Origin: Akkermansia muciniphila
GTDB lineage: Bacteria > Verrucomicrobiota > Verrucomicrobiia > Verrucomicrobiales > Akkermansiaceae
Assembly: GCA_945890645.1 (NCBI GenBank)
Contig: CAMDCV010000002.1
Coordinates: forward strand, 62,001 to 126,000
DNA length: 64,000 nt
Direction of reading: 5' to 3'
The notes beneath the pieces were generated by a model. It made no database searches and was not told where the DNA came from. It saw nothing but the letters and a program-made list of their open reading frames with translations. This document shows positions 1 to 64,000 of the stretch, in pieces (position 1 is the first letter of the stretch; each line of letters starts with the position of its first letter). The translations under genes and the position numbers were made by a program.

Positions 1-203
1 TGCAAAAGCGAGCTCAGCGCTTTGCGGTGAACAGGCAGAGCAATGTGCCGTGCGCCCAATGCTTCTAGTTCGCCCACGAGTCGCCCGCCATTTGAAATAA
101 CGACCGCTTCGTGACCATGGGAGATCAGGTGAGAGGCGACTTCCAAAGTACCGCGTTCGACGCCGCCGGCGTTGAGTTCGGGTAAGATCTGAATGACTTT
201 CAC
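1..203 (-). CDS. Glycosyltransferase family 4, N-terminal part (cut by window edge)
   Basis: The first 67 residues of a protein read on the minus strand from a GTG start at 203. The N-terminus [19 protein letters not shown] is the classic opening of GT-B glycosyltransferases of family 4: a beta strand followed by a glycine-rich loop and an ERGT helix. Such enzymes transfer a sugar from a nucleotide-sugar donor to envelope glycans at the cytoplasmic face of the membrane. The GTG overlaps the TGA of the upstream ELM1-like gene in a 4-bp GTGA junction, so the two are probably translationally coupled. The acceptor and sugar cannot be told because the C-terminal half lies outside the window. Confidence 0.8.
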
Positions 204-1105
204 GTGGAACGATTAAAAAATTTTGCTAACAAAATTTCGGCGCAGCGATCTGCTTCGGCGAGTGGCGGTGATGCTAACAAACGCCCTGTTGCCTGCAAGT
301 CTTTATATGTTGTGAGCTTGCCCTCGCGGCAAAGTTCGGCGACAGCATTTACGATTTTGGATGACGATTTTCGCGCGGGCATGGGCAACAAACCGACTTG
401 AGCACCACTGCTGAGCGCTTCGTATATCATCGAAACGCTGTCGTTCGTCACCCATGCGCATTGGCTGATGCGCAGTTGTTCCGGGAGCCAATCGGGAGTA
501 GTTTGTTGATGCGGGTGGAGCGTGGCAGGCAGATGCGAGAGTGAGTCAAGAAAACCCGCAGGACTGCGCCGTGAGTCGGTGATGTGCCAATCGAGTGATG
601 ATTGCGCAATTACGGTCGTGATAGCCTCACGTAGAGCAACGAGGTCGATGGAAAATTCGTGCGATTCGCCGCCGATGAGGATTAGGCCTTTTAGCTCTTT
701 TTGATGCGAGTAAACTATGCGATTGAGGGCACCAGTGGTAGGGATGACAGGGTCGGCAATGGGTTTGCCAATGAGATCATGAGTCGGCACGAGACAGGCA
801 TCGAAACAAGACATCGGCCAACTAGGTTTCATCAACACGATGGCGCGGGCGGTGAGCCAACCACGCAGCAATAGCGCACAAAGATGCGTTCCGTGGCCCG
901 CGGCGATGATCCAGTCGGGCTTTGGTCCTGCCAAAGCGAGTTTGCGTGCATGGAGAATTCTTTTCCAGAGTGGGACTTCGTTGAGTTCGATGACTCGACA
1001 TTCTGTATTCGTGCGACGCGCGAGCGCATCGGCGAGACCGAGGCTTTGGTTGCGATGACCGGGTTTGCCATCGGAAAGAATCAGAAGTTGCAGGGCCTTA
1101 CTCAT
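200..1105 (-). CDS. ELM1-like protein (mitochondrial fission ELM1 family)
   Basis: A 301-residue protein of the ELM1 family, which is found in plants and many Gram-negative bacteria. The diagnostic start [19 protein letters not shown] (about residues 10-28) and the later [15 protein letters not shown] (about 225-240) are both present; the latter resembles the nucleotide-sugar binding region of GT-B transferases. The biochemical role in bacteria is not settled. Here it sits between a lipid A type acyltransferase and a family 4 glycosyltransferase, pointing to outer-envelope glycolipid assembly. The start at 1105 is chosen because its ATG overlaps the upstream stop (ATGA). A longer frame upstream lies inside the acyltransferase gene. 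Confidence 0.8.
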
Positions 1106-2475
1106 GATGAGGATTCGGGTAAGGAGCAGCCAAGTGCTCTCACATAATGCCACCAAGTGTGTGGGTCGTCCATTGCCGTCTCCGGCGGCGTGATGCGGAT
1201 ATCGAGCGAGGCATTTTTATGGTCGCACAGGCCGACAGCCATCGGGCTGGATCCGATTTTGTGATGACCCAAGGTAGCGGCATCAGGGCAGAAATATACG
1301 ACGATATCCAGCGGGTAGGATTTCGCGTCGTCCCATTGTTGCAGAACTTTACCAAGATCGGAAATTTGAGAGTCTGCGAAAGTTGCATTTTCAGCGGCAA
1401 AAGTCGGTGGTATATTGATCAGAAAAATTTCCGCATCAGGCTGCTGTCTAACAAGATGCTCGATGGCGGCGGTTGATGCTTGGGCGATGGCTGGGTCGGT
1501 CGAGCCAACGAATGCATAGCGCCATGGTTTGGTGATGCCACCACTCTCTTGCGATTGCCTTGACTGACGCAACTCAAACGGTCTCTTGATCGGCAGTTTC
1601 CAGCGGTTGTGAAACCAAAAGCCATCGCAGGGGCTGGTCGAAAGTGCTTGCTCGACGCCTTTCATCACGCTTTGGGTGGTAATTTTTATGGCAGGGTCAT
1701 GCGCGGTGATATTGATCTGCCAGTGTGCAGGGCGCGTGCGTTTGATGGATACGTAAAACACCACAGCGCCAGTTCGCCGGTGGAGCAATTCCACTAAGGG
1801 CGAGCAAGAGGTCGGCCTACCGAAAAAAGGGGTGAGGCTGCCGGAATTTCCTGCGTGTTGATCTGCGAGAATTCCGAGCATGCCACCCGCGCGCAGTAGC
1901 GTGCAGGATTGACTGAATCCTTCCTTGTTCGAATACAACTGCGTGCCGGATTGCTGCCGTCTTCGCATGGTCATGCGATTCATATACGGGTTATTCAGCG
2001 GTCGAAAAAATGCGCCTGATGCGACGCCGGGAGCGAGCAGTGAAGCAATGCGTGCGAGAATTTCCCAGTTTCCCATGTGCGCAAGAGCGAGAATCGCGCT
2101 CTGTCCCGGAACCTTTAAATGTGCTTGCAACAGGTCATTTCCCTCAATCGTGACGTGTTTACGGATTTGTTGTTCGCTCATTAACATGCAACGTACTCCG
2201 CCTAACAAGTTCGCACCAACAGTGCGAAAGGTATCATGTGCGAGAGTTCCGAGTGCAGCGTCATCCAGAGTATCGCCCCATGCGATGCGGCAATTGCGAA
2301 TCACTGTATTCCGAATCCCCGTAACTAAATGATAGGCAAAATGGCCCAAAAGTCGGCCGAGAGCGTCAATCCAAGTCGCTGGCACAATACGAAAAAGCGT
2401 CTCTATGCCACGAAACGCCGCGTATTCGACGAAGTATCTGGTAGTTGATTTGGTAGAGGAACGCCTGCGAGCCAC
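1102..2475 (-). CDS. LpxL/HtrB-like lysophospholipid acyltransferase with C-terminal extension
   Basis: Residues up to about 300 match the lipid A biosynthesis acyltransferase family. The HxxxxE catalytic motif appears as HMGNWE, followed by GILADQHAG and a PFFGRPTSCSPLVELLHRRTGA block. These inner-membrane enzymes add acyl chains to lipid A precursors. Residues from about 310 to the end, roughly 150, form an extra alpha/beta region not present in LpxL; its final segment (DPHTWWHYVRALG) is vaguely like GT9 heptosyltransferase C-termini, which is only a guess. The start is uncertain: GTG at 2475 (MARRRSSTKSTTRYF) fits the family better than the GTG at 2538. It is first in the minus-strand envelope operon. 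Confidence 0.75.
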   Translation of the reverse strand: MARRRSSTKSTTRYFVEYAAFRGIETLFRIVPATWIDALGRLLGHFAYHLVTGIRNTVIRNCRIAWGDTLDDAALGTLAHDTFRTVGANLLGGVRCMLMSEQQIRKHVTIEGNDLLQAHLKVPGQSAILALAHMGNWEILARIASLLAPGVASGAFFRPLNNPYMNRMTMRRRQQSGTQLYSNKEGFSQSCTLLRAGGMLGILADQHAGNSGSLTPFFGRPTSCSPLVELLHRRTGAVVFYVSIKRTRPAHWQINITAHDPAIKITTQSVMKGVEQALSTSPCDGFWFHNRWKLPIKRPFELRQSRQSQESGGITKPWRYAFVGSTDPAIAQASTAAIEHLVRQQPDAEIFLINIPPTFAAENATFADSQISDLGKVLQQWDDAKSYPLDIVVYFCPDAATLGHHKIGSSPMAVGLCDHKNASLDIRITPPETAMDDPHTWWHYVRALGCSLPESSS

Positions 2476-2623
2476 CCCGTCAGCATTTGTGAAAATGGCA
2501 GAATTGGCAAGAGGGAAGAAGCAATCGAGAGCGAGCACTGTCGTTGGAAAGATCTATCAATTTTCGATTTACGTTGGCGCAAAGTCTGCTTACGGTAAGT
2601 GCGCACTTTGATACACAACCCAA

Positions 2624-4573
<1,950 letters not shown>

Positions 4574-4583
4574 ATTTTCTCCT

Positions 4584-5453
4584 ATGACACCAACCAGCTA
4601 CTACATCGCACTCATCGCAAATTCTTTTGGTTATGAACGTCGCCACAAACGCTTGGCGGATGCATCCTCCGAAATGGCATTGCTACGCGAGGCCGAGTAT
4701 CAGTTAGGTAGTACGCTATGGGAAAAAATTGAGCCAATTCAAGAGTTGTCGGTCGAATACTGGAATTTGCGCAAGTACATCACCGAACGCGATCAACAGA
4801 CGGAACTTTTGGATAAACTCAATGAAAAGCTATCAGTCCTTCACGAGGAGCGCGCTGAGATTTTAAATGAAAATACACCGGAGCAAGATGTTTTGCTCGA
4901 GCAACGCGGTGAACTTTTGCAAAATCTGGAAAAACTTGCGTATGAAAAAGATCAGGTGATTCGCCGCGCGAAAGAAATCCGTCGCACCCATGAGGGGCTC
5001 CTCACAAAAATCGAAGTTTTGGAACGCGATGGGGCGCCCGAGAGCGCCGTGAAGGAAGTGAATGATGCGATTGATTTGCTCAAACAAGAATTTCGTGATT
5101 TGAAGCAAAAACGCGAAGCGATTGCGGAAGGCTTAGAAGCGGGCGACCTCAAAATCGATGAGATTAAGAAAAAAATGATTTCCTTTAAACAGGAAAAGCG
5201 CGAACGCGCCGCTTTTGTTTTCCAACAAATGGGAGTGATCAATCGTGAGTTGTCGAATGTCCGTTCGGAAATCGGCAACTGCGAAACTCACATCCGTCAC
5301 TTACAGGCGGAAGTGGGTCGTTACATCAGTCGCTACAATAAACGCAATCCTGCCTGTGGTGAGATTGCCAAGCTGGAGCGCACGATGATCGAGGTGATGC
5401 GCATGTTACGCATTTCCATAGTCATGAATCACCGGCTCGCGGACTTTAAATAA
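4584..5453 (+). CDS. Hypothetical coiled-coil protein
   Basis: 289 residues, strongly charged and almost wholly helical. Long heptad-rich stretches run from about 40 to 245, for example LLDKLNEKLSVLHEERAEIL and IDLLKQEFRDLKQKREAIAEGLEAGDLKIDEIKKK. No signal peptide or membrane segment is seen. It starts 10 bases after acs and could be cotranscribed, although nothing links it to acetate metabolism. The fold resembles structural or scaffold coiled coils; I recognise no named family and assign no function. Confidence 0.7.
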   Translation: MTPTSYYIALIANSFGYERRHKRLADASSEMALLREAEYQLGSTLWEKIEPIQELSVEYWNLRKYITERDQQTELLDKLNEKLSVLHEERAEILNENTPEQDVLLEQRGELLQNLEKLAYEKDQVIRRAKEIRRTHEGLLTKIEVLERDGAPESAVKEVNDAIDLLKQEFRDLKQKREAIAEGLEAGDLKIDEIKKKMISFKQEKRERAAFVFQQMGVINRELSNVRSEIGNCETHIRHLQAEVGRYISRYNKRNPACGEIAKLERTMIEVMRMLRISIVMNHRLADFK

Positions 5454-5459
5454 ACGGTA

Positions 5460-6428
5460 TCAGGCACCTGGTGAAGCCATCGGCTGCGAGGGCGGCGTCA
5501 AGTTCATGGGACGCGTGGGAAGCTTTTTTGCCTTGGGTGTCACATCGGCATAGATGCCCACCAATGCCATGCCGATCAAGCCTACAAAGCCGCCGAATGC
5601 AGCAGTCATCGCGGTGCACATGCTCACAACAAATGGCGTGAAAAACAACAAACCGATCACCAACCAACTCGGCTTTACTTCATACGCATGAACCACCAAC
5701 CGCAGTCGCGAACGTGCCACCGTCAGACCCAAGACCACATAGCAGAAGGTGGCCGCTAGCCCATTCAGATTGAAAAAAATCTGGAACACCGCCGCATGCA
5801 TGTTTTTGGTAACCATCGCACAAAAAAACAACGGAACGAAGGCGGAGAATAAAAAGGACCCCAAAAACAGCAAGACCATGCCGATGCGACCACCGATGTT
5901 TCGGAACGATGAGGCTCCAATCGTGCCCGCGCAGACAATGGCTGCACATGCTAGGACAGAAAGCCCACACATGAGCTCCTGCAGTAATTCAACGCCACCG
6001 ATAAAGTAGCGCACTACGACATAGGGCAGAAGTGAGATAAAGCTTAAGGCGCACACCGCCCACAAAATCAGGAATTTACCTTTCACTACGGCCCATCGGT
6101 TGAGGCGAGTCAGCAGCAATAACTCGTGATTTCCTTCTTCAAGTTCCTGCCCCATCAGAATCAATCCACCGAGCGGCATACCGACTCCACAGACCAATGC
6201 CACTACATTCCAGAAAGGACCCGACTCCACGAGCATCCATAAATTCAAGATGCCCGCATGCTCATTGCGTGTCACCGAGCCTTGGGCGAACTCCATGGCC
6301 ATCGCCGCGATCGCAAGCACATGGATTCCGAGAAACGGATACACAAAACTGGCACGTCGCATCCCTTGCTGCAATTCCTTTACAGTCATCGGATGCATGC
6401 GGTCAGGCAGTTCTCGAAATTCAGCCAT
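5460..6428 (-). CDS. ABC-2 type membrane permease-like protein
   Basis: About 322 residues with at least six hydrophobic segments, for example FVYPFLGIHVLAIAAMAM, NVVALVCGVGMPLGGLILMG, ILWAVCALSFISLLPYVVV and FFTPFVVSMCTAMTAAFGGFVGLIGMALV. The opening HPMTVKELQQGMRR followed by a membrane span, and the cytosolic loop GQELEEGNHELLLLTRLNRWAVVKGKF, are typical of ABC-2 permeases that pair with a separate ATPase. No ATPase gene lies nearby, so substrate and partner are unknown. The start at 6428 (MAEFRELPDR) is my choice over an upstream start that adds a Cys-rich, unlikely leader. Converges with the coiled-coil gene 6 bases away. Confidence 0.65.
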   Translation of the reverse strand: MAEFRELPDRMHPMTVKELQQGMRRASFVYPFLGIHVLAIAAMAMEFAQGSVTRNEHAGILNLWMLVESGPFWNVVALVCGVGMPLGGLILMGQELEEGNHELLLLTRLNRWAVVKGKFLILWAVCALSFISLLPYVVVRYFIGGVELLQELMCGLSVLACAAIVCAGTIGASSFRNIGGRIGMVLLFLGSFLFSAFVPLFFCAMVTKNMHAAVFQIFFNLNGLAATFCYVVLGLTVARSRLRLVVHAYEVKPSWLVIGLLFFTPFVVSMCTAMTAAFGGFVGLIGMALVGIYADVTPKAKKLPTRPMNLTPPSQPMASPGA

Positions 6429-6559
6429 GGCGTGATGCATACATCGCCGATTTGCAGACTGCTGACAAGACATCAATTCTGTTTCTAAATCGAAATCGCA
6501 CATTCTGCGGTTCATCCACTACTTGACGCGGTGCCTCGCGACAGGCAGGTTCTTTTGCC

Positions 6560-7606
6560 ATGACTCAACCGCGCGTTTCCGATTTGCACGTGACTTCCAA
6601 CATAACCCTGCCCGCGCCGCAGGAACTCTTGGAAGCAATTCCACGTCGTGAGGAGGATGCGGCATTCATCCAGCAATCGCGAGCACTGGTAAAAGACTCG
6701 CTGTTTGCCGCCGACGGAAAATTTTTGCTGATCGCTGGGCCGTGCTCGATTCATGACGTCGAGGCTGGCCGCGACTATGCCGAGCGTTTTGCCAATCTGG
6801 CTGAGCGTGTGCGCGAACGAATGGTGCTGGTCATGCGAGTGTATTTTGAAAAACCACGCACCACCGTGGGCTGGAAAGGACTGATCATGGATCCGTATCT
6901 CGACGGCTCTAATGATATTGCTCGTGGTTTGCATATTGCGCGTGAATTTCTTCTCGATGTGATCCGCATGGGCGTGCCGACTGCTACAGAGCTTCTCGAT
7001 CCTATCACCCCGCAGTACATTGCCGATTTGATCAGTTGGTCGGCGATAGGAGCACGCACGACTGAGTCGCAAACGCACCGACAAATGGCCAGCGGACTCT
7101 CGATGCCGATCGGATTTAAAAATGGCACCATGGGCAATCTGGAACCAGCGGTCAATGCAATCAAAGCGGCCACGCAGACGCAGACATTTCTCGGCGTTGG
7201 TCTGGATGGTCGGGCATCGGCCGTGACGACCTCAGGGAATCCCGATTGCCATATCATTTTGCGAGGTGGCGAAAAAGGCCCCAATTTTGACGAAGTCTCA
7301 GTCGCAGAAACAAGAGCGCTGTTAGAAAAAAGCCGATTGCCGGCAGCGATCATGATCGATGCTAGTCACGGCAATTGTTCAAAAAATCACGAACGTATGC
7401 CGACGGTGTTTGAAAACATTGTCCGACAACGCGCAGCGGGCGAACGGAGTATCATCGGCGCTATGCTCGAGAGCAACTTAGTGGCAGGTACGCAGTCGTT
7501 TCCCAAGCCACGATCCGAGTTAGTTTATGGGCAAAGCATCACCGATGCCTGCATCGATTGGGAGACGACAGAGGATTTGATCTTACGCGCGGCGGACATG
7601 TTGTAA
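6560..7606 (+). CDS. 3-deoxy-7-phosphoheptulonate (DAHP) synthase, class I
   Basis: 348 residues, the length of AroF/AroG/AroH type enzymes. It condenses phosphoenolpyruvate with erythrose 4-phosphate in the first step of the shikimate pathway. Motifs include LLIAGPCSIHD near residue 55 (substrate and metal site), MRVYFEKPRTTVGWKGLI near 94 and SAIGARTTESQTHR near 163. MIDASHGNCSKNH near 268 supplies metal ligands. The SWSAIGARTTESQTHR wording looks closer to AroF than AroG, but which aromatic amino acid feeds back on it cannot be read from sequence, so no symbol is given. Monocistronic: divergent from the permease and convergent with gltB. Confidence 0.93.
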   Translation: MTQPRVSDLHVTSNITLPAPQELLEAIPRREEDAAFIQQSRALVKDSLFAADGKFLLIAGPCSIHDVEAGRDYAERFANLAERVRERMVLVMRVYFEKPRTTVGWKGLIMDPYLDGSNDIARGLHIAREFLLDVIRMGVPTATELLDPITPQYIADLISWSAIGARTTESQTHRQMASGLSMPIGFKNGTMGNLEPAVNAIKAATQTQTFLGVGLDGRASAVTTSGNPDCHIILRGGEKGPNFDEVSVAETRALLEKSRLPAAIMIDASHGNCSKNHERMPTVFENIVRQRAAGERSIIGAMLESNLVAGTQSFPKPRSELVYGQSITDACIDWETTEDLILRAADML

Positions 7607-7611
7607 TAAAG

Positions 7612-10600
7612 TCAGCGCGAGCTGGCAGCTTCGTGTTCGGCTTCGGCGGCTTCTAGGGCGGCGCGTTCTTTGGCGATGACGCGGACGAACTTTTTTAACG
7701 ACGTATCCCAATCGGCGAGCAGGCTGGCCGCTCGTTCGCTGCCTGTCTTGGCGAGATGGGTTTCGATGAGTTGTCGAAGTTCTGCTTTATCACTTTCGCG
7801 TGTGACAGCGAGCGCGACGACCATTTCATCGTTCAGGCGCGAGTAGAAGCGATCATCGATGTCGTAGATGTAGGCGGTGCCGCCCGACATACCTGCGCCG
7901 AAATTTTGTCCCGTCATACCGAGGATGGCGATGCTGCCATTGGTCATGTATTCGCAACCGTGGTCGCCGCAGCCTTCGATGACAGCGGTGGCTCCAGAGT
8001 TGCGGACAGCGAAGCGTTCACCTGCTTGTCCGTAGGCGAAAAGATGGCCGCCCGTGGCTCCGTAAAGGCAAGTGTTGCCGATGATGGTATTCGTGCTGGG
8101 GGTGAACTTCGCATTCGTCGGCGGTGCGACGATGATTTCACCGCCCGCCATGCCTTTACCGACGTAGTCGTTGGCTTCACCGATGACTTTCAAGCAGATG
8201 CCTTTGACGAGGAAGGTGCCTAACGATTGTCCAGCAGTGCCATGGCAGGTCAGCGAGATTGTGTTTTTGCTAAGGCCATGATCGCCGAAAATTTCTGCAA
8301 CGCGACCGGAAAGTCGTGTGCCGATGTTGCGGTCGGTATTGACGATATCATAGCTCAGCTCGATCGGCGCGCTGTCGGGGAGCAGTGCGAGGGCCTCGGC
8401 GAGTTTGATGTCGGCCGGTGCGCCGTAGGCAACGGTGGAGACTGTGGCATCCGGTTCCACGCCTAACACTTTTTTAATGTCGGTGAGAATTTGCAAGTCG
8501 AGCGCGGGTTTAGCGATACCATCGTTGCGGTCTTTTGTGCGCATGCGGGAGATGGTTTCGACGGGCACTTGTTGCGCTTTGGCAGCAGTTGGCACGACAT
8601 CGCGAAGGAGAGGTTGCAGGTCGAGCGTGTTGGCTTTCGGGTGCTCGGGCACGTGGCGTTGGCTGAGAAATTCGGGACGTCCGATCAATTCATCTAGCGT
8701 GCGCACACCAAGCCCTGCCATGATTTTGCGCGCTTCTTTGGCGACGCCGTCGAAGTAATTGATGACCATTTCCGGTGTGCCTTTGAATTTCGCGCGGAAT
8801 TTCGGATCGGTGGTGGCGATGCCGACGGGGCAATTGTTGAGGTGGCACTTGCGCACATACACGCAACCCATGGCGATCATCGCGGTGGTGCCGAAGTTGT
8901 ATTGCTCGGCGCCGAGGATCGCGGCGATGACCACATCGCGGCCATTGCGGATGCCGCCGTCGGTACGCAAGGTTACGCGGTTGCGAAGGTTGTTCAGCAA
9001 GAGTGTTTGTTGCGCTTCGGCAAGGCCGAGTTCCCAAGGGGCTCCAGCGTGTTTGGTGGAGGAAAGGGGAGAGGCTCCGGTGCCACCATCGTGACCTGAG
9101 ATGAGGATGTTATCGGCAGAGGCTTTGGCAACACCAGCAGCCACCGTGCCAACGCCTGACTCCGCCACGAGTTTGACCGTCACGCGGCAGCGGGGATTGA
9201 CTTCTTTGAGGTCGTGGATGAGCTGCGCGAGGTCTTCAATCGAATAAATGTCGTGATGTGGTGGTGGCGAAATCAACTGCACACCCGGTTGCGTATTGCG
9301 CAGACGAGCGATGAGGGCATTCACCTTGTGACCGGGCAACTGGCCGCCTTCGCCCGGTTTCGCGCCCTGCGCCATCTTGATTTCCAACTCATCGGCATTG
9401 ACCAAATAAAACGCCGAAACACCGAACCGGCCGGATGCCACTTGCTTGATGTAAGAGCGAGCAAAGTCGCCATTCGGATACGGTTTGTAACGCACGGGGT
9501 CTTCACCGCCTTCGCCGGAGTCGGATTTGCCGCCGATGCGATTCATCGCAATCGCTAGCGTCTCGTGTGCTTCGGGTGAGAGTGCGCCCATCGACATCGC
9601 GGCTGTGGTAAAGCGTTGACGGATCGATTCAAATGGCTCGACTTCGTCGATGGAAATCGGTCCGCTGGAGGCGGATACAAACTCTAACAAATCTTTGATC
9701 GCTACCGGGCCCGTTTCTAACGAAACGCGGACGTATTCTTCGTAATCCTCTTCTTTGCCCGACTTGACATAGGTGTGGAAATTTTTGATCACTTCCGTGC
9801 TGAGCGCGTGGCGTTCGCCGGCACGACGATAGCGGTTGTAGCCCGGGTCGCCGAGATTGAGTGTTTCGCCCGAGGGAACTTCGGTTTCAAAGGCGGCGTA
9901 GTGACGCACCAAACTCTCCCGCGCGATTTCCTCGAAACCGATGCCGCCGATTTTTGACGACACGCCGGTGAAGGAAAAATCCACCACATCCTTGCCGATG
10001 CCGATCGCTTCGAAAGTCTGCGCGCCTTGGTAGGAATTGAGAACGGAGATGCCCATTTTTGACATGATTTTGAGCACGCCTTTTTCTAACGCTTTGCGGT
10101 AGTTGCTCATCGCCTTGGTGGCGGTCATTTTTTCGCCGAGTTTGTTTTTCCCTGCATCGGCACGTACGAGTTGTCGGACCGTAGCAAAGCCGAGATACGG
10201 GCAAATTGCAGTCGCTCCAAAACCAAAGGCGCAGGAAATTTGATGCGTGTCGCGGATTTCACCGGAGTCGAGAACGATTGAGGTACGCATGCGCTTACCC
10301 TCGCGGTGCAAGTGATGGTGCACTGTGCCGATGGCTAGCAGAGAAGGAATCGGCACGCGTTCGGCGGAGGTGGCGCGGTCGGAGAGAATGACGATGTTGA
10401 CTTGCGAATCGACAGCTTTTTCTACTTCGGTACAAATTTCATCGAGGCGGATTTTTAAGCCTGCCGCACCCTTGTTTTTTGGCCAGGTGGCATCGATCAC
10501 GACTGACGGAAATCCGTGAATCGTGAGTGCTTTGATTTTTTCCAATTCGTGTTCATAGAGCACGGCGGAGTCGAGGTTGATCACGCTGCTATGGTCGGAC

Positions 10601-12279
10601 GTTTCAACCAACAAGTTTCTCTCGGGGCCAAGTCCGCATGCCAGCGACATTACAGCCCACTCGCGGATGGGGTCGATCGGTGGGTTGGTGACTTGGGCAA
10701 AGAGTTGTTTGAAGTAGGTGAAAAGCAAACGCGGGTAGTGCGATAGCACGGCAAGCGGAATATCATCGCCCATCGAAAAGACCGCTTCTTGTGCACCTTT
10801 GATCATCGGCGGAAACACCATGTCGAGTTCTTCTAACGAAATCGCGTGCGCGACTTGTTGGCGCGAAAGATCGAGTGGTGCGAATTCGATTTCTGGAGCG
10901 AGGGCTTCGGGCGAGACAAATTGGTTGAGCTCCAAGCGGCTCTCGTCGATCCATTGACGGTAGGGCTTTTGCTTTGCCATCTTCTCCTTGATTTCTCGAT
11001 CGAACAGCAGTTCGCCGGTGGAGGTATCGACAGACAGCATTTGCCCCGGACCGAGGCGGCCTTTGCGAATGATCGTGGCATCATCGAGCACCACGGCACC
11101 AGCTTCCGATCCGATGTAGAGCAGGCCATCCTCCGTTACTTTGTAACGCGAGGGACGTAGTCCGTTGCGGTCGAGCGAGGCGCAGAGCTTCGTGCCATCA
11201 GTGTAGGCTAGGCCTGCGGGTCCGTCCCATGGTTCAGAAAACGAGCGATTGTATTGATAGAATGCGCGGAGGTTATCGGATATTTCTTCGTCGTGTCGAT
11301 ACGCGGGCGGCACCAGCATGCACATCGCGTGTTCGAGGGATCGACCCGAGAGCACAAGCAATTCGAGGCAGTGATCTAGCGATGCTGAGTCCGACTCGCC
11401 GTGGCGGATGAGTTTTTTCACCAAGTTAATTTCCTCGCCCCAGACCGGCGAGGAGAAAAATTCTTCGCGCGAGGACATCCAATTGCGGTTTCCTTCGACG
11501 GTATTGATTTCGCCATTGTGACACATCATGCGGAACGGCTGCCCGAGCGGCCAAGCGGGGAAGGTGTTGGTCGAAAAACGTTGGTGATAGAGCGCGATCG
11601 AAGTGGTGTAATCCGGATCCTGCAAGTCGAGATAGAACGCGCGCAACGCGGCAGGCATGGCGAGTGCTTTGTAGGAGATCAAACGCGAGGATAGCGAAGG
11701 CATGTAGAAGCCGTGGATGTCGCCCGTGCGATGCTCCGTTTCACGACGGGTGAGGTAGAGTTGGCGCTCGAAGTGATCGCTTTCCCATTCGGCTGGTTTT
11801 TCTAACAGAAGGTGTTCAATGTGCGGGCAAGTGCCGAGGGCGAGTTTTCCCAGGGCGTCGTGATTGAGTGGTGTCTGCCGCCAGCCGAGAATCGCAATGC
11901 CACGGCGAGTGAGGATTTCTTCGACGATGCCTTTGATGCTTGCGTAGGAGGCGTCGGTCGCCGAGGGAAAAAAGAACACGCCGACAGCGAGGTCAGAGTC
12001 GTTTTTCACATCCTTGCCGAGGGTGGTGAGAAATTTGCGAAATAGCGGGTAGGGGAGCTGCGTCAGCACCCCCGAGCCGTCGCCCGTTTTCATGTCGGCA
12101 TCGACAGCACCACGGTGAGTCATATTGCAGACCGATTGCAGGGCCAGTGCGAGGATGTTGTGCGAGCGTTTACCGTGAATGTTCGCCAGCGCGCCCATGC
12201 CGCAATTGTCGTGCTCTTGGCGCAGGTTGTGGAGAGAAAGATCGTCTTGGGGTGTGCTGGAATGATAAAACGGATTCAT
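7612..12279 (-). CDS. gltB: Glutamate synthase (NADPH/ferredoxin), large subunit
   Basis: About 1555 residues. This cytosolic enzyme moves the amide of glutamine to 2-oxoglutarate, giving two glutamates. In order: a class II amidotransferase domain whose nucleophile is Cys26 in DNCGMGALANIHG, a central domain, an FMN-binding synthase barrel, and a C-terminal GXGXG beta-helix. The barrel contains the 3Fe-4S cysteines CVYVRKCHLNNC near residue 1140 and ISGHDGGTGASP before it. The start at 12279 (MNPFYHSSTPQDD) puts the nucleophile close to the N-terminus, as expected for a short cleaved propeptide; a longer frame upstream to 12438 is not supported by the family. The small subunit gltD is not in the window. 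Confidence 0.95.
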   Translation of the reverse strand: MNPFYHSSTPQDDLSLHNLRQEHDNCGMGALANIHGKRSHNILALALQSVCNMTHRGAVDADMKTGDGSGVLTQLPYPLFRKFLTTLGKDVKNDSDLAVGVFFFPSATDASYASIKGIVEEILTRRGIAILGWRQTPLNHDALGKLALGTCPHIEHLLLEKPAEWESDHFERQLYLTRRETEHRTGDIHGFYMPSLSSRLISYKALAMPAALRAFYLDLQDPDYTTSIALYHQRFSTNTFPAWPLGQPFRMMCHNGEINTVEGNRNWMSSREEFFSSPVWGEEINLVKKLIRHGESDSASLDHCLELLVLSGRSLEHAMCMLVPPAYRHDEEISDNLRAFYQYNRSFSEPWDGPAGLAYTDGTKLCASLDRNGLRPSRYKVTEDGLLYIGSEAGAVVLDDATIIRKGRLGPGQMLSVDTSTGELLFDREIKEKMAKQKPYRQWIDESRLELNQFVSPEALAPEIEFAPLDLSRQQVAHAISLEELDMVFPPMIKGAQEAVFSMGDDIPLAVLSHYPRLLFTYFKQLFAQVTNPPIDPIREWAVMSLACGLGPERNLLVETSDHSSVINLDSAVLYEHELEKIKALTIHGFPSVVIDATWPKNKGAAGLKIRLDEICTEVEKAVDSQVNIVILSDRATSAERVPIPSLLAIGTVHHHLHREGKRMRTSIVLDSGEIRDTHQISCAFGFGATAICPYLGFATVRQLVRADAGKNKLGEKMTATKAMSNYRKALEKGVLKIMSKMGISVLNSYQGAQTFEAIGIGKDVVDFSFTGVSSKIGGIGFEEIARESLVRHYAAFETEVPSGETLNLGDPGYNRYRRAGERHALSTEVIKNFHTYVKSGKEEDYEEYVRVSLETGPVAIKDLLEFVSASSGPISIDEVEPFESIRQRFTTAAMSMGALSPEAHETLAIAMNRIGGKSDSGEGGEDPVRYKPYPNGDFARSYIKQVASGRFGVSAFYLVNADELEIKMAQGAKPGEGGQLPGHKVNALIARLRNTQPGVQLISPPPHHDIYSIEDLAQLIHDLKEVNPRCRVTVKLVAESGVGTVAAGVAKASADNILISGHDGGTGASPLSSTKHAGAPWELGLAEAQQTLLLNNLRNRVTLRTDGGIRNGRDVVIAAILGAEQYNFGTTAMIAMGCVYVRKCHLNNCPVGIATTDPKFRAKFKGTPEMVINYFDGVAKEARKIMAGLGVRTLDELIGRPEFLSQRHVPEHPKANTLDLQPLLRDVVPTAAKAQQVPVETISRMRTKDRNDGIAKPALDLQILTDIKKVLGVEPDATVSTVAYGAPADIKLAEALALLPDSAPIELSYDIVNTDRNIGTRLSGRVAEIFGDHGLSKNTISLTCHGTAGQSLGTFLVKGICLKVIGEANDYVGKGMAGGEIIVAPPTNAKFTPSTNTIIGNTCLYGATGGHLFAYGQAGERFAVRNSGATAVIEGCGDHGCEYMTNGSIAILGMTGQNFGAGMSGGTAYIYDIDDRFYSRLNDEMVVALAVTRESDKAELRQLIETHLAKTGSERAASLLADWDTSLKKFVRVIAKERAALEAAEAEHEAASSR

Positions 12280-12502
12280 CGTCGGGAGTATGTGGCGGGG
12301 ACGCCTAGCGTAGCACGCGCCCCACATTTCACAAGCAACTAGCGCGCCATGTTGTGGGGGAAGTTGATCGCTGGCCCAGCAACCAATAGCTTTTGCTGAT
12401 GACAAGTAATCAGGGAAAACCGTCGTCTCGGCCTTCATTGTTTGAGAATCGTTGAATTTGCGCTAAATCTATTCGGTTAGCACTATTGGAAATACAAAAA
12501 AC

Positions 12503-12530
12503 TTGTGATCACCCGTGTTAATATTGTAAT
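12503..12530 (+). promoter_or_regulatory. Candidate sigma70-like promoter of the tail tube gene
   Basis: TTGTGA at 12503-12508 and TGTAAT at 12525-12530, separated by 16 bases in AT-rich DNA. The -10 box matches the consensus at five of six positions. Transcription would begin near 12537, about 70 bases before the chosen start codon. This is pattern matching only. Confidence 0.35.
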
Positions 12531-12555
12531 AGTAATCTGTAACTGAATTTTGATG

Positions 12556-12573
12556 TACGAAAATTCTTTCGTA
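12556..12573. promoter_or_regulatory. Perfect inverted repeat upstream of the tail tube gene
   Basis: TACGAAA, a 4-base spacer ATTC, then TTTCGTA: a perfect 7-bp palindrome in the predicted leader of the tube gene. It could be an operator for a dimeric repressor or a small RNA hairpin. No regulator gene is adjacent. Confidence 0.4.
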
Positions 12574-12605
12574 TGCTCATTACAAATAGCCTAGCCACAA
12601 ACTAT

Positions 12606-13121
12606 ATGCCCCAATTCTCCGTAAACACACACCGATTTGACCCGTACAAAAATTTTAAATTTCGTGTCAAATGGGATGGGAAATATGTCGCTGGCATTTC
12701 CAAAATTAGCGCACTCAAGCGCACTACACATGTTGTCGCTCATCGCGAAGGTGGAGCACCCAATAACAATCGCAAATCGCCAGGGCGCACAGAGTATGAG
12801 CCTATCATACTTGAGCGTGGTGTCACTCACGATCAGGAATTTGAAAAATGGGCGACAAAGGTATGGAGTCCTAGTGGGGGTTTGGGCTCGGAGTGCTCGC
12901 TAGCGGACTTCCGCAAAGACATCATTATCGAAGTTTATAATGAAGCGGGGCAGTGCGTATTAGCCTACAAAATATTTCGTTGCTGGGTTTCTGAATTCAC
13001 TGCATTGCTTGATCTTGATGCAAATGGGAACGCTGTTGCCATAGAATCTATCAAACTCGTGAACGAGGGTTGGGAGCGCGATTCCGATGTGCAAGAGCCG
13101 CATGAACCATCGTTAGGATAA
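12606..13121 (+). CDS. Solitary tail tube protein (T4 gp19 / contractile injection system tube family)
   Basis: 171 residues from the ATG at 12606 (MPQFSVNTHRFDPYKNFKF). FDPYKNFKFRVKWDGKYVAGISKISALKRTT followed by HREGG and RKSPGRTEYEPIILERGVTHDQEFEKWA is the hallmark of gp19-type tube proteins of phage tails and of Afp/Pvc/MAC-like contractile injection systems, where hexamers stack into the inner tube. The protein is full length for the family, and its ending (IKLVNEGWERD) is conserved. No sheath, baseplate, spike, AAA+ or tape-measure gene lies beside it; the neighbours are gltB and purT. It may belong to an injection system elsewhere on the chromosome, or be a remnant. An in-frame ATG at 12573 would add 11 residues. 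Confidence 0.82.
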   Translation: MPQFSVNTHRFDPYKNFKFRVKWDGKYVAGISKISALKRTTHVVAHREGGAPNNNRKSPGRTEYEPIILERGVTHDQEFEKWATKVWSPSGGLGSECSLADFRKDIIIEVYNEAGQCVLAYKIFRCWVSEFTALLDLDANGNAVAIESIKLVNEGWERDSDVQEPHEPSLG

Positions 13122-13199
13122 GCGCTAAATCCGTGTCGGTAAAACCATCAATTTTGCATAGCCGAAGTAGCGATCATGTTTAAATTTGCAGGAATTTAT

Positions 13200-14384
13200 T
13201 CACAGATTCACTCCAATTGCTCCACTCGCCTTCCTCGCTTTTTCCCTCGCTTTTTCGATGTCGGTGGCGCGTGCTAGGGCTACGCCCATGCGGCGTTTGC
13301 CGGAGATGTTGGGTTTGCCGAAGAGGCGGAGTTGAGTGTCGGGTTCGGCGAGGGCGTTTTCTAGGTTGCTGTAGGTGATGGCTTGCGATTCTCCTTCGAC
13401 GAGCAACACGGCGGAGGCTGAGGGGCCGTGAAGTCGGATGGCGGGGATGGGCAGGCCGAGGATGGCGCGGGCGTGCAGGGCAAACTGGGAGAGATCTTGC
13501 GAGATCATCGTCACCATGCCGGTGTCGTGTGGGCGAGGGGACACTTCGGAGAAGATGATCTCGTCGTCTTTGACAAACAGTTCGACGCCGAAAATCCCGC
13601 GTCCACCGAGGGCATCGGTGATGGCTTTCGCGCAGTCTTGGGCACGCTGGCGAGCGAGGTCACTCATGGCTTGCGGTTGCCAGCTTTCGCGGTAGTCGCC
13701 ATCGACTTGGATGTGGCCGATGGGTTCGCAAAACGAAGTGCCACCAGCGTGGCGCACGGTGAGTTGGGTGATCTCGTAGTCAAACTCGACGAAGCCCTCG
13801 ACAATGACTTTGCCTTTTCCCGCGCGCCCTCCTTTTTGCGCATAGTCCCAGGCGGGCTGGATGTCCTCGGGGCGTTTGATCGTGCTTTGGCCTTTGCCGG
13901 AGGAACTCATGATCGGTTTCACCACGCATGGCAGACCGATCTCGGCGACGGCGGTGCGGTATTCTTCTTCGGTCGCGGCAAAACGATAGGGCGACGTTTT
14001 CAGTCCGAGTTCCTCAGCGGCGAGACGTCGGATGCCTTCGCGGTTCATCGTGAGTTGGGTCGCACGCGCTGTAGGGATGACAGTGGCGATTCCTTCGGCT
14101 TCGATGGCGGCGAGGGTATCGGTGGCGATGGCCTCGACCTCGGGCACGATGAGATGCGGTTTTTCTTCCTCAATCACTGCTCGCAAAGCTGCGCCATCGA
14201 GCATCGAAATCACATGCGATCGATCCGCCACCTGCATCGCGGGAGCGTTGGCATAGCTATCGACGGCGATGACCTCGACGCCGTAGCGTTGCAGTTCGAT
14301 GACGAGTTCTTTACCGAGTTCACCGGAACCACAGAGCATCACGCGCGTCGCGCCGTGGGTAAAAGGAGTGCCAATGCTTGCCAT
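13200..14384 (-). CDS. purT: Formate-dependent phosphoribosylglycinamide formyltransferase (GAR transformylase 2)
   Basis: 394 residues, the standard length. An ATP-grasp enzyme that uses formate and ATP to formylate GAR in purine synthesis, independent of folate. [27 protein letters not shown] at the N-terminus is the PurT/PurK pre-ATP-grasp fold. [14 protein letters not shown] near residue 155-168 is the glycine-rich nucleotide loop. [15 protein letters not shown] near 285 supplies metal ligands. It is the last host gene before the repeat that opens the ternary-system island. Confidence 0.95.
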
Positions 14385-14474
14385 GGGACAATGCTAAAGG
14401 CAGGGCGGGGAGGCGTAAAGGAAATGTTCAGCAGGAAGACGCGAGCAAGGAGACGCGAGTTGGCGGATCTCCCT

Positions 14475-14520
14475 GTTATTTCAACGACATCAGGTAGGCG
14501 AAGAGGTCTTTGATTTGTTG
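14475..14520. repeat. Left 46-bp direct repeat bounding the ternary-system island
   Basis: Matches 22301-22346 in the same orientation at 44 of 46 positions; the differences are at 14484 and 14494. On the minus strand it reads QQIKDLFAYLMSLK and a stop, the exact C-terminus of the PVC dehydrogenase gene at 22302-26528. Upstream in that frame the similarity ends at once (LIKITK, then a stop), so this is an isolated 3'-end fragment, not a gene. Confidence 0.85.
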
Positions 14521-14554
14521 CTTTGTTATTTTGATCAATCGTGTTTATGCTCGT

Positions 14555-15220
14555 GTGCAGCGCGTGATTATCCGTTTCCTCCATTCTCTTCACGATCACG
14601 GCCGGGGTGAGCTAGCCGCTGGCGGTGTTGATTTGGCGGCAGCGCTTGATGCAGAAACTATTGACGAAGCTACTCAAACAACCGTCACGTGCTTGCTGGA
14701 ATCGTGGCATAGAAATGCAGTGCTTGATCTCGCAGGACCACCGCTGTTGTTTCATCTAGCGGCTGCTCGGTGGGGCGCTAATTTATTGTATCGTGCCGCA
14801 TGTCTCGTCGCTTATCGCAATCTGGAGGAAAAAGACATCGTTCGCTGGCTGCAACGTGATGCCATGCCGGACAACTCCGATCCAGCCGCGCATTTTTCAG
14901 CGGACCTGTGCCTGCGCCACTGGGCTTCACTATATCGGATGGCCCGTGCATTATCAGAAGATGATCCGTTGGTGAAAATTATGGAGTCTATCGGTGCTTC
15001 TGCCCCTCTTGCCGCGCCGGGCATGCATCGTGCGGTGGATCCAGACCATTTCATTTTCCGCCATGAGGGACTTACTCAGCTTTTTGCAGAGCGTGCTCTG
15101 GAGCTCTCTGATACTACTTGCCTCGCCCTACCGGCAGTTCACCAGTTAGTCCGCTCGAAATTTGGCTCATATGCTGCCGAGTTGGGCCGCGGATTGCTAA
15201 CCACTGAAATCGCATCATGA
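14555..15220 (+). CDS. Small bpX-type component of the ternary system
   Basis: 221 residues from the GTG at 14555 (MQRVIIRFLHSLHDHGRGEL). Mostly helical, with a conserved-looking core PPLLFHLAAARWGANLLYRAACLVAYRNLEEKD near residues 70-105. It starts only 35 bases after the left direct repeat, and its frame is open back into that repeat, so the original 5' end may have been altered when the island formed. The stop overlaps the MoxR start (ATGA). Short bpX-family proteins of this kind accompany MoxR and propeller partners; which numbered bpX family it belongs to I cannot say. GTG at 14564 is an alternative start. Confidence 0.55.
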   Translation: MQRVIIRFLHSLHDHGRGELAAGGVDLAAALDAETIDEATQTTVTCLLESWHRNAVLDLAGPPLLFHLAAARWGANLLYRAACLVAYRNLEEKDIVRWLQRDAMPDNSDPAAHFSADLCLRHWASLYRMARALSEDDPLVKIMESIGASAPLAAPGMHRAVDPDHFIFRHEGLTQLFAERALELSDTTCLALPAVHQLVRSKFGSYAAELGRGLLTTEIAS

Positions 15221-16365
15221 CACCTGATACCATCGCCGACCTCGCCCAACGCTTCGCTCGCGAAGTGCTGGACCCACTGAAAAACGCTTTCGTCGGAAAA
15301 GACGAAATTATCGACCTCATGGGCATTAGCCTTGCGGCGAGAGAGAATCTTTTCCTGTTCGGACCTCCGGGCACTGCGAAAAGTGCGCTGGTGCATTCTC
15401 TTGCTGCGCGTATTCACGGTCACACCTTCGATTATCTGCTCTCACGCTTCACCGAGCCTAATGAGCTATTTGGCCCCTTCGATATCCGCCGCCTTCGTGA
15501 GGGCGATCTCGTCACAAACACGGATGGCATGTTGCCGGAGGCTGACATTGTTTTCCTAGACGAACTGCTGAATGCCAACAGCGCCATTCTCAACAGTCTG
15601 CTGATGGCCTTAAACGAACGCATTTTCCGCCGTGGACGTGAGACCCGCGCGATTCCTGCGCTTTTCTTCGCGGGTGCCAGCAACCACTTGCCAGAAGATG
15701 ACGCCCTGCGCGCTTTGTTCGACCGTTTCCTCTTGCGCGTCCGCTGCGGCCCGGTGCCAGAAAATCAACTTGCTCAGGTGCTTTCCGCCGGTTGGGAGTT
15801 AGAAAAAAACGATGTCCGCCAAGCTGCCACCCTCACCGCCGCTGATCTTCGTGAGTTTCAGAAATTCATTCGTGGCGTCGATCTCTCACCAGTCCGCTCC
15901 GCGTATCTCGAACTGATCCTGAAACTACGCCACGCCGGTATGGACATTTCTGATCGTCGTGCGGTACGTCTGCAAAGAGTTATCGCCGCCAGTGCGCTGC
16001 TCTGCGGTCGGCAAGCGGCAAGGGTCATGGATCTGTGGGTGTTGCGCCATGTATGGGATAGGGAAGAACAAATCGAGGTCATTGAATCGATCGTCGCCGC
16101 TTCGCTCGCCTCCGCAGAGCAAGACGCTGCCGATCATCCGCAAGCGCACGCCAATCGAGCTCCCGATCCCGACGTTCTCGCGCGCGGTCTCGACGAAGTG
16201 GAAGCCCGCCTCGCTCGTGACGGCGCAGATACCGCAGCGGCGGATGAACTCCGCTCCCTCGCGAACCGACTCGACTGGCTCGCCGCGGGTATCGCGAAGG
16301 ATTCGCTGGCCGAGCGAGTTGCGGGACTCTGGAAAAAAATCGCACAGCCTGCAAACACTCCATGA
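15217..16365 (+). CDS. MoxR-family AAA+ ATPase
   Basis: 382 residues. The Walker A LFGPPGTAKSALVHSLAARI sits near residue 46-65. A RavA/MoxR-like insert region follows, then Walker B IVFLDELLNANSAILNSLL near 110-128 and the sensor 1 region FFAGASNHLPEDDALRALFDRF near 150-172. MoxR ATPases act as hexameric remodelling chaperones, usually working on or with a vWA protein. Here that partner is the third downstream product. Both junctions are 4-bp overlaps (ATGA), indicating coupled translation. The C-terminal 100 residues are charged and helical and may contact partners. Confidence 0.85.
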   Translation: MTPDTIADLAQRFAREVLDPLKNAFVGKDEIIDLMGISLAARENLFLFGPPGTAKSALVHSLAARIHGHTFDYLLSRFTEPNELFGPFDIRRLREGDLVTNTDGMLPEADIVFLDELLNANSAILNSLLMALNERIFRRGRETRAIPALFFAGASNHLPEDDALRALFDRFLLRVRCGPVPENQLAQVLSAGWELEKNDVRQAATLTAADLREFQKFIRGVDLSPVRSAYLELILKLRHAGMDISDRRAVRLQRVIAASALLCGRQAARVMDLWVLRHVWDREEQIEVIESIVAASLASAEQDAADHPQAHANRAPDPDVLARGLDEVEARLARDGADTAAADELRSLANRLDWLAAGIAKDSLAERVAGLWKKIAQPANTP

Positions 16366-17072
16366 CCACTATGGTACATCGGGTTGGCCAAATCGCTGCG
16401 CGTGACCTAGGAGCTCTCTCGGCTTTTCGAAGCCTTCCTAGTTGGACGTTGCGTCCCGATGGTGACGACGTTTATTGGCTTAAGGTCACACTAAGCGATG
16501 AAGAAATTTTTCGTAAACTGCCCTTATTGGGTCGCTGGATCGCCGATGCCGATGGCAAGCTGACCCGCGAGGGAAACCGCGTGCCTGAAGCATTGCTACC
16601 GCTTGATGGCTGGCAATCGCTGGCCACCCTTTTGCCCATCGCCCCGCCCCAGCGCAGCTCGCCTGGCATGCCACCGCCCGCAGTCGGCTTTCACCTTGAA
16701 CCGGACGATGCCGGACACCCCGCAAGCGCGCTTCTATGCCGCTTTGAGGATTTCGCCGCTTGGGCATCCACCGCCCTTTCTCCGCGTATCGAGTGTCTTC
16801 GTTTTGCTTGCTGTGAGGATGGTCGAGTGATTGTGGCGGGCGCTCCTTTGCCGCCGCTTCCGGGTGCGGGATTTCATCGTGTCGGACGTCTCTGGCTGCC
16901 CTGCGGATGGCAACTGCCGGATCATGTCTGGCCTGAATTGTTAGAAGAAATTCTCGGCCTCGGTCGCAATCGAATGAGCCTACTTCACCCCGATGGTAGC
17001 CACGAAGATCTCGATGAGGAAAATTTAATCCCTGCCAGCCGCCCGGCAGTCAGAAGCTCGAATTACGCGTGA
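16362..17072 (+). CDS. bpX2-like ternary-system protein
   Basis: 236 residues, no membrane segment. The C-terminal block GAPLPPLPGAGFHRVGRLWLPCGWQLP (about 163-190), followed by LEEILGLGRNRMSLLHPDG, is the feature I associate with the bpX2 domain of MoxR-vWA-propeller systems, where it is thought to recruit or present targets. ATGA overlap with moxR and a 3-base gap to the next gene tie it to the operon. No catalytic motif is visible. The family call rests on recollection of the domain pattern and on context, not on a search. Confidence 0.55.
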   Translation: MTTMVHRVGQIAARDLGALSAFRSLPSWTLRPDGDDVYWLKVTLSDEEIFRKLPLLGRWIADADGKLTREGNRVPEALLPLDGWQSLATLLPIAPPQRSSPGMPPPAVGFHLEPDDAGHPASALLCRFEDFAAWASTALSPRIECLRFACCEDGRVIVAGAPLPPLPGAGFHRVGRLWLPCGWQLPDHVWPELLEEILGLGRNRMSLLHPDGSHEDLDEENLIPASRPAVRSSNYA

Positions 17073-17075
17073 CCC

Positions 17076-19526
17076 ATGCTTTCCCAACGCACCATCAACT
17101 ACGCGATTCCGCCCGATGATCACTTCTGGAAATGGAGTGAGGGTTATGATGCCATCGAGTGGTCGGATGGTCGGACGTTAGCACTGTGGCCAGAAATTCA
17201 TTCAATCTTGGCCTATCTCGGTGAGGGAAAGGGGATACCTCCTTTGGGATCGGTGTTGCTGATTTTAGCAGCATGCCGCAGCGACTGGGAACTGCAACGT
17301 GCTTTCAATCATTCGAATATTCGATCGGTCATGGGAATGGCTCAGAATGAGGCTCTCACCGCTGAGATCGCTGAAGTCATGATCACTGGGTTGGACCGGG
17401 TTCATCTACTTCCAGAAGACCTTCGCACATCGCTCTCCGCGAAATGCCATCTCGTCTCTGCACTTTTTGAAGGCGGACCGCATTGCCTTCTGCAGCATGA
17501 TACGGAACTCGTGTTAAAAGATTTATCGATATTTGGATTGCGCTACGTCACGACTCACAAACCTGAGATGACCGCCAAGGCACGCTTTCTCAGAGACTTG
17601 CGCGCGTTAAAAACTGGGCTCGCTCGCCATAATGCCGCGAGCCTTGAATCGTTGCTCCGCACTGGCATCGAAAACTCAAACCTCCGCGAACCAGAACTTC
17701 CTCAGCAGCCGCTCGAACCAGGTGACCCACGTGACCTGATCGACCGACTTATCGATGCAGGGGGCGAAGGAAAGGCGGCAGCAGTGGTGGCCAAGCGAAC
17801 GATCGCGATGATCAATTTTCCCGGTCGTTTTGGCACCCCGCGCGACTTGCCAGTCGGCGGTATTTCAGATATCACTAACCGCGGCACCATTGATCGATTA
17901 CTACCCGGCGAACTCGCGTGGGATGACCTCGTCCTCGCTGCACGACTGGTTCACAACGAGGCGCTTTATTTCCGTCGTGAAATTCCACCGATGGACGTCG
18001 CGGTGAGTCACACGGTTCTGTTAGATCGTGGCATTCGTCTGTGGGGAGCAGGTCGGGTGTTGTCGCTCGGCGTGGCGCTCGGCCTACGCCATCACCCAGC
18101 ATTGCAAGATCCGGGAGAAATTTTCGAAGTCGTAGCATCGACGGGCGATGCCTTTGAATACCTCGATCTCACCACCCCCTCAGGCGTCCTAAGCTCTCTG
18201 GAAACGTTGGTCCCTTCACCATCTTCGGTAAAATTTCTGATCACTTGGTGGGATGCCGCGCAAATCACCGATGACCCGTCTATTCCTGATGTCACCTTCA
18301 TCACCGCTCTTGAACATCTTGAGGATGACAACACCCGCCGCCTGTTAGGCGAGATCGCTGCATGGATTCACGCTCGGAGTGGCCACTTCCGCGTCATTGC
18401 CCTGTCGCGCGGCGGCGGCATGGAAATGCAAGCTTGGTCGCCCGCCGGAAATCGCATCATCTGCCGTGGCGAACTCGATCTTGGTGAAATCCTGCGCAGT
18501 CCAGTAACTGCCCTTATCCCCACGCCTCAGCGCACTACGCCTAATCCGCTGCACATGATCTTGCCGATCTATGCCGAAGATCGCATGCCATTCTTGTTTC
18601 CTCTTGTGCCACAGAACTCTGCATTTATCGCGGATCTGAGTGGGGATGGCTATATTGGGGTCACACACGACCGTCGTCTAATGCATTGGCCCAAACTCGG
18701 TTGGGGTGGCGAGGAACTGCACCCCCATCTTGAGGGCCGCCAGCAATGGATCGGTAGAGACGATCATGACAGGATCATCGTGATCGCATCGGGTGAGGGC
18801 GCTGGCGGTGTCGTCCGCGTCTTTCGTTGGGAAAATCATAGCATCGAAGAAATCAAGGTAGTATCGTCGCGTCACCCCTTTCCTCGATACGCGGCGGTCA
18901 GTGGCAACGCAGTGATTTTAGCTTACACAGAAAGCGTCGAGGCATTGTCGTTAGCAACCGGGCTTCGCGTTGCGGAAATTCAAATTCAATCATTGCCCAA
19001 TCCTCCATTGTTGCACTTCGACGGAAAAATGATTTGTGTAGAAACTGCAGAGCCGAGCACGTTATCGATTCACGAAAATTGGTCATATGCAAATACTACT
19101 TGGCCACAGCTATTTATTCCGCAGCAGGTCTCGATAGAAAAGCGAGTGCTCCGTTTGAAGGTAGAAAAAGAGTGCCTTGCCTTCGATCCCGTCAAGCTCA
19201 ATTGGTCAAAGACCAAGGAGGGGGTCACACGTTTTATTTCATTTGAAGAATCCGAGTTTTCGCCTGCGCCTGGAGTTGTCCTCAGGCGTGCACAGTGGGG
19301 TCAAGAAATGGAAATATGGCTCGATCCGCGCGGTCTCATTCATCTCCGCGAAACCAACAACGTTGATTCGCCTCCGTGGAGCATTCTGCTGTCCAGTCCT
19401 GCCACCAGCGTTTGGAGGCCTTCGCTCATGCTTTTTTCGCATGAGCAGCGCTTGCGTTCACCGACCTCTGACTTCATCACTCGGGAGGCCATGAAACTTC
19501 TCAATAGCTTTCTCAATTCCCCCTAA
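17076..19526 (+). CDS. vWA-like and beta-propeller protein of the ternary system
   Basis: 816 residues. The N-terminal 300 are helical. A Rossmann-like vWA region spans about 305-460 (MDVAVSHTVLLDRGIRLWGAGRVL, then VKFLITWWDAAQ, then GHFRVIALSRGG). The C-terminal 300 are rich in short beta strands with repeated tryptophans and glycines, consistent with a propeller (LSGDGYIGVTHDRRLMHWPKL and onward). The first metal-site motif of vWA domains, DxSxS, reads DRGIR here, so the MIDAS site is probably lost. The protein would be the vWA partner of the MoxR ATPase. Domain limits are approximate. Confidence 0.6.
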   Translation: MLSQRTINYAIPPDDHFWKWSEGYDAIEWSDGRTLALWPEIHSILAYLGEGKGIPPLGSVLLILAACRSDWELQRAFNHSNIRSVMGMAQNEALTAEIAEVMITGLDRVHLLPEDLRTSLSAKCHLVSALFEGGPHCLLQHDTELVLKDLSIFGLRYVTTHKPEMTAKARFLRDLRALKTGLARHNAASLESLLRTGIENSNLREPELPQQPLEPGDPRDLIDRLIDAGGEGKAAAVVAKRTIAMINFPGRFGTPRDLPVGGISDITNRGTIDRLLPGELAWDDLVLAARLVHNEALYFRREIPPMDVAVSHTVLLDRGIRLWGAGRVLSLGVALGLRHHPALQDPGEIFEVVASTGDAFEYLDLTTPSGVLSSLETLVPSPSSVKFLITWWDAAQITDDPSIPDVTFITALEHLEDDNTRRLLGEIAAWIHARSGHFRVIALSRGGGMEMQAWSPAGNRIICRGELDLGEILRSPVTALIPTPQRTTPNPLHMILPIYAEDRMPFLFPLVPQNSAFIADLSGDGYIGVTHDRRLMHWPKLGWGGEELHPHLEGRQQWIGRDDHDRIIVIASGEGAGGVVRVFRWENHSIEEIKVVSSRHPFPRYAAVSGNAVILAYTESVEALSLATGLRVAEIQIQSLPNPPLLHFDGKMICVETAEPSTLSIHENWSYANTTWPQLFIPQQVSIEKRVLRLKVEKECLAFDPVKLNWSKTKEGVTRFISFEESEFSPAPGVVLRRAQWGQEMEIWLDPRGLIHLRETNNVDSPPWSILLSSPATSVWRPSLMLFSHEQRLRSPTSDFITREAMKLLNSFLNSP

Positions 19527-19531
19527 CACTT

Positions 19532-22207
19532 ATGATTCAGCCACTCAGCCTCGTCCGCATTGACCGCCCGAATCTTCCTGTTTCGGCGGGTTGGTTGGCG
19601 TCATCGGATCCACTGGATTGGCTGCGGGAAATCGCTCGTTGCCGTGCGAATGGCTGTGAGGTGGCAATTTATCCAGTGGCCACCTCGGTTGCTGATCCTC
19701 GTGCGGTTGGCGTGTTTCTGCTGCCGCGTTCGGGCTCGCCTCGATTTCATCCGCGGGTACAGCGATTGGCGGAAATCGCACCTGGTGTTCACGCAGCACC
19801 CGATACTGTGCTTTCCGCTGGGCTTTTGGAAAACGAGAGTGGGTATTTTTTTCCATATCAAGTCCACTTTTTTCATCCGTCACTTGGGTTGATCGGCTTT
19901 GATCGCAAGGACGAGTTGGCGCCGTCCCGACTGTTAGAACGCCCTGAGGAACGCGGCCTCCGCTGGAACCTCGCTGTGCCAGTGGAAAAATTCGCTCCTG
20001 TACTCAAGGCGCTCGTAGTCGAGCAACCACCCGACCCAAAAGCCATGCTCGATGAGGCCGCCAAAGAAATCGGCGACCAGGGCGGAAAGGCGCCCAAGGA
20101 TACAGATGGCTTGATGGACAAAGTGGGGATGCTCGGAAAAGGAATCGCGGGCGGAGTCATGCTTGGCGCTGGATGGCTGATGAGCGGGCTCAGCAAACCT
20201 TCTTCCGGTACTGTTTCAAAAGATAAACTCCGCGAGTGGGCCGAAAAAAACTGGCAACATCTCGTGGACAGCCGCAGTCGTGAAATCGACCGCCTGATGA
20301 AACTCATGGAGACTGATCCCGATCAAGGCTTGCGTTATGCCTTGCCATTGGCGGGGATCGAACAATCGCGCGGCGTAGCCGATCCCTCTTGGAAACTCGG
20401 CCAGAACAGCACCCGTTTTTCACTTGGACACGGCGGTGGAGCGATCGATGGCTGGGACATCGCCAGCGAAGCTCGCCTCAAGCTAGAGCGCCAGTATCGG
20501 GAAGCCGCGCTGCGCGAAATCGCCCTCGGTCGTCCCGAGCGCGCCGCCTATATTTTTGGTAATCTGTTAGGCGATTGGACTGGTGCGGCAAAGGCCCTCG
20601 CGGACGCAGGAAAGCACCGTGACGCTGTCGCGATCTATCTGCACAAACTCAACAACCGCACGGCCGCAGCCAAATGCCTCGAACAAGCCGGACTGCTGCT
20701 TCAAGCAGCCGCCATCTATGCCGAATCCAAGCAATTTGAAAAAGCTGGCGACCTCCATGCCCGTCTCGGCAATGACGAACAAGCGCGCGAACTGTGGCGC
20801 GCCGAAGTAGAGGTGCAGCGCGATCCATTTCAAAAAGCGCGCGTACTCTCAACAAAACTCGACGACCGTCCCGCCGCGCTTGCGTTGCTCGATGCCGCAT
20901 GGCAATCTGGCAACCGTCCCGATACCGCACTCACCGCGATGTTCACCATCCACCGCGAGGATCAAAATTTACCCCAAGCACTCGCCCTGATGGATCGCAT
21001 GTTCGACTCCCACGTTGGCACCTTACCGCTGGCCACAAAGCTCAATCTTGGCCATCAAGAAGCCGCGCGCTGGACAGAGCCTGCCTTCGTCCTAGAGCTG
21101 GAAAAGCATGCCTATCGCCACATCGGCCAAGCCCTCAGCATACAAAATAAAGGCACCGCCGACCTACTCGAATTTTTGCCAAAACTCGACCCCGCCGATA
21201 TCATCCTCGCTCGCGATGCGCAGAGATTCTCTCTCCGCAAAAACCCACCCAAGGTGCCCGCTTCCGGCCCGCCGCGCGGCATTCTTCGCCCACAACGAGT
21301 GATCCTCATTTCCAGTGGCGTGCGCTGGGATTCCCTCGCAACAATCCCGAAAGGCGTCTCTATTGCCGGTTACGGTGCCGACATGCTTGCGGTCGCTCAA
21401 TTTCGCGACAACACCTGCCGATCATCAGCGTTACGAATCGTCAATGATCCCGACCACACGGAAGTCCGCCACATCGTCGTCACATCACCTCAAGGCAGCA
21501 GTCGCTTATTTCATTTCCCCGCCTATAGGTGTCTCCATTACGTCTCTATTGATCGCGCCCGAAGCTCGGCGGACGATGCGCTCAGCTCGCTACGCAACAT
21601 TCTTGCCACTTGCACCATCGGCACTAGCGGAGACTTCGCGCTATTAGAATACACCTCCACCTCTTCGCTCGCCCTTCATATTTATTCTGAGACAGCCGTC
21701 CTTTACCGCAGCTTCCCCGTCGATCTTGCCCCGCCTGATGTCATCGGGCTCGACTGGCACATCGCAGGGGTTATCAATCACTTCTGTTTCACCGCCGCCG
21801 GCTTCCTCGCCTGGCGTCATCCCGATGGCCAATTTTCCACCGTGAATCTTGGCGAAACTCCTTCATCGCTCCACCTCTCGCCTATTCCCGATGCGCGAAA
21901 AGCACTCATCACTCTCGCCGACGAAGTACTGCTGATCGAAATCGGTAAACCCGGCAAGACGCCCGAAACCATCAATCTTTTTTCTGGATCAGAAGACCAC
22001 CCCGTGGCCTGTTTCCTCCCCGATGGCTCTATCGTGATTGCTCACAGCGGTGGCGGTGTGATCTATCCGCCGCAAGACTTCGTCAGGTCTTGCGCTACGC
22101 TTTCTCTACCGACCGATGCCGGAAAACCCATCGCCATCGCCCCACGTGGTGATGGTGGGTTTGCCATCCTGACCGACAAAGGGAATCTGTTAGTATTTGC
22201 GCGCTGA
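19532..22207 (+). CDS. bpX6-like, TPR-like and beta-propeller protein of the ternary system
   Basis: 891 residues. Residues 1-165 form an alpha/beta domain resembling bpX6. About 199-225 is a glycine-rich hydrophobic stretch (MLGKGIAGGVMLGAGWLMSGL) that could insert in a membrane. About 320-470 carry helical repeats (GRPERAAYIFGNLLGDWTGA, HRDAVAIYLHKLNNRTAAA, FEKAGDLHARLGNDEQAREL) like TPR units. The last 300 are beta-rich and read as a second propeller. It is the last gene of the operon, 5 bases after the vWA gene, and is followed by a hairpin. The architecture suggests a large scaffold or sensor; function is unproven. Confidence 0.6.
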   Translation: MIQPLSLVRIDRPNLPVSAGWLASSDPLDWLREIARCRANGCEVAIYPVATSVADPRAVGVFLLPRSGSPRFHPRVQRLAEIAPGVHAAPDTVLSAGLLENESGYFFPYQVHFFHPSLGLIGFDRKDELAPSRLLERPEERGLRWNLAVPVEKFAPVLKALVVEQPPDPKAMLDEAAKEIGDQGGKAPKDTDGLMDKVGMLGKGIAGGVMLGAGWLMSGLSKPSSGTVSKDKLREWAEKNWQHLVDSRSREIDRLMKLMETDPDQGLRYALPLAGIEQSRGVADPSWKLGQNSTRFSLGHGGGAIDGWDIASEARLKLERQYREAALREIALGRPERAAYIFGNLLGDWTGAAKALADAGKHRDAVAIYLHKLNNRTAAAKCLEQAGLLLQAAAIYAESKQFEKAGDLHARLGNDEQARELWRAEVEVQRDPFQKARVLSTKLDDRPAALALLDAAWQSGNRPDTALTAMFTIHREDQNLPQALALMDRMFDSHVGTLPLATKLNLGHQEAARWTEPAFVLELEKHAYRHIGQALSIQNKGTADLLEFLPKLDPADIILARDAQRFSLRKNPPKVPASGPPRGILRPQRVILISSGVRWDSLATIPKGVSIAGYGADMLAVAQFRDNTCRSSALRIVNDPDHTEVRHIVVTSPQGSSRLFHFPAYRCLHYVSIDRARSSADDALSSLRNILATCTIGTSGDFALLEYTSTSSLALHIYSETAVLYRSFPVDLAPPDVIGLDWHIAGVINHFCFTAAGFLAWRHPDGQFSTVNLGETPSSLHLSPIPDARKALITLADEVLLIEIGKPGKTPETINLFSGSEDHPVACFLPDGSIVIAHSGGGVIYPPQDFVRSCATLSLPTDAGKPIAIAPRGDGGFAILTDKGNLLVFAR

Positions 22208-22223
22208 GCAAGGAAATCGTGGC

Positions 22224-22240
22224 GGAGGCGTCTCGCCTCC
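22224..22240 (+). terminator. Hairpin after the ternary-system operon
   Basis: GGAGGCG, loop TCT, CGCCTCC: a perfect 7-bp GC-rich stem 16 bases after the last stop codon. There is no U-tract, so it may act as an imperfect terminator or an mRNA 3' stabiliser, or be a dispersed palindrome. Confidence 0.4.
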
Positions 22241-22300
22241 CAGCCTATCAATGATAGTAAGGTAGATGTTTTGGCATGCGGGCGAGACGACCGCGCCACG

Positions 22301-22346
22301 GTTATTTCAGCGACATCAGATAGGCGAAGAGGTCTTTGATTTGTTG
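22301..22346. repeat. Right 46-bp direct repeat bounding the ternary-system island
   Basis: Partner of 14475-14520 (44 of 46 identical, same orientation). It is the natural 3' end of the dehydrogenase gene, covering its last 14 codons, stop codon and one further base, so the gene is intact on this side. Confidence 0.85.
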
Positions 22347-25300
22347 TTCGCTGAAGGAGTCGATGAGACCTTCGGGCATGAGGCTTTGGCGGAGGAATTG
22401 CGTGGCGACAATGTCCTTGCGTTCGATGCGCCGGTCAGCGGCGCCCATTTGTCGCACGACTACGGCGTTTTTGTCTTCGCTGACGAAGAAGGCATCGAGC
22501 AGCGAGCCGTCTTTGAGAGTGACGCGGTAAATGCGGTAGCCTGGTTCGATGGCGGCGTTCGGGGTGAGGATGTTGCGCACGATGGCTTCGGGTCCCATGG
22601 AGCCGACGGAGCTGAGGTTGGGCCCCATACTACCGCCGGTGTTGCCGAATTGGTGGCAGGCGATGCAAAGAGCGGAGAGGGCTTTTCCGGCTTCGGCATT
22701 GCCAGGTGCTTTTGCGAGCGTTAGGAAACGTTCATATTTTTCATCGAAGGCTTTGGCTTGTTCCAAGCTCATGACAGGTGGCACATCAAGCGTGCGGATC
22801 ACGGAAGCGGCGGGGGATGTTTTGCCCCATCCTTGGCCATTGGTGCCGTTGAACAAGAGAGTGGAATCTCCTGTTGGCATGCTGCGGTCGAAGCTTGCGC
22901 GGATTTCATCGCTGCTGCGCTCGCGGTTCCAGATCCGGTATTCGGCAAATTGGCCTTGTGTGCCGTTAGTCGGAGTGCTCCAGCCAACCATGAAGTTATT
23001 AAGGGCAAACGGCGCCACTTTGGATTCGGCACAGTCAAGTTCACCATTGAAGAAAATTTTCCATGAACCTGCGGCATTGCGCGTGACGGCAATGTGGGTC
23101 CACATGTCAGCGACAATTTTCTTTTTTGAAACGATGATGTTGCCAACAGTCGGTCCGCCATAAACATGGAGCATTTCCCCGAAGAAATTCATGTCGAGAA
23201 GATTGGGGGCACCACCGAGGCTATCGGTATTATCGATGCCGGGATGGAGCTTGACCCATGTTTCCACGGTGAAGGCACCAGGAAGAGAAATGGTGGTGGG
23301 CAATAGGGCGTCGTCCTTGCCATTCAGTTGCAGAACGGGGCGGAATTTGTCGCCGAGTTGAGAAAGAAGTTTTTTCAATTCCGCATCGTCGCCGAGCACG
23401 GTTTGCAAGCGATTGAGCGCGATGCTGCTGAGTTCCTCGGCTTTGAGTTTTTGGGCGAGACTGGCACCCACGATGGCGGAGGCTCCGCCTTTGTGAGAAC
23501 TCAGGATTTCGATGATTTGCGCACGGAACTGTGCGGGGATTTGTGCGAGTCCGGAGATTGTGGCGGCACCAGCATCGGCCTGGCGTGAGGATGCCAATGC
23601 TTTGAGTGCGCTGATGCGAACATTTTGATCCGCATGTTGAAGCAGCGCAGTGAGCGGGATGGGGTTGGCGTTTTGTTGCGTGGTGAGTGCCTCCAGCGCG
23701 GAAATGCGAATCGCGCTATCGGGGGAATCGAGTGCGATTTTCTGCAGGCGATTTGCGGTGTTTTTCAAACCGAAGGCGGCACTGAGATCGACTCCGCGTT
23801 TGACATCATCGGCACTGCCCTGCAGCAGTTTATCCACCGAATCCACGATCAACGACTGGATGCGATCTGGTGCGATACGGCTTTTGTTCGCGAGGAGTGC
23901 GTTGATGATGGCTTGGCTAGACGTTGGATTCTTGAGGGCTTCGCGCAACACATCGGCGATGCCTGGTTGGTCCATGGCTAGCACTAATAGCAGAACTTCC
24001 GCTTGATTGGGAATGCGTTGCAATTGGTTCAATCGCGAGGCAACGAGTGGCGCGCCTTGTGCGGGCGGCAAGGCGAGCGCGCCTAACAGAAAACTTTCCA
24101 CGGGCAGATTTTTCGCGGCGTCGGAGGAGAGAAATGTTGCGACATCGGCAGGGTAGCGTTCGAGCAGCAAGCGCACGACATAGCGTTCGTATTCGCGATC
24201 ATAGGCTTCGCGGACTAGGATCGTACCTTTGCGAGTGCTTTGTACTTGCGGGGCATCGAGGGCGGTGAGTTCGTGATTCAGTAACGCGTGAAACAAAGCG
24301 TTTTTGTCCGCACTTTTTCCGAGCCAATAACCGATGCTGGTCAATGACTCGCGTCGCACGTTTTTATCAGGGTCTTTGCGCAGTTGGAGCAGAGCAGGGG
24401 ATAGAGTTGGCGTTTCTGCCAAGGCACGCGCGGTTTCGCGGCGCACATGGAGGCTGGGCGAGGTGGCGGTTTTTTTGAGTTGCTCGATGGACGGTGTGTG
24501 GGCCATGAGTGCGGGCACGTGGGACAAGTCTTTCGCGGTGATCTTACGATCGGCAAGAATTTGTGCGGCGATTTGCGTTTGCGCGAGTGAGGGGGATTTT
24601 AAGAGGTTTTGCAACGCGCTGTCATCGAGCTTGGTGAAATCAGGCACTTCAAATGTCTTTTGTTCGTTGTGTTTGATGCGCCAAATGCGACCACGCAGTT
24701 TGTCGCGATCGGGATGGGCGCGTGGCACTTCGTTGTGACTGATGATTTTGTTGTACCAATCGACAACGTAAACGCATCCATCAGGACCGAGAGTCATCGC
24801 CACCGGACGGAACCAGGGGTCGTCGCAGGTGAGAAAATCGCCGATTCTGTTAAACTGCCAATCGGTGAGATGGTGCTCGGGCGATGGTTGATCGCGCTGC
24901 ATGACGGCGGTGTTGATGCGGCAAGTAATCGGATTCGCGACGAGCATGAGATTGCTGTAGGGAGCGGGGTAGGCGCCTTCGGAATCGGTCAGACAAAGTC
25001 CACTGAGGCCCGTGCCGCCGAAGCGTTCTTTGGCGAAAGTGGCGGGGAATTCTGGTGCGTAGCTTTTCCACTGAGCATTCGAGCAACCGGGGTAGTTGGC
25101 GTATTCGTGAAAGGGCATGACGCCATAGCCGAAGTCGTTGGCTTCCTGGATGAATGACTCGCCATTGCGATCCATCACAAAGCCCCAGATGTTGCAGGGG
25201 CCGTTCGAAGTGATTTCGAAATCAGTGCCATCGGGGCGAAAGCGAGCCATGCGCGTTTGGTCGAACTTAATCGCTTTTTCCTTTGGATCGAGTGGACGTT

Positions 25301-26528
25301 TGACGTTGCTGTAATTGAAGGCACCTTGCGCGAACCAAATCCATCCGCCGGGAGCGCGGGTGAATTGATGGGGAAACAAGTGCGAGTCCTGTACGCCGAA
25401 GCCTTCGAGGATGACTTCGCTTTTGTCGGAAACATTGTCGTTGTTAGTGTCGGTGAGGAGAACGATGTTGCGACCGTGCTGGGCATAGCATTTGGAGCCG
25501 TCGCCCCAAGGTAAGATGCCTAACGGAATGGCGAGGCCATCGGCGAAAATATGGTCGGGTTTCAGTCCCTCGGCAGGAAGGTTTTTACCAAAGACAGACT
25601 CGCGATTGTAGATGAGGATTTTGTCTTTTGCTTTGCTGGCATAGAGGGCGTCGGCGACGGCCGTGTTTTCATTCGCATCGACAGGATACTCGAGAGCGGT
25701 CTGCGTCCACATGCGGCCGCGTTGGTCGAAATACACGGAAATGAATTTGCCTGCGGGCACGGTGGGGTCTTCGGCGGCGACGAGTTCGATGCTGAAACCG
25801 GGAGGCAGGTGGAATGATGCTTGTTGTTCTTGCGGCGTGCGCGGTTTGGCGTGCTGGATGGGCTCCATCTTCGGCTCTGGTGCGGCTTGAAAAGCACCAG
25901 TTGTAGCTTTGGCTTTCAGTTCCTCGATGGTGATGTCTTTGAACTCGACGAGGAATTTCCCACCGCTGTGGGCTTGGAATCCGATGAGGCCTGTGAGAGG
26001 AATGCTGGGGTCAGTTTCGTTGTAATCGATGGCGAGCACGCCATTGATCCACGTGCGAATGCGCGGACCCTCGCAGAGGATGCGGTATTCATTCCAGTCC
26101 CAGTCTTTGACGACGGCTTTGAGGGCGGCTTCATCAACAGGTGTGGCGATTTTTTTATTGCGGCGGTGTTCATCCCAAATCGTGCCCCAGTAGCCGATGC
26201 CGGCATCGACTTGATAACCGGACATGTGAGCATCGGCTTTTCGGAGGCTGCGCACTTGTATGCCGGAATTGGCGAAACCTTCTTTTTTGGTGAGCTTCAC
26301 TTTGAAGCGCAGGTCGCAGTCGGTGTAAGTCTTCGAGTGGGAGAGGAACGTGTTGAGGGGAACTTTTTCTTCCATCGAGCCGCCGACAATTTTTCCCTCT
26401 TCCACTTTCCACCATTTCCGTTCGGCTTCGGGAATGTTCCAGCCGTCGAGGGTTTTGCCGTCGAACAAGGAAACGGGCTGAGCGTGGCAACAGGCCAGCG
26501 TGAGAAGTGCGAGGAAAAATGGTTTCAT
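22302..26528 (-). CDS. Secreted PVC-type dehydrogenase: DUF1080, propeller, HEAT, LamG and cytochrome c domains
   Basis: 1408 residues with a signal peptide (MKPFFLALLTLACCHAQ). Residues about 20-205 are a DUF1080 (3-keto-disaccharide hydrolase type) domain: LFDGKTLDGWNIP and GLIGFQAHSGGKFLVEFKDI. About 235-640 are the PVC membrane-bound dehydrogenase propeller (LPPGFSIELVAAEDP). About 670-1040 are HEAT-like helical repeats. About 1065-1230 are a LamG/concanavalin fold (FTVETWVKLHPG). A c-type heme site CIACH sits at about 1288, and the C-terminus is the family's PVC heme-binding domain. It probably acts in the periplasm or at the surface in carbohydrate oxidation or cleavage. Substrate unknown. 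It starts 5 bases after the Dabb gene. Confidence 0.85.
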   Translation of the reverse strand: MKPFFLALLTLACCHAQPVSLFDGKTLDGWNIPEAERKWWKVEEGKIVGGSMEEKVPLNTFLSHSKTYTDCDLRFKVKLTKKEGFANSGIQVRSLRKADAHMSGYQVDAGIGYWGTIWDEHRRNKKIATPVDEAALKAVVKDWDWNEYRILCEGPRIRTWINGVLAIDYNETDPSIPLTGLIGFQAHSGGKFLVEFKDITIEELKAKATTGAFQAAPEPKMEPIQHAKPRTPQEQQASFHLPPGFSIELVAAEDPTVPAGKFISVYFDQRGRMWTQTALEYPVDANENTAVADALYASKAKDKILIYNRESVFGKNLPAEGLKPDHIFADGLAIPLGILPWGDGSKCYAQHGRNIVLLTDTNNDNVSDKSEVILEGFGVQDSHLFPHQFTRAPGGWIWFAQGAFNYSNVKRPLDPKEKAIKFDQTRMARFRPDGTDFEITSNGPCNIWGFVMDRNGESFIQEANDFGYGVMPFHEYANYPGCSNAQWKSYAPEFPATFAKERFGGTGLSGLCLTDSEGAYPAPYSNLMLVANPITCRINTAVMQRDQPSPEHHLTDWQFNRIGDFLTCDDPWFRPVAMTLGPDGCVYVVDWYNKIISHNEVPRAHPDRDKLRGRIWRIKHNEQKTFEVPDFTKLDDSALQNLLKSPSLAQTQIAAQILADRKITAKDLSHVPALMAHTPSIEQLKKTATSPSLHVRRETARALAETPTLSPALLQLRKDPDKNVRRESLTSIGYWLGKSADKNALFHALLNHELTALDAPQVQSTRKGTILVREAYDREYERYVVRLLLERYPADVATFLSSDAAKNLPVESFLLGALALPPAQGAPLVASRLNQLQRIPNQAEVLLLVLAMDQPGIADVLREALKNPTSSQAIINALLANKSRIAPDRIQSLIVDSVDKLLQGSADDVKRGVDLSAAFGLKNTANRLQKIALDSPDSAIRISALEALTTQQNANPIPLTALLQHADQNVRISALKALASSRQADAGAATISGLAQIPAQFRAQIIEILSSHKGGASAIVGASLAQKLKAEELSSIALNRLQTVLGDDAELKKLLSQLGDKFRPVLQLNGKDDALLPTTISLPGAFTVETWVKLHPGIDNTDSLGGAPNLLDMNFFGEMLHVYGGPTVGNIIVSKKKIVADMWTHIAVTRNAAGSWKIFFNGELDCAESKVAPFALNNFMVGWSTPTNGTQGQFAEYRIWNRERSSDEIRASFDRSMPTGDSTLLFNGTNGQGWGKTSPAASVIRTLDVPPVMSLEQAKAFDEKYERFLTLAKAPGNAEAGKALSALCIACHQFGNTGGSMGPNLSSVGSMGPEAIVRNILTPNAAIEPGYRIYRVTLKDGSLLDAFFVSEDKNAVVVRQMGAADRRIERKDIVATQFLRQSLMPEGLIDSFSEQQIKDLFAYLMSLK

Positions 26529-26533
26529 AAAAA

Positions 26534-26830
26534 TTATACTTCAAAGTCAAAAACAACAAGGCGGGCCAGACGAGGAGCGACGATGTCACGAACGCGAACG
26601 TGCTCGGGGTGAGGCAGATATTCATCGCGGCTCTTGGCGGTATCGAAGCTCATGATGAAGCCGTGGGTGAAGCCATCGTTGAGGCCTTCATCGCTCTGAT
26701 AAGGGCCGTGTTCTATGTCGAGTAGGCCAGGGATTTGACCGACCATGCCCACGAGTTCGCGGAAGCATTCGTCGATTTGTTCCTGAGTGATTTCGGGGAG
26801 GAATTGGAATACGCCGTAGTGTCGGATCAT
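26534..26830 (-). CDS. Dabb (stress-responsive A/B barrel) domain protein
   Basis: 98 residues making a single dimeric alpha/beta-barrel domain. Signatures are the opening MIRHYGVFQFLPEITQEQIDECFREL, the HGPYQSDEGLNDGFTHGFIMSFDTAKSRDEYLPHPEH core and the closing VVFDFEV strand. Dabb proteins are small cytosolic proteins of mixed function, including some catabolic enzymes. It lies directly upstream of the PVC dehydrogenase and is probably cotranscribed with it. No specific reaction can be assigned. Confidence 0.85.
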   Translation of the reverse strand: MIRHYGVFQFLPEITQEQIDECFRELVGMVGQIPGLLDIEHGPYQSDEGLNDGFTHGFIMSFDTAKSRDEYLPHPEHVRVRDIVAPRLARLVVFDFEV

Positions 26831-26836
26831 TTTTTT

Positions 26837-26899
26837 TAAGTGGTTAGTGTGAAGTGAGCAGTGTTAAAGTGGTGAGTGTGTAGTGAGCAGTGATCAGTG
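26837..26899. repeat. Cluster of GTGAGCAGTGATCAGTG-type repeats
   Basis: A short low-complexity cluster between the Dabb and UPF0261 genes. It contains a core GTGAGCAGTGATCAGTG at 26883-26899, a partial copy GTGAGCAGTG at 26855-26864, and AAGTGGTTAGTG at 26838-26849. Related copies occur in prophage spacers at 54110, 55434, 60015 and 63852. Confidence 0.7.
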
Positions 26900-26919
26900 G
26901 AAGAAGAGGAACGCATCGC

Positions 26920-28131
26920 CTATCGCTTTTCCGCCAGTTCTATGTTTCGCAGGAGTTGTTTTGCGGCGGCTTTGGCGAAGACGGGGCTGTTGATGATTTC
27001 TGCTAGAGTGATGATGGGCACGGTGGCGTGCTGGTGGAGGGCATCGAAGAGTGCTGCATCGGCGGCGGCATCATGGAAGGGTTGGCCTTCGGTGCTGATG
27101 ACGCTGATGCCTTTTTGGGGAATGAGGATGGTCACGGGTGCCGTCGAGGCGTTGGCTTTTTCCGCAATGATTTTTCCGAGCTGCGCGCATTCCTCGGCGT
27201 TGGTGCGCATGAGGGTGACTTGGGGGTTGTGAATGTAAAAGGTCCGGCCCTCGAATGCGGAGGGCACTGTTTCTCGCGCGCCGAAATTCACCATATCGAG
27301 ACAGCCCGGCGCGATGACGGCGGGGATGCCTGCTTTTGCAGCGGCATCGAGTCGAGTGGGGCCCGCAGTGAGTGTGCCGCCAACGAGTTCATCGGCCCAC
27401 TCGGTGGTGGTGACATCGAGCACGCCGCTGACCATGCCACTGGCGATGAGGTCTTCCATGGCTTTGCCGCCGGCGCCCGTGGCGTGAAATACGAGCACTT
27501 CGTAACCGGCATTTTCTAACACTTCCTTAGCGTGATTGATGCATTCGGTGGTGTTGCCAAACATGCTGGCAGCGATGATGGGCTTGCTTTCAGCGGTTTC
27601 GATCTCAGCCTCGACCATGCCACAAATCGCGGCAGCGGCACGAGTGAAGACCATGCGCGAAATGCGATTGAGTCCGGCGACATCGACAATCGCGGGCATC
27701 ATGGCGATGTCCTTGGTGCCTAGATAATGAGCGGTATTGCCACTCGCGAGCGTAGAAACCATCAGCTTCGGAAAGCCGATAGGCAAGGCTCGCATCGCTG
27801 CCGTGGCGAGAGCGGTGCCACCGCCACCACCAAGTGAGATAACGCCATCAATGCGTCCCTCGCGCGCGAGTTTTTCTAACAGAACGGGTGCCGCTTGTGA
27901 CATCGCCACGACGCATTCGCCGCGATCATGTCGATCGAGCAAGGGTTGCAAATCCAATCCTGCTGCTGCGGCTACTTCATAGCGCGTGATGTCGGGCTTG
28001 GTGCTTGGCGCATCGCCGGTGCCGAGGTCGATGAGCAAAACATCGTGGCCGCGCTTGCGAATTTCCGCAGCGACAAAATCGTGCTCCAATCCCTTGGAGT
28101 CGAGTGTTCCGATGACAGCGATGATGGACAT
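26920..28131 (-). CDS. UPF0261 / Tm-1-like ATP-binding domain protein
   Basis: 403 residues from the ATG at 28131 (MSIIAVIGTLDSKGLEHDF). The family signature AVIGTLDTKG-like start, the glycine run SLGGGGGTALATAAMRALPIG near residue 95-115, GNTAHYLGTKDIAMMPAIVDVAGLNRI near 125-150, and a C-terminal IPQKGISVISTEGQPFHD all fit. Tm-1-like domains bind ATP; bacterial members usually sit next to, or are fused with, a PEP-hydrolase-like TIM barrel, as here (10 bases downstream of it). The pathway is unknown but probably catabolic. The longer open frame upstream overlaps the neighbour and is rejected. Confidence 0.85.
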   Translation of the reverse strand: MSIIAVIGTLDSKGLEHDFVAAEIRKRGHDVLLIDLGTGDAPSTKPDITRYEVAAAAGLDLQPLLDRHDRGECVVAMSQAAPVLLEKLAREGRIDGVISLGGGGGTALATAAMRALPIGFPKLMVSTLASGNTAHYLGTKDIAMMPAIVDVAGLNRISRMVFTRAAAAICGMVEAEIETAESKPIIAASMFGNTTECINHAKEVLENAGYEVLVFHATGAGGKAMEDLIASGMVSGVLDVTTTEWADELVGGTLTAGPTRLDAAAKAGIPAVIAPGCLDMVNFGARETVPSAFEGRTFYIHNPQVTLMRTNAEECAQLGKIIAEKANASTAPVTILIPQKGISVISTEGQPFHDAAADAALFDALHQHATVPIITLAEIINSPVFAKAAAKQLLRNIELAEKR

Positions 28132-28141
28132 GGAGATGCGG

Positions 28142-29011
28142 TTAGAATTTCCGTTTAACGGGAATGGCTTTGAATTGTTTGGTGAGATCAACGAGTGAAT
28201 TTTCCACCGCCATGCGCTCAAGGCTGGAGGCTCCGACAAAGCCAACGGCATCGGTGTGTTCGTTGATGTAGGCTGCATCTTCCGGCGTGTTGATCGGTCC
28301 GCCGTGGCTGAGGAAAATGATGTCCTTGCGCACAGTGTTCGCGGCATCGATGATGGTTTGCGTGCGCTTGGCAGCCTCGTCTAAGGACATGGTCGCATCG
28401 ACCACACCAATCGATCCGCCGACGGTCGTGCCCACATGGGCGATGATGACATCGGCCCCCGCTTCCGCCATAGCGATTGCCTCTTCCGGAGCATCTACAT
28501 ATACGATACTGAACATGTCCATGCGTCGAGCGAGCGCCACCATTTCGAATTCTTTTTTCACGCTCATGCCTGTCTCTTCGAGAATTTGGCGAAACTTTCC
28601 ATCGACGATGCAGTGGGTGGGGAAATTATTGACGCCGCTGAAACCCATGTCCTTCACCTTGCCGAGCCAGTGCCACATGCGACGGCGCGGGTCGGTGGCA
28701 TGCACGCCGCAGATCACGGGAACTTCCTGCACGACGGGCAATACTTCAAATTCACCGATCTCCATGGCAATGGCATTCGCATCGCCGTAAGACATCAGGC
28801 CCGCTGTGGAGCCGTGGCCCGACATGCGGTAGCGGCCGGAGTTGTAAATGATGATTAAATCGGCACCGCCTTTTTCAATGAACTTCGCGCTGATGCCCGT
28901 GCCGGCTCCGGCAGCGATGATGGATTCCCCTTTGCCAAGAGTGTCGTGCAGGCGTTCGAGCACTTCCGTGCGCGTGTAGGGATTTCCGATTCCAGTCCAT
29001 GGGTTAGGCAT
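28142..29011 (-). CDS. Phosphoenolpyruvate hydrolase-like TIM-barrel protein
   Basis: 289 residues. The family signatures are GAGTGISAKFIEKGGADLIIIYNSGRYRMSGHGSTAGLMSYGDANAIAME near residues 35-85, then VPVICGVHATDPRRRMWHWL, MGFSGVNNFPTHCIVDG and ADVIIAHVGTTVGGSIG. These proteins are (beta/alpha)8 barrels annotated as PEP hydrolases or related lyases. The pairing with UPF0261 just downstream is widely conserved and suggests a two-protein complex. First gene of the minus-strand locus, divergent from an AraC regulator that may control it. Confidence 0.85.
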   Translation of the reverse strand: MPNPWTGIGNPYTRTEVLERLHDTLGKGESIIAAGAGTGISAKFIEKGGADLIIIYNSGRYRMSGHGSTAGLMSYGDANAIAMEIGEFEVLPVVQEVPVICGVHATDPRRRMWHWLGKVKDMGFSGVNNFPTHCIVDGKFRQILEETGMSVKKEFEMVALARRMDMFSIVYVDAPEEAIAMAEAGADVIIAHVGTTVGGSIGVVDATMSLDEAAKRTQTIIDAANTVRKDIIFLSHGGPINTPEDAAYINEHTDAVGFVGASSLERMAVENSLVDLTKQFKAIPVKRKF

Positions 29012-29142
29012 AGTGTTGATAGCTTAACGATACTACGCGCAGAAGCCATAAGACATTTCCACCAGTGCATATTCAAAATCCACATTACTGGCTGCTTTTT
29101 GCTTGTTTGTTGGGAAATCATTTGTAGCTTTGATTTGAGATA
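29012..29142. promoter_or_regulatory. Divergent promoter region between the PEP-hydrolase-like gene and the AraC gene
   Basis: 131 bases separating two divergent starts, the expected place for the operator of the AraC regulator and for promoters in both directions. AT-rich; I see no clear pair of direct repeats that would define the AraC site. Confidence 0.4.
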
Positions 29143-30018
29143 GTGATGAAAGCACGGACTTCGGAAATGCAGTCAGATCAAGATGAGCAGCTATTTGGCA
29201 GTGCGCTTCATGAAGTAGTGCGCTCTGATACTTCTGATCCGCGTGATTGGTTGCAAGAGGCTCCCGTCTGTCGGCTATTGAAAACACACCACATTGCTCA
29301 TGCAGGAGTGATGCATGCCAGTCATCCATTTCGGGTGAGTCGCATCAATCCGAATGGCACCTACATGATGGCGTGCATCGAGGGTCATGGGCAGGTGTTG
29401 GTCGATGGAAAATGGGAATCACTCGAAGAAGGGCAGGCGTGCTTGCTGCCGCCCTTTGTGATGAACCGTTTCAAGTGCTTGCCGCGGACGCCGTGGAAAT
29501 TTTGTTGGGTGCGCTACGCCGAATCGCGAGAGCAAGCACCGTTCATTTCTTCCAGCACGCCGGTGATGGGCCCCTATGAGTACAAGCCCTTGCTGCATGC
29601 GATTCTCGGTCTGCGCGCCGAATCCGCCGCACGAAGCCAGCCTCAGGCATTAGAAGCATGGGTGAACTTGGTACATCAATACGTGATGGGTTTTGCGCAG
29701 CCGCAGCATCGCGATGATCGCATCGTCAAGTTGTGGCAAAAGGTCGAAAAAAATTTAGCGCACCCTTGGACCTTGGAGCAAATGGCCGATCTCGCGCACG
29801 TGAGCAGCGAGCACCTGCGTCGCCTGTGCCGACGTCATCTCGGTCGGAGTCCCTTGCAGCAACTGACTTTCCTACGCATGCAGCGCGCCCAGCAGTTGCT
29901 CGGCTCCACCAACGACAAGATTGAAACCATCGCGCATGCCGTGGGTTATGAAAATGCGTTTACGTTCTCGAACAGTTTCAAAAAATGGGTCGGCTGGCGA
30001 CCCTCTGAGCATCGGTAA
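29143..30018 (+). CDS. AraC-family transcriptional regulator
   Basis: 291 residues. Residues about 55-130 form a cupin-type sensor (NPNGTYMMACIEGHGQVLVDGKWESLEEGQACLLPPF). About 190-291 form the double helix-turn-helix domain, with HPWTLEQMADLAHVSSEHLRRLCRRHLGRSPLQQLTFLRMQRAQQLL and a second helix pair ending IAHAVGYENAFTFSNSFKKWVGWRPSEHR. Such proteins activate sugar or polyol catabolic genes on binding a ligand. Its position divergent from the PEP-hydrolase/UPF0261/Dabb/dehydrogenase genes makes them the likely targets. Confidence 0.9.
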   Translation: MMKARTSEMQSDQDEQLFGSALHEVVRSDTSDPRDWLQEAPVCRLLKTHHIAHAGVMHASHPFRVSRINPNGTYMMACIEGHGQVLVDGKWESLEEGQACLLPPFVMNRFKCLPRTPWKFCWVRYAESREQAPFISSSTPVMGPYEYKPLLHAILGLRAESAARSQPQALEAWVNLVHQYVMGFAQPQHRDDRIVKLWQKVEKNLAHPWTLEQMADLAHVSSEHLRRLCRRHLGRSPLQQLTFLRMQRAQQLLGSTNDKIETIAHAVGYENAFTFSNSFKKWVGWRPSEHR

Positions 30019-30040
30019 GAAATCTGAAAGGCTGAAGTCT

Positions 30041-30062
30041 GGCCTTCCCCTGCACGAAGGCC
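30041..30062 (+). terminator. Hairpin after the AraC gene
   Basis: GGCCTTC and GAAGGCC form a perfect 7-bp stem with an 8-base loop, 22 bases after the AraC stop. No U-run follows, so termination is possible but not certain. Confidence 0.45.
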
Positions 30063-30313
30063 GAAGTTCATAAAACTGATTGTATCTTGCCGAATTTCAC
30101 CCTTGGAAAACACATCGGAAGATCGTAAGAAAGCTGAGCGCAGCAGCAAAGCAGCAAGCCATAAACACTCGTTAGATTGCTCTTGGCACCGTCTTTGTCT
30201 TCCGCTTCAAGCTTTTCATGTTGCTTATCATGTCCGCAATACTCACGATCATTGGGAACACACGAGAGGCTTGAAAGTAATTTTGGTAAAAAAACATATT
30301 TAAATAATAAACG
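30063..30313. other. Spacer upstream of the type I restriction-modification operon
   Basis: About 250 bases without a gene I would accept. A 66-codon plus-strand frame at 30103-30303 has no family features. The last 40 bases are AT-rich (run TTTTGGTAAAAAAACATATTT) and probably hold the hsdM promoter. Confidence 0.4.
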
Positions 30314-31891
30314 ATGACATGCATTCAACAACGCGCCGCACTGCAGCAGCAAATCTGGAAGATTGCCAACGACGTACGCGGCTCCGTCGATGGATGGGAC
30401 TTCAAGCAATATGTCCTCGGAACTTTGTTCTACCGATTCATTAGTGAAAACTTCGCCGCCTATATCGAAGCGGAAGATCCGGACATCCATTATGCTCAGT
30501 TAGCGGATAGCGTCATCACCCCAGAGATCAAAGACGATGCCATCAAAACCAAGGGCTACTTCATCTATCCTAGCCAGCTCTTTTCGAATATCGTCAGAAC
30601 GGCGAACACCAACGAGAGCCTAAACACTGATCTAGCGGCTGTATTTTCCGCGATCGAGAGTTCTGCCAACGGTTATCCCTCGGAAAAGGACATCAAGGGT
30701 TTGTTCGCGGATTTCGATACCACCAGCAATCGCCTCGGCAACACCGTCAAAGACAAAAACATGCGCCTCGCCGACGTTCTCAACGGCGTTGGAAAACTTG
30801 ACTTCAATGATTTTGAAGGCAGCGAGATCGACCTATTCGGCGACGCGTATGAGTTCTTAATCTCCAACTACGCCGCCAATGCCGGTAAATCCGGAGGCGA
30901 GTTCTTCACGCCAACACACGTCTCACGGCTCATCGCCCAGCTGGCCATGCACAAGCAAACCAGCGTCAATAAGATCTACGACCCCGCCGCTGGTTCGGGT
31001 TCTTTGCTGCTACAGGCAAAAAAACACTTCGACGCCCACATCATCGAGGACGGCTTTTTCGGGCAGGAGATCAATCACACCACCTACAACTTGGCGCGGA
31101 TGAACATGTTCCTTCACAACATCAACTACGACAAGTTCAACATCCAGCTCGGCAACACATTAATCAATCCACATTTTCTCGGCGACAAGCCCTTCGATGC
31201 CATCGTCTCCAATCCTCCCTACTCCATCAAATGGAAAGGTAGCGATGACCCCACGCTCATCAACGATGACCGCTTTGCTCCCGCTGGCGTTCTCGCCCCG
31301 AAATCGAAGGCCGACTTCGCTTTCGTCCTCCACGCCTTGAGCTACCTCTCCGCAAAAGGCCGCGCTGCCATTGTCTGCTTCCCCGGTATCTTCTACCGTG
31401 GCGGTGCTGAGCAAAAGATCCGCCAATACCTGATCGATAATAATTACGTGGAGACGGTCATCTCCCTCGCGCCCAACCTCTTCTTCGGCACCACCATCGC
31501 GGTGAACATCCTCGTGCTCTCCAAGCATAAACCGGACACTCGCACCCAGTTCATCGATGCCAGCGGTCTCTTCAAAAAAGAGACGAACAATAACGTGCTG
31601 ACCGACAATGATGATCCGGAAAACCCTGGGCACATTCAGCAAATCATGGAGGTCTTTGATACCAAGGAGAACGTGCCCCACTTTGCCCTCTCCGTGGATC
31701 ACACCACGGTCGCCGGGAAAGACTACAACCTCTCCGTCAGCACTTACGTCGAAGCGAAAGACAACCGCGAGGTCGTGGACATTGCCGAGCTGAACGCGGA
31801 GCTGGCAATCACCGTCGCCAAGATCGACCGCCTGCGGGCTGACATCGATTCCATCGTGGCGGAAATCGAGGGCGAGGAGGTAGGGAAATGA
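30314..31891 (+). CDS. hsdM: Type I restriction-modification system, N6-adenine methyltransferase subunit HsdM
   Basis: 525 residues, typical of HsdM. An N-terminal helical domain (about 1-160) is followed by a class I methyltransferase fold. The SAM-binding motif [13 protein letters not shown] lies near residue 223-236, and the catalytic NPPY motif of adenine-N6 methylases appears as SNPPYSIKW near 297-305. With HsdS it forms the M2S1 methylase that modifies the host recognition site. It opens the operon; its stop overlaps the start of rhuM (ATGA). Downstream hsdS is intact, but no hsdR is in the window. Confidence 0.96.
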
Positions 31892-32901
31892 GCGACGTCA
31901 TTCTCTACACCACCCAGGACGGGAAAACCCAAATCGACCTGCATCTCAAGGATGGCACGGTCTGGCTGTCCCAGCAGCAAATCGCGGATCTCTTCCAGAC
32001 TTCCAAGCAGAACATCAGCAAGCACGTCAAGGCCATCTACGAGGATCAGGAGCTGGATGAGCGGGCAACTGTCAACCAACAGTTGACAGTTCAAAAGGAG
32101 GGTTCGAGGGAGGTTTCACGCAGCCTCACGCTTTACAATCTTGATCTGATTCTGGCAGTCGGCTACCGCGTGCGCTCCGCCCGTGGCGTGGAATTCCGGC
32201 GCTACGCCTCCACGATTCTTAAAGAATATCTCGAAAAGGGCTTCGCCATGAATGACGAGCGCCTGAAGAATCTCGGCGGCGGCAACTATTGGAAAGAGCT
32301 GCTCGACCGCATCCGGGACATCCGCTCCAGCGAGAAAGTGATGTACCGGCAGGTGCTCGACCTCTACGCCACCGCTATCGATTACCATCCGGGCGGTGAA
32401 GAGAGCCTGAAGTTCTTCAAGATCGTTCAAAACAAGCTGCATTACGCCGCCCACGGCCACACCGCCAGTGAGGTGATCTACCTCCGTGTGGACAGCAACA
32501 AACCCTTTGCCGGCCTCAGCACGTTCAAAGGCGGCCAGCCAACCCAGGCCGAGGCCATGATCGCCAAAAATTACCTCAGCGAGCAGGAACTGCGCGTCCT
32601 GAACAACCTCGTCTCCGCCTACTTCGACCTCGCGGAACTCAACGCCATCGAACAACGTGAAATGCGCATGGCGGATTATGTGCGCGAACTCGACTCGATC
32701 TTGAACTCCACAGGCCGCAAACTGCTCGACAATGCCGGAACGATCTCCACAAGCCAAGCGCAGGAAAAGGCCAAGCAGGAATTGCAACGATACAAAGCCA
32801 TCACGCTGGATCAGGTCGAAAAGGACTACCTTCAAACCATCTCATCACTGGAAAAACAGGCGAAAAAAGCCACCCGCAAGAAAGGAGACAAGCATGAGTG
32901 A
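31888..32901 (+). CDS. rhuM: RhuM-family virulence protein
   Basis: 337 residues. The sequence [33 protein letters not shown] (helix-turn-helix-like N-terminus), then [41 protein letters not shown], is characteristic of RhuM, named after a Salmonella pathogenicity-island protein of unknown biochemistry. The C-terminal half carries a Fic/DOC-like [23 protein letters not shown] region common in this family. RhuM genes are often inserted between hsdM and hsdS, as here, suggesting a role accessory to the restriction system. Overlaps both neighbours, so translation is coupled. Confidence 0.88.
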
Positions 32902-34126
32902 AATGAGCTACATGGAAAAACTGCTCGAAGGGGTTGAGGTTGAGTGGAAGGCGCTGGGGGAGGTGACTCTTCCGACATCGAATATAAAATGGAAAGATGC
33001 TAAGCGTCCTTATCGATATATTGATTTAACGTCTGTCGATATTAGGACGAAAAAAATAATTGAGACTACAGAGGTATCAGCAACCAAAGCACCCAGCCGT
33101 GCGCAAAAGCTTGTGGAAAATGATGATGTTATTTTCGCCACAACGCGACCCACGCAAATGCGATACAGCCTGATTGATGATGAGCATTCGGGAGAAGTTG
33201 CGAGCACGGGTTACTGTGTTTTACGTGCGCGGCGGGAGATCATTCTCCCAAAGTGGATTTTGTATTGGGTCTCGTCTAGTGACTTTAAAATATACTTGGA
33301 AGAACAAGAAAGTGGATCGGCTTATCCTGCAATTTCTGACGCAAAAGTAAAAGCATTCCAAATCCCCATCCCCCCACTATCCATCCAAAAAGAAATCGTC
33401 CGCATTTTGGACACCTTCACCGAGCTGACCACCGAGCTGACCACCGAGCTGACCACCGAGCTGACCAACCGAAAAAAACAATACAACCACTACCGCGACC
33501 AATTGCTCAGCTTTGAGGATGGGGATGTGGGCTGGAAAATGTTGGGTGAAATTAGCGAGTATTCCCAGACGAGAATAAGCTCTAATCAAATAAACCATGA
33601 GAACTATGTTGGAGTAGATAATCTTCTTCAAAATCGAGCAGGAAAAACAGATTCAAACTATGTTCCAACTACTGGAAATTTAACTGCATATCATGAAGGC
33701 GACGTTTTGATCGGCAACATACGACCCTATCTCAAAAAGATTTGGCACGCTGATCGTAAGGGAGGAACAAACGGGGATGTTTTGGTTGTTCATCTTTTCG
33801 ATCAAGGAGTTTTGTCGCGATATTTGTATCAAATTCTAGCTGATGAGAAATTCTTTGCTTACAACATGCAACACGCAAAAGGCGCGAAAATGCCCCGCGG
33901 CAGCAAGTCTAAAATAATGGAATACAAAATCCCTATTCCTTTTCCAGATGACCCACAAAAATCCCTCGCCGAACAAGCCCGCATCGTTGCCATCCTCGAT
34001 AAGTTCGACACCCTCACCCACTCCATCAGCGAGGGCTTACCGCGTGAGATCGAGCTGCGGCAGAAGCAATACGAGCATTACCGCAACCTGCTGCTGAGTT
34101 TCCAGAAACCGAAAGACGCCGCATAA
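32894..34126 (+). CDS. hsdS: Type I restriction-modification specificity subunit HsdS
   Basis: 410 residues from the ATG at 32894 ([13 protein letters not shown]), which overlaps the end of rhuM by 8 bases. Two target-recognition domains (about 15-165 and 215-350) each end in a helical conserved region (IPIPPLSIQKEIVRILDTF and IPIPFPDDPQKSLAEQARIVAILDKFD). Each domain binds one half of a bipartite DNA site. In the central spacer the protein reads ELTT four times (about 177-192), encoded by 12-bp tandem repeats, analogous to the TAEL repeats of EcoR124. Base composition of the domains (AT-richer) differs from hsdM, as is usual for exchanged recognition domains. Confidence 0.95.
   Translation: MSEMSYMEKLLEGVEVEWKALGEVTLPTSNIKWKDAKRPYRYIDLTSVDIRTKKIIETTEVSATKAPSRAQKLVENDDVIFATTRPTQMRYSLIDDEHSGEVASTGYCVLRARREIILPKWILYWVSSSDFKIYLEEQESGSAYPAISDAKVKAFQIPIPPLSIQKEIVRILDTFTELTTELTTELTTELTNRKKQYNHYRDQLLSFEDGDVGWKMLGEISEYSQTRISSNQINHENYVGVDNLLQNRAGKTDSNYVPTTGNLTAYHEGDVLIGNIRPYLKKIWHADRKGGTNGDVLVVHLFDQGVLSRYLYQILADEKFFAYNMQHAKGAKMPRGSKSKIMEYKIPIPFPDDPQKSLAEQARIVAILDKFDTLTHSISEGLPREIELRQKQYEHYRNLLLSFQKPKDAA
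33422..33469 (+). repeat. Four 12-bp tandem repeats in the hsdS spacer
   Basis: GAGCTGACCACC three times, then GAGCTGACCAAC, in frame, encoding ELTT ELTT ELTT ELTN. The units lie exactly between the two recognition domains. Gain or loss of a unit keeps the frame and changes the distance between the two half-site readers. Confidence 0.95.
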
Positions 34127-34127
34127 T

Positions 34128-34900
34128 ATGAGTCACACACTGAGACAGATCGCCGAGCAGTTGCGGGCTTCGAACAAGAAGGTGCAGTTGATTTATGCCT
34201 TCAATGGAAATGGAAAAACACGTTTGTCTCGCGAATTCAAGGAACTGGTGTCCCCCAAACCTGATCCAGATGCCGATGAGGAACACCAATCAAAGATTCT
34301 TTACTACAACGCTTTCACAGAAGATTTGTTCTACTGGGATAACGACCTACATGGTGATACGGTACGCAAACTAATCATTCAGCCGAATAACTACACTGAG
34401 TGGGCACTCAAGGATCAAGGGCAGGAAGTGAACGCGACAAAACACTTCCAACGCTACACCAATAGCAAGCTTACACCTTTGTTTGATCCTCTCTTTAAAG
34501 AAGTTCGTTTTACCATGGAGAGTGGAGACCAAGGAACCTTGCAAAATATCAAGATATCCAAAGGCGAAGAAAGTAATTTCATTTGGAGTATTTTTTTTAG
34601 CGTGATTGATCAGATCGTTTCCTCCTTGAGTGAGCCAGAGAGCGATTCAGCGGGTCAGTTTGCGCATCTTGAGTATGTATTCATTGACGACCCGGTCAGC
34701 TCGTTGGATGAGAATCATCTTATCCAGTCGGCGGTTGACTTAGCCCGACTTATTAAAAGCGATGGCTCCGATTTGAAATTCATAATTTCGACACACAGTC
34801 CTCTATATTTCAACGTCCTAGCAAATGAATTCAGGCGCGGTTTCTCTAGCAATTGGAAAAATAAAACGCATTCGAAGCATCTATTAGAGAAAGAGAATGA
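34128..34900 (+). pseudogene. RM-associated AAA ATPase gene, truncated by prophage insertion
   Basis: The first 257 or so residues of an ATPase family often encoded with type I hsd genes. Walker A is VQLIYAFNGNGKTRLSREF (about 20-38), the family motif KILYYNAFTEDLFYWDND is near 58, KGEESNFIWSIFF is near 145, and Walker B is YVFIDDPVSSLDENH near 183-197. After LEKENDG the match to the family stops and the frame runs on into prophage DNA to a stop at 35082-35084 with unrelated residues. The missing part should be beyond the far prophage end, outside this window. The start lies 2 bases after hsdS. Confidence 0.85.
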
Positions 34901-34966
34901 TGGCAATCGTAAACCGCCAAAACGTTTTGTGAATATCTGCCAGATGTTTTGTGTTTTTGCTCTTTC
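34901..34966. repeat. Prophage terminal repeats with 22-bp spacing (candidate transposase sites)
   Basis: ACGTTTTGTG at 34922-34931 and ATGTTTTGTG at 34944-34953 are offset by 22 bases. The CGCCAAAA and CTGCCAGA that precede them, at 34915-34922 and 34937-34944, are offset in the same way. A third, weaker 22-base unit would start at the TG at 34901. Mu ends carry adjoining 22-bp MuA sites, so these are candidate transposase binding sites. The stop of the last prophage gene is at 34973. Confidence 0.6.
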
Positions 34967-34972
34967 GCCGCG

Positions 34973-36610
34973 TCAAGTGGAGCTTAGAACCTTCAGCCGT
35001 GCCAGTGCCGCCCCCCCTCCTCGCGCTGGCAGTCCGAGCTGCGTTTCCTGCACCCCGGTCTGGATGTTGACGGTCTCAGACTGAACCGTCGCACCGATGC
35101 CAGCGAGCCGGGGATTCGTTCCGGCAAGGTCGATCTTCTTGGCGAGCAGCCGCTCGTAGGGATGCCAGGGCGTGAAGTTGAGCCGTCCGCGATGCGGTAG
35201 CCAGTTCTGGGCCGCGAGCAGATCCGTCGCCAACGTGGCAGGCGGGGCCGTGGTCCCATAGTTGCCGGGGTCTCTCACATTTGTCAGGCTGGTGAATGCT
35301 CTAGAAATGGCAGGGGCCTGAAACTCTACATACAGCATGATATTGCTTGCCGTCCACGTGTTAGGATTGCTTTGCACGTTGGCTCCTCCAGTGCCTGTGT
35401 TCCACCAATCGAGCGGGCGCAGGAAGCCTCCTGCCGCGATCAGCGGAGCAGCCCAATCCGGCGGATCGACTGGCCCACTCGCGTCCTCGTTTTGAAACTT
35501 CCACCACAGCGTTGCTTTATAGGTGCAAACTCCCTCGGTGATCGCGAGCCGAGAAAGCATGAAATCTTTGATTTCGCCCGTTAACAATGCATTAACATTC
35601 GGCGCGGTGAACCCCGAGAAAGCTGGAGACGTGCCCGACACTAGCACGCTGCCCTTGGTCGTGTAGGTGCCACCATTGGGGATCGTATAGTTGCCAGACG
35701 CGGTCGGAGCAGGCAGGCCTACAATGTCTCTGAGATTCGGTGCGCGGGCGACAGCAAAAGCCGCCGTCGCTGTCGTTATTGTCTGCATCGCCACCTGTTC
35801 AGCAGCAGCTTTCGCTGTGAACTGAGAAAAGTTTGGTTCCGTCAAAATCACCGCCTGCGCATCGCTGCCAGATCCTGCCGTTTGCACATACTCGGTCACC
35901 ACTCCATTGGCATCTCGAGTGGCATAGGCGACAGTCACTTTCGTGGGGGTGACTTCGGGGATTGGTTCGACTTGGCAGGTATCGATTTCATCTGTTCCGA
36001 TGGTGATCGTTTTAGTCGTCATCGCCCCGCGTCGCACGATGTTTAGCGTAGGAAATCCAGTGCCTGTGTGATCCAGATACGCGACCGCATCCGAGACGAT
36101 TCTGAGCAGCTCGATCAGGGCCGCACCGCAGTTCACACCACGGAACGCGATGGGAGGAATCTCGAACATCGCGGCGATGCTACCGAGCTGCAATCTCGCG
36201 CCACCGGCGATGGCTTTATTGATCACATCCGTGATGGTGGCCGCGAGCGATCCTTGCGCTCTGACATACTCCTTATCAGCATCGGTGAGAGGCACCCGGT
36301 CGAGTTCACGCCAACCGTTTTCTGCTTGGATGATCCAGCCACTTTGACCCGGCGACCACACGTATTTCGGGACTGTCACATAGCCGAAAAACTGCCTCAC
36401 ACCACCCCGGTAAATGCTGATCTCCTGATCCTTGTCCGGGAGGTTAAGCGGGTCGGTCGTATGGTCATCTGAGAGGAGTAAAAACGACAGCGAATCATTG
36501 CCCTGATTCGTGAACGTGAGCGAGCCATTTTGCATGGCCAGCGCGTCCACATCGATGAGCGTATCCGTGAAGCTTTTTCCCGCCTCGCCTTTGATGGTCC
36601 AGTCACTCAT
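34973..36610 (-). CDS. Phage tail hub / distal tail protein candidate
   Basis: 545 residues, the last structural gene before the prophage end. The N-terminus (MSDWTIKGEAGKSFTDTLIDVDALAMQNGSLTFTNQGNDSL, then YRGGVRQFFGYVTVPKYVWSPGQSGW) resembles the first domain of siphophage tail-tip and hub proteins. A middle section has ITDVINKAIAGGARLQLGSI and CGAALIELLRIVSDAVAYLD, like gpD/gp27-type hubs. It overlaps the tape-measure candidate by 4 bp (ATGA). Probably part of the baseplate or tail tip; the exact role is inferred from position. Confidence 0.5.
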   Translation of the reverse strand: MSDWTIKGEAGKSFTDTLIDVDALAMQNGSLTFTNQGNDSLSFLLLSDDHTTDPLNLPDKDQEISIYRGGVRQFFGYVTVPKYVWSPGQSGWIIQAENGWRELDRVPLTDADKEYVRAQGSLAATITDVINKAIAGGARLQLGSIAAMFEIPPIAFRGVNCGAALIELLRIVSDAVAYLDHTGTGFPTLNIVRRGAMTTKTITIGTDEIDTCQVEPIPEVTPTKVTVAYATRDANGVVTEYVQTAGSGSDAQAVILTEPNFSQFTAKAAAEQVAMQTITTATAAFAVARAPNLRDIVGLPAPTASGNYTIPNGGTYTTKGSVLVSGTSPAFSGFTAPNVNALLTGEIKDFMLSRLAITEGVCTYKATLWWKFQNEDASGPVDPPDWAAPLIAAGGFLRPLDWWNTGTGGANVQSNPNTWTASNIMLYVEFQAPAISRAFTSLTNVRDPGNYGTTAPPATLATDLLAAQNWLPHRGRLNFTPWHPYERLLAKKIDLAGTNPRLAGIGATVQSETVNIQTGVQETQLGLPARGGGAALARLKVLSST

Positions 36611-38253
36611 TTCATCAAAAGTTGAGAGATTTGAAGCTGCATATTTTGCACGTCAGATATGATTTTTTGCAGCAGTGAATCACGACTGGAAACGCCGGAT
36701 TGGACTTGCTGAATTACTCCTAAAATTTTGCCTTGTTCTGTGTTAAGAGCTTGCACGGCCGTAGCTAGTTTTTCCGCGATTTGTCCTTGCGTTTCGAGGG
36801 TCGTTTGTAGGCCAGAAACAGATTGCTGCTGAGCGGCATTGATCGGCTCCACGGCCGTCACCGCTTGGTTGATTTTTTCAGTAGTAGCGTTCGCACCATC
36901 AGTGATCGTTTTCACCACTGCAGCAGACTGTGCAATTGTCTCAGGAGAGTTCGCTACTTTCTCGATTTCCGCCTGAACGGCATCGATACCTTTTTGCGCG
37001 GCCTTAGAGATGGCACCTTTGTTTTTATCCTGCAAATCGACCAGCGCGATCTCGGTATTTTCCGCGAGGAGTGTAGCCTTCTGGCCGATGAGTGCGGACT
37101 GATTTTTAACCTCTTTATCGAGCAGCACATAGGCGTTGACTTTATCCGTGGCTTGCTGGTCCAGCTCCATGATCCGGGCCTCACTGGCTCCCTTCGCGAT
37201 GGCATCATCGAGCAAGGCCTTGGCAGAATCCATTTGCTCCTCAGCGGCGGCTGCTTTTTGGCGCGTCTCCCCGAGCCCTCTGCGCAGCGCTTCTAGGTCG
37301 GCTTGAAGAGATACCAGTAGCACATTCGCTTCGGCGGCCGCCACGTCACCGCCATCCTGTTGGGCGACTTTGACTTGATTTTGCGCACGTTGTACGGCGA
37401 TGTTATCCGATTGATTTCTGGCACTGTTAATTTGCCGAACCACCGAGAGTTGATAATCGAGTTCCTCGTTCTCACGGGAGATTTGAAGCTGCAAATTTTT
37501 CTGACTTGTATCCAACCGGGTTTTCAGGAACTTCGCTTGAGCTTCTTCAGCGAACTTCATGCGGGCGATGATTTCATCCATTCCGGTATTGAACCCAGCT
37601 AGTCCTGCGAAAAAATCTTCTGGATTTGACCAAGCCGATTTAAGGCCTTCCCAAGCATCTTTCACGGCGGTGATAGGGGTCACCAACGTGGCGATCATCC
37701 CTCGCTGCGCATTTATATCCGCCTCAAAGCCCGGATCGATTTCGATGCCATTGGCCTTCGCTTTGGCGATGGCGTCCGTGTAACCGTCAAAGGTTTTAGT
37801 GAGCGCATCACTTGCCCAGTCAGCCGCCACGACAATGGCCGCAACGGAAGCTCCTATGGCAGCAGCTTCTGCGGTGACCACTTTGCCATACTTGGTGATC
37901 GCCTGTGCCGCGTCTTCGTAGCCTAGCTTTGCTGCAGCGGAAGCGGCGGTTTCCGCCAACTGCCCTTTCTTGGCAGATTCAACAACGCGGGCGGCATGTT
38001 TCTCCTTTGCTTTCGCGACATCGGCGGCAGCATTGATTTCCCAATCCGCTTGTTCTTTTTTCGCGGATGTTACTTGTTTGATTTCCTCAATTTGCTCGCT
38101 GGCTGATGAGCCACCACCACCGATGGTGGCATTCTGTGATGCACCTTCGGTTTTCTTGGCCTGCGTCTCTACTTTTTTAAGCGCGTCTTCGGCTTGCTTC
38201 GCACCGGAGACATCGGCCTCGGTGGTCAGCTTAATTTTTACATCGTCGGGCAT
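36607..38253 (-). CDS. Coiled-coil phage protein, tape-measure candidate
   Basis: 548 residues, nearly all helical. A charged N-terminal coil (KQAEDALKKVETQAKKTEGA) is followed by a hydrophobic patch AAAIGASVAAIVVAADWASDAL near 132-153. Long heptad stretches run through to the C-terminus (SLLQKIISDVQNMQLQISQLL). Position just before the hub gene and the composition fit a tape-measure protein, which sets tail length and is short here. A tail-fibre trimerisation coil is the alternative. It starts one base from the preceding gene. Confidence 0.45.
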   Translation of the reverse strand: MPDDVKIKLTTEADVSGAKQAEDALKKVETQAKKTEGASQNATIGGGGSSASEQIEEIKQVTSAKKEQADWEINAAADVAKAKEKHAARVVESAKKGQLAETAASAAAKLGYEDAAQAITKYGKVVTAEAAAIGASVAAIVVAADWASDALTKTFDGYTDAIAKAKANGIEIDPGFEADINAQRGMIATLVTPITAVKDAWEGLKSAWSNPEDFFAGLAGFNTGMDEIIARMKFAEEAQAKFLKTRLDTSQKNLQLQISRENEELDYQLSVVRQINSARNQSDNIAVQRAQNQVKVAQQDGGDVAAAEANVLLVSLQADLEALRRGLGETRQKAAAAEEQMDSAKALLDDAIAKGASEARIMELDQQATDKVNAYVLLDKEVKNQSALIGQKATLLAENTEIALVDLQDKNKGAISKAAQKGIDAVQAEIEKVANSPETIAQSAAVVKTITDGANATTEKINQAVTAVEPINAAQQQSVSGLQTTLETQGQIAEKLATAVQALNTEQGKILGVIQQVQSGVSSRDSLLQKIISDVQNMQLQISQLLMK

Positions 38254-38254
38254 A

Positions 38255-38929
38255 TTAGGTGACAGTAAAAGTGTAGTCGTAGAGCATCACGGCTCCGCGT
38301 GCGTCAGTGATGGCGAGTGTCCAGGCGTAGTCGCCGGGAGTCGTGGGGGTGCCGGTGATGAGACCAGCGGTGGAGACGGTGTAGCCGGGTGGCAGTGCCC
38401 CTGAAAAAAGTGTGACCACATAGGCCGCGAGTCCGCCCGTGATCGTGGGATCGAGTATGTCACCTGCCACGCCCGTGGCGATTGTCGGGACCAATAGTGC
38501 CGGATCGACAAATGTCGGGTAAGAAGGTGTGCCCAGCTCGGCGGTGTAGGTTTGCAGCAGCCAGCCTTTCTTGATGTCATAGCGCGGGGTCGCGCTCTTG
38601 ATCGAGCTGCGCAGATAGACCATCGCGCCACCGCCCTGGATACTCACGCGGAGGTAGCCTGTTTTCCCCCATGGCATCAGTGCCGCTTCGAGCAGTGCCG
38701 TGGTGCGCGGCCGCGATACCACACGGATGCGCGACCAGCTCGATTGACCCGGTGCGCCACCGAGAGGAAACGAGGAAGCGAATGGCAGAAAGATCGGTGC
38801 CGTGACCAAGGTGTTTTGTGACCAATCCAGCTCCGGCTCTTTCTCCGAGAGATCACCATAGTCCAGAAACGTATGCGTCGCGGCCGTGGCCACGAATTCA
38901 ATTTTCCAGACTGATTTGATGGTGTCCAT
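38255..38929 (-). CDS. Tail protein with C-terminal Ig-like (He_PIG type) domain
   Basis: 224 residues. The first 150 have the look of a distal-tail or tail-completion protein (LDYGDLSEKEPELDWSQN and PRTTALLEAALMPWG). The last 70 (GGLAAYVVTLFSGALPPGYTVSTAGLITGTPTTPGDYAWTLAITDARG) match the putative Ig fold found in many surface proteins, which often helps weak adhesion. Lies between the esterase and the tape-measure candidate, so it is a virion tail component. The precise role is unknown. Confidence 0.5.
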   Translation of the reverse strand: MDTIKSVWKIEFVATAATHTFLDYGDLSEKEPELDWSQNTLVTAPIFLPFASSFPLGGAPGQSSWSRIRVVSRPRTTALLEAALMPWGKTGYLRVSIQGGGAMVYLRSSIKSATPRYDIKKGWLLQTYTAELGTPSYPTFVDPALLVPTIATGVAGDILDPTITGGLAAYVVTLFSGALPPGYTVSTAGLITGTPTTPGDYAWTLAITDARGAVMLYDYTFTVT

Positions 38930-38937
38930 GTGGGAGG

Positions 38938-40656
38938 TTAAATAGTCAGCAAATAGGTATTGAGATCAGTCGCAAAAGTGATGTGCGCGGCATTGTCGAT
39001 GTGCACATTGTCTGTGCGCGTGTAACCGCGAGAATCGAACGTATAGACGTTCGGGAGATCGTTGCAGATTTCGCGCTGGGCGTAACGGATGCGCTCGATG
39101 GATTCGACAAGGCTGACTGTGCCGAATGTCGGAGTCACGGCAACGCTGCCAGCGTCAACCCAATCGGACACCATGGCAGGGTGAGGCAGGCTTGACGCAT
39201 TCTCTGTGACTAAAACAGTACTGCCAGTAGTTTCGATGAACACCCACTTACCCGACTGCTGCTCAACACGATAGCCAGCTTTTGTCCAGACATATGGATC
39301 AAGCTCAGTCGTGAGAGCCGTCATGAGGTAAGTTCCATTTAGGCCGGTAAGCCCGCCTGTAAATCCAGAAACGACAAGATTAGAGTTTCCGTTGCGCGAG
39401 GCTTTAGCGTAGTCGATCTGCACGACTATTACTTTAAGCTCAGGGTTGCCCGTGTCCTCGCGGAAATAGTTGATGAGAGTGGCAAGTTGTTGCTGGTAAA
39501 CTACGTATTTGGCGGGGTCTAGGTCTGCTTCACCTTGAAACCAAACGAGGTATTCTTGGTATCTACCAACGGCGATGCGAGATCGTTGAAAGGCTGGCAG
39601 CGTTCCGCTTGTCCCCCAAAAACCTTGTCCCGCATTGCGATACACGCTCGTTCTCGCGTTGCTGCCTACGTCGCCGATCCAAGTCGAAATTGGTTGTCCA
39701 CCGAATCCTGTGTTGAAAACGCTGAACATACCAAAATCTTCGGTAGATTGGCGCGAGATTTCCAACGCGAGATTTCCTGCCGCATTGCTTTGGCCAGCGA
39801 GCAGCAATCTTCTGTGCCCCACAGTGCCACTCAAAAACGTCTGTGCCACAAGCGCGCGGAATTTTCTCCAAGCCTCGTAGCCCGCTTCCGTGAAAGCACC
39901 GTAGTAGAGGAACGCCCCCTGAACCCAACCCGTTCCAGTAGAGTATTGATTCACCGCAGGGTAGAAACGCATCTTGGTAGGCGTATTGTAGTTCAGCGCA
40001 CCACCAGCGGTTCTAGCCTCTGCTACTTCGTCACACATGATTGAGTATGCGGTCGATCCGTTGGTGGCATCGACGGCCATCAGGTGTGACTGCTTATAGT
40101 TGTTATAGCCAAAACTCGACCCGGTCAGCGGAGTTGCCGAGAGAAACGAATTGTGTGCGTATCGTAGGTTGGCACGATGCGGGTTAGACCAAAACTCTTG
40201 ACCAACAGTGCGCTGCGATGTTCCAGACAGGCTGAGTGTCGTGTAGTCAAACCACTGATATTTCGGCGTGGTAGTTTGGCAAGCAAAACTTCCAAAAGCG
40301 ATAGGTTGGCTTACATTACTGACGAGTTGGTCGGACAGCAAATGATTACTGAAACCATTGAGAGTGATCGCCACGCCCTCGGGAACTGATGTCGCATTAA
40401 CCAGAGTCCACGGCGTATTGGTGCGCTGTGCCGCTCCGCCGATCTGATTCAGTCCACCCATGGAAGGAAGGCAAGGAACGTAAACGAGCTTGTCCCAAAT
40501 GCCGAGTAGCTTGGCGCCTTTGACAAATTCGTTGATAGACCACTTCGAGTAGGATTCAGTCACCGCAGCGCGGGAGATAAACTCCACAGCTTCAGGGAGG
40601 TAAGGTGAACCCCCATTGTTGCCCGTCGCACTCAGTCTGGTGGCACGTAGTCTCAT
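38938..40656 (-). CDS. Tail-associated SGNH/SASA carbohydrate esterase
   Basis: 572 residues. Residues about 275-560 are an SGNH hydrolase of the sialate O-acetylesterase (CE6-like) type. The serine block is LLLAGQSNAAGNLALE, the third block is VWFQGEADLDPAKY, and a C-terminal DNVHIDNAAH supplies the likely Asp/His. The first 270 residues contain a beta-rich region (lectin-like, WTLVNATSVPEGVAITLNG), presumably for binding. Such enzymes remove O-acetyl groups from surface polysaccharide during phage entry. The 4-bp overlap with the upstream gene (start 40656, stop 40653) ties it to the tail operon. Confidence 0.7.
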   Translation of the reverse strand: MRLRATRLSATGNNGGSPYLPEAVEFISRAAVTESYSKWSINEFVKGAKLLGIWDKLVYVPCLPSMGGLNQIGGAAQRTNTPWTLVNATSVPEGVAITLNGFSNHLLSDQLVSNVSQPIAFGSFACQTTTPKYQWFDYTTLSLSGTSQRTVGQEFWSNPHRANLRYAHNSFLSATPLTGSSFGYNNYKQSHLMAVDATNGSTAYSIMCDEVAEARTAGGALNYNTPTKMRFYPAVNQYSTGTGWVQGAFLYYGAFTEAGYEAWRKFRALVAQTFLSGTVGHRRLLLAGQSNAAGNLALEISRQSTEDFGMFSVFNTGFGGQPISTWIGDVGSNARTSVYRNAGQGFWGTSGTLPAFQRSRIAVGRYQEYLVWFQGEADLDPAKYVVYQQQLATLINYFREDTGNPELKVIVVQIDYAKASRNGNSNLVVSGFTGGLTGLNGTYLMTALTTELDPYVWTKAGYRVEQQSGKWVFIETTGSTVLVTENASSLPHPAMVSDWVDAGSVAVTPTFGTVSLVESIERIRYAQREICNDLPNVYTFDSRGYTRTDNVHIDNAAHITFATDLNTYLLTI

Positions 40657-41180
40657 ACCAGTTCGGTGACTTCTAGGACTCCATCCGTGGAGGCATCGCG
40701 GATCACGGAGATGTTAGGCGTGGCAGGCAGGGAGATGTCCAGGCGTTCACCGTCCGCAATGAAGTGCGAGGTATCCGCATTCGCAGCTTGTGCCGTGGAG
40801 CCGATGAGGTAACGAATGTTCGCCCCCACTGCTCGCATCGAGAGGCGACGGCATGTTTCCGTGAGGGCCGTGTTGACCTGCGTCGATCCGGCAGCGAGCT
40901 GTCGCGGCACACCTGGCTTGCCCAGAATTTCCATATACGCTTTCTCGATGGTGATTTCCAGTGTGGCATCGCCAAGGTTCGTGGCAGACCAGGCGGCATT
41001 CGTCACGTCCAGTGTCACCGAGCCAGAGCTGCGACTTTCGTAGCGGCCGACGGGATTCGAGTTCACGGTTTCCACCAAGCGCAGGTGGCCTGAATGAGTG
41101 ACCGTCACGCGACCGCCCTCCGGCATGGTGGTGATGGCAAGTGTCGCTCCAGCGGCGATGGTAGTGGTGATCGGTGTCAT
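40653..41180 (-). CDS. Hypothetical phage structural protein
   Basis: 175 residues, rich in Thr, Ala and short beta strands (MTPITTTIAAGATLAITTMPEGGRVTVTHSGHLRLV, then GRYESRSSGSVTLDVTN), no signal peptide. It has the composition of fibre or decoration domains. It precedes the esterase and overlaps it by 4 bp, so it may be the esterase's anchor or a base for fibres. No family recognised. Confidence 0.5.
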   Translation of the reverse strand: MTPITTTIAAGATLAITTMPEGGRVTVTHSGHLRLVETVNSNPVGRYESRSSGSVTLDVTNAAWSATNLGDATLEITIEKAYMEILGKPGVPRQLAAGSTQVNTALTETCRRLSMRAVGANIRYLIGSTAQAANADTSHFIADGERLDISLPATPNISVIRDASTDGVLEVTELV

Positions 41181-41199
41181 GAAATGTTAGGGTGAAATG

Positions 41200-42138
41200 T
41201 TAAGGCAAAGGAGAGGTCGGAGTATCGGCTGTGGGGTCATAGGCAGGGATCGGGGAGGTAGGAGCGATTATGCCGACTCCACCAGTCAAAGAAGTAGCAG
41301 CCACGGCCGCAATCGACCCTGTGCCGTCGTTCGCCGCTGCGTTTGCTGCCGTGATGGGGAGATCGAGGGCAGCGTTGATGGCAGCGATGACTTGTGCTGC
41401 AGTGGCAGGTGATGCCGTTACTACTGGTGTGCCGGTGGAGGCGTTTCTATTTGCCCATCCAGTGGCTAAATCCGGAGTTGTATTTGCAGTGCCGATTCCC
41501 ATGTTATCGCTACGTGCCAAAAGTTCAGAGACGGCACTAATGCCGCTACCTACGATTCTATTTACCAAATACCTGTAGGGTCGGGGCGCTTCTTCAGTGA
41601 GATCAAATCCGACATAAATAGTCACAGAGCTTCCATCTTGGAGTGTGCACTTGAATTTTGGAGCAGAATTGAGAGTGCCATCATAAAGGTAGTCACCTGC
41701 CACTGACACCCCTGTCGATGTTTGCAAGTTACCTGTAACCCGCATCATCCTTTTATCTCCGCTCGTCACTGTAACATCGCCCGCCACTTCGGCCACCGTC
41801 AACTGCGTGCGGTCAGTCGCGGCATCAATCACAAGATCGATGCTTAAATCATTACCTGCTAGACCTATGTTTTTAGCAGTCACAACGATATCATTGTTCG
41901 CACCTGTGGGCGTGATCGTCACGGCAGCTGCTGCCGGAACAATCAAGGCATCCAGCACGGTCCCTGGCGTGGTCGCACTTGGCGCAGCACCCAGCACCGT
42001 TCCGGGCGTGGTCGCACTTGGCGCGGCACCCAGCACCGTGGCGGGTGTAGTGGCACTTGGCGCGGCACCGAGCACCGTAGTGGGCGTGGTGGCCGTGGGC
42101 AGGGCTGGCAGCGGTGACGTAGGAATATCAGCAGGCAT
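41200..42138 (-). CDS. Repeat-rich phage surface protein
   Basis: 312 residues. The N-terminus holds four tandem copies of a 13-residue unit ATTPxTVLGAAPS, a Pro/Thr/Ala stalk. After it comes a beta-rich domain (AVTITPTGANNDIVVTAKNIGLAGNDLSIDLVIDA), and the protein ends in TSPIPAYDPTADTPTSPLP, echoing PTSPLP near its start. It lies between the tube candidate and the tail operon's fibre-like genes. Likely a tail fibre or surface decoration protein; function not recognised. Confidence 0.5.
   Translation of the reverse strand: MPADIPTSPLPALPTATTPTTVLGAAPSATTPATVLGAAPSATTPGTVLGAAPSATTPGTVLDALIVPAAAAVTITPTGANNDIVVTAKNIGLAGNDLSIDLVIDAATDRTQLTVAEVAGDVTVTSGDKRMMRVTGNLQTSTGVSVAGDYLYDGTLNSAPKFKCTLQDGSSVTIYVGFDLTEEAPRPYRYLVNRIVGSGISAVSELLARSDNMGIGTANTTPDLATGWANRNASTGTPVVTASPATAAQVIAAINAALDLPITAANAAANDGTGSIAAVAATSLTGGVGIIAPTSPIPAYDPTADTPTSPLP
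41950..42107. repeat. 39-bp minisatellite within the surface protein gene
   Basis: Four imperfect 39-bp units encode ATTPxTVLGAAPS. Individual units differ by a few bases, mostly at the x codon (Thr, Ala, Gly, Gly). Length variation by slippage would keep the reading frame. The ends are given approximately. Confidence 0.8.
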
Positions 42139-42217
42139 AAAAAAGGAGTGATGCTGCGCCTCGGCCAGGAAAGGATGAAGCGTGCCGAGACGCAGCGATT
42201 AAGCCCGAGGGCGATTT

Positions 42218-42766
42218 TTACACAGGAGCCATCCAACTATTGAGAGCGACGCCGAGCTTGACTTCGAACTCGAACTGCGGGCGGGTCGGCTTGCCATCCA
42301 CTTTCGTTCCACCCACCAAAGTGAGCGTGCCATACAGGTCACAGTAAACGATGTCCGCACCGTCGCGATTGCGCTCGATGATCTTGAGCCAGCCCTCAAT
42401 GCTTGGCGATCCAGTGAAAGGAATTTGCGCGACATTCGCGGCCACAGCGGCAGGCAGAACCCACAGCAAGCGTTCAAAATGCTCGGTGTAGGTTTTATCC
42501 GTGAACATGAGCTTCGCGCCAATGAGATCATCATCAGACTCTTTGCCCCAGCCGCCAGATTCCAGTGGGCAGAGGACAGAGTCTTTGGTGATCTCACGCA
42601 TGACATCGATCTCCAGCGTGCAGGGCCGTGAAGGCCAGTTCGTGGTAGGTGAGTTATCTGGCTTAGCCAGGTCATCAATCGTGATGGTTTCTACTACACT
42701 GCCTGCCTCTACGAAAAAGAGGAAAGCGTTGGGAAGGATTTTGCGAGTGCGGGCGATATAGCTCAT
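42218..42766 (-). CDS. Phage tail tube protein candidate
   Basis: 182 residues, beta-rich, with a pattern seen in siphophage tube proteins: the opening MSYIARTRKILPNAFLFFVEAG, an acidic middle, and a closing strand set GTLTLVGGTKVDGKPTRPQFEFEVKLG. It follows the head-completion genes and precedes the fibre and tape-measure genes, where a tube gene is expected. It is unrelated in sequence to the orphan gp19-type tube at 12606. No sheath gene accompanies it. Assignment rests on position and general character. Confidence 0.45.
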   Translation of the reverse strand: MSYIARTRKILPNAFLFFVEAGSVVETITIDDLAKPDNSPTTNWPSRPCTLEIDVMREITKDSVLCPLESGGWGKESDDDLIGAKLMFTDKTYTEHFERLLWVLPAAVAANVAQIPFTGSPSIEGWLKIIERNRDGADIVYCDLYGTLTLVGGTKVDGKPTRPQFEFEVKLGVALNSWMAPV

Positions 42767-42796
42767 GAGCGTAATTTTTTAGTATTGATGATGAGA

Positions 42797-42991
42797 TTAG
42801 AACGAGGGTGGGAGAATCACCACGGCACCAGCTTTTACCATTTCCTCTGCCTTTTCTGGCGTGGCGTGAAATTCCTTACCGGGTGCAATCGTGCAGCCGT
42901 ATGCGGAAAGCTTGATGAGTGCGCGCACCTTAACCGTGGCCACTGCGGGTGCAGTTGCCGGTTCCGTTGGAGTTGATGTAGCTTTGGCCAT
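42797..42991 (-). CDS. Small phage protein (gp38-like position)
   Basis: 64 residues. The first 20 are Ala/Thr/Pro-rich, then comes a compact domain VKVRALIKLSAYGCTIAPGKEFHATPEKAEEMVKAGAVVIL. The 'EAEEMVKAGAV' type ending is common in small head-tail connector neighbours of Mu-like phages. Role unknown; position between the gp37-like gene and the tube gene is typical of Mu gp38. Confidence 0.55.
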   Translation of the reverse strand: MAKATSTPTEPATAPAVATVKVRALIKLSAYGCTIAPGKEFHATPEKAEEMVKAGAVVILPPSF

Positions 42992-43087
42992 GGTCGTGAT
43001 GAGTTGTGTTTGTCAAACGAGGTCGCAAACTTACCACTTCACCGCGCCATGCTTCACGGTCGCACAAGGTCACATGCGGATGATGTT

Positions 43088-43534
43088 TTAATCGAGGCTG
43101 AATTCCTTCGTGAAGATCGTTTGGCGTGCGAGATACTTGTAGCCGCTTGGCGTTTCGAGTTCGCTATCGCTGAATGACTTGAAACGGAATCCAGTGAGGC
43201 AGCTATCGCTATCTTCCATGGCCTTGCCCTGGAGAAATTTTAAGAGGTCCTCCCACAGGTCCTCTTCGGGGATTTGATCCTCGGTCACTTGCGGTTCACA
43301 CAGGATCGTGAAGGGCAGGGTGAGTTCCATTTCCAGTTCGTGATCATCCGTGGATGTTCCACTCACTACGCCGATGTGCAGCACGGCACCATGCTTCGCG
43401 GAGCCGATGGCCGTGCCGATGTCATTCCACAAATCGGTCTGGCGTTTGATGATAATCGTATCGTCCACCCAGCCGATGTTGGCGGCGATGATGTCGAGTT
43501 TCAGTTGGGCGCGGAGATCGTAGAGTTTGCTCAT
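43088..43534 (-). CDS. Mu gp37-like / tail terminator candidate
   Basis: 148 residues. The opening MSKLYDLRAQLKLDIIAAN and an alternating alpha/beta pattern (TIIIKRQTDLWNDI, GAVLHIGVVSGTSTDDHELEMELTLPFTILCEP) resemble small tail-terminator proteins. The start overlaps the stop of the gpG-like gene (ATGA). In Mu the gp37 gene follows gpG, which fits. Moderately confident of the role. Confidence 0.5.
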   Translation of the reverse strand: MSKLYDLRAQLKLDIIAANIGWVDDTIIIKRQTDLWNDIGTAIGSAKHGAVLHIGVVSGTSTDDHELEMELTLPFTILCEPQVTEDQIPEEDLWEDLLKFLQGKAMEDSDSCLTGFRFKSFSDSELETPSGYKYLARQTIFTKEFSLD

Positions 43535-44100
43535 GTCGGTTTGTTGGTTTGGCGTTTGATCCAGTCGGTCGCCTCTTCAGTCAGTGCGGCCTCGATGTCA
43601 GCGGCGGATGGCAGGGCATCAGGGTCTTTTTTGATGGTCACGGATTTCTTGAGTGCATACACGGCACGGATGCCGTTAGAGGTTTTCTCGTAAAGGTTGT
43701 TACGGCCTTTGATGATGAAAAGTTCATTGCCGGTTGCCGCCTCATAGCTGCGTGCCATCAGGCCGCGTGCTGCAGGAATGAGAGGAATCGTGAGCGCCTT
43801 CTTACCAGGACCGGGCTTGATCGTGCCGCCATAGTAATGGATGCGGAAACGTGCCTCTGCCACTGTCACCACGGCATCAGCATCGGAGACGCTCAGCACC
43901 TGCGTGGCCTGAGAAATGTTTTTCCAGAAGTCGCTCTTTGCGGCACCCATCTTGTTCGGCTTGGCATTCTTCTTGATGAAGTGCGCTTGCAGTTCATCCA
44001 CGAGTCGCGTTGCCAGGGCAGCATTCAGACCACGGCGATTCGTGATCACCTCTGTGATCGCCAGCGAGATGCTGTTCATCGTGACGGTGACTTTTACCAT
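43531..44100 (-). CDS. Phage virion morphogenesis protein (Mu gpG-like)
   Basis: 189 residues from the ATG at 44100 (MVKVTVTMNSISLAI), 2 bases after the minor head gene. Conserved look: LATRLVDELQAHFIKKNAKPNKMGAAKSDFWKNISQAT near 25-65 and FRIHYYGGTIKPGPGKKALTIPLIPAARG near 88-116. The YYGGTIKP turn is typical of the phage virion morphogenesis (tail completion) family. Such proteins fit the tail to the head connector. A longer upstream frame overlaps the previous gene and is rejected. Confidence 0.65.
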   Translation of the reverse strand: MVKVTVTMNSISLAITEVITNRRGLNAALATRLVDELQAHFIKKNAKPNKMGAAKSDFWKNISQATQVLSVSDADAVVTVAEARFRIHYYGGTIKPGPGKKALTIPLIPAARGLMARSYEAATGNELFIIKGRNNLYEKTSNGIRAVYALKKSVTIKKDPDALPSAADIEAALTEEATDWIKRQTNKPT

Positions 44101-44102
44101 GG

Positions 44103-45644
44103 CTACGGTTTGCGAGTGTTGAGCAATTCCCGGAAGGCTTTCTGAATGAGGCGGAAATCCATCGCCGTCCACTGCGTATCTTTCCACACGCCATCGGATT
44201 CATAACCACGCAGCCTCACCTTACTGATGAATGCCAGAGCCGCCGGATCACGAGTCTCAGTAGCGATGAATTGCGCATAGGCACGGGCGAAGACTTCAGG
44301 TTGCGAAATCCAATCGTTATCGCGATCTGATGCGGCACGATTTTTTAAGTTGAGATAGGCCGCACTGCGCTCGATCTCACGCATCACATCGCGCAGAGCT
44401 GGTTGCCCTTGGCTGGCATACTTCCGGTCGCCATCGCCCTGCAGCGCCATGCGGTCCATCATGCGTGCCATCGCCTGCCACATGGCCATTTCCACGGAGA
44501 TGGATTTAGAGTGAATCAGGAAATAAGATGCCGTGGCACCGCGCATGAACCGACCCGATAAAACATCGCTCAGCTCGTCATCGATACGGATGGTCATTTT
44601 GTCCAATTCAGGAAGCGTGTGGACTTTCTCCACAGCGGCTAAGGCGTTGCTGATTTTCCCCGAAACCTTGGGCGATGTCACACGAGCAAGCGTGGCGATC
44701 TTGAGGATATCCGTGACCGGAACACTCCCTTGCGGTGCAGGTTGCTCTACCTCGCTGAATGTCGGCAGAGGCTTGGGTTTCGCGGAGATGTCATACTTAT
44801 CAGCAGGCAGCAGGCGCATCACATCGCCCTCGATCTCCACTTCACCGAGTAGATCATCCGCGATGGCCTTGCGGCCTGACTCGGGGATACCTTTCAGGCT
44901 CGCTTCGGCAGTCGCATTGAAGGGTTGCTCAAGCGGTGTGAGCTTCGTGTTGCCATCGAGCAGGCCGAACTCTTCCGCCACGCGTCGGCGGACGTTGCGC
45001 GTGCCCACGCCGCTACCCCAGCGGAATGGTGGCCATGGGGTATCGAACTCAGAAATCTTCGTCCAGATGGGATCGGTCGCCAGCGCGATCATGCGTCCAA
45101 GTGCCTCAGGGAAATCAGCGGATGGCTCGCCATAGAATTCACCACCATTCTCTTTCCAGATCACAGGCCACGGCCGCTTGTCGATGCGATCCGCGAGGCG
45201 GACCAGCTCACGCGCGGGCGCGGCATCGAGTATATCCGGGTCCATGCCCGTTTTCCACGCGGCATAGCCTTCGGCTTGCGCGAGGTTCATGTCCCAGATC
45301 AGCCCGAGGCGACCGGCACTACTCAGGTCCTGCATGCTGCCACGCTTGCGCGGATCAGGCTCGTAGCCGAACTGCTTGAGATCATCTTGCATCTCGGCAA
45401 TGAAGCGAGCACGGTTCATCAACGTGCCGTCTTCGCGGCCGAGCCTCACGCGTTGCTCTAACTTATCCTGCATGGATACCAGGTATCGCTCCTCTTCCAC
45501 GCGTGCGGCGAACATCGCACGCAGGCGAATCTCGGGTGGCACCATCGCCCACTCAGCAGAATTCATGCGACTCCCCAGCGGCGTCTTGCCGGAGATCACT
45601 TCCACCGCTGTGGTCAAGGGCATCGCTGTAGTGAAATCGATCAT
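44103..45644 (-). CDS. Phage minor head / head morphogenesis protein (Mu F-like)
   Basis: 513 residues. The segment SSAGRLGLIWDMNLAQAEGYAAWKTGMDPDILDAAPARELVR (about 108-150) followed by WPPFRWGSGVGTRNVRRRVAEEFGLL (about 205-230) resembles the head morphogenesis (SPP1 gp7/Mu F) domain with its cross to the portal. The C-terminal half, with sequences such as MWQAMARMMDRMALQGDGDRKYAS, has no recognised domain. In Mu the F gene directly follows the portal; here it is displaced to after gp36. The family call is tentative. Confidence 0.5.
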   Translation of the reverse strand: MIDFTTAMPLTTAVEVISGKTPLGSRMNSAEWAMVPPEIRLRAMFAARVEEERYLVSMQDKLEQRVRLGREDGTLMNRARFIAEMQDDLKQFGYEPDPRKRGSMQDLSSAGRLGLIWDMNLAQAEGYAAWKTGMDPDILDAAPARELVRLADRIDKRPWPVIWKENGGEFYGEPSADFPEALGRMIALATDPIWTKISEFDTPWPPFRWGSGVGTRNVRRRVAEEFGLLDGNTKLTPLEQPFNATAEASLKGIPESGRKAIADDLLGEVEIEGDVMRLLPADKYDISAKPKPLPTFSEVEQPAPQGSVPVTDILKIATLARVTSPKVSGKISNALAAVEKVHTLPELDKMTIRIDDELSDVLSGRFMRGATASYFLIHSKSISVEMAMWQAMARMMDRMALQGDGDRKYASQGQPALRDVMREIERSAAYLNLKNRAASDRDNDWISQPEVFARAYAQFIATETRDPAALAFISKVRLRGYESDGVWKDTQWTAMDFRLIQKAFRELLNTRKP

Positions 45645-45648
45645 GAGA

Positions 45649-46110
45649 TTACATGCCGTTCATGTTGTCGCGGCCCGTGCGTCTGGGTGGTGCCGAGACT
45701 ACTTCGATCCCGGCAGAGTGGGCTGACGGTGCAGTGGACGGAATGGCATCGTCTGCCGCTTCGGGACGGATCACGCACTTTGCCACCTGGGCGAAATATT
45801 CCTCCGCTTTTTCCCAGTCTCGCTTGCGGTCATCGCCCGGACTATAGCCAGGAATGGTGATGAGCACGCGCCACCGCGCGACTGACAGCGCCCGCGCCTT
45901 AAAGCTCGGGGGAATGAACTCAGGCGTAGCAGAGAGCGAGTTCGGTTCACAGCTCGCGATGTAGCCGCGTATCTCAGCGACCAGATCGCTCAGGATCGGC
46001 ACGATGCGATCAGGCACCGCCACGTTCGTATCTGCCTTGGAGAATTTCTCCCGCTCGTTAAAGGTCATCGACGATAAAACGTCATCGATAGTGAGTGATA
46101 CCCATTGCAT
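45649..46110 (-). CDS. Mu gp36-like head-tail joining protein (DUF1320 type)
   Basis: 153 residues. The start MQWVSLTIDDVLSSMTFNEREKFSK, then VPDRIVPILSDLVAEIRGYIAS and FKARALSVARWRVLITIPGY followed by DWEKAEEYFAQVA, follows the DUF1320/gp36 pattern. These proteins sit at the head-tail interface. The last 35 residues are Pro/Ser-rich and probably disordered. The minor head gene begins 4 bases downstream. Confidence 0.65.
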   Translation of the reverse strand: MQWVSLTIDDVLSSMTFNEREKFSKADTNVAVPDRIVPILSDLVAEIRGYIASCEPNSLSATPEFIPPSFKARALSVARWRVLITIPGYSPGDDRKRDWEKAEEYFAQVAKCVIRPEAADDAIPSTAPSAHSAGIEVVSAPPRRTGRDNMNGM

Positions 46111-46185
46111 AAATTTTGTTTGGTAAAATTGCTATTTCCTCAAAACGACTCGCCCCATTTCTGAGACGAGCCGGGCATGAAGAAA

Positions 46186-46398
46186 TTAAGCTTTCGCTTG
46201 TTTCTTGGTGGATGTCTTTTCATCCTCTTCGCGCTGCCACTTCACTACCGTCGCGGCATCCTCTTTCGAGAGGCCAGCGGCGATTTTTTCAGCGAGCAGC
46301 TCGTCGTAGTAGGCATCCGAGTAAAGGGCCGCCTTCTTGACCCCTGCCTCCACTTGCGTGTCGGCAGGGTTTGTTTCCGTGGTCTGATTCTTTGCCAT
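46186..46398 (-). CDS. Small acidic phage protein
   Basis: 70 residues between the capsid and gp36-like genes. Polar ends (MAKNQTTETNPADTQVEAG and DEKTSTKKQAKA) flank a short helical core YDELLAEKIAAGLSKEDAATVVKWQREE. A small head-associated protein in the position of Mu gp35. No function known. Confidence 0.6.
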   Translation of the reverse strand: MAKNQTTETNPADTQVEAGVKKAALYSDAYYDELLAEKIAAGLSKEDAATVVKWQREEDEKTSTKKQAKA

Positions 46399-46428
46399 AA
46401 TAGTTAGATGTTCAGGTTACGGAGTGGA

Positions 46429-47430
46429 TCAGCTTGCGCTGACGGTCAGCTTGCGGATACCAGCGAGGATCGGTGCGAAGATGAGAGACTCATGCCACAC
46501 GGTGATGTCGGTATAGACAGTGTTTGGCTGGATCGCCACCGCCCACTTGCCACCGCCGTCCACAGGAGACCAAGCACGTTTGAAGTTGCTAGGGTCCTCC
46601 ATGATGGGGGACTCGGTCGCATTGTAGGAGTAAACCACCAGACCAGAGGTATCGGTCTTAGTCGCACCCTTCGCCGTTTGCTTGATGCCATCTTCGAGGA
46701 TGACTTGACCAGCACCCGTGTAGCGAGCGAGTTCTTCCATCGAGTAGTCAGCATGTTTGGCCATGGCATGGTTTGCACGGGTGGCGGCTTCATAGGCGTC
46801 TTGACGCAATTGCTGCGCCATGTAACCCAGCACCATGTGCGTTGGCTTCATACCAGATGCCGTGCGTGTGGCAGAGGCCATGCCACGCAGATCACCATCG
46901 GGGTTGCTCGCAGCATCCCACACTTTTGCCACGTTCGTAGCAGAAGCATCGACCAGCGCGAGACCACGCACTTTCTCAGCGCGGATCAGACGGTTTTTCA
47001 GCGCAGCAGCATACATCTGCTCCCAGCCAGCGACGAAAACGCCATTGACCTTCGGAACACGCTTGTGCTCCACGCGCATGGTGAGACCTTTCTGACGTGT
47101 GCTATCCGTGACAGTCGTGCCACGATTTTCCACACGCTTGAACGATGCGCCAATGGCGCGAATGTCAGAGTCGTCAGCTTCCGTCAGGTAGGCTTCGTCA
47201 TCAGACTTGGCGAACTGAAAGAATTCATTGACCTGCAAGGAAGGGAACAACAGATCGAGGAGAATCTCCTCATCAGTGGATGGCAGACCCGCAAGGTAAC
47301 CGCCCACATCCTGCGCCAGCGATGCAGCGTAGTTTTGCGAGGCGTTTGCCACGGTGATTTGATTCAGCTCAGGGCTGGCTCCGGCGATGGTAGCACCCGT
47401 GAGTGCTAAGAAATGTGATAAATGTTTCAT
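46429..47430 (-). CDS. Major capsid protein
   Basis: 333 residues, right after the protease and decoration genes, where the Mu major head gene (T) lies. The composition fits an HK97-type coat: an N-terminal helical arm, acidic P-domain, and motifs such as LAGLPSTDEEILLDLLFPSLQVNEFFQFAKSDDEAYL and IMEDPSNFKRAWSPVDGG near the C-terminus. The first 18 residues (MKHLSHFLALTGATIAGA) are hydrophobic like a signal peptide, unusual for a capsid, and may be removed on maturation. The call rests on position and size. Confidence 0.7.
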   Translation of the reverse strand: MKHLSHFLALTGATIAGASPELNQITVANASQNYAASLAQDVGGYLAGLPSTDEEILLDLLFPSLQVNEFFQFAKSDDEAYLTEADDSDIRAIGASFKRVENRGTTVTDSTRQKGLTMRVEHKRVPKVNGVFVAGWEQMYAAALKNRLIRAEKVRGLALVDASATNVAKVWDAASNPDGDLRGMASATRTASGMKPTHMVLGYMAQQLRQDAYEAATRANHAMAKHADYSMEELARYTGAGQVILEDGIKQTAKGATKTDTSGLVVYSYNATESPIMEDPSNFKRAWSPVDGGGKWAVAIQPNTVYTDITVWHESLIFAPILAGIRKLTVSAS

Positions 47431-47468
47431 GATTTTGATAAATGAAATTAAACGATTGAGGTTACAGA

Positions 47469-47948
47469 TCAGGGATTGATCACAGGGGAGAGAGGAGAGA
47501 CCAAGAATTCCACGCCGTCTCCGGAGCAGGCATTCAGAGCTTCACCCACGAGGTAGGCACCAGAGACAACAGCATCGGTGACTTTACCACCAGCCGTGCC
47601 ATAGACGCGCACACCAGCAGCGATAGCCTTGGAGCCAATCATGATGCGTGGCGGACCGATCAACGGTTTAACCGCTACAGGCTTTCCAATGGCTGCTTCA
47701 TCAAAGGCATTGCCGAGCGGTCGCGTGGAAGCTGTGTTCAGCTTCACCTGTGTGCCGGGTGCGGTGCCGAATGTGACCAGCAAGTGTGGTGCGATGTCCA
47801 CCTCCGCAGAGCGGGTGTAGCCATCTTCATACGAGCCTTGGGTATTGAGCGCATCCACACCACGGGGGGCGAGAGCGCGGGCGATCCCCGCGAACGGGGC
47901 TAACAGGAGCGCAATAACTAGGAGCGCCAGGCCTTTCATGTGTTTCAT
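47469..47948 (-). CDS. DUF2190-like capsid decoration protein
   Basis: 159 residues. After a hydrophobic N-terminus (MKHMKGLALLVIALLLAPFAGIARA) there is a beta-rich domain with GRPVAV-type turns (GNAFDEAAIGKPVAVKP, GVRVYGTAGGKVTDAVVSGAYLVGEALNACSGDGVEFLVSPL), the pattern of DUF2190 decoration proteins in Mu-like phages. It lies between protease and capsid. The signal-like start is odd for a virion protein assembled in the cytoplasm. Confidence 0.55.
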   Translation of the reverse strand: MKHMKGLALLVIALLLAPFAGIARALAPRGVDALNTQGSYEDGYTRSAEVDIAPHLLVTFGTAPGTQVKLNTASTRPLGNAFDEAAIGKPVAVKPLIGPPRIMIGSKAIAAGVRVYGTAGGKVTDAVVSGAYLVGEALNACSGDGVEFLVSPLSPVINP

Positions 47949-47981
47949 ATTAGTATAGGAAAAGAAGACAATTGGTTTGGA

Positions 47982-49130
47982 TTAGCCCTTCGCGAAAAGA
48001 GCGGGATTTGCGGCCTTGAATCCGTCGTAAGCACGGGTCCAACCTTCGGACGTGGTGATGTCGATGTGGTTTTCCTTCGCGTAACGCTTCGCACCTTCCG
48101 TGAGGGAGGCAGAGGAATTCGCGGCATCGGCTTGAGCGCCCTTGCGGCTTGCGAGATCAACGACTTTGTTCTCGGTGTTGAGGGTAGTCATCAAGGTTTG
48201 CAGCTTGGCGTGCTCACTCTCAAACGAGGTGTTCAGCGCGGCGGCCCAGCGTGGTTTATCGGCAGCAGTGATGCGGCCCGTCTTGATCGCGTCATCGAGC
48301 ACGATGTCAATCGCGCGGTTGACCACGGCCGTGTTGGCAGTGTCGATCATTTTATCTTTTTCCATCTCCGGTTTCGGTTCAGGCTTTACGGTTTCTTTGC
48401 TGGCGAGCTTGAGGATCGCGGCAGAGATGTCTTCGGGGCTAGGATCGGCACCTTCGGCGTAACCGAGTGCGAGCAGCGCAGGTAGCGTTAGTTTCATGTT
48501 TGGTTTAGTTTCAGTTTCGGTTGCGTTCTCAGGTTCGATGGGATCGGTTTGGAGATCATCATCGGGAGATATTTCAGGCATGCCCTGGAGAGAATTCAGG
48601 GCGATGGTGTTTTGGAGAATTTGCGGCTTGTTGGTCAGCGCGTCAGACCAGAGCAAGACGGGGCGGAAGTATCCGGGGCGACCAGGGATTTCCACCATGC
48701 GCCAATAAGGACTGTGACCCGTGTAGCGTGGGGCCTCGCCACTAAGCAGGCCTTGTCCATCGGAATTCATCACGCTCGTGGCATAGATGCCGTCTTCGCG
48801 GTTCGTGATCTGCTTGATGCGGCCTACGGCACTGGCCTTGTGTCCGGGATTCTTTGCCGACCAGTCCGCATCATCGGCATGGCCTTCATAGATCGGCACA
48901 CCACGGAAGAACGTGGCGATTTGATTGCCAAGGCTTTTGAAGTTTTCCGCCATCAAGCGGCCGGCTTCCGCATCCACCACTTGGATGATCGGCTTACCCT
49001 CCACATCAGTCCCAGGGAATTCTCCGAACGGACTGAGGCGGTAGGTCACAGTTTTTTCATCACCTTCGATGGTGACTTCATTAAATATGCCGCTAGCGAC
49101 ATTCAGTGCGTTTGTGAATTTTGATTTCAT
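47982..49130 (-). CDS. Mu I-like prohead protease / scaffold
   Basis: 382 residues. The first 190 match the Mu-type I protease: PFGEFPGTDVEGKPIIQVVDAEAGRLMAENF, then FFRGVPIYEGHADDADWSAKNP and APRYTGHSPYWRMVEI, where conserved His and Ser are expected to form the active site. The rest (about 260-382) is charged and helical, the probable scaffold tail (IDIVLDDAIKTGRITAADKPRWAAAL). It should process the prohead. Overlaps the portal gene by 4 bp (start 49130, stop 49127). Confidence 0.75.
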   Translation of the reverse strand: MKSKFTNALNVASGIFNEVTIEGDEKTVTYRLSPFGEFPGTDVEGKPIIQVVDAEAGRLMAENFKSLGNQIATFFRGVPIYEGHADDADWSAKNPGHKASAVGRIKQITNREDGIYATSVMNSDGQGLLSGEAPRYTGHSPYWRMVEIPGRPGYFRPVLLWSDALTNKPQILQNTIALNSLQGMPEISPDDDLQTDPIEPENATETETKPNMKLTLPALLALGYAEGADPSPEDISAAILKLASKETVKPEPKPEMEKDKMIDTANTAVVNRAIDIVLDDAIKTGRITAADKPRWAAALNTSFESEHAKLQTLMTTLNTENKVVDLASRKGAQADAANSSASLTEGAKRYAKENHIDITTSEGWTRAYDGFKAANPALFAKG

Positions 49131-50713
49131 GATTCTTTGTTGGTGCGGAGCGCGGCACGCATACCGTTTAAGGTGGCCGTGCCCATCGCGGCTTCGAGTT
49201 CGGTGGCGAGATCGCTAGCCATGCTTTGGCTAAAAAGTTCGGGCAGCTCCTTGGCGGCCGCTTCCATCAGCGCGAGAAAATCTTCATTGGTCAGCTCATC
49301 GCTTTCCGCCTTCTCACTGAGCTTGGCGAAATAGGCATCCAGCGCGCTCAGGGCATTCGTGCGCACACCCAGTGCGGTCGCGAGTGAGTCAGTGAGCAGG
49401 GCCTGCATGTCCGCAGCAGAGTTGAACGCACTTGTCACAGGTGGCACGGTGACAGGTGCCGTTACTTCACCGAGAGCCTTTTCATTTTCATCCGCTTCCA
49501 CGATGCCGAACTTGCCCACGAACCATGGTTGAGAAATACGCACGCCGTGTTTTTTCGCGGCATCAACGACGCTCAACTCCTGTGCCACGTTTGTGCGTGT
49601 CTCGGTGCGCAGTCGCAGCTCCACCAGCTCGGCAGCATGTGGGCCGAAGTAGTAGCGGATCACACGCTGTGTGAGATTGCGGTTGATCACTTCACTGACC
49701 CATGCCGCGTTATCCGCGTGCAGCTTGTCGCTATCGTCTTGTTGCGGATTTGACCCGGTGCCGTTTTCACGCGAGATCGTAGAAAGGTCGCCGCCCAACC
49801 ACAGCATCACCTGGGCGCGGTCCATGCGGTCCACGAGCTTTTCATACGGCAGCTCACCAGAGCCAGCAAGTGAGAGCACATCGATCACATCATTCGTGTT
49901 CACCACCGCGCCCCACTCGCTACCGATGCTCGCCACGGCATCAGCCATGTCATTCCATTCCGGAGAGCCTTGCTTCGCCTGAGTCTTGCCCAGGAACGCA
50001 GGCATGCCGTGACGGTCGCAATACGTGAGCCAATCTTGCAGCGGCAGCTGCTTGAACATGCGGCACAGTACACCGGCTAGCATGACGCCGCGTCCTTTGT
50101 AAGTCATCCAGGCGCCACGGCCACCCATCGTTTCAAGATCGACACCACGCTGTGCGCTATCGGATGTGAGGAAACGCATGCGGCCTGTCGTCGTCTCGAA
50201 AAAATACGTTGGCACTTTGACACACTCTGCCTGCAGCCGGTTCTTGCTCGGCTTCCATACGATGTGATGCGCACCATAGGTTTTACCAAAGGCATCCATG
50301 ATCTGATAAAACAGCAAGCGCGTCTTACCGCATTCCTCCAGCTCCACGGCATCAGACACTTCGAGCGTTTGGTAAAATTCCTGCAGCAGGCCTTGCTGAT
50401 CTTCTGCCATGCCCTTCTGCTCTGGCTTGATTTCATCACGCGGAAGAACATCGTAACCCCACGACGACACAGCAGCCTTTGCCTTCGGTGCCACGGTGGC
50501 AATCACGTCATCATGCTTCTCCAGCCAGTCCATGATCCATGCTAGGGCCGCGATCTCGCCACGAGCGAATGCTTCAAGCTGCCGAACCAGCACCGCAGGC
50601 GTCCAATCACGCAGCGGATTGAATCGCGTTTGCTTGTGCAGATGCACCCGCTCAGCAGATACCACTGCTGGCCGTCCATCCGGTCCTAAAATTCTTCCTG
50701 ACTGCGCTGCCAC
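49127..50713 (-). CDS. Portal protein (DUF935, Mu gp29-like)
   Basis: 528 residues. The start RILGPDGRPAVVSAERVHLHKQTRFNPLRDWTPAVLVRQLEAF, and later motifs FGKTYGAHHIVWKP and GSGELPYEKLVDRMDRAQVMLWLGGDLSTISRENGTGSNPQQDD, are the standard signature of the DUF935 portal family. It forms the dodecameric DNA gate at one capsid vertex. Preceded by a small Cys-rich gene 61 bases away and coupled to the protease gene. Confidence 0.85.
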   Translation of the reverse strand: MAAQSGRILGPDGRPAVVSAERVHLHKQTRFNPLRDWTPAVLVRQLEAFARGEIAALAWIMDWLEKHDDVIATVAPKAKAAVSSWGYDVLPRDEIKPEQKGMAEDQQGLLQEFYQTLEVSDAVELEECGKTRLLFYQIMDAFGKTYGAHHIVWKPSKNRLQAECVKVPTYFFETTTGRMRFLTSDSAQRGVDLETMGGRGAWMTYKGRGVMLAGVLCRMFKQLPLQDWLTYCDRHGMPAFLGKTQAKQGSPEWNDMADAVASIGSEWGAVVNTNDVIDVLSLAGSGELPYEKLVDRMDRAQVMLWLGGDLSTISRENGTGSNPQQDDSDKLHADNAAWVSEVINRNLTQRVIRYYFGPHAAELVELRLRTETRTNVAQELSVVDAAKKHGVRISQPWFVGKFGIVEADENEKALGEVTAPVTVPPVTSAFNSAADMQALLTDSLATALGVRTNALSALDAYFAKLSEKAESDELTNEDFLALMEAAAKELPELFSQSMASDLATELEAAMGTATLNGMRAALRTNKES

Positions 50714-50774
50714 GCCGGTGTTTTAGCAATCCCACGCGCCTATGCGTTTCGGTCGCACATGGTCACGCACTATC

Positions 50775-51017
50775 TCACGTCAAAATTGCAGCCGCACGCT
50801 TTCGCGATTTCCTCACACGCGCGGGATAGTGACCTGTCTTCCAGGCATCCGCATAGGAGCATCCACAGCGATACCATTTCATCGCCAATCCATAATCGCC
50901 GCCGTAGCCTCGGTATCGTCCGCGCCCCTCGCAGCACGTGCATGTCGTACGCGACTTAAACTCCAGCCACTTGGCCGCCGATGGAAAACGCCGTGCTTTG
51001 ATCTGTTTTTGATTCAT
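50775..51017 (-). CDS. Small Cys-rich (zinc-binding-like) phage protein
   Basis: 80 residues, basic. CTCCEGRGRYRGYGGDYGL, then YRCGCSY, gives two CxC or CxxC pairs spaced as in a zinc ribbon. The start overlaps the stop of the preceding small membrane-like gene (ATGA). Lies between terminase and portal, a place where Mu-like phages rarely carry genes. Probably DNA- or RNA-binding; unproven. Confidence 0.5.
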   Translation of the reverse strand: MNQKQIKARRFPSAAKWLEFKSRTTCTCCEGRGRYRGYGGDYGLAMKWYRCGCSYADAWKTGHYPARVRKSRKRAAAILT

Positions 51018-51289
51018 GACCGCATCGCAAAATAGATCGCCATCGCATGATCACCGGCGGCTTTGATGCCCACTGACCAAAGAGCCACGGGATGAGCGTC
51101 TCCCATCCACAGCAAAACCCAGATGATGGTCCACAAACAAGCGATCACCTCCTCGACCTTCGATGCGCTCCAGACCCGTCCACAGAATTGCCCTGTGCCG
51201 CCTGTGCCGAGCGATTTGAGAGGGGGATGCACTCCCTCGCGCGTATTCGTGCATTTCCGCACCCCACCCCTTAAATCGCCCGATTTCAC
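51014..51289 (-). CDS. Small phage protein with hydrophobic C-terminal half
   Basis: 91 residues from a GTG at 51289 that overlaps the terminase stop (GTGA), and a stop overlapping the next start (ATGA). The N-terminal 40 are basic and Gly-rich. The C-terminal part, VIACLWTIIWVLLWMGDAHPVALWSVG, could span a membrane. The paired 4-bp overlaps are the main support that it is real. Function unknown. Confidence 0.4.
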   Translation of the reverse strand: MKSGDLRGGVRKCTNTREGVHPPLKSLGTGGTGQFCGRVWSASKVEEVIACLWTIIWVLLWMGDAHPVALWSVGIKAAGDHAMAIYFAMRS

Positions 51290-52830
51290 AGCCCCGACCC
51301 GATCCGGTGCCTTTCCCGCGAGTGACCCCTCTCTGAAAGCCCCTGGTAACCCCCTGAGTAAACCTGATTCTTCGCGGCATGACTCGCCAGCGCACCCGCC
51401 CATGCAATGTCACCGTGGGAGGCCGCATTCAGGTTGTTCCGACCAGCCGTGAAAATCCATCGGCCGTTGCCGTAGTTTTTCCGCAGCGAGAAATAATCCT
51501 GCGCGATGTCGTCATGAGTCGTCGGGATGATCTTCTCGCCCACGCTCAGTTCATTCATCAGCCCATGTCCCAGGTCATGCTTCTTGCTTGCGAAATTCAC
51601 AGGTTCAAATTGCCCTGGGAATTCCTTCTCAGTCTCCCAACAAATCTGTCTGCCGAGGCCCGTCTCATCGCCAGCTCCACTCACCGCCGTGAGATGCTTC
51701 ATGAAGGCCCACAGCGCATGCTTCAGAAAATGCCAGTCACTCGTCCGGCAAGTCAGCAATGCTTCCAGACGCGACCCCACCAGCTCCTTACGCTCAATGT
51801 AGATCGCCGCGAGGTCACCTTCACCCGATGCCGCCACGTCGAAGCCCAGTTGATATCGCTCGGGATTCGCAAGCACCTTGGGAAAATTGTCACAGATAAA
51901 GGTTCTGATCTTACGCTCGCGAGCTTCAGCACTCCATCGCTCGAAATCGCCAAACAACTCTGTCACCTGGTGAGCTTCCAGATGCACGCGCTCGATCTCA
52001 TAATCCTTCCGGTTCATGCAGATCGTCGCCCACGATACAATGGCCGATGTCGATCCACTCGGGTTACAGTTGTACGCCTGCTCATAAATTTCCGGCAGCC
52101 GGGCACGATTTTTACAATCGGCAATGAACTGCTCACGCGTCGTGTTCTTGCCAGAGATCGCATTGATTTTATCAAGAAGCCCTTGTTCGACGGCATCCTC
52201 CATCGTCACTTTATAGTGACTCCACCCGCCCTTGCCCGCCATAGCCTCACGAGCGAACTGATAAAACAAAGTGTCCGTGCCATCGTGAGCCGACCAGACC
52301 CCGATGTCATAGCCCCAAGTGATACGACCCTGAGCCGTTTCCCACAGCTTCTCCGCGCGCTGATGCTTCGCAAACTCATCAAGGCCCACGTCACCGCCGA
52401 ACACGGCCATCGCATAAGGATTGGCAGAGAACGCGATGATCCGGCTTCCGTTATCAAACTTGATGTAGCCGAACTTCACTTCCTCCATGTAGGACTTACC
52501 CCGATCATCCTTCGCTTCCACGTTCATCGAGTCCATGCCATGGCTCACGATGCTCCGCGTGAAATCAAACATCTCAGCGAACCGTCTGCATTGCTCCAGA
52601 TACTCAATCGCAGATTGCTGATCCTTGGTCGCAAAAAGATAATCACGACGCGCATGCCGTAACCTCTTACGTACATTCTTGAACGCATCACAAAAAGTCC
52701 AACCGATCCGCACCGACTTTTCCGCCAACCGCATCACAGCATCATCCTCAATCCACACCCGTTGATACGGCAGGAAGTAACGACTCAAACTCGGATCGTC
52801 ATCGATCTGGATGCTAGGTAAAACAATCAT
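51286..52830 (-). CDS. Terminase large subunit (Mu gp28-like)
   Basis: 514 residues. The N-terminus (FLPYQRVWIEDDAVMRLAEKSVRIGWTFCDAF) is the adenine-binding and Walker-like region of gp28-type terminases. FGGDVGLDEFAKHQ near 145-160 fits Walker B. QLGFDVAASGEGDLAAIYIE near 330-350 starts the RNase H-like nuclease domain with its first acidic residue. It packages DNA headfuls by ATP-driven translocation. The start overlaps the gp27-like stop (ATGA), the usual small/large terminase order. Confidence 0.85.
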   Translation of the reverse strand: MIVLPSIQIDDDPSLSRYFLPYQRVWIEDDAVMRLAEKSVRIGWTFCDAFKNVRKRLRHARRDYLFATKDQQSAIEYLEQCRRFAEMFDFTRSIVSHGMDSMNVEAKDDRGKSYMEEVKFGYIKFDNGSRIIAFSANPYAMAVFGGDVGLDEFAKHQRAEKLWETAQGRITWGYDIGVWSAHDGTDTLFYQFAREAMAGKGGWSHYKVTMEDAVEQGLLDKINAISGKNTTREQFIADCKNRARLPEIYEQAYNCNPSGSTSAIVSWATICMNRKDYEIERVHLEAHQVTELFGDFERWSAEARERKIRTFICDNFPKVLANPERYQLGFDVAASGEGDLAAIYIERKELVGSRLEALLTCRTSDWHFLKHALWAFMKHLTAVSGAGDETGLGRQICWETEKEFPGQFEPVNFASKKHDLGHGLMNELSVGEKIIPTTHDDIAQDYFSLRKNYGNGRWIFTAGRNNLNAASHGDIAWAGALASHAAKNQVYSGGYQGLSERGHSRERHRIGSGL

Positions 52831-53384
52831 CGTTTTTTCAGGCCAAAAAATTCATCCATCTTATCGAGAATCGCGAGGCGTTGCTCTTCTTCAGACATTG
52901 CCTTGTTTTCACGGATCGCCGCGATATCGCCTTCTGCCTTCTCAAGGCGTGCCGCCTTACGCTCTAACAACGCAAGCCTCCGCCCATCCTGATTCACCCG
53001 CTTCGTGTCATTGCGCGCCTTCAGCAGCTGCACAAACGCCTTCACATTGCCATCATCCAGCGTCTCGGCCGCGAACACCATCTGCCCGGCTTCCATCAGC
53101 TCCTCTGCCGACATACTACCTTCACGCGCCAGCTCTTCGACGACTTGTTGACTGCGTGACTTCGCTTCCTCCATCCGGCGCTTGAGTCGAAGCCACTTAT
53201 AGAAATTCGAGAGCGCCCCCATCGAGCAGCTCACATTATAGAGGCGCGGAATCTCCACACAGATCGCCTCCAGCGTCATGACCTCGCCACCCTCCTCCGG
53301 ATGCCGCATGCGCCACAGGTCCTCCAGTGCCTCGGCAGGAAGGTTCTTCAAGATCGCATCAGCTCTGACTTCGCGGTCGCTCAT
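52827..53384 (-). CDS. Mu gp27-like small terminase (DUF3486 type)
   Basis: 185 residues from the ATG at 53384 (MSDREVRADAILKNLPAEAL). The N-terminal half resembles a helix-turn-helix (MTLEAICVEIPRLYNVSCSMGALSNFYKWLRLKRRM). The C-terminal half is a long coil (RRLALLERKAARLEKAEGDIAAIRENKAM), as in DUF3486 small terminases. Such proteins bind phage DNA at the packaging site. A longer upstream frame would overlap the preceding gene and is rejected. Confidence 0.7.
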   Translation of the reverse strand: MSDREVRADAILKNLPAEALEDLWRMRHPEEGGEVMTLEAICVEIPRLYNVSCSMGALSNFYKWLRLKRRMEEAKSRSQQVVEELAREGSMSAEELMEAGQMVFAAETLDDGNVKAFVQLLKARNDTKRVNQDGRRLALLERKAARLEKAEGDIAAIRENKAMSEEEQRLAILDKMDEFFGLKKR

Positions 53385-53647
53385 GATTGGGATTTCAGTA
53401 ATGCGTCTCCGCGTTCCGTGATCGTGTATTGCTCCAGATCGGCATCGAATTTGCTTTCCACCCGAGCGATGAGTGAATTCTTCTCCATCGTCGTGATCGC
53501 CGTGGACCATTCCACATCTGTCACCGGAGGTTTCACCAGATCGCGTGCGTAAGTGCGCATCACCTCCACCGCCAGCGGATATCCCTCTGCCAGCTTCAGT
53601 GCCTCCAGCACCGCACCCGTCACCTGCTTTTTTCGGAAAGGATTCAT
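53381..53647 (-). CDS. Small winged-helix-like phage protein (gp26 position)
   Basis: 88 residues. VLEALKLAEGYPLAVEVMRTYARDLVKPPVTDVEWSTAITTMEKNSLIARVESKFDADLEQYTITERGDALL has the helix and wing spacing of a winged helix domain, ending in the frequent TERGDALL turn. It occupies the slot of Mu gp26 and overlaps both neighbours by 4 bp. DNA binding during packaging is plausible. Confidence 0.6.
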   Translation of the reverse strand: MNPFRKKQVTGAVLEALKLAEGYPLAVEVMRTYARDLVKPPVTDVEWSTAITTMEKNSLIARVESKFDADLEQYTITERGDALLKSQS

Positions 53648-54096
53648 TGTGTTCTTGGGGTAGTGCCGCGCACCTTCTTACGTTTCTGCATCAGGCCGAG
53701 CATCGCATCGATCCGCTCATGAGTTTCACGCGTCATCGTATCCAGCTTACTCATCAAGCGCAGCTCGCTCGCGTGCTGAGACTCCATGATCATCACAAAG
53801 TTTTTCCCCTGTGCCGCTTTGATCTCATCGATCCTGCGCTCCAGTTGATTCATGCGGTCCTTCAGATCACGCACCTCCGTCCACGAGACCTCCTGCCTGC
53901 GTTGCCGCCCTTCCTCACGCACGTTAACCTCACCATCCACCGTCACCTTTGCTCGCGTCTTGAAATACAAAGCCAACGCCGTAACAATACACCCCACCAC
54001 CGCAGAGATCGCCCCGGTGGTAATCGTAGAAACCTCCCCCTGAGTCCCGTGCGTCAACACAGTCTCAGCCAACATCGTCATGAGTAACATCATCAT
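53644..54096 (-). CDS. DUF2730-like membrane coiled-coil protein
   Basis: 150 residues. A membrane segment TTGAISAVVGCIVTALALYF (about 26-45) is followed by a cytosolic coil (VRDLKDRMNQLERRIDEIKAAQ). The layout of one span plus a coil matches the small DUF2730 protein encoded near the Mu lysis and terminase genes. It may also be a spanin or holin accessory. Overlaps the downstream gp26-like gene by 4 bp. Confidence 0.5.
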   Translation of the reverse strand: MMMLLMTMLAETVLTHGTQGEVSTITTGAISAVVGCIVTALALYFKTRAKVTVDGEVNVREEGRQRRQEVSWTEVRDLKDRMNQLERRIDEIKAAQGKNFVMIMESQHASELRLMSKLDTMTRETHERIDAMLGLMQKRKKVRGTTPRTQ

Positions 54097-54109
54097 AAAT
54101 TAAAAAAAT

Positions 54110-54133
54110 CACTGCTCACTGATCACTGCTCAC
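54110..54133. repeat. GTGAGCAGTGATCAGTG-type repeat in prophage spacer
   Basis: On the minus strand the spacer reads GTGAGCAGTGATCAGTG then AGCAGTG, the same motif as at 26883-26899 in the host chromosome. It lies between two phage genes and overlaps the C-terminal codons of the small gene at 54123. Confidence 0.75.
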
Positions 54134-54344
54134 TCGGCACTTTCCCCTGCGCCCGATCCGCCTGCACCATGATACAAATCCACTTGATCATGCTCGGAAT
54201 GCCACCCTTAGCCCCATTGCGCTTCTCCAAGTGTTCCGTCTTGCCCCGCAGCTTCCGCACCTCCTCATCAGTCAGCGACCGCACATACGCTGCCGGATCA
54301 GCAGCCGCGCACACTTGTTCAAAGAGATAATCGTGATCAATCAT
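54123..54344 (-). CDS. Small hypothetical phage protein
   Basis: 73 residues from the ATG at 54344 (MIDHDYLFEQVCAAADPAAYV). Helical, no membrane span. LTDEEVRKLRGKTEHLEKRNGAKGGIPSMIKWICIMVQAD includes a basic helix. It sits between the endolysin and the membrane coil gene. No family recognised. Its last codons fall in the dispersed repeat. Confidence 0.5.
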   Translation of the reverse strand: MIDHDYLFEQVCAAADPAAYVRSLTDEEVRKLRGKTEHLEKRNGAKGGIPSMIKWICIMVQADRAQGKVPSEQ

Positions 54345-54356
54345 GGCGAGCAACTG

Positions 54357-54800
54357 TTAGAAATCCACGTTGTTGCCGCGATTGTCCAGGTGCACAAAAT
54401 TGGCATACTTGAGACCGAGGCCGCCCTTGAAAAATCCTTCCTTGCGCAACGTCTTCAACATCGCCCGCAGCTTCGACACCGGGATATTAGGAGCAGCAAT
54501 GTCCAGAGCATCACACTGCATGTGTCGCGAGGCCCTGGCACCACCGATGGCAGTGTTGTACGCAGGCGAGCGATAAGAGGAGAGAATAATCACGCCCGTG
54601 CCCAATCGCTCACGCGCTTCATCCGCAGCACGCAGCACCGGCACCAGCCGCGCACGCATAGCCTTCGGCGGCAGCTTATTCAAGCCAGCGGCCTTGCCAT
54701 TGGAGTAATGTGCGTTGCCAAGGAATCGCACCTCGTGCGGTTTGAAATGTCGAAGGTTCAAGCCCTCCACCCATGCGTCAAAATCTTCAATAGCATTCAT
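54357..54800 (-). CDS. Endolysin, M15-family peptidase (D-Ala-D-Ala carboxypeptidase-like)
   Basis: 147 residues. Signature: VIILSSYRSPAYNTAIGGARASRHMQCDALDIAAPNIPVSKLRAML (about 80-125), where SRHMQCDALDI supplies the zinc-binding His and Asp of M15 peptidases. It should cleave peptidoglycan stem peptides at host lysis. No signal peptide, so release would depend on the holin encoded upstream at 54932-55360. It resembles M15_3-type peptidases common in tailed phages. Confidence 0.75.
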   Translation of the reverse strand: MNAIEDFDAWVEGLNLRHFKPHEVRFLGNAHYSNGKAAGLNKLPPKAMRARLVPVLRAADEARERLGTGVIILSSYRSPAYNTAIGGARASRHMQCDALDIAAPNIPVSKLRAMLKTLRKEGFFKGGLGLKYANFVHLDNRGNNVDF

Positions 54801-54834
54801 AATCCGTAAATCCGTTTAATCCGTCGTTAAAAAA
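54801..54834. repeat. AATCCGTAAATCCGT repeat, copy 1
   Basis: Contains AATCCGTAAATCCGT, two variable bases, AATCCGTCGT and an A-run. The same block recurs at 58620-58653 in the early region. It lies directly upstream of the endolysin start, in the holin-endolysin spacer. Confidence 0.75.
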
Positions 54835-54905
54835 ATGCTGCTCACGCGTCTCATCAGCCTTTCGCGCATTGGTCCTTCTACCGGAAATTCAAAAACACTG
54901 CCTTG

Positions 54906-54931
54906 TCCTTCGTAGCCTTGGCGAAGTAGGA
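54906..54931. repeat. TCCTCCGTAGCCTTGGCGAA-type repeat, copy 1
   Basis: A 26-bp element with inverted ends (TCCTTCG... and ...CGAAGTAGGA) identical at 24 of 26 positions to 58678-58703. Abuts the stop codon of the holin gene (54932-54934). Confidence 0.75.
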
Positions 54932-55360
54932 TCACTTGGCACTTTGGTAATCCACCTCAAGGCCACCCTTAGAACTGTAGCAAACCCTGTTGCCATTTTT
55001 GTCCAAGTAGCAGCCCTTGATCGGCACCGCTCGCACCGCCTCCATCTGTTGAGGTGTGCATGAGGTCATCAATCCACCAAGAAGCGACCCCATGCACAGG
55101 ATTCCCAACAGCAGTCCAGGAAACGTTGATCCCTTGTCTGACTTAGACCCTTTGTCTTCATCATCATCCTCGGAAAATAAAACCACACCATCACGCGTGA
55201 TCAGCCGCATCAGCACACCGATGCCAGTCACCACCTGCAGCACCCAGGCATTGCCGCCCGCACCGCCGATGTATTCCTTCACCGCCGGGAAGAACCCCGC
55301 AAGGAACATGATCACCATCACCCATACCGTCTTGCTCTTCAAAATGTGTTTGTCATTCAT
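54932..55360 (-). CDS. Holin-like phage membrane protein
   Basis: 142 residues from the ATG at 55360 (MNDKHILKSKTVWVMVIMF). Two hydrophobic segments, about 11-30 (TVWVMVIMFLAGFFPAVKEY) and about 85-105 (FPGLLLGILCMGSLLGGLM), flank an acidic linker (SEDDDEDKGSKSDKG). The second segment ends in MTSC, which looks like a lipobox inside the protein. Just upstream of the endolysin, so a role in membrane permeabilisation is likely. A longer upstream start is unlikely. Confidence 0.55.
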   Translation of the reverse strand: MNDKHILKSKTVWVMVIMFLAGFFPAVKEYIGGAGGNAWVLQVVTGIGVLMRLITRDGVVLFSEDDDEDKGSKSDKGSTFPGLLLGILCMGSLLGGLMTSCTPQQMEAVRAVPIKGCYLDKNGNRVCYSSKGGLEVDYQSAK

Positions 55361-55433
55361 AACGAGCGCAGCATGCACCACGCCACCGCCCCCGCATCAC
55401 GGTCGCCCATGGTCAAGAATAGTGCCAAGTCAT

Positions 55434-55448
55434 CAGTGAGCAGTGATC
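55434..55448. repeat. GTGAGCAGTGATC repeat in the divergent lysis/early spacer
   Basis: CAGTGAGCAGTGATC in the spacer between the divergent holin and HTH genes. Matches the dispersed repeat of 26883 and 54110. Confidence 0.65.
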
Positions 55449-55494
55449 CGGGAAGAATTTTTTCAGCAAGTCAAAACTCTGATACACTGCCCAC

Positions 55495-55920
55495 ATGTCC
55501 ACCACATCCGCCCTCCGCATCGTCACGCACCCCGAGCTTGATCTAGGCCTACCACCTGCACCGCGCAAGTTCGTCTGCCCCGCCTCGCCAAAGGACCAGA
55601 CAGTCCTTCGCACCTCAAAAGGCGTAGAGAAAAAACGCTTCGTGCAAATGCAAGATGCCTGCCAAATCATGGGCGGCTGCGATGCCGCCGTCATGCGCGG
55701 CATCATCCGCACCGGCCTCATCTACGCATTCCAGGCCACAGCCCGCCCCGATAGCTGGTACAAGATCGATAGCGTCGGCATCTACCTCTACCGCGAGAAC
55801 CAACGCCGCCGCACCATCGGCCAGCCCCCCACCCAACAATGGCTCGACTACTGCGAGCACATGAAACAACTCAACCGCCCCGAGCCAACAGTCATGGGTC
55901 CACCCCCATGCCCCCAATAA
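55495..55920 (+). CDS. Putative DNA-binding (HTH_17-like) phage protein
   Basis: 141 residues. FVQMQDACQIMGGCDAAVMRGIIRTGLIYAFQATARPDSWYKIDSVGIYLYREN (about 50-102) resembles an excisionase-type MerR helix with wing. The ends are Pro-rich and disordered. It is the first plus-strand gene to the right of the lysis cassette and is followed by a good terminator, so it forms a single transcription unit. It could be the late-gene activator or a regulator of the divergent structural operon; both are inference. Confidence 0.5.
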   Translation: MSTTSALRIVTHPELDLGLPPAPRKFVCPASPKDQTVLRTSKGVEKKRFVQMQDACQIMGGCDAAVMRGIIRTGLIYAFQATARPDSWYKIDSVGIYLYRENQRRRTIGQPPTQQWLDYCEHMKQLNRPEPTVMGPPPCPQ

Positions 55921-55926
55921 GGAGAA

Positions 55927-55941
55927 GGGGATTGCATCCCC
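55927..55941. terminator. Hairpin after the HTH gene
   Basis: GGGGAT, loop TGC, ATCCCC: a perfect 6-bp stem 6 bases after the stop codon. It precedes a stronger terminator at 55961 and may add to it. Confidence 0.4.
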
Positions 55942-55960
55942 TTAATTCACACCAACAAAA

Positions 55961-55988
55961 AAGCCCCGGCAAACGCCGAGGCTTTCTT
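55961..55988. terminator. Bidirectional rho-independent terminator
   Basis: AAGCCCCGGC, loop AAAC, GCCGAGGCTT followed by TCTTGTTTT; on the other strand the stem is followed by T-runs as well. It lies between the convergent genes ending at 55920 and 56007, so it can end both. Confidence 0.8.
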
Positions 55989-56006
55989 GTTTTAAATGTC
56001 ATGCTT

Positions 56007-56501
56007 TTACTTCAAATCATATTCACAATTTTTCATCACTTCCAAATAGGCAGCGTGCAGAGCTGCCGATTCAGGAGACATTCTACCTCGTCTGTAGGCA
56101 TGCCAAGAATCCATCAACTGCGAATTCCATGCACGCATCTGATCTTGAAATTTAAACGTAGCTTTCGCGTCCTTCATCATTGCTTGTTTTTCTAAGGGGG
56201 CCAAGTCGCCCTCCATCTTTTTAACCTTAGCTTTTGCGTCTTGCAATTTTTCTATCATCACTGCGATTTTACCAGGTTCTCTTGTCTCTTGGATGTCAGC
56301 TTCTAGCGTCATAACATCAATTTCTGCCCAGCCTAAATACTGATACAGCATCGCGAGATGATCCCAGTCCACTTGCTCGCTGCGCTCTTTTTCTATCTCT
56401 GGGGCCGGGCTAGCACTCGACGGTTTATTTTTACTCATGCCCACTAACACGGCAATCGAGACCAGAGCTATTCCAACCAGTGGGAGTAAGTATTTTTTCA
56501 T
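56007..56501 (-). CDS. Membrane-anchored coiled-coil phage protein
   Basis: 164 residues. An N-terminal signal anchor MKKYLLPLVGIALVSIAVLVGM is followed by a Ser/Pro-rich linker and a helical coil (IAVMIEKLQDAKAKVKKMEGDLAPLEKQAMMKD). It would face the periplasm. Possible roles are superinfection exclusion or a lysis accessory, but nothing here proves either. It and the next minus-strand gene form a small group between the terminator and the RHH switch, likely expressed in lysogeny. Confidence 0.5.
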   Translation of the reverse strand: MKKYLLPLVGIALVSIAVLVGMSKNKPSSASPAPEIEKERSEQVDWDHLAMLYQYLGWAEIDVMTLEADIQETREPGKIAVMIEKLQDAKAKVKKMEGDLAPLEKQAMMKDAKATFKFQDQMRAWNSQLMDSWHAYRRGRMSPESAALHAAYLEVMKNCEYDLK

Positions 56502-56581
56502 GACTGCGCCACGCTGCCCGATCTAACTCACTAGCACAATTCCAAAATGCCGTGGATTTTCTCAGCACAAATCCTGCACTT

Positions 56582-57025
56582 TCAAACCACCGCCCACTTG
56601 AGGAATTCCTTTATGATATCCTCTACAAAAACAACTCTCTGCTTGCCTTCTACTGCCGCCTTCGGGAATCGTTTTTTTCCCGTTCTTTTAACCGCCTCTG
56701 CCGTGAAAATTTTTGAATCCACAGCGAGCACGAAATCAAGCTGTGAGAGGTATTTATCTACGTGCAGAACGAATTCACAACGAAGGTATTTTTTGCCCGT
56801 GAAATTTTCCACCAGCTTTACATCTGACACTCGTGCGTCATAGCCCCAATGCCCCGATGCTTCTGCTGCTAGCATTAAATTCCTGCGCACCACAGCATCA
56901 AAAAACGCGCGGCATTCATTCAGCCACTTCTCCCTTTTGGCTACTTCCTGCTGCCATGCTTCATTGGCATTCTCTACCGCTACCACGCCCTGCATGATCG
57001 CATTTGTAAAAGGATTTGTCTTCAT
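56582..57025 (-). CDS. Hypothetical phage protein
   Basis: 147 residues, soluble, no clear domain. A helical N-terminus (NAIMQGVVAVENANEAWQQEVAKREKWLNECRAFFDAVV) and an alternating strand region (YLRCEFVLHVDKYLSQLDFVLAVDSKIFTAEAVKRTGKKRFP). Same strand as the membrane coil gene and the RHH gene around it, so possibly part of a lysogenic operon. Not recognised. Confidence 0.45.
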   Translation of the reverse strand: MKTNPFTNAIMQGVVAVENANEAWQQEVAKREKWLNECRAFFDAVVRRNLMLAAEASGHWGYDARVSDVKLVENFTGKKYLRCEFVLHVDKYLSQLDFVLAVDSKIFTAEAVKRTGKKRFPKAAVEGKQRVVFVEDIIKEFLKWAVV

Positions 57026-57096
57026 CAGTTCTTCATTGGTTATTCACTTGAGGTAACCAGTCCAAAGGGGGATGATATTATCACCGTGATCATCGG

Positions 57097-57387
57097 TCAT
57101 GCCTTCTTGCGTTTGCTCTTGTCAATTTTGTAAGCAGTCTCCTCGGCAGCAGCCACTAACGTAGGTTCGGCAGCTTTCACTTTGTGTGTCGGCTTCCCAC
57201 CACGCGAAAGCCCCTCTCTTTCAGGAGGCCGCGCGACGTCATCATTAAGCCCAAGCATTCTAACAATCGCCACGCGAATCCACGCACTACGCGAAAGCGC
57301 TCCTCTCTTTTGATCCATTTCAGCGATCAATTTTTCATCGAGCGCAAAGGACATGAGCACTTGTCCATCTGATCTTTTCTTAGCCAC
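57097..57387 (-). CDS. Ribbon-helix-helix-like regulator (minus-strand arm of the switch)
   Basis: 96 residues from the GTG at 57387 (MAKKRSDGQVLMSFALDEKLIAEMDQKRGALSRSAWIRVAIVRMLGL). The VLMSFALDEKLIAEMD strand-helix, then SRSAWIRVAIVRML, is the ribbon-helix-helix fold that binds operator DNA as a dimer. A basic tail (KVKAAEPTLVAAAEETAYKIDKSKRKKA) follows. It diverges from another RHH gene at 57481, with 93 bases between. A good repressor candidate for lysogeny. The upstream longer frame would run into the operator and is rejected. Confidence 0.65.
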   Translation of the reverse strand: MAKKRSDGQVLMSFALDEKLIAEMDQKRGALSRSAWIRVAIVRMLGLNDDVARPPEREGLSRGGKPTHKVKAAEPTLVAAAEETAYKIDKSKRKKA

Positions 57388-57480
57388 GCAGGGAACTCTG
57401 CAAAAAAAATTAGAAAAAGGCAAAATATTTCTTGCATACAGAATCATATTCAATCATATTCTGTTCACGCAACGCCAGCC
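57388..57480. promoter_or_regulatory. Operator-promoter region between two divergent RHH genes
   Basis: 93 bases, AT-rich. AATCATATTC occurs twice in tandem (57442-57451, 57452-57461), and the outer parts form an inverted repeat ACAGAAT ... ATTCTGT (57438-57444 and 57458-57464). For the plus strand TTGCAT at 57433 and TATTCT at 57457 give a promoter-like pair with an 18-base spacer, overlapping the repeats. This fits repressor control of early transcription. Confidence 0.6.
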
Positions 57481-57648
57481 ATGAAAAAAACAAAAGCTAA
57501 AACCAACTCTCCCACTACTCGCCTTATCAGCGTTTGGCTTCCGGCTGAAATCGCTCGCGAGTTGGATCAAACCGCCAAAGCCCGTGACCTGACCAAATCT
57601 CAGATCATCCGCAAAGCCATCAAAAACGAAATCAAACAACCCGCCTAA
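57481..57648 (+). CDS. CopG/ribbon-helix-helix regulator (plus-strand arm of the switch)
   Basis: 55 residues (MKKTKAKTNSPTTRLISVWLPAEIARELDQTAKARDLTKSQIIRKAIKNEIKQPA). The strand RLISVWLPAEIARELDQTA and helix KARDLTKSQIIRKAIKNE make a complete CopG-type ribbon-helix-helix. First gene of the plus-strand early operon. Opposed to the RHH gene at 57097-57387 across a repeat-bearing spacer, like the Cro/repressor arrangement. Small enough to be missed by routine gene callers. Confidence 0.65.
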   Translation: MKKTKAKTNSPTTRLISVWLPAEIARELDQTAKARDLTKSQIIRKAIKNEIKQPA

Positions 57649-57655
57649 TCCTCCC

Positions 57656-57844
57656 ATGCCCGCCAACCTCCAAGTCAACTACGCGGCGAAGCACGCTGCC
57701 GTCCTGAGCCTCATGGCCGAGCTACAGCAAGCCATCGAAGACATGCCCTGCCCCGATGATGACAAACTCACCTGGGCACACCACGGCGATCTCTGCCGCA
57801 CCGAAACCGACCTCGAAGAAATCCTCGAATACCTCAACTCCTAA
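57656..57844 (+). CDS. Small early phage protein
   Basis: 62 residues, acidic, helical (MPANLQVNYAAKHAAVLSLMAELQQAIEDMPCPDDDKLTWAHHGDL). It starts 7 bases after the RHH stop, in the same transcription unit. No domain recognised. Confidence 0.55.
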   Translation: MPANLQVNYAAKHAAVLSLMAELQQAIEDMPCPDDDKLTWAHHGDLCRTETDLEEILEYLNS

Positions 57845-57848
57845 CATC

Positions 57849-58013
57849 ATGAGCAAACTCAAACCAGACTTCATCCGCACAGCCCGCGCCTTCCGCCGCA
57901 TCACGGATCGCATGTTTAAGGACCTCGCCCAAGGCAAGCCCACACATCTCATCGTCACCCGCCGCGCCCGCCTCTACCGCGCCTACAAATCCCAAGTCAA
58001 AATCACAGCCTAA
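57849..58013 (+). CDS. Small basic early phage protein
   Basis: 54 residues (MSKLKPDFIRTARAFRRITDRMFKDLAQGKPTHLIVTRRARLYRAYKSQVKITA), strongly basic, 4 bases after the previous stop. Could bind DNA or RNA; no family recognised. Confidence 0.5.
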   Translation: MSKLKPDFIRTARAFRRITDRMFKDLAQGKPTHLIVTRRARLYRAYKSQVKITA

Positions 58014-58019
58014 CAGATT

Positions 58020-58376
58020 ATGAAAATCATCATCCCATTCCTGCTTGGTTTGCCGATTGGCCTCATGATGGGTAATTACTGGAATCGTCGCCAAACAGCT
58101 CTTCAAACAAAGCAGCGCTCTGATCTGCTCGCGTCTCTATTAGAGCTATCACGCGTCGTAACTCAAGAGACATCGCAGTCAACTGCTCACCTTCAGCAGC
58201 TTGCTCAGTCATCAGATCATCAATGGCTTCAGCTCCTGCAGCTCGCAAAAGAGGCGGCAACGCAGCCATCAATGCATTCCTCGTCGCCATCTGCATCTTC
58301 ATCAGAGAATCCACCACCCGCAGCATCTGTAACTGGTGATCTTCCACCACCCTTAGCCGCAGATGCAGCACCTTGA
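58020..58376 (+). CDS. Small membrane-anchored phage protein
   Basis: 118 residues. Hydrophobic start MKIIIPFLLGLPIGLMMGNYW, then a polar helix and a Ser/Pro/Ala-rich tail (SSSPSASSSENPPPAASVTGDLPPPLAADAAP). It keeps the 6-base operon spacing with the previous gene, which favours this strand. A plausible 110-residue frame also exists on the opposite strand (58063-58395), so the true coding strand is not certain. Confidence 0.45.
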   Translation: MKIIIPFLLGLPIGLMMGNYWNRRQTALQTKQRSDLLASLLELSRVVTQETSQSTAHLQQLAQSSDHQWLQLLQLAKEAATQPSMHSSSPSASSSENPPPAASVTGDLPPPLAADAAP

Positions 58377-58434
58377 TTTTATCACTCTCATTCATCCCCA
58401 CTATACTACCACCCTCGTCAACCACTGAATCACC

Positions 58435-58596
58435 ATGAACGAAATCCACTGGAATACCACCAAGCAGCAATGGGAATTGAATGGCCGCAAAACCACCTAC
58501 GCCGCTGCCCGCAAATACTGGGATCAAGAGCGCGGCCGCAAAGCCCGTTGGAGTGCCGCCGCCTACCAAGAAATGCAACGCATCGCTCTCAGCTAA
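58435..58596 (+). CDS. Small early phage protein
   Basis: 53 residues (MNEIHWNTTKQQWELNGRKTTYAAARKYWDQERGRKARWSAAAYQEM...), aromatic and basic, in the plus-strand early operon. The start and stop are well defined, but there is no family match; it is supported by position and the absence of an alternative gene in the gap. Confidence 0.45.
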   Translation: MNEIHWNTTKQQWELNGRKTTYAAARKYWDQERGRKARWSAAAYQEMQRIALS

Positions 58597-58619
58597 CCCT
58601 TCTTTCCCATTCATCCACC

Positions 58620-58653
58620 AATCCGTAAATCCGTAAAATCCGTCGTGAAAAAA
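58620..58653. repeat. AATCCGTAAATCCGT repeat, copy 2
   Basis: Second copy of the block at 54801. Its end contains the GTG at 58645 that is the best start of the DUF3102-like gene. Confidence 0.75.
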
Positions 58654-59430
58654 TCAACCGCACTCTTAACAACACCGTCCTCCGTAGCCTTGGCGAAGGA
58701 GGAGCAAATCCCCACCATCAACCGCCTCCACACCGAGGCCACAGGCCTAGCAGAGGAAGCCCGCGCCAAGGCAAACACCGCCACACAAATGGCCATCATC
58801 ATCGGCCTCAAGCTCGCAGCCCTCAAAGCCGCTACACCCCACGGCCAATGGGAAGCCCTATTCGCAGGCGGAATGAAACGGGTAAAGTCAAATGGGAACC
58901 ATGGTTCCCATTTGATCGACTTCGACCGCCGCACAGCATCCAAATACATCGCCGTCGCCACCGAGATCGTCAACCGCCGCCTCACGCCAGAGCAGGCACA
59001 GGCCCTGCAGCACATCGCCAGTGCCGCCACGCTCACCCCAGCGGATAGCAGCTTCCTAGAGGAAGTCACCCCCGCAGAAACCCTGCGACAGCTCTACCTA
59101 GAAATGGGCATCATCAAGCCCACCAAAAAAGAGCTTCACGCCATGACCCACCCTCTCAATGAAGAGCCGGAAGAGGAAGAAGAGGAAGAGACCCCACTCA
59201 CCCCCGCGCAGCGCATGGCACAAAAGCGCGACGAAGCCCGCGCCTACTGGTTCGGCACAGCCAAGCCCGACAGCATCGCCCCGAGCTTCCTTCTGGCCAT
59301 CCAGCAAGAGCTAAACCAGCCAGCGCAAGGCCGCCTCCACTACCTCTCCAAAGAAGACATCCACACCATGGATGACCTCGTCACCCAACTGCAAAAACGC
59401 CTCAAGAAACTCAAAACCGAAATCCAATGA
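58645..59430 (+). CDS. DUF3102-like (ParB/KorB-type) early phage protein
   Basis: 261 residues from a GTG at 58645. The core ARAKANTATQMAIIIGLKLAALKAATPHGQWEALFAGG (about 42-80), followed by FDRRTASKYIAVATEI (about 93-110), is the DUF3102 pattern, a protein related to plasmid and phage nucleoid/partition factors. The middle holds a glutamate run (EEPEEEEEEETP) and the end a coil. The first 20 or so residues (MKKSTALLTTPSSVALAKEEQ) are encoded by two short repeats also present elsewhere in the prophage, so the N-terminus may be a recent addition. Overlaps the next gene by 4 bp. Confidence 0.6.
   Translation: MKKSTALLTTPSSVALAKEEQIPTINRLHTEATGLAEEARAKANTATQMAIIIGLKLAALKAATPHGQWEALFAGGMKRVKSNGNHGSHLIDFDRRTASKYIAVATEIVNRRLTPEQAQALQHIASAATLTPADSSFLEEVTPAETLRQLYLEMGIIKPTKKELHAMTHPLNEEPEEEEEEETPLTPAQRMAQKRDEARAYWFGTAKPDSIAPSFLLAIQQELNQPAQGRLHYLSKEDIHTMDDLVTQLQKRLKKLKTEIQ
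58678..58703. repeat. TCCTCCGTAGCCTTGGCGAA-type repeat, copy 2
   Basis: 24 of 26 identical to 54906-54931, with perfect TCCTCC / GGAGGA ends. It lies inside the first 20 codons of the DUF3102-like gene. Confidence 0.75.
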
Positions 59431-59669
59431 CCCCACTAGAAAAACTCGGCCTCAGCTCAACACTAGAAGCTTCTCAGCTCATAGCCTCGCTGCATGACAT
59501 CACCGATGTTTTGACCGCCGCCATCCAGGGCGATGAAAGCATCATCCCCACCCAAGCTGCAGCATGGGACATCAGCATTGAAACGGCATCAGCCTCACAG
59601 CGTCTCGCCTACATCACAAAAAAACTCCGCAACCCACCAACATCACCCAGCGTCCCTAACCATTCCTAA
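59427..59669 (+). CDS. Small early phage protein
   Basis: 80 residues, coupled to the DUF3102-like gene (ATGA). MTPLEKLGLSSTLEASQLIASLHDITDVLTAAIQGDESIIPTQAAAWDISIETASASQRLAYITKKL is helical. No domain recognised. Confidence 0.5.
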   Translation: MTPLEKLGLSSTLEASQLIASLHDITDVLTAAIQGDESIIPTQAAAWDISIETASASQRLAYITKKLRNPPTSPSVPNHS

Positions 59670-59693
59670 TTCACCATTCACCATTCCACCACC

Positions 59694-60020
59694 ATGATCC
59701 CACCATCATTCATTCATCACCTGATTCGCACGACTCGCGTTCTACTCATCGGTTCCTGCCTAGCTGCCATCACATGCGCTGCCATCACCGCCGTCATGCT
59801 CTACGCCCTGTCTCAGAAAGTCACATGGGAATTCGCCTTCATCGCCGGATGCTCGCTAGTCCTTGCCGATGTTGCCCGCTGCAAAGCCCTACAACACTAC
59901 CGCAAACTCAGCTACTGGAAGTCCTGCCTCCACCACCTTAAAGCACAGCCAGCCCCATCAGAACATTCCGAACATTCCGAGCATTCCGTGCATTCCGTGG
60001 TGAAAAACTCAACCCACTGA
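59694..60020 (+). CDS. Small membrane protein with tandem-repeat tail
   Basis: 108 residues. Two membrane segments (VLLIGSCLAAITCAAITAVMLYAL and FAFIAGCSLVLADVARC) are followed by a basic helix and a C-terminus EHSEHSEHSVHSV made of 9-bp tandem repeats (about 59961-59996). The early operon location suggests an accessory phage function such as host membrane modification; not recognised. Confidence 0.5.
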   Translation: MIPPSFIHHLIRTTRVLLIGSCLAAITCAAITAVMLYALSQKVTWEFAFIAGCSLVLADVARCKALQHYRKLSYWKSCLHHLKAQPAPSEHSEHSEHSVHSVVKNSTH

Positions 60021-60068
60021 TCACTCAAACCTCGCGTCTCCAAGCTCGACACTCCCAGCTCCCTACCC

Positions 60069-60266
60069 ATGCTCTCCGATCTAACAAACGAAGAATTCGA
60101 ATACTGCCGCGCTGCCCTGGCACTCGCGCAGGCCATGGGTCTCGAAAAACCACCAGGGGAAATCAGCGCGCTCGCCCTAGCAGAATGGTACTGCACCAAC
60201 CCCAGCGATCTCAAAAACGAAGAACTCGCCGCCATAGAAAAACTTCGCAACTTGCTTCACGTATGA
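60069..60266 (+). CDS. Small early phage protein upstream of the transposase
   Basis: 65 residues, acidic and helical (MLSDLTNEEFEYCRAALALAQAMGLEKPPGEISALALAEWYCTNPSDLKNEELAAIEKLRNLLHV). Its stop overlaps the transposase start (ATGA), so the two are coupled. No family recognised. Confidence 0.5.
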   Translation: MLSDLTNEEFEYCRAALALAQAMGLEKPPGEISALALAEWYCTNPSDLKNEELAAIEKLRNLLHV

Positions 60267-62269
60267 ACACCGCACTCAATCGAAAAATCACCTTCGTTCC
60301 ACCTGCCGATGCAGGCGAATACGCCCAACTCTCCGCATGCGTAAAACAGAAAGCCGAGCAACTCTTCGAGATCGCTTGCGAAATTCGCAACTCCTCAAAC
60401 AAAGGTGCCCTCTACCTGAAACACGCCGCCGCACTCGGTGTCCACGTCAACACCATTGCCGGTCCCATTCGCAGATTCCTTAAAACCGGAGATTGGCGGC
60501 ACCTCATTGATCGCCGCCGCGAATCCGCGCTCTGGATCACCGACAAAAAGAAAGAACTGCCCAACGACTTCATTCAATTTTGGCGCGGCCTTGTGGAAGA
60601 CAACTCACGCTGCACAGCAGCCGCCTACGCCTCACTCATGGATCGCCTGCGCCTCTGGCGTCAAGGGGACATCACTGCCAAGATTCCAGGCTACCACACC
60701 CCGCCATCGAACGCACCTGGCTATCGCCACCCACACCAATGGTCAGAGCGCACCCTTCACCGCGCCAAGCCCAACGACACCGAACTCGCAGCCGCCCGCG
60801 AAGGACGCTACTCCGCCATGAAAACCATGCCTGCCATCTTCACCACCCGCAAAGGTGGATACTTCGGCATGGAGTTCCAGTTCGATGACATGTTCCACGA
60901 CTTCGAGTGCGTCCACGGCAAAGCCCTCTGCCGCCCGATGGAATACGCCGCTATCGAATTCTACAGCGGCTTCTATCTACCACCAGGCATCAAGCCCCGC
61001 GTCAAACGCGTCGATGCCGAGTCACGCCACGAATCATGGTCCGATCTCACCGAGCGCGAGTTCGCCATGTATGCCATCCACCTTTTCGCCAGCGTAGGAT
61101 ACAGCCCACGCGGCACCACCGCCCAGGCAGAGAAAGCCAAAGCCGTCTTCCGTGATGGCCTCGGTCAAAAACTCGTTAGATGGTCCAATGGTGCCATCAA
61201 GATCGCAAAGCCCGGCATGAGTGGCGATGCCGCCTACGCAGGTGGATGGCGCGAGCGTGCCAAAGGAAACCCGGATGCCAAAGCCCTCAAAGAAGGCATG
61301 GGGAAAATCATACACAACCGCCTCGCCGCTCTCCCTGGTCAACTCGGCAGCGATCCCTCCTCCATGCCATCCGGCACCCACGGCATGCAGCGCGATACGG
61401 AAATGATGCTCAAGCTCAGTGGCATCATCGGCTCGCCACTCCCCACCGCCCACCACCTTTGGGAAGATGTCGTTCAGCAAATCTACTACGCCTATGACAT
61501 GATCAATCGCCGCACCGAGCACGCCATAGAAGGATACGAAGAAGAAGGACTCATCATCCCCGAGTTTCATGCCGATCCTCACAATGACATCTGGATCAAC
61601 CTTTGCGAACTCGATCCCACACGCCGCGCCGCCATGGAAATCATTCGCGGCAGCATGCCCGACCTCTATCGCATCCGTCGCATGTCACCCTTCGAAGTTT
61701 ACCAGCGCGATAGCAGCCAACTCATCAGGCTCTGCCCCGAAGCCGAAGCCGATTGCCTCTATGATTACAACCGCCGCACCGAGAGCGTGAACAAAGGCGT
61801 CGTCGCATTCCGCGATGCAGAGCAAGGCATGGGAGAATTCCGCTACTTCGCCACCTACCAATCGCCCGATGGCTTCCGCCGCACTATCCACAACGGTGAA
61901 GAGGTCGATGTCGTCATAAACCCCTTCCGGCCAGAGCGCGCCTTCTACTACACCGCACGCGGCCAATACCTCGGCATCGCCGCTCGCGACTACGAGATCA
62001 CCCGTGGCGATGTAGAAGCCCGGAACAAACGCATCGGTCAGCGCGAGGCAGACTACAAGACCGCCGTCGCCGCCGTAGAGTTCCGCCACGGCCTCAAGAA
62101 AGAAGGCCACCTCAATGCCGCCACCACCGCACTCATCGATCATCTCAAAGGAGAATACGCCCCCAAGCCTAACAAGCACGGCGCACCCTCCATCCCCGAT
62201 CTCTACGAACACTCCTCTCTCCCCACCCCAGTCGCATCCACCGCGCCTAACCCTGCCGATCTCCTATAA
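60263..62269 (+). CDS. MuA-like DDE transposase
   Basis: 668 residues from the ATG at 60263 (MNTALNRKITF); a frame 26 codons longer overlaps the upstream gene and is rejected. After an N-terminal DNA-binding region comes the RNase H-like core. GGYFGMEFQFDDMFHDFECVHG (about 199-219) carries the probable first catalytic Asp. The second and third acids are not certain from reading alone. LWEDVVQQIYYAYDMINRRTEHAIEGYE near 395-425 is a likely place for the Glu. MuA-type enzymes join phage ends to target DNA for integration and replicative transposition. MuB-like gene follows 12 bases later. Confidence 0.8.
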   Translation: MNTALNRKITFVPPADAGEYAQLSACVKQKAEQLFEIACEIRNSSNKGALYLKHAAALGVHVNTIAGPIRRFLKTGDWRHLIDRRRESALWITDKKKELPNDFIQFWRGLVEDNSRCTAAAYASLMDRLRLWRQGDITAKIPGYHTPPSNAPGYRHPHQWSERTLHRAKPNDTELAAAREGRYSAMKTMPAIFTTRKGGYFGMEFQFDDMFHDFECVHGKALCRPMEYAAIEFYSGFYLPPGIKPRVKRVDAESRHESWSDLTEREFAMYAIHLFASVGYSPRGTTAQAEKAKAVFRDGLGQKLVRWSNGAIKIAKPGMSGDAAYAGGWRERAKGNPDAKALKEGMGKIIHNRLAALPGQLGSDPSSMPSGTHGMQRDTEMMLKLSGIIGSPLPTAHHLWEDVVQQIYYAYDMINRRTEHAIEGYEEEGLIIPEFHADPHNDIWINLCELDPTRRAAMEIIRGSMPDLYRIRRMSPFEVYQRDSSQLIRLCPEAEADCLYDYNRRTESVNKGVVAFRDAEQGMGEFRYFATYQSPDGFRRTIHNGEEVDVVINPFRPERAFYYTARGQYLGIAARDYEITRGDVEARNKRIGQREADYKTAVAAVEFRHGLKKEGHLNAATTALIDHLKGEYAPKPNKHGAPSIPDLYEHSSLPTPVASTAPNPADLL

Positions 62270-62281
62270 CCAAGAACCACC

Positions 62282-63394
62282 ATGCCAACAGCACCAACAG
62301 CAACAGTCGTATCCACCACCAACCATCCATGGCACATCACCCCCGCAGAACTGAACCAACGCATCAGCCACTGCGAGAACGATAACCGCAAGCTACTCGA
62401 ATGGGCCTATCGCATCAGCCACGAGCGCGATCTATCCCTATCGGAATTCGCCGATGCCGCTGGCATCAGCTCCAGCACCTTAGCCAAGATCATCGCTGGC
62501 ACCTACGTCAATCCACGCAACACATCTGAACGCTACGATCTCCCCACCAACATCAGCAGCGGCCTACGCAACTACCAAACCGGCATCATCTCACGCCTCC
62601 CCACCAACGTCACATTCGTTAGCACAGAGACCAGCCGCAAAGTGAACTTCAACTGCGATCTCGCTCGCGAGTCACGCACGCCGGTCTTCATGCAAGGTGC
62701 CAGCCACATCGGTAAAACCACAGCACTCGAAAAATACGCCGATGCTAACCCCACCAACACCTTCCTCATCACCGTCACCGCAGGCATGGGCGCGAAAGGC
62801 CTCGCCATGGCCATCGCAGAAGCCATGGGCCTCGCCACCGCAGGCAGCGTAGATGCACTCACACGCCGCATCCGCAAAGAACTCACCCGCGATCAACTCC
62901 TGATCATGGATGACTTCCACGTCCTCACCTTATCCGCCACCCCACGCGGATTCCTCAAGTGCATGGAGCTGCTCCGCGCCCTCTACGATGCTGACAAATG
63001 CGGTATGCTCTTCAGCACGACCGACCTGGATTTCGGTCGCATCACCAAGGAATACAAAACCGCGCTGCATCAGCTCCTACGTCGTGGCATCCACCGCCCC
63101 CACCTTGGCCTTGCCCCGCTCAAGCAAGATGTCAAAGCCATCCTCGCCGCCCACGGCCTGCCATGGCCTACCAAGAGCCTCCAGTGCGAAGCATACGGCA
63201 TGACCTACAAGCCCGCCACCATCATGCAGGACCTCGCCAAACAATCCGGCCTCAAGTCCATCACCGAGCGCCTGCGCTACGCCCTCAAGCTCTCCGCTCG
63301 CAACACCGAGTCCATCACCTGGCATCACGTCTGCCAAGCACAAGCCCTGGTCGCCTCAAACGACTCCATCCCCGACGACGACTGGAATGACTAA
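62282..63394 (+). CDS. MuB-like AAA+ target-selection ATPase
   Basis: 370 residues. HTH at about 52-76 (LSLSEFADAAGISSSTLAKIIAGTY). Walker A GASHIGKTTALEKYA at about 139-153, Walker B LLIMDDFHVL at about 206-215, sensor-like GMLFSTTDLDF near 241-251. MuB proteins coat target DNA, stimulate the transposase and give target immunity. Placed directly after the transposase, the canonical A-B order. The next gene overlaps its end by 8 bp. Confidence 0.85.
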   Translation: MPTAPTATVVSTTNHPWHITPAELNQRISHCENDNRKLLEWAYRISHERDLSLSEFADAAGISSSTLAKIIAGTYVNPRNTSERYDLPTNISSGLRNYQTGIISRLPTNVTFVSTETSRKVNFNCDLARESRTPVFMQGASHIGKTTALEKYADANPTNTFLITVTAGMGAKGLAMAIAEAMGLATAGSVDALTRRIRKELTRDQLLIMDDFHVLTLSATPRGFLKCMELLRALYDADKCGMLFSTTDLDFGRITKEYKTALHQLLRRGIHRPHLGLAPLKQDVKAILAAHGLPWPTKSLQCEAYGMTYKPATIMQDLAKQSGLKSITERLRYALKLSARNTESITWHHVCQAQALVASNDSIPDDDWND

Positions 63395-63857
63395 TCACGA
63401 AAAAATCCTCAAAGACTTGAGCATCAGCCAATCCACTGCCGACAGCATCGCCGGACGCATGGAACTCCCCACCATCGCCGTCGAGCTGCTGCTCGGCCAA
63501 CTCATCGCCAAGAAAGAAGTCGAATCCTTCTCACTCGGCACCACCAACCTCCTCGTCTACCGCCTCACCGCCGGAATTCCAACTTCAACCACCATGACCA
63601 TCCTCGTTCGCCAAACCTTTGATTCCTTCAAAGCCCGCATCATCACCAGCACTGGCAAGATTACATTCACAGCCAGTTGCACATCGGGAGAATTAGCCGC
63701 GGCCAAGGCCGTCGTCAAGAAAGCCTATGGTGCGCAGAAATCCGAAACCGTATTCGAAATCAAAGACCCCGCTGAACTCGAAAGACGTGGCATCAACAAA
63801 TACATGGCCAACCCCCAGCGCAAACAAATCTTCCACGTCTTCGGCTTCAAACACTGA
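63387..63857 (+). CDS. Early phage protein with winged-helix-like N-terminus
   Basis: 156 residues. Residues 1-60 (ILKDLSISQSTADSIAGRMELPTIAVELLLGQLIAKKEVESFSLGTTNLLVYRLT) look like a winged helix. The rest (MTILVRQTFDSFKARIITSTGKITFTASCTSGELAAAKAVVKKAYG) is alpha/beta and might be a separate domain. Overlaps the MuB-like gene by 8 bp, so translation is coupled. Not a recognised Mu gene. Confidence 0.5.
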   Translation: MTNHEKILKDLSISQSTADSIAGRMELPTIAVELLLGQLIAKKEVESFSLGTTNLLVYRLTAGIPTSTTMTILVRQTFDSFKARIITSTGKITFTASCTSGELAAAKAVVKKAYGAQKSETVFEIKDPAELERRGINKYMANPQRKQIFHVFGFKH

Positions 63858-63868
63858 TCACTGCTCAC
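63852..63868. repeat. CACTGATCACTGCTCAC repeat between early genes
   Basis: The reverse complement of GTGAGCAGTGATCAGTG (compare 26883-26899), at the junction of the 63387 and 63892 genes. The following ACTAACCACTATCCACTT echoes the AAGTGGTTAGTG of 26838. Confidence 0.75.
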
Positions 63869-63891
63869 TAACCACTATCCACTTACCCACC

Positions 63892-64000
63892 ATGCTCTCC
63901 ATACCCGAAACCCGCGAAGAACTCGAAGAACTCGCCGCCGCGCTCTCGCACATCGCCAACCTCGGCCCCCACTTCATCAGCTCCGAAGGGGCCGCCTACT
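63892..64000 (+). CDS. Early phage protein, N-terminus only
   Basis: Starts with MLSIPETREELEELAAALSHIANL, acidic and helical; the remainder lies beyond the window. Probably continues the early operon. No call possible. Confidence 0.45.
   Translation, partial: MLSIPETREELEELAAALSHIANLGPHFISSEGAAY

What the first reader, a model, noticed from the sequence alone, without database searches (positions are those of the whole stretch)
14475..22346. MoxR-vWA-propeller ternary system bounded by 46-bp direct repeats of a neighbouring gene's 3' end
Five coupled genes (MoxR ATPase, vWA/propeller, two bpX-like proteins, bpX6/TPR/propeller) lie between repeats identical at 44 of 46 positions. The left copy is an orphan C-terminus of the PVC dehydrogenase gene. 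This looks like a mobile or recently transferred island using a gene 3' end as its site, yet carries no integrase. The bpX4-like first gene begins inside the left repeat zone.
Basis: partly seen in the sequence, partly recalled or inferred. Interest (0 to 1): 0.78.

Follow-up and report, generated by a model that had tools for sequence, protein, structure and literature searches.

The report
Horizontally acquired MoxR conflict-gene cassette
A known five-gene bacterial conflict system was probably picked up from a related genus and inserted behind another gene, whose last 46 bases were copied to its far edge; the copy looks like a one-off scar of the insertion and not like the docking site of a new mobile element.

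Summary
The repeat is real: window 14475-14520 and 22301-22346 match at 44 of 46 bases, their core occurs nowhere else in the genome, and they are the last 14 codons plus stop of the PVC-type cytochrome gene 22302-26528. They bracket a complete beta-propeller MoxR-vWA ternary system (bpX4, MoxR, bpX2, bpX0/vWA/propeller, bpX3/TPR/propeller), a published kind of predicted conflict system. Two details of the finding are wrong: gene 5 is bpX3, not bpX6, and bpX4 starts at 14564, outside the repeat.

The system was probably horizontally acquired: absent from 9 of 9 congeners, and in four of five proteins as close to G370 (genus g7) as G370 is to its congener G166, while RecA and the flanking gene reject that kinship. 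RpoB does not decide.

The 46-bp pair is best read as a one-off insertion scar. An att-like site is not supported: no integrase inside, no comparable gene-end repeat recognised at 29 other modules (3 have repeats of other or unresolved kind), and a module with empty sites in relatives (G166 against G143 and G276) lacks one. The window's own empty site could not be tested: purT and the cytochrome gene are not neighbours in the five congeners that have purT.

The parts
14475..14520 (-). left repeat: orphan copy of the last 14 codons, stop and 1 nt of the cytochrome gene
22301..22346 (-). right repeat: the genuine 3' end of the cytochrome gene
14564..15220 (+). bpX4 (PF19920), start placed at GTG 14564 by homologues
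15217..16365 (+). bpMoxR AAA+ ATPase (PF20030), P-loop GPPGTAKS; nearest solved sequence RavA
16362..17072 (+). bpX2 (PF19918)
17076..19526 (+). bpX0 (PF19915): helical N-terminus, vWA-like Rossmannoid region about 311-445 (from the model's strand/helix order only), beta-propeller about 448-790
19532..22207 (+). bpX3 (PF19919): N-terminal alpha/beta domain, Gly-rich hydrophobic segment, TPR-like helices 312-570, beta-propeller 589-889
22219..22299 (.). dispersed REP-like palindrome between bpX3 and the stop of the cytochrome gene
22302..26528 (-). PVC-type CxxCH cytochrome protein, orthologue in 9 of 9 congeners
13200..14384 (-). purT, left neighbour; by eye about 45 bp before its start resemble the G004 purT leader; the left repeat begins 91 bp before its start

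Best explanation
A complete beta-propeller MoxR-vWA ternary system, a predicted conflict system, was acquired by horizontal transfer from a lineage close to genus g7 of the same family and inserted directly behind the stop codon of the resident cytochrome gene. The insertion copied the last 46 bases of that gene to the far edge of the cassette, next to purT. The 46-bp pair is a scar of one illegitimate or homology-assisted integration (inferred), not the attachment site of a recombinase that serves this module. Function, inferred from the family: the MoxR ATPase ring works on the vWA protein bpX0; the propellers of bpX0 and bpX3 bind each other; bpX3, with its N-terminal domain and hydrophobic segment near the membrane, is the likely effector end; bpX4 and bpX2 are accessory.
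For: Repeat core unique in the genome and sharply bounded. Module fills the interval: 43 nt from left repeat to bpX4 start, 93 nt from bpX3 stop to right repeat. Module absent from 9 of 9 congeners; bpMoxR in 29 of 386 genomes of the order, own included. Own-G370 identity equals or exceeds G370-G166 in four of five proteins (bpX0 62.9 and 62.5%, bpX3 70.7 and 69.4%, MoxR 87.6 and 86.5%, bpX2 70.8 and 60.5%), whereas RecA is 83.2 and 96.1% and the cytochrome protein 42.0 and 69.3%. AU tests: module rejects g7+g13 held together without own, p=0.000189; RecA rejects own genus+g7, p=0.0124; the cytochrome protein rejects it, p=3.7e-44. The module sits at other sites elsewhere: in G166 between SMC and mnmA, with empty sites in G143 and G276; other neighbours in G370 and in G263/L114. 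Domain layout fits the published family.
Against: RpoB does not reject own genus+g7 (p=0.242). bpX4 runs the other way (own-G370 53.0, G370-G166 62.7%), and own-G166 is below G370-G166 in all five proteins. The groups tested were named after distances were seen; one row (RYN631) was left out of the module AU test, and L114, counted with g13, is of unstated genus. G+C of the module is like that of its flanks (GC3 0.48-0.60 against 0.57-0.68). No empty site is known for this insertion. A precise 46-bp copy of a gene 3' end is also what an integrase would leave. I saw no experiment on the function of systems of this kind.
Confidence: 0.6

Rival explanations
1. Site-specific integration: the cytochrome gene's 3' end is an attB-like site, the module (or a larger element since reduced) carried the matching end that restores the gene, and a recombinase acting in trans or since lost joined them.
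For: Length, position at a gene 3' end including the stop, and an intact gene on one side are what a tyrosine integrase would leave (recalled). The two differences are both synonymous although only 26 of 126 possible single changes are, as if both copies had diverged as coding sequence; two changes are few.
Against: No integrase within the interval and none of the genome's 5 PF00589 matches in the window. No second copy of the gene's end in 8 of 8 congener loci of 20 kb (best other match 24-25 of 46). No comparable repeat recognised at 29 other module loci (3 with repeats of other or unresolved kind), among them G166, which has known empty sites.
Confidence: 0.15
2. The left copy is a remnant of a separate rearrangement or duplication of the cytochrome gene's end and has nothing to do with the arrival of the module.
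For: purT and the cytochrome gene are not neighbours in the 5 congeners with purT; the surroundings of purT and the 3' side of the cytochrome gene are rearranged across the genus.
Against: The two copies bracket exactly the module, 43 and 93 nt from its end genes; two independent events would have to coincide.
Confidence: 0.15
3. The module is ancestral in the genus and was lost from the nine congeners.
For: RpoB leaves the order of the three genera open.
Against: Would need several losses; RecA and cytochrome-gene trees conflict with the module tree; in four of five proteins own is as close to G370 as G370 is to G166.
Confidence: 0.05

Closest known systems
vWA-MoxR subsystem 4, beta-propeller-containing ternary systems (Kaur et al., eLife 2020, PMC7159879; section 22 read)
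   Same: MoxR with the GXXXTAKS P-loop variant, vWA protein with C-terminal propeller and long helical N-terminus, third component with TPR and propeller, additional alpha and alpha+beta proteins, occurrence in verrucomicrobia
   Different: no difference in kind seen; flanking gene-end duplications are not mentioned in that section
RavA/ViaA MoxR-vWA pair
   Same: RavA is the nearest solved relative of the ATPase (E 3e-41)
   Different: no propeller proteins or bpX domains known to me there (recalled)
Genomic islands integrated at gene 3' ends by tyrosine integrases (recalled)
   Same: short direct repeat of a gene 3' end at both edges, gene left intact on one side
   Different: no integrase in the interval, no recurrence seen at this gene in congeners or at the other modules examined

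Membership tests
beta-propeller MoxR-vWA ternary system | MoxR ATPase of the bpMoxR family with GXXXTAKS P-loop | tested here: met
   PF20030 E 3.3e-97; GPPGTAKS in P0002; variant named in PMC7159879
beta-propeller MoxR-vWA ternary system | vWA component with C-terminal beta-propeller | tested here: inconclusive
   bpX0 domain 56.3 bits against cut-off 27; propeller region matches propellers at Z about 9-10 over about 145 residues; vWA only from the order of strands and helices in the model, no vWA hit in Pfam or among PDB sequences
beta-propeller MoxR-vWA ternary system | third component with variable N-terminus, TPR and propeller | tested here: met
   bpX3 84 bits against cut-off 27; TPR-like helices and propeller in the model; many PDB propellers at TMt 0.5-0.6
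beta-propeller MoxR-vWA ternary system | role in biological conflict | not testable with these tools
   a prediction of the paper; PADLOC gave only weak matches for the ATPase (best E 0.0053) and none for the other four
integrase-borne genomic island | flanking direct repeats at a gene 3' end | tested here: met
integrase-borne genomic island | integrase or other recombinase in the element | tested here: not met
   five genes only, none of them a recombinase; the genome's PF00589 matches lie outside the window
integrase-borne genomic island | empty site with a single repeat copy | tested here: inconclusive
   8 of 8 congener loci have a single gene end but downstream neighbours unlike the window's

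The most novel reading that the evidence does not exclude
A minimal, recombinase-free conflict cassette that integrates at the 3' end of a PVC-type cytochrome gene through a borrowed recombinase, with the gene's last 46 bp as its attachment core.
Probability: 0.13. Interest if true: 0.6.

Novelty: new member of a known kind. Interest (0 to 1): 0.36.

Why it matters
It gives a sharply bounded example of a MoxR-vWA propeller system that seems to have moved between genera as a five-gene unit with almost nothing else, which fits the view that these enigmatic systems spread like defence systems. The boundaries (43 and 93 nt outside the end genes) suggest what has to be cloned for a test of function.

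Tried and rejected
Chance origin of the repeat: rejected. Left copy as part of a longer decayed paralogue: rejected, no visible match beyond 14520 or before 14475 and the frame in front is closed. General use of gene ends by these modules: 29 other module loci scanned with up to 2.5 kb on each side, chosen because I could mark both module ends, several with flanks cut short by contig ends. Repeats scored 20 or more in 3 (L082 30, L147 28, L161 20), 16 or less in the other 26, and 14 or less in the reversed controls. L082 and L147 look like dispersed intergenic repeats (by eye); L161 is unresolved; I annotated no genes at any of these repeats. Recurrence at the cytochrome gene: none in 8 loci; the ninth congener, G002, was not used, its contig ends near the gene. 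Similarity of the 54 bp on the purT side and of the 43 bp on the bpX4 side to congener flanks: only words of 9-11 bases. Sigma-70 promoter at 14380-14640: none found. PADLOC: weak ATPase matches only. The first RpoB comparison read an antisense frame and was discarded; redone. The VIA-align list for bpX0 covers mainly residues 508-672; a vWA fold was neither found nor excluded.

Literature, by search listing unless stated: MoxR+vWA+beta-propeller+ternary system gave 3 papers; bpX4/bpX2/MoxR gave 214 with at least one term, of which I saw 8 listed, none about bpX proteins by title and abstract start except PMC7159879; a defence search gave 11, 10 listed; Akkermansiaceae+genomic island+direct repeat gave 0. 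Of PMC7159879 I read section 22 whole and 12 passages; of PMC10907252 8 passages.

Full report
What is there. The two 46-nt copies at 14475-14520 and 22301-22346 are identical at 44 positions and lie 7826 apart. A 26-base core, searched with up to three mismatches, is found at these two places only in the genome G000, in which the window is contig C2:62001-126000. On the minus strand both copies read QQIKDLFAYLMSLK-stop. The right copy is the end of the 1408-residue gene 22302-26528, a PVC-type CxxCH cytochrome protein by TIGR02604 and TIGR02603 with 3-keto-disaccharide hydrolase, HEAT and lectin-like domains. The left copy has no gene in front of it, and by eye the match stops at both edges. 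Both differences between the copies are synonymous, while 26 of 126 possible single changes are; two changes are too few to conclude from.

Between them lie five + strand genes. Pfam names them bpX4 (E 3e-37), bpMoxR (3.3e-97), bpX2 (1.4e-38), bpX0 (6.1e-15) and bpX3 (1.3e-23). The longest bpX4 frame starts at a TTG inside the repeat, but homologues in other genomes align from about the GTG at 14564, so 43 nt separate repeat and gene. On the other side 93 nt separate the bpX3 stop from the right repeat; they hold a dispersed REP-like palindrome (24 half sites in the genome with up to one mismatch, the window's two included, against 2 for the reversed pattern). In 6 of the 20 other places that I fetched, TAAC with up to two further C precedes it directly; I did not check that these TAA are gene stops.

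What the system is. Kaur et al. 2020 (PMC7159879; section 22 read, 12 other passages by word search) describe beta-propeller-containing MoxR-vWA ternary systems in verrucomicrobia among others: MoxR often with a GXXXTAKS P-loop, a vWA protein with C-terminal propeller, a third protein with variable N-terminus, TPR and propeller, plus accessory proteins in a subset. P0002 has GPPGTAKS; its nearest solved sequences are RavA. The AlphaFold2 model of bpX0 (28 sequences, mean pLDDT 81.4, pTM 0.44) has a helical N-terminus, a Rossmann-like region at about 311-445 and a propeller. The propeller is matched in the PDB; the vWA part was not matched by sequence and was barely tested by fold. D317 is nearly invariant, W323, G324 and R327 are invariant in the 28-row alignment; the canonical MIDAS serines (recalled) are absent in the window protein. 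bpX3 (29 sequences, pLDDT 79.7, pTM 0.40) has an alpha/beta N-terminus, a poorly predicted stretch at 177-230 that holds a Gly-rich hydrophobic segment, TPR-like helices and a propeller with many PDB matches at TMt 0.5-0.6. PADLOC gave only weak matches for the ATPase.

Where it comes from. Of 57 genomes searched with bpX0, 5 match: own and 4 of other families of the order, none of 9 congeners (two of these, G002 and G008, are 88 and 82% complete). Of 386 genomes of the order, drawn from a larger group, 29 match with MoxR at E 1e-50 or better, own included; within the family they are own, two of genus g7 (G370, G166) and two of g13 (G263, G316). Record titles of genome-contig loci place the closest matches in Akkermansiaceae or Verrucomicrobiaceae. 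Own-G370 identities equal or exceed G370-G166 identities for MoxR, bpX2, bpX0 and bpX3, not for bpX4; own-G166 identities are below G370-G166 in all five. For RecA own-G370 is 83.2 and G370-G166 96.1; for the cytochrome protein 42.0 and 69.3. On a seven-row tree of the five proteins, from which RYN631 was dropped because its genus is unknown, holding G370, G166, G263 and L114 together without own is rejected (p-AU 0.000189), while G370+G166 without own is not (0.388). L114 is counted with g13 because it groups with G263 and shares its neighbours; its genus is not stated. RecA and the cytochrome protein reject own genus+g7 (0.0124 and 3.7e-44). RpoB, for which G370 gave no match, does not (0.242). 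I take this as good though not complete evidence for transfer between a g7-like lineage and this one. G+C content gives no hint.

How it got in. The G166 module has empty sites in relatives: SMC and mnmA are adjacent without the module in G143 and G276, that is in 2 of the 7 g7 regions that I fetched; the other 5 hold mnmA without SMC nearby. Loss in G143 and G276 instead of gain in G166 is not excluded. In G166 the module follows the left arm of a palindrome that G143 carries complete, and homology resumes just behind the palindrome's right end; no flanking repeat above the level of the control was found there. G263 and L114 share the genes on both sides of the module; G370 has others. So the five genes have been at several sites as a tight unit, and among the loci compared the 46-bp gene-end copy is peculiar to the window. 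The nearness of REP-like palindromes in two cases is suggestive, but the right-hand junctions of G370, G263 and L114 show none by eye.

The window's own empty site is not available: in the five congeners with purT, purT and the cytochrome gene lie on different contigs, all drafts, with different neighbours. On the 5' side of the cytochrome gene the two next genes are conserved in 8 of 8 congener regions; on the 3' side only G009/G004 and, loosely, G003/G007 resemble each other, which may only reflect the end of an operon.

Judgement. Known kind of system, probably horizontally acquired, with a clean scar. The scar could come from illegitimate or homology-assisted joining, or from template switching beside the palindrome that abuts the right copy; none of these steps is shown. 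The att reading is kept as the bold alternative.

Noticed in passing
window 35000-62300: Mu-like prophage genes: portal (Portal_Mu), head maturation protease, terminase large subunit matches, and a transposase match (phrog_310) at 60185-62269.
   Followed up: partly
window 30314-32901: HsdM-type DNA methylase followed by a RhuM family gene.
   Followed up: no
window 12573-13121: T4 gp19-like tail tube protein gene alone between glutamate synthase and purT.
   Followed up: no
window 22219-22299: Dispersed REP-like palindrome, in 6 of 20 other places just behind TAAC; one other copy (L248) follows a sequence that reads FLNSLK-stop.
   Followed up: partly
L161:8742-8773 and 17174-17205: 32-nt direct repeat (imperfect) around a Mucilaginibacter bpX module, not explained.
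   Followed up: partly
L170, L171, L112, L114 upstream of bpX4: By eye, a short motif like TTGCGCCTTGGCA roughly 50-60 nt before bpX4 in relatives is missing in the window, where the 46-bp copy lies instead.
   Followed up: no
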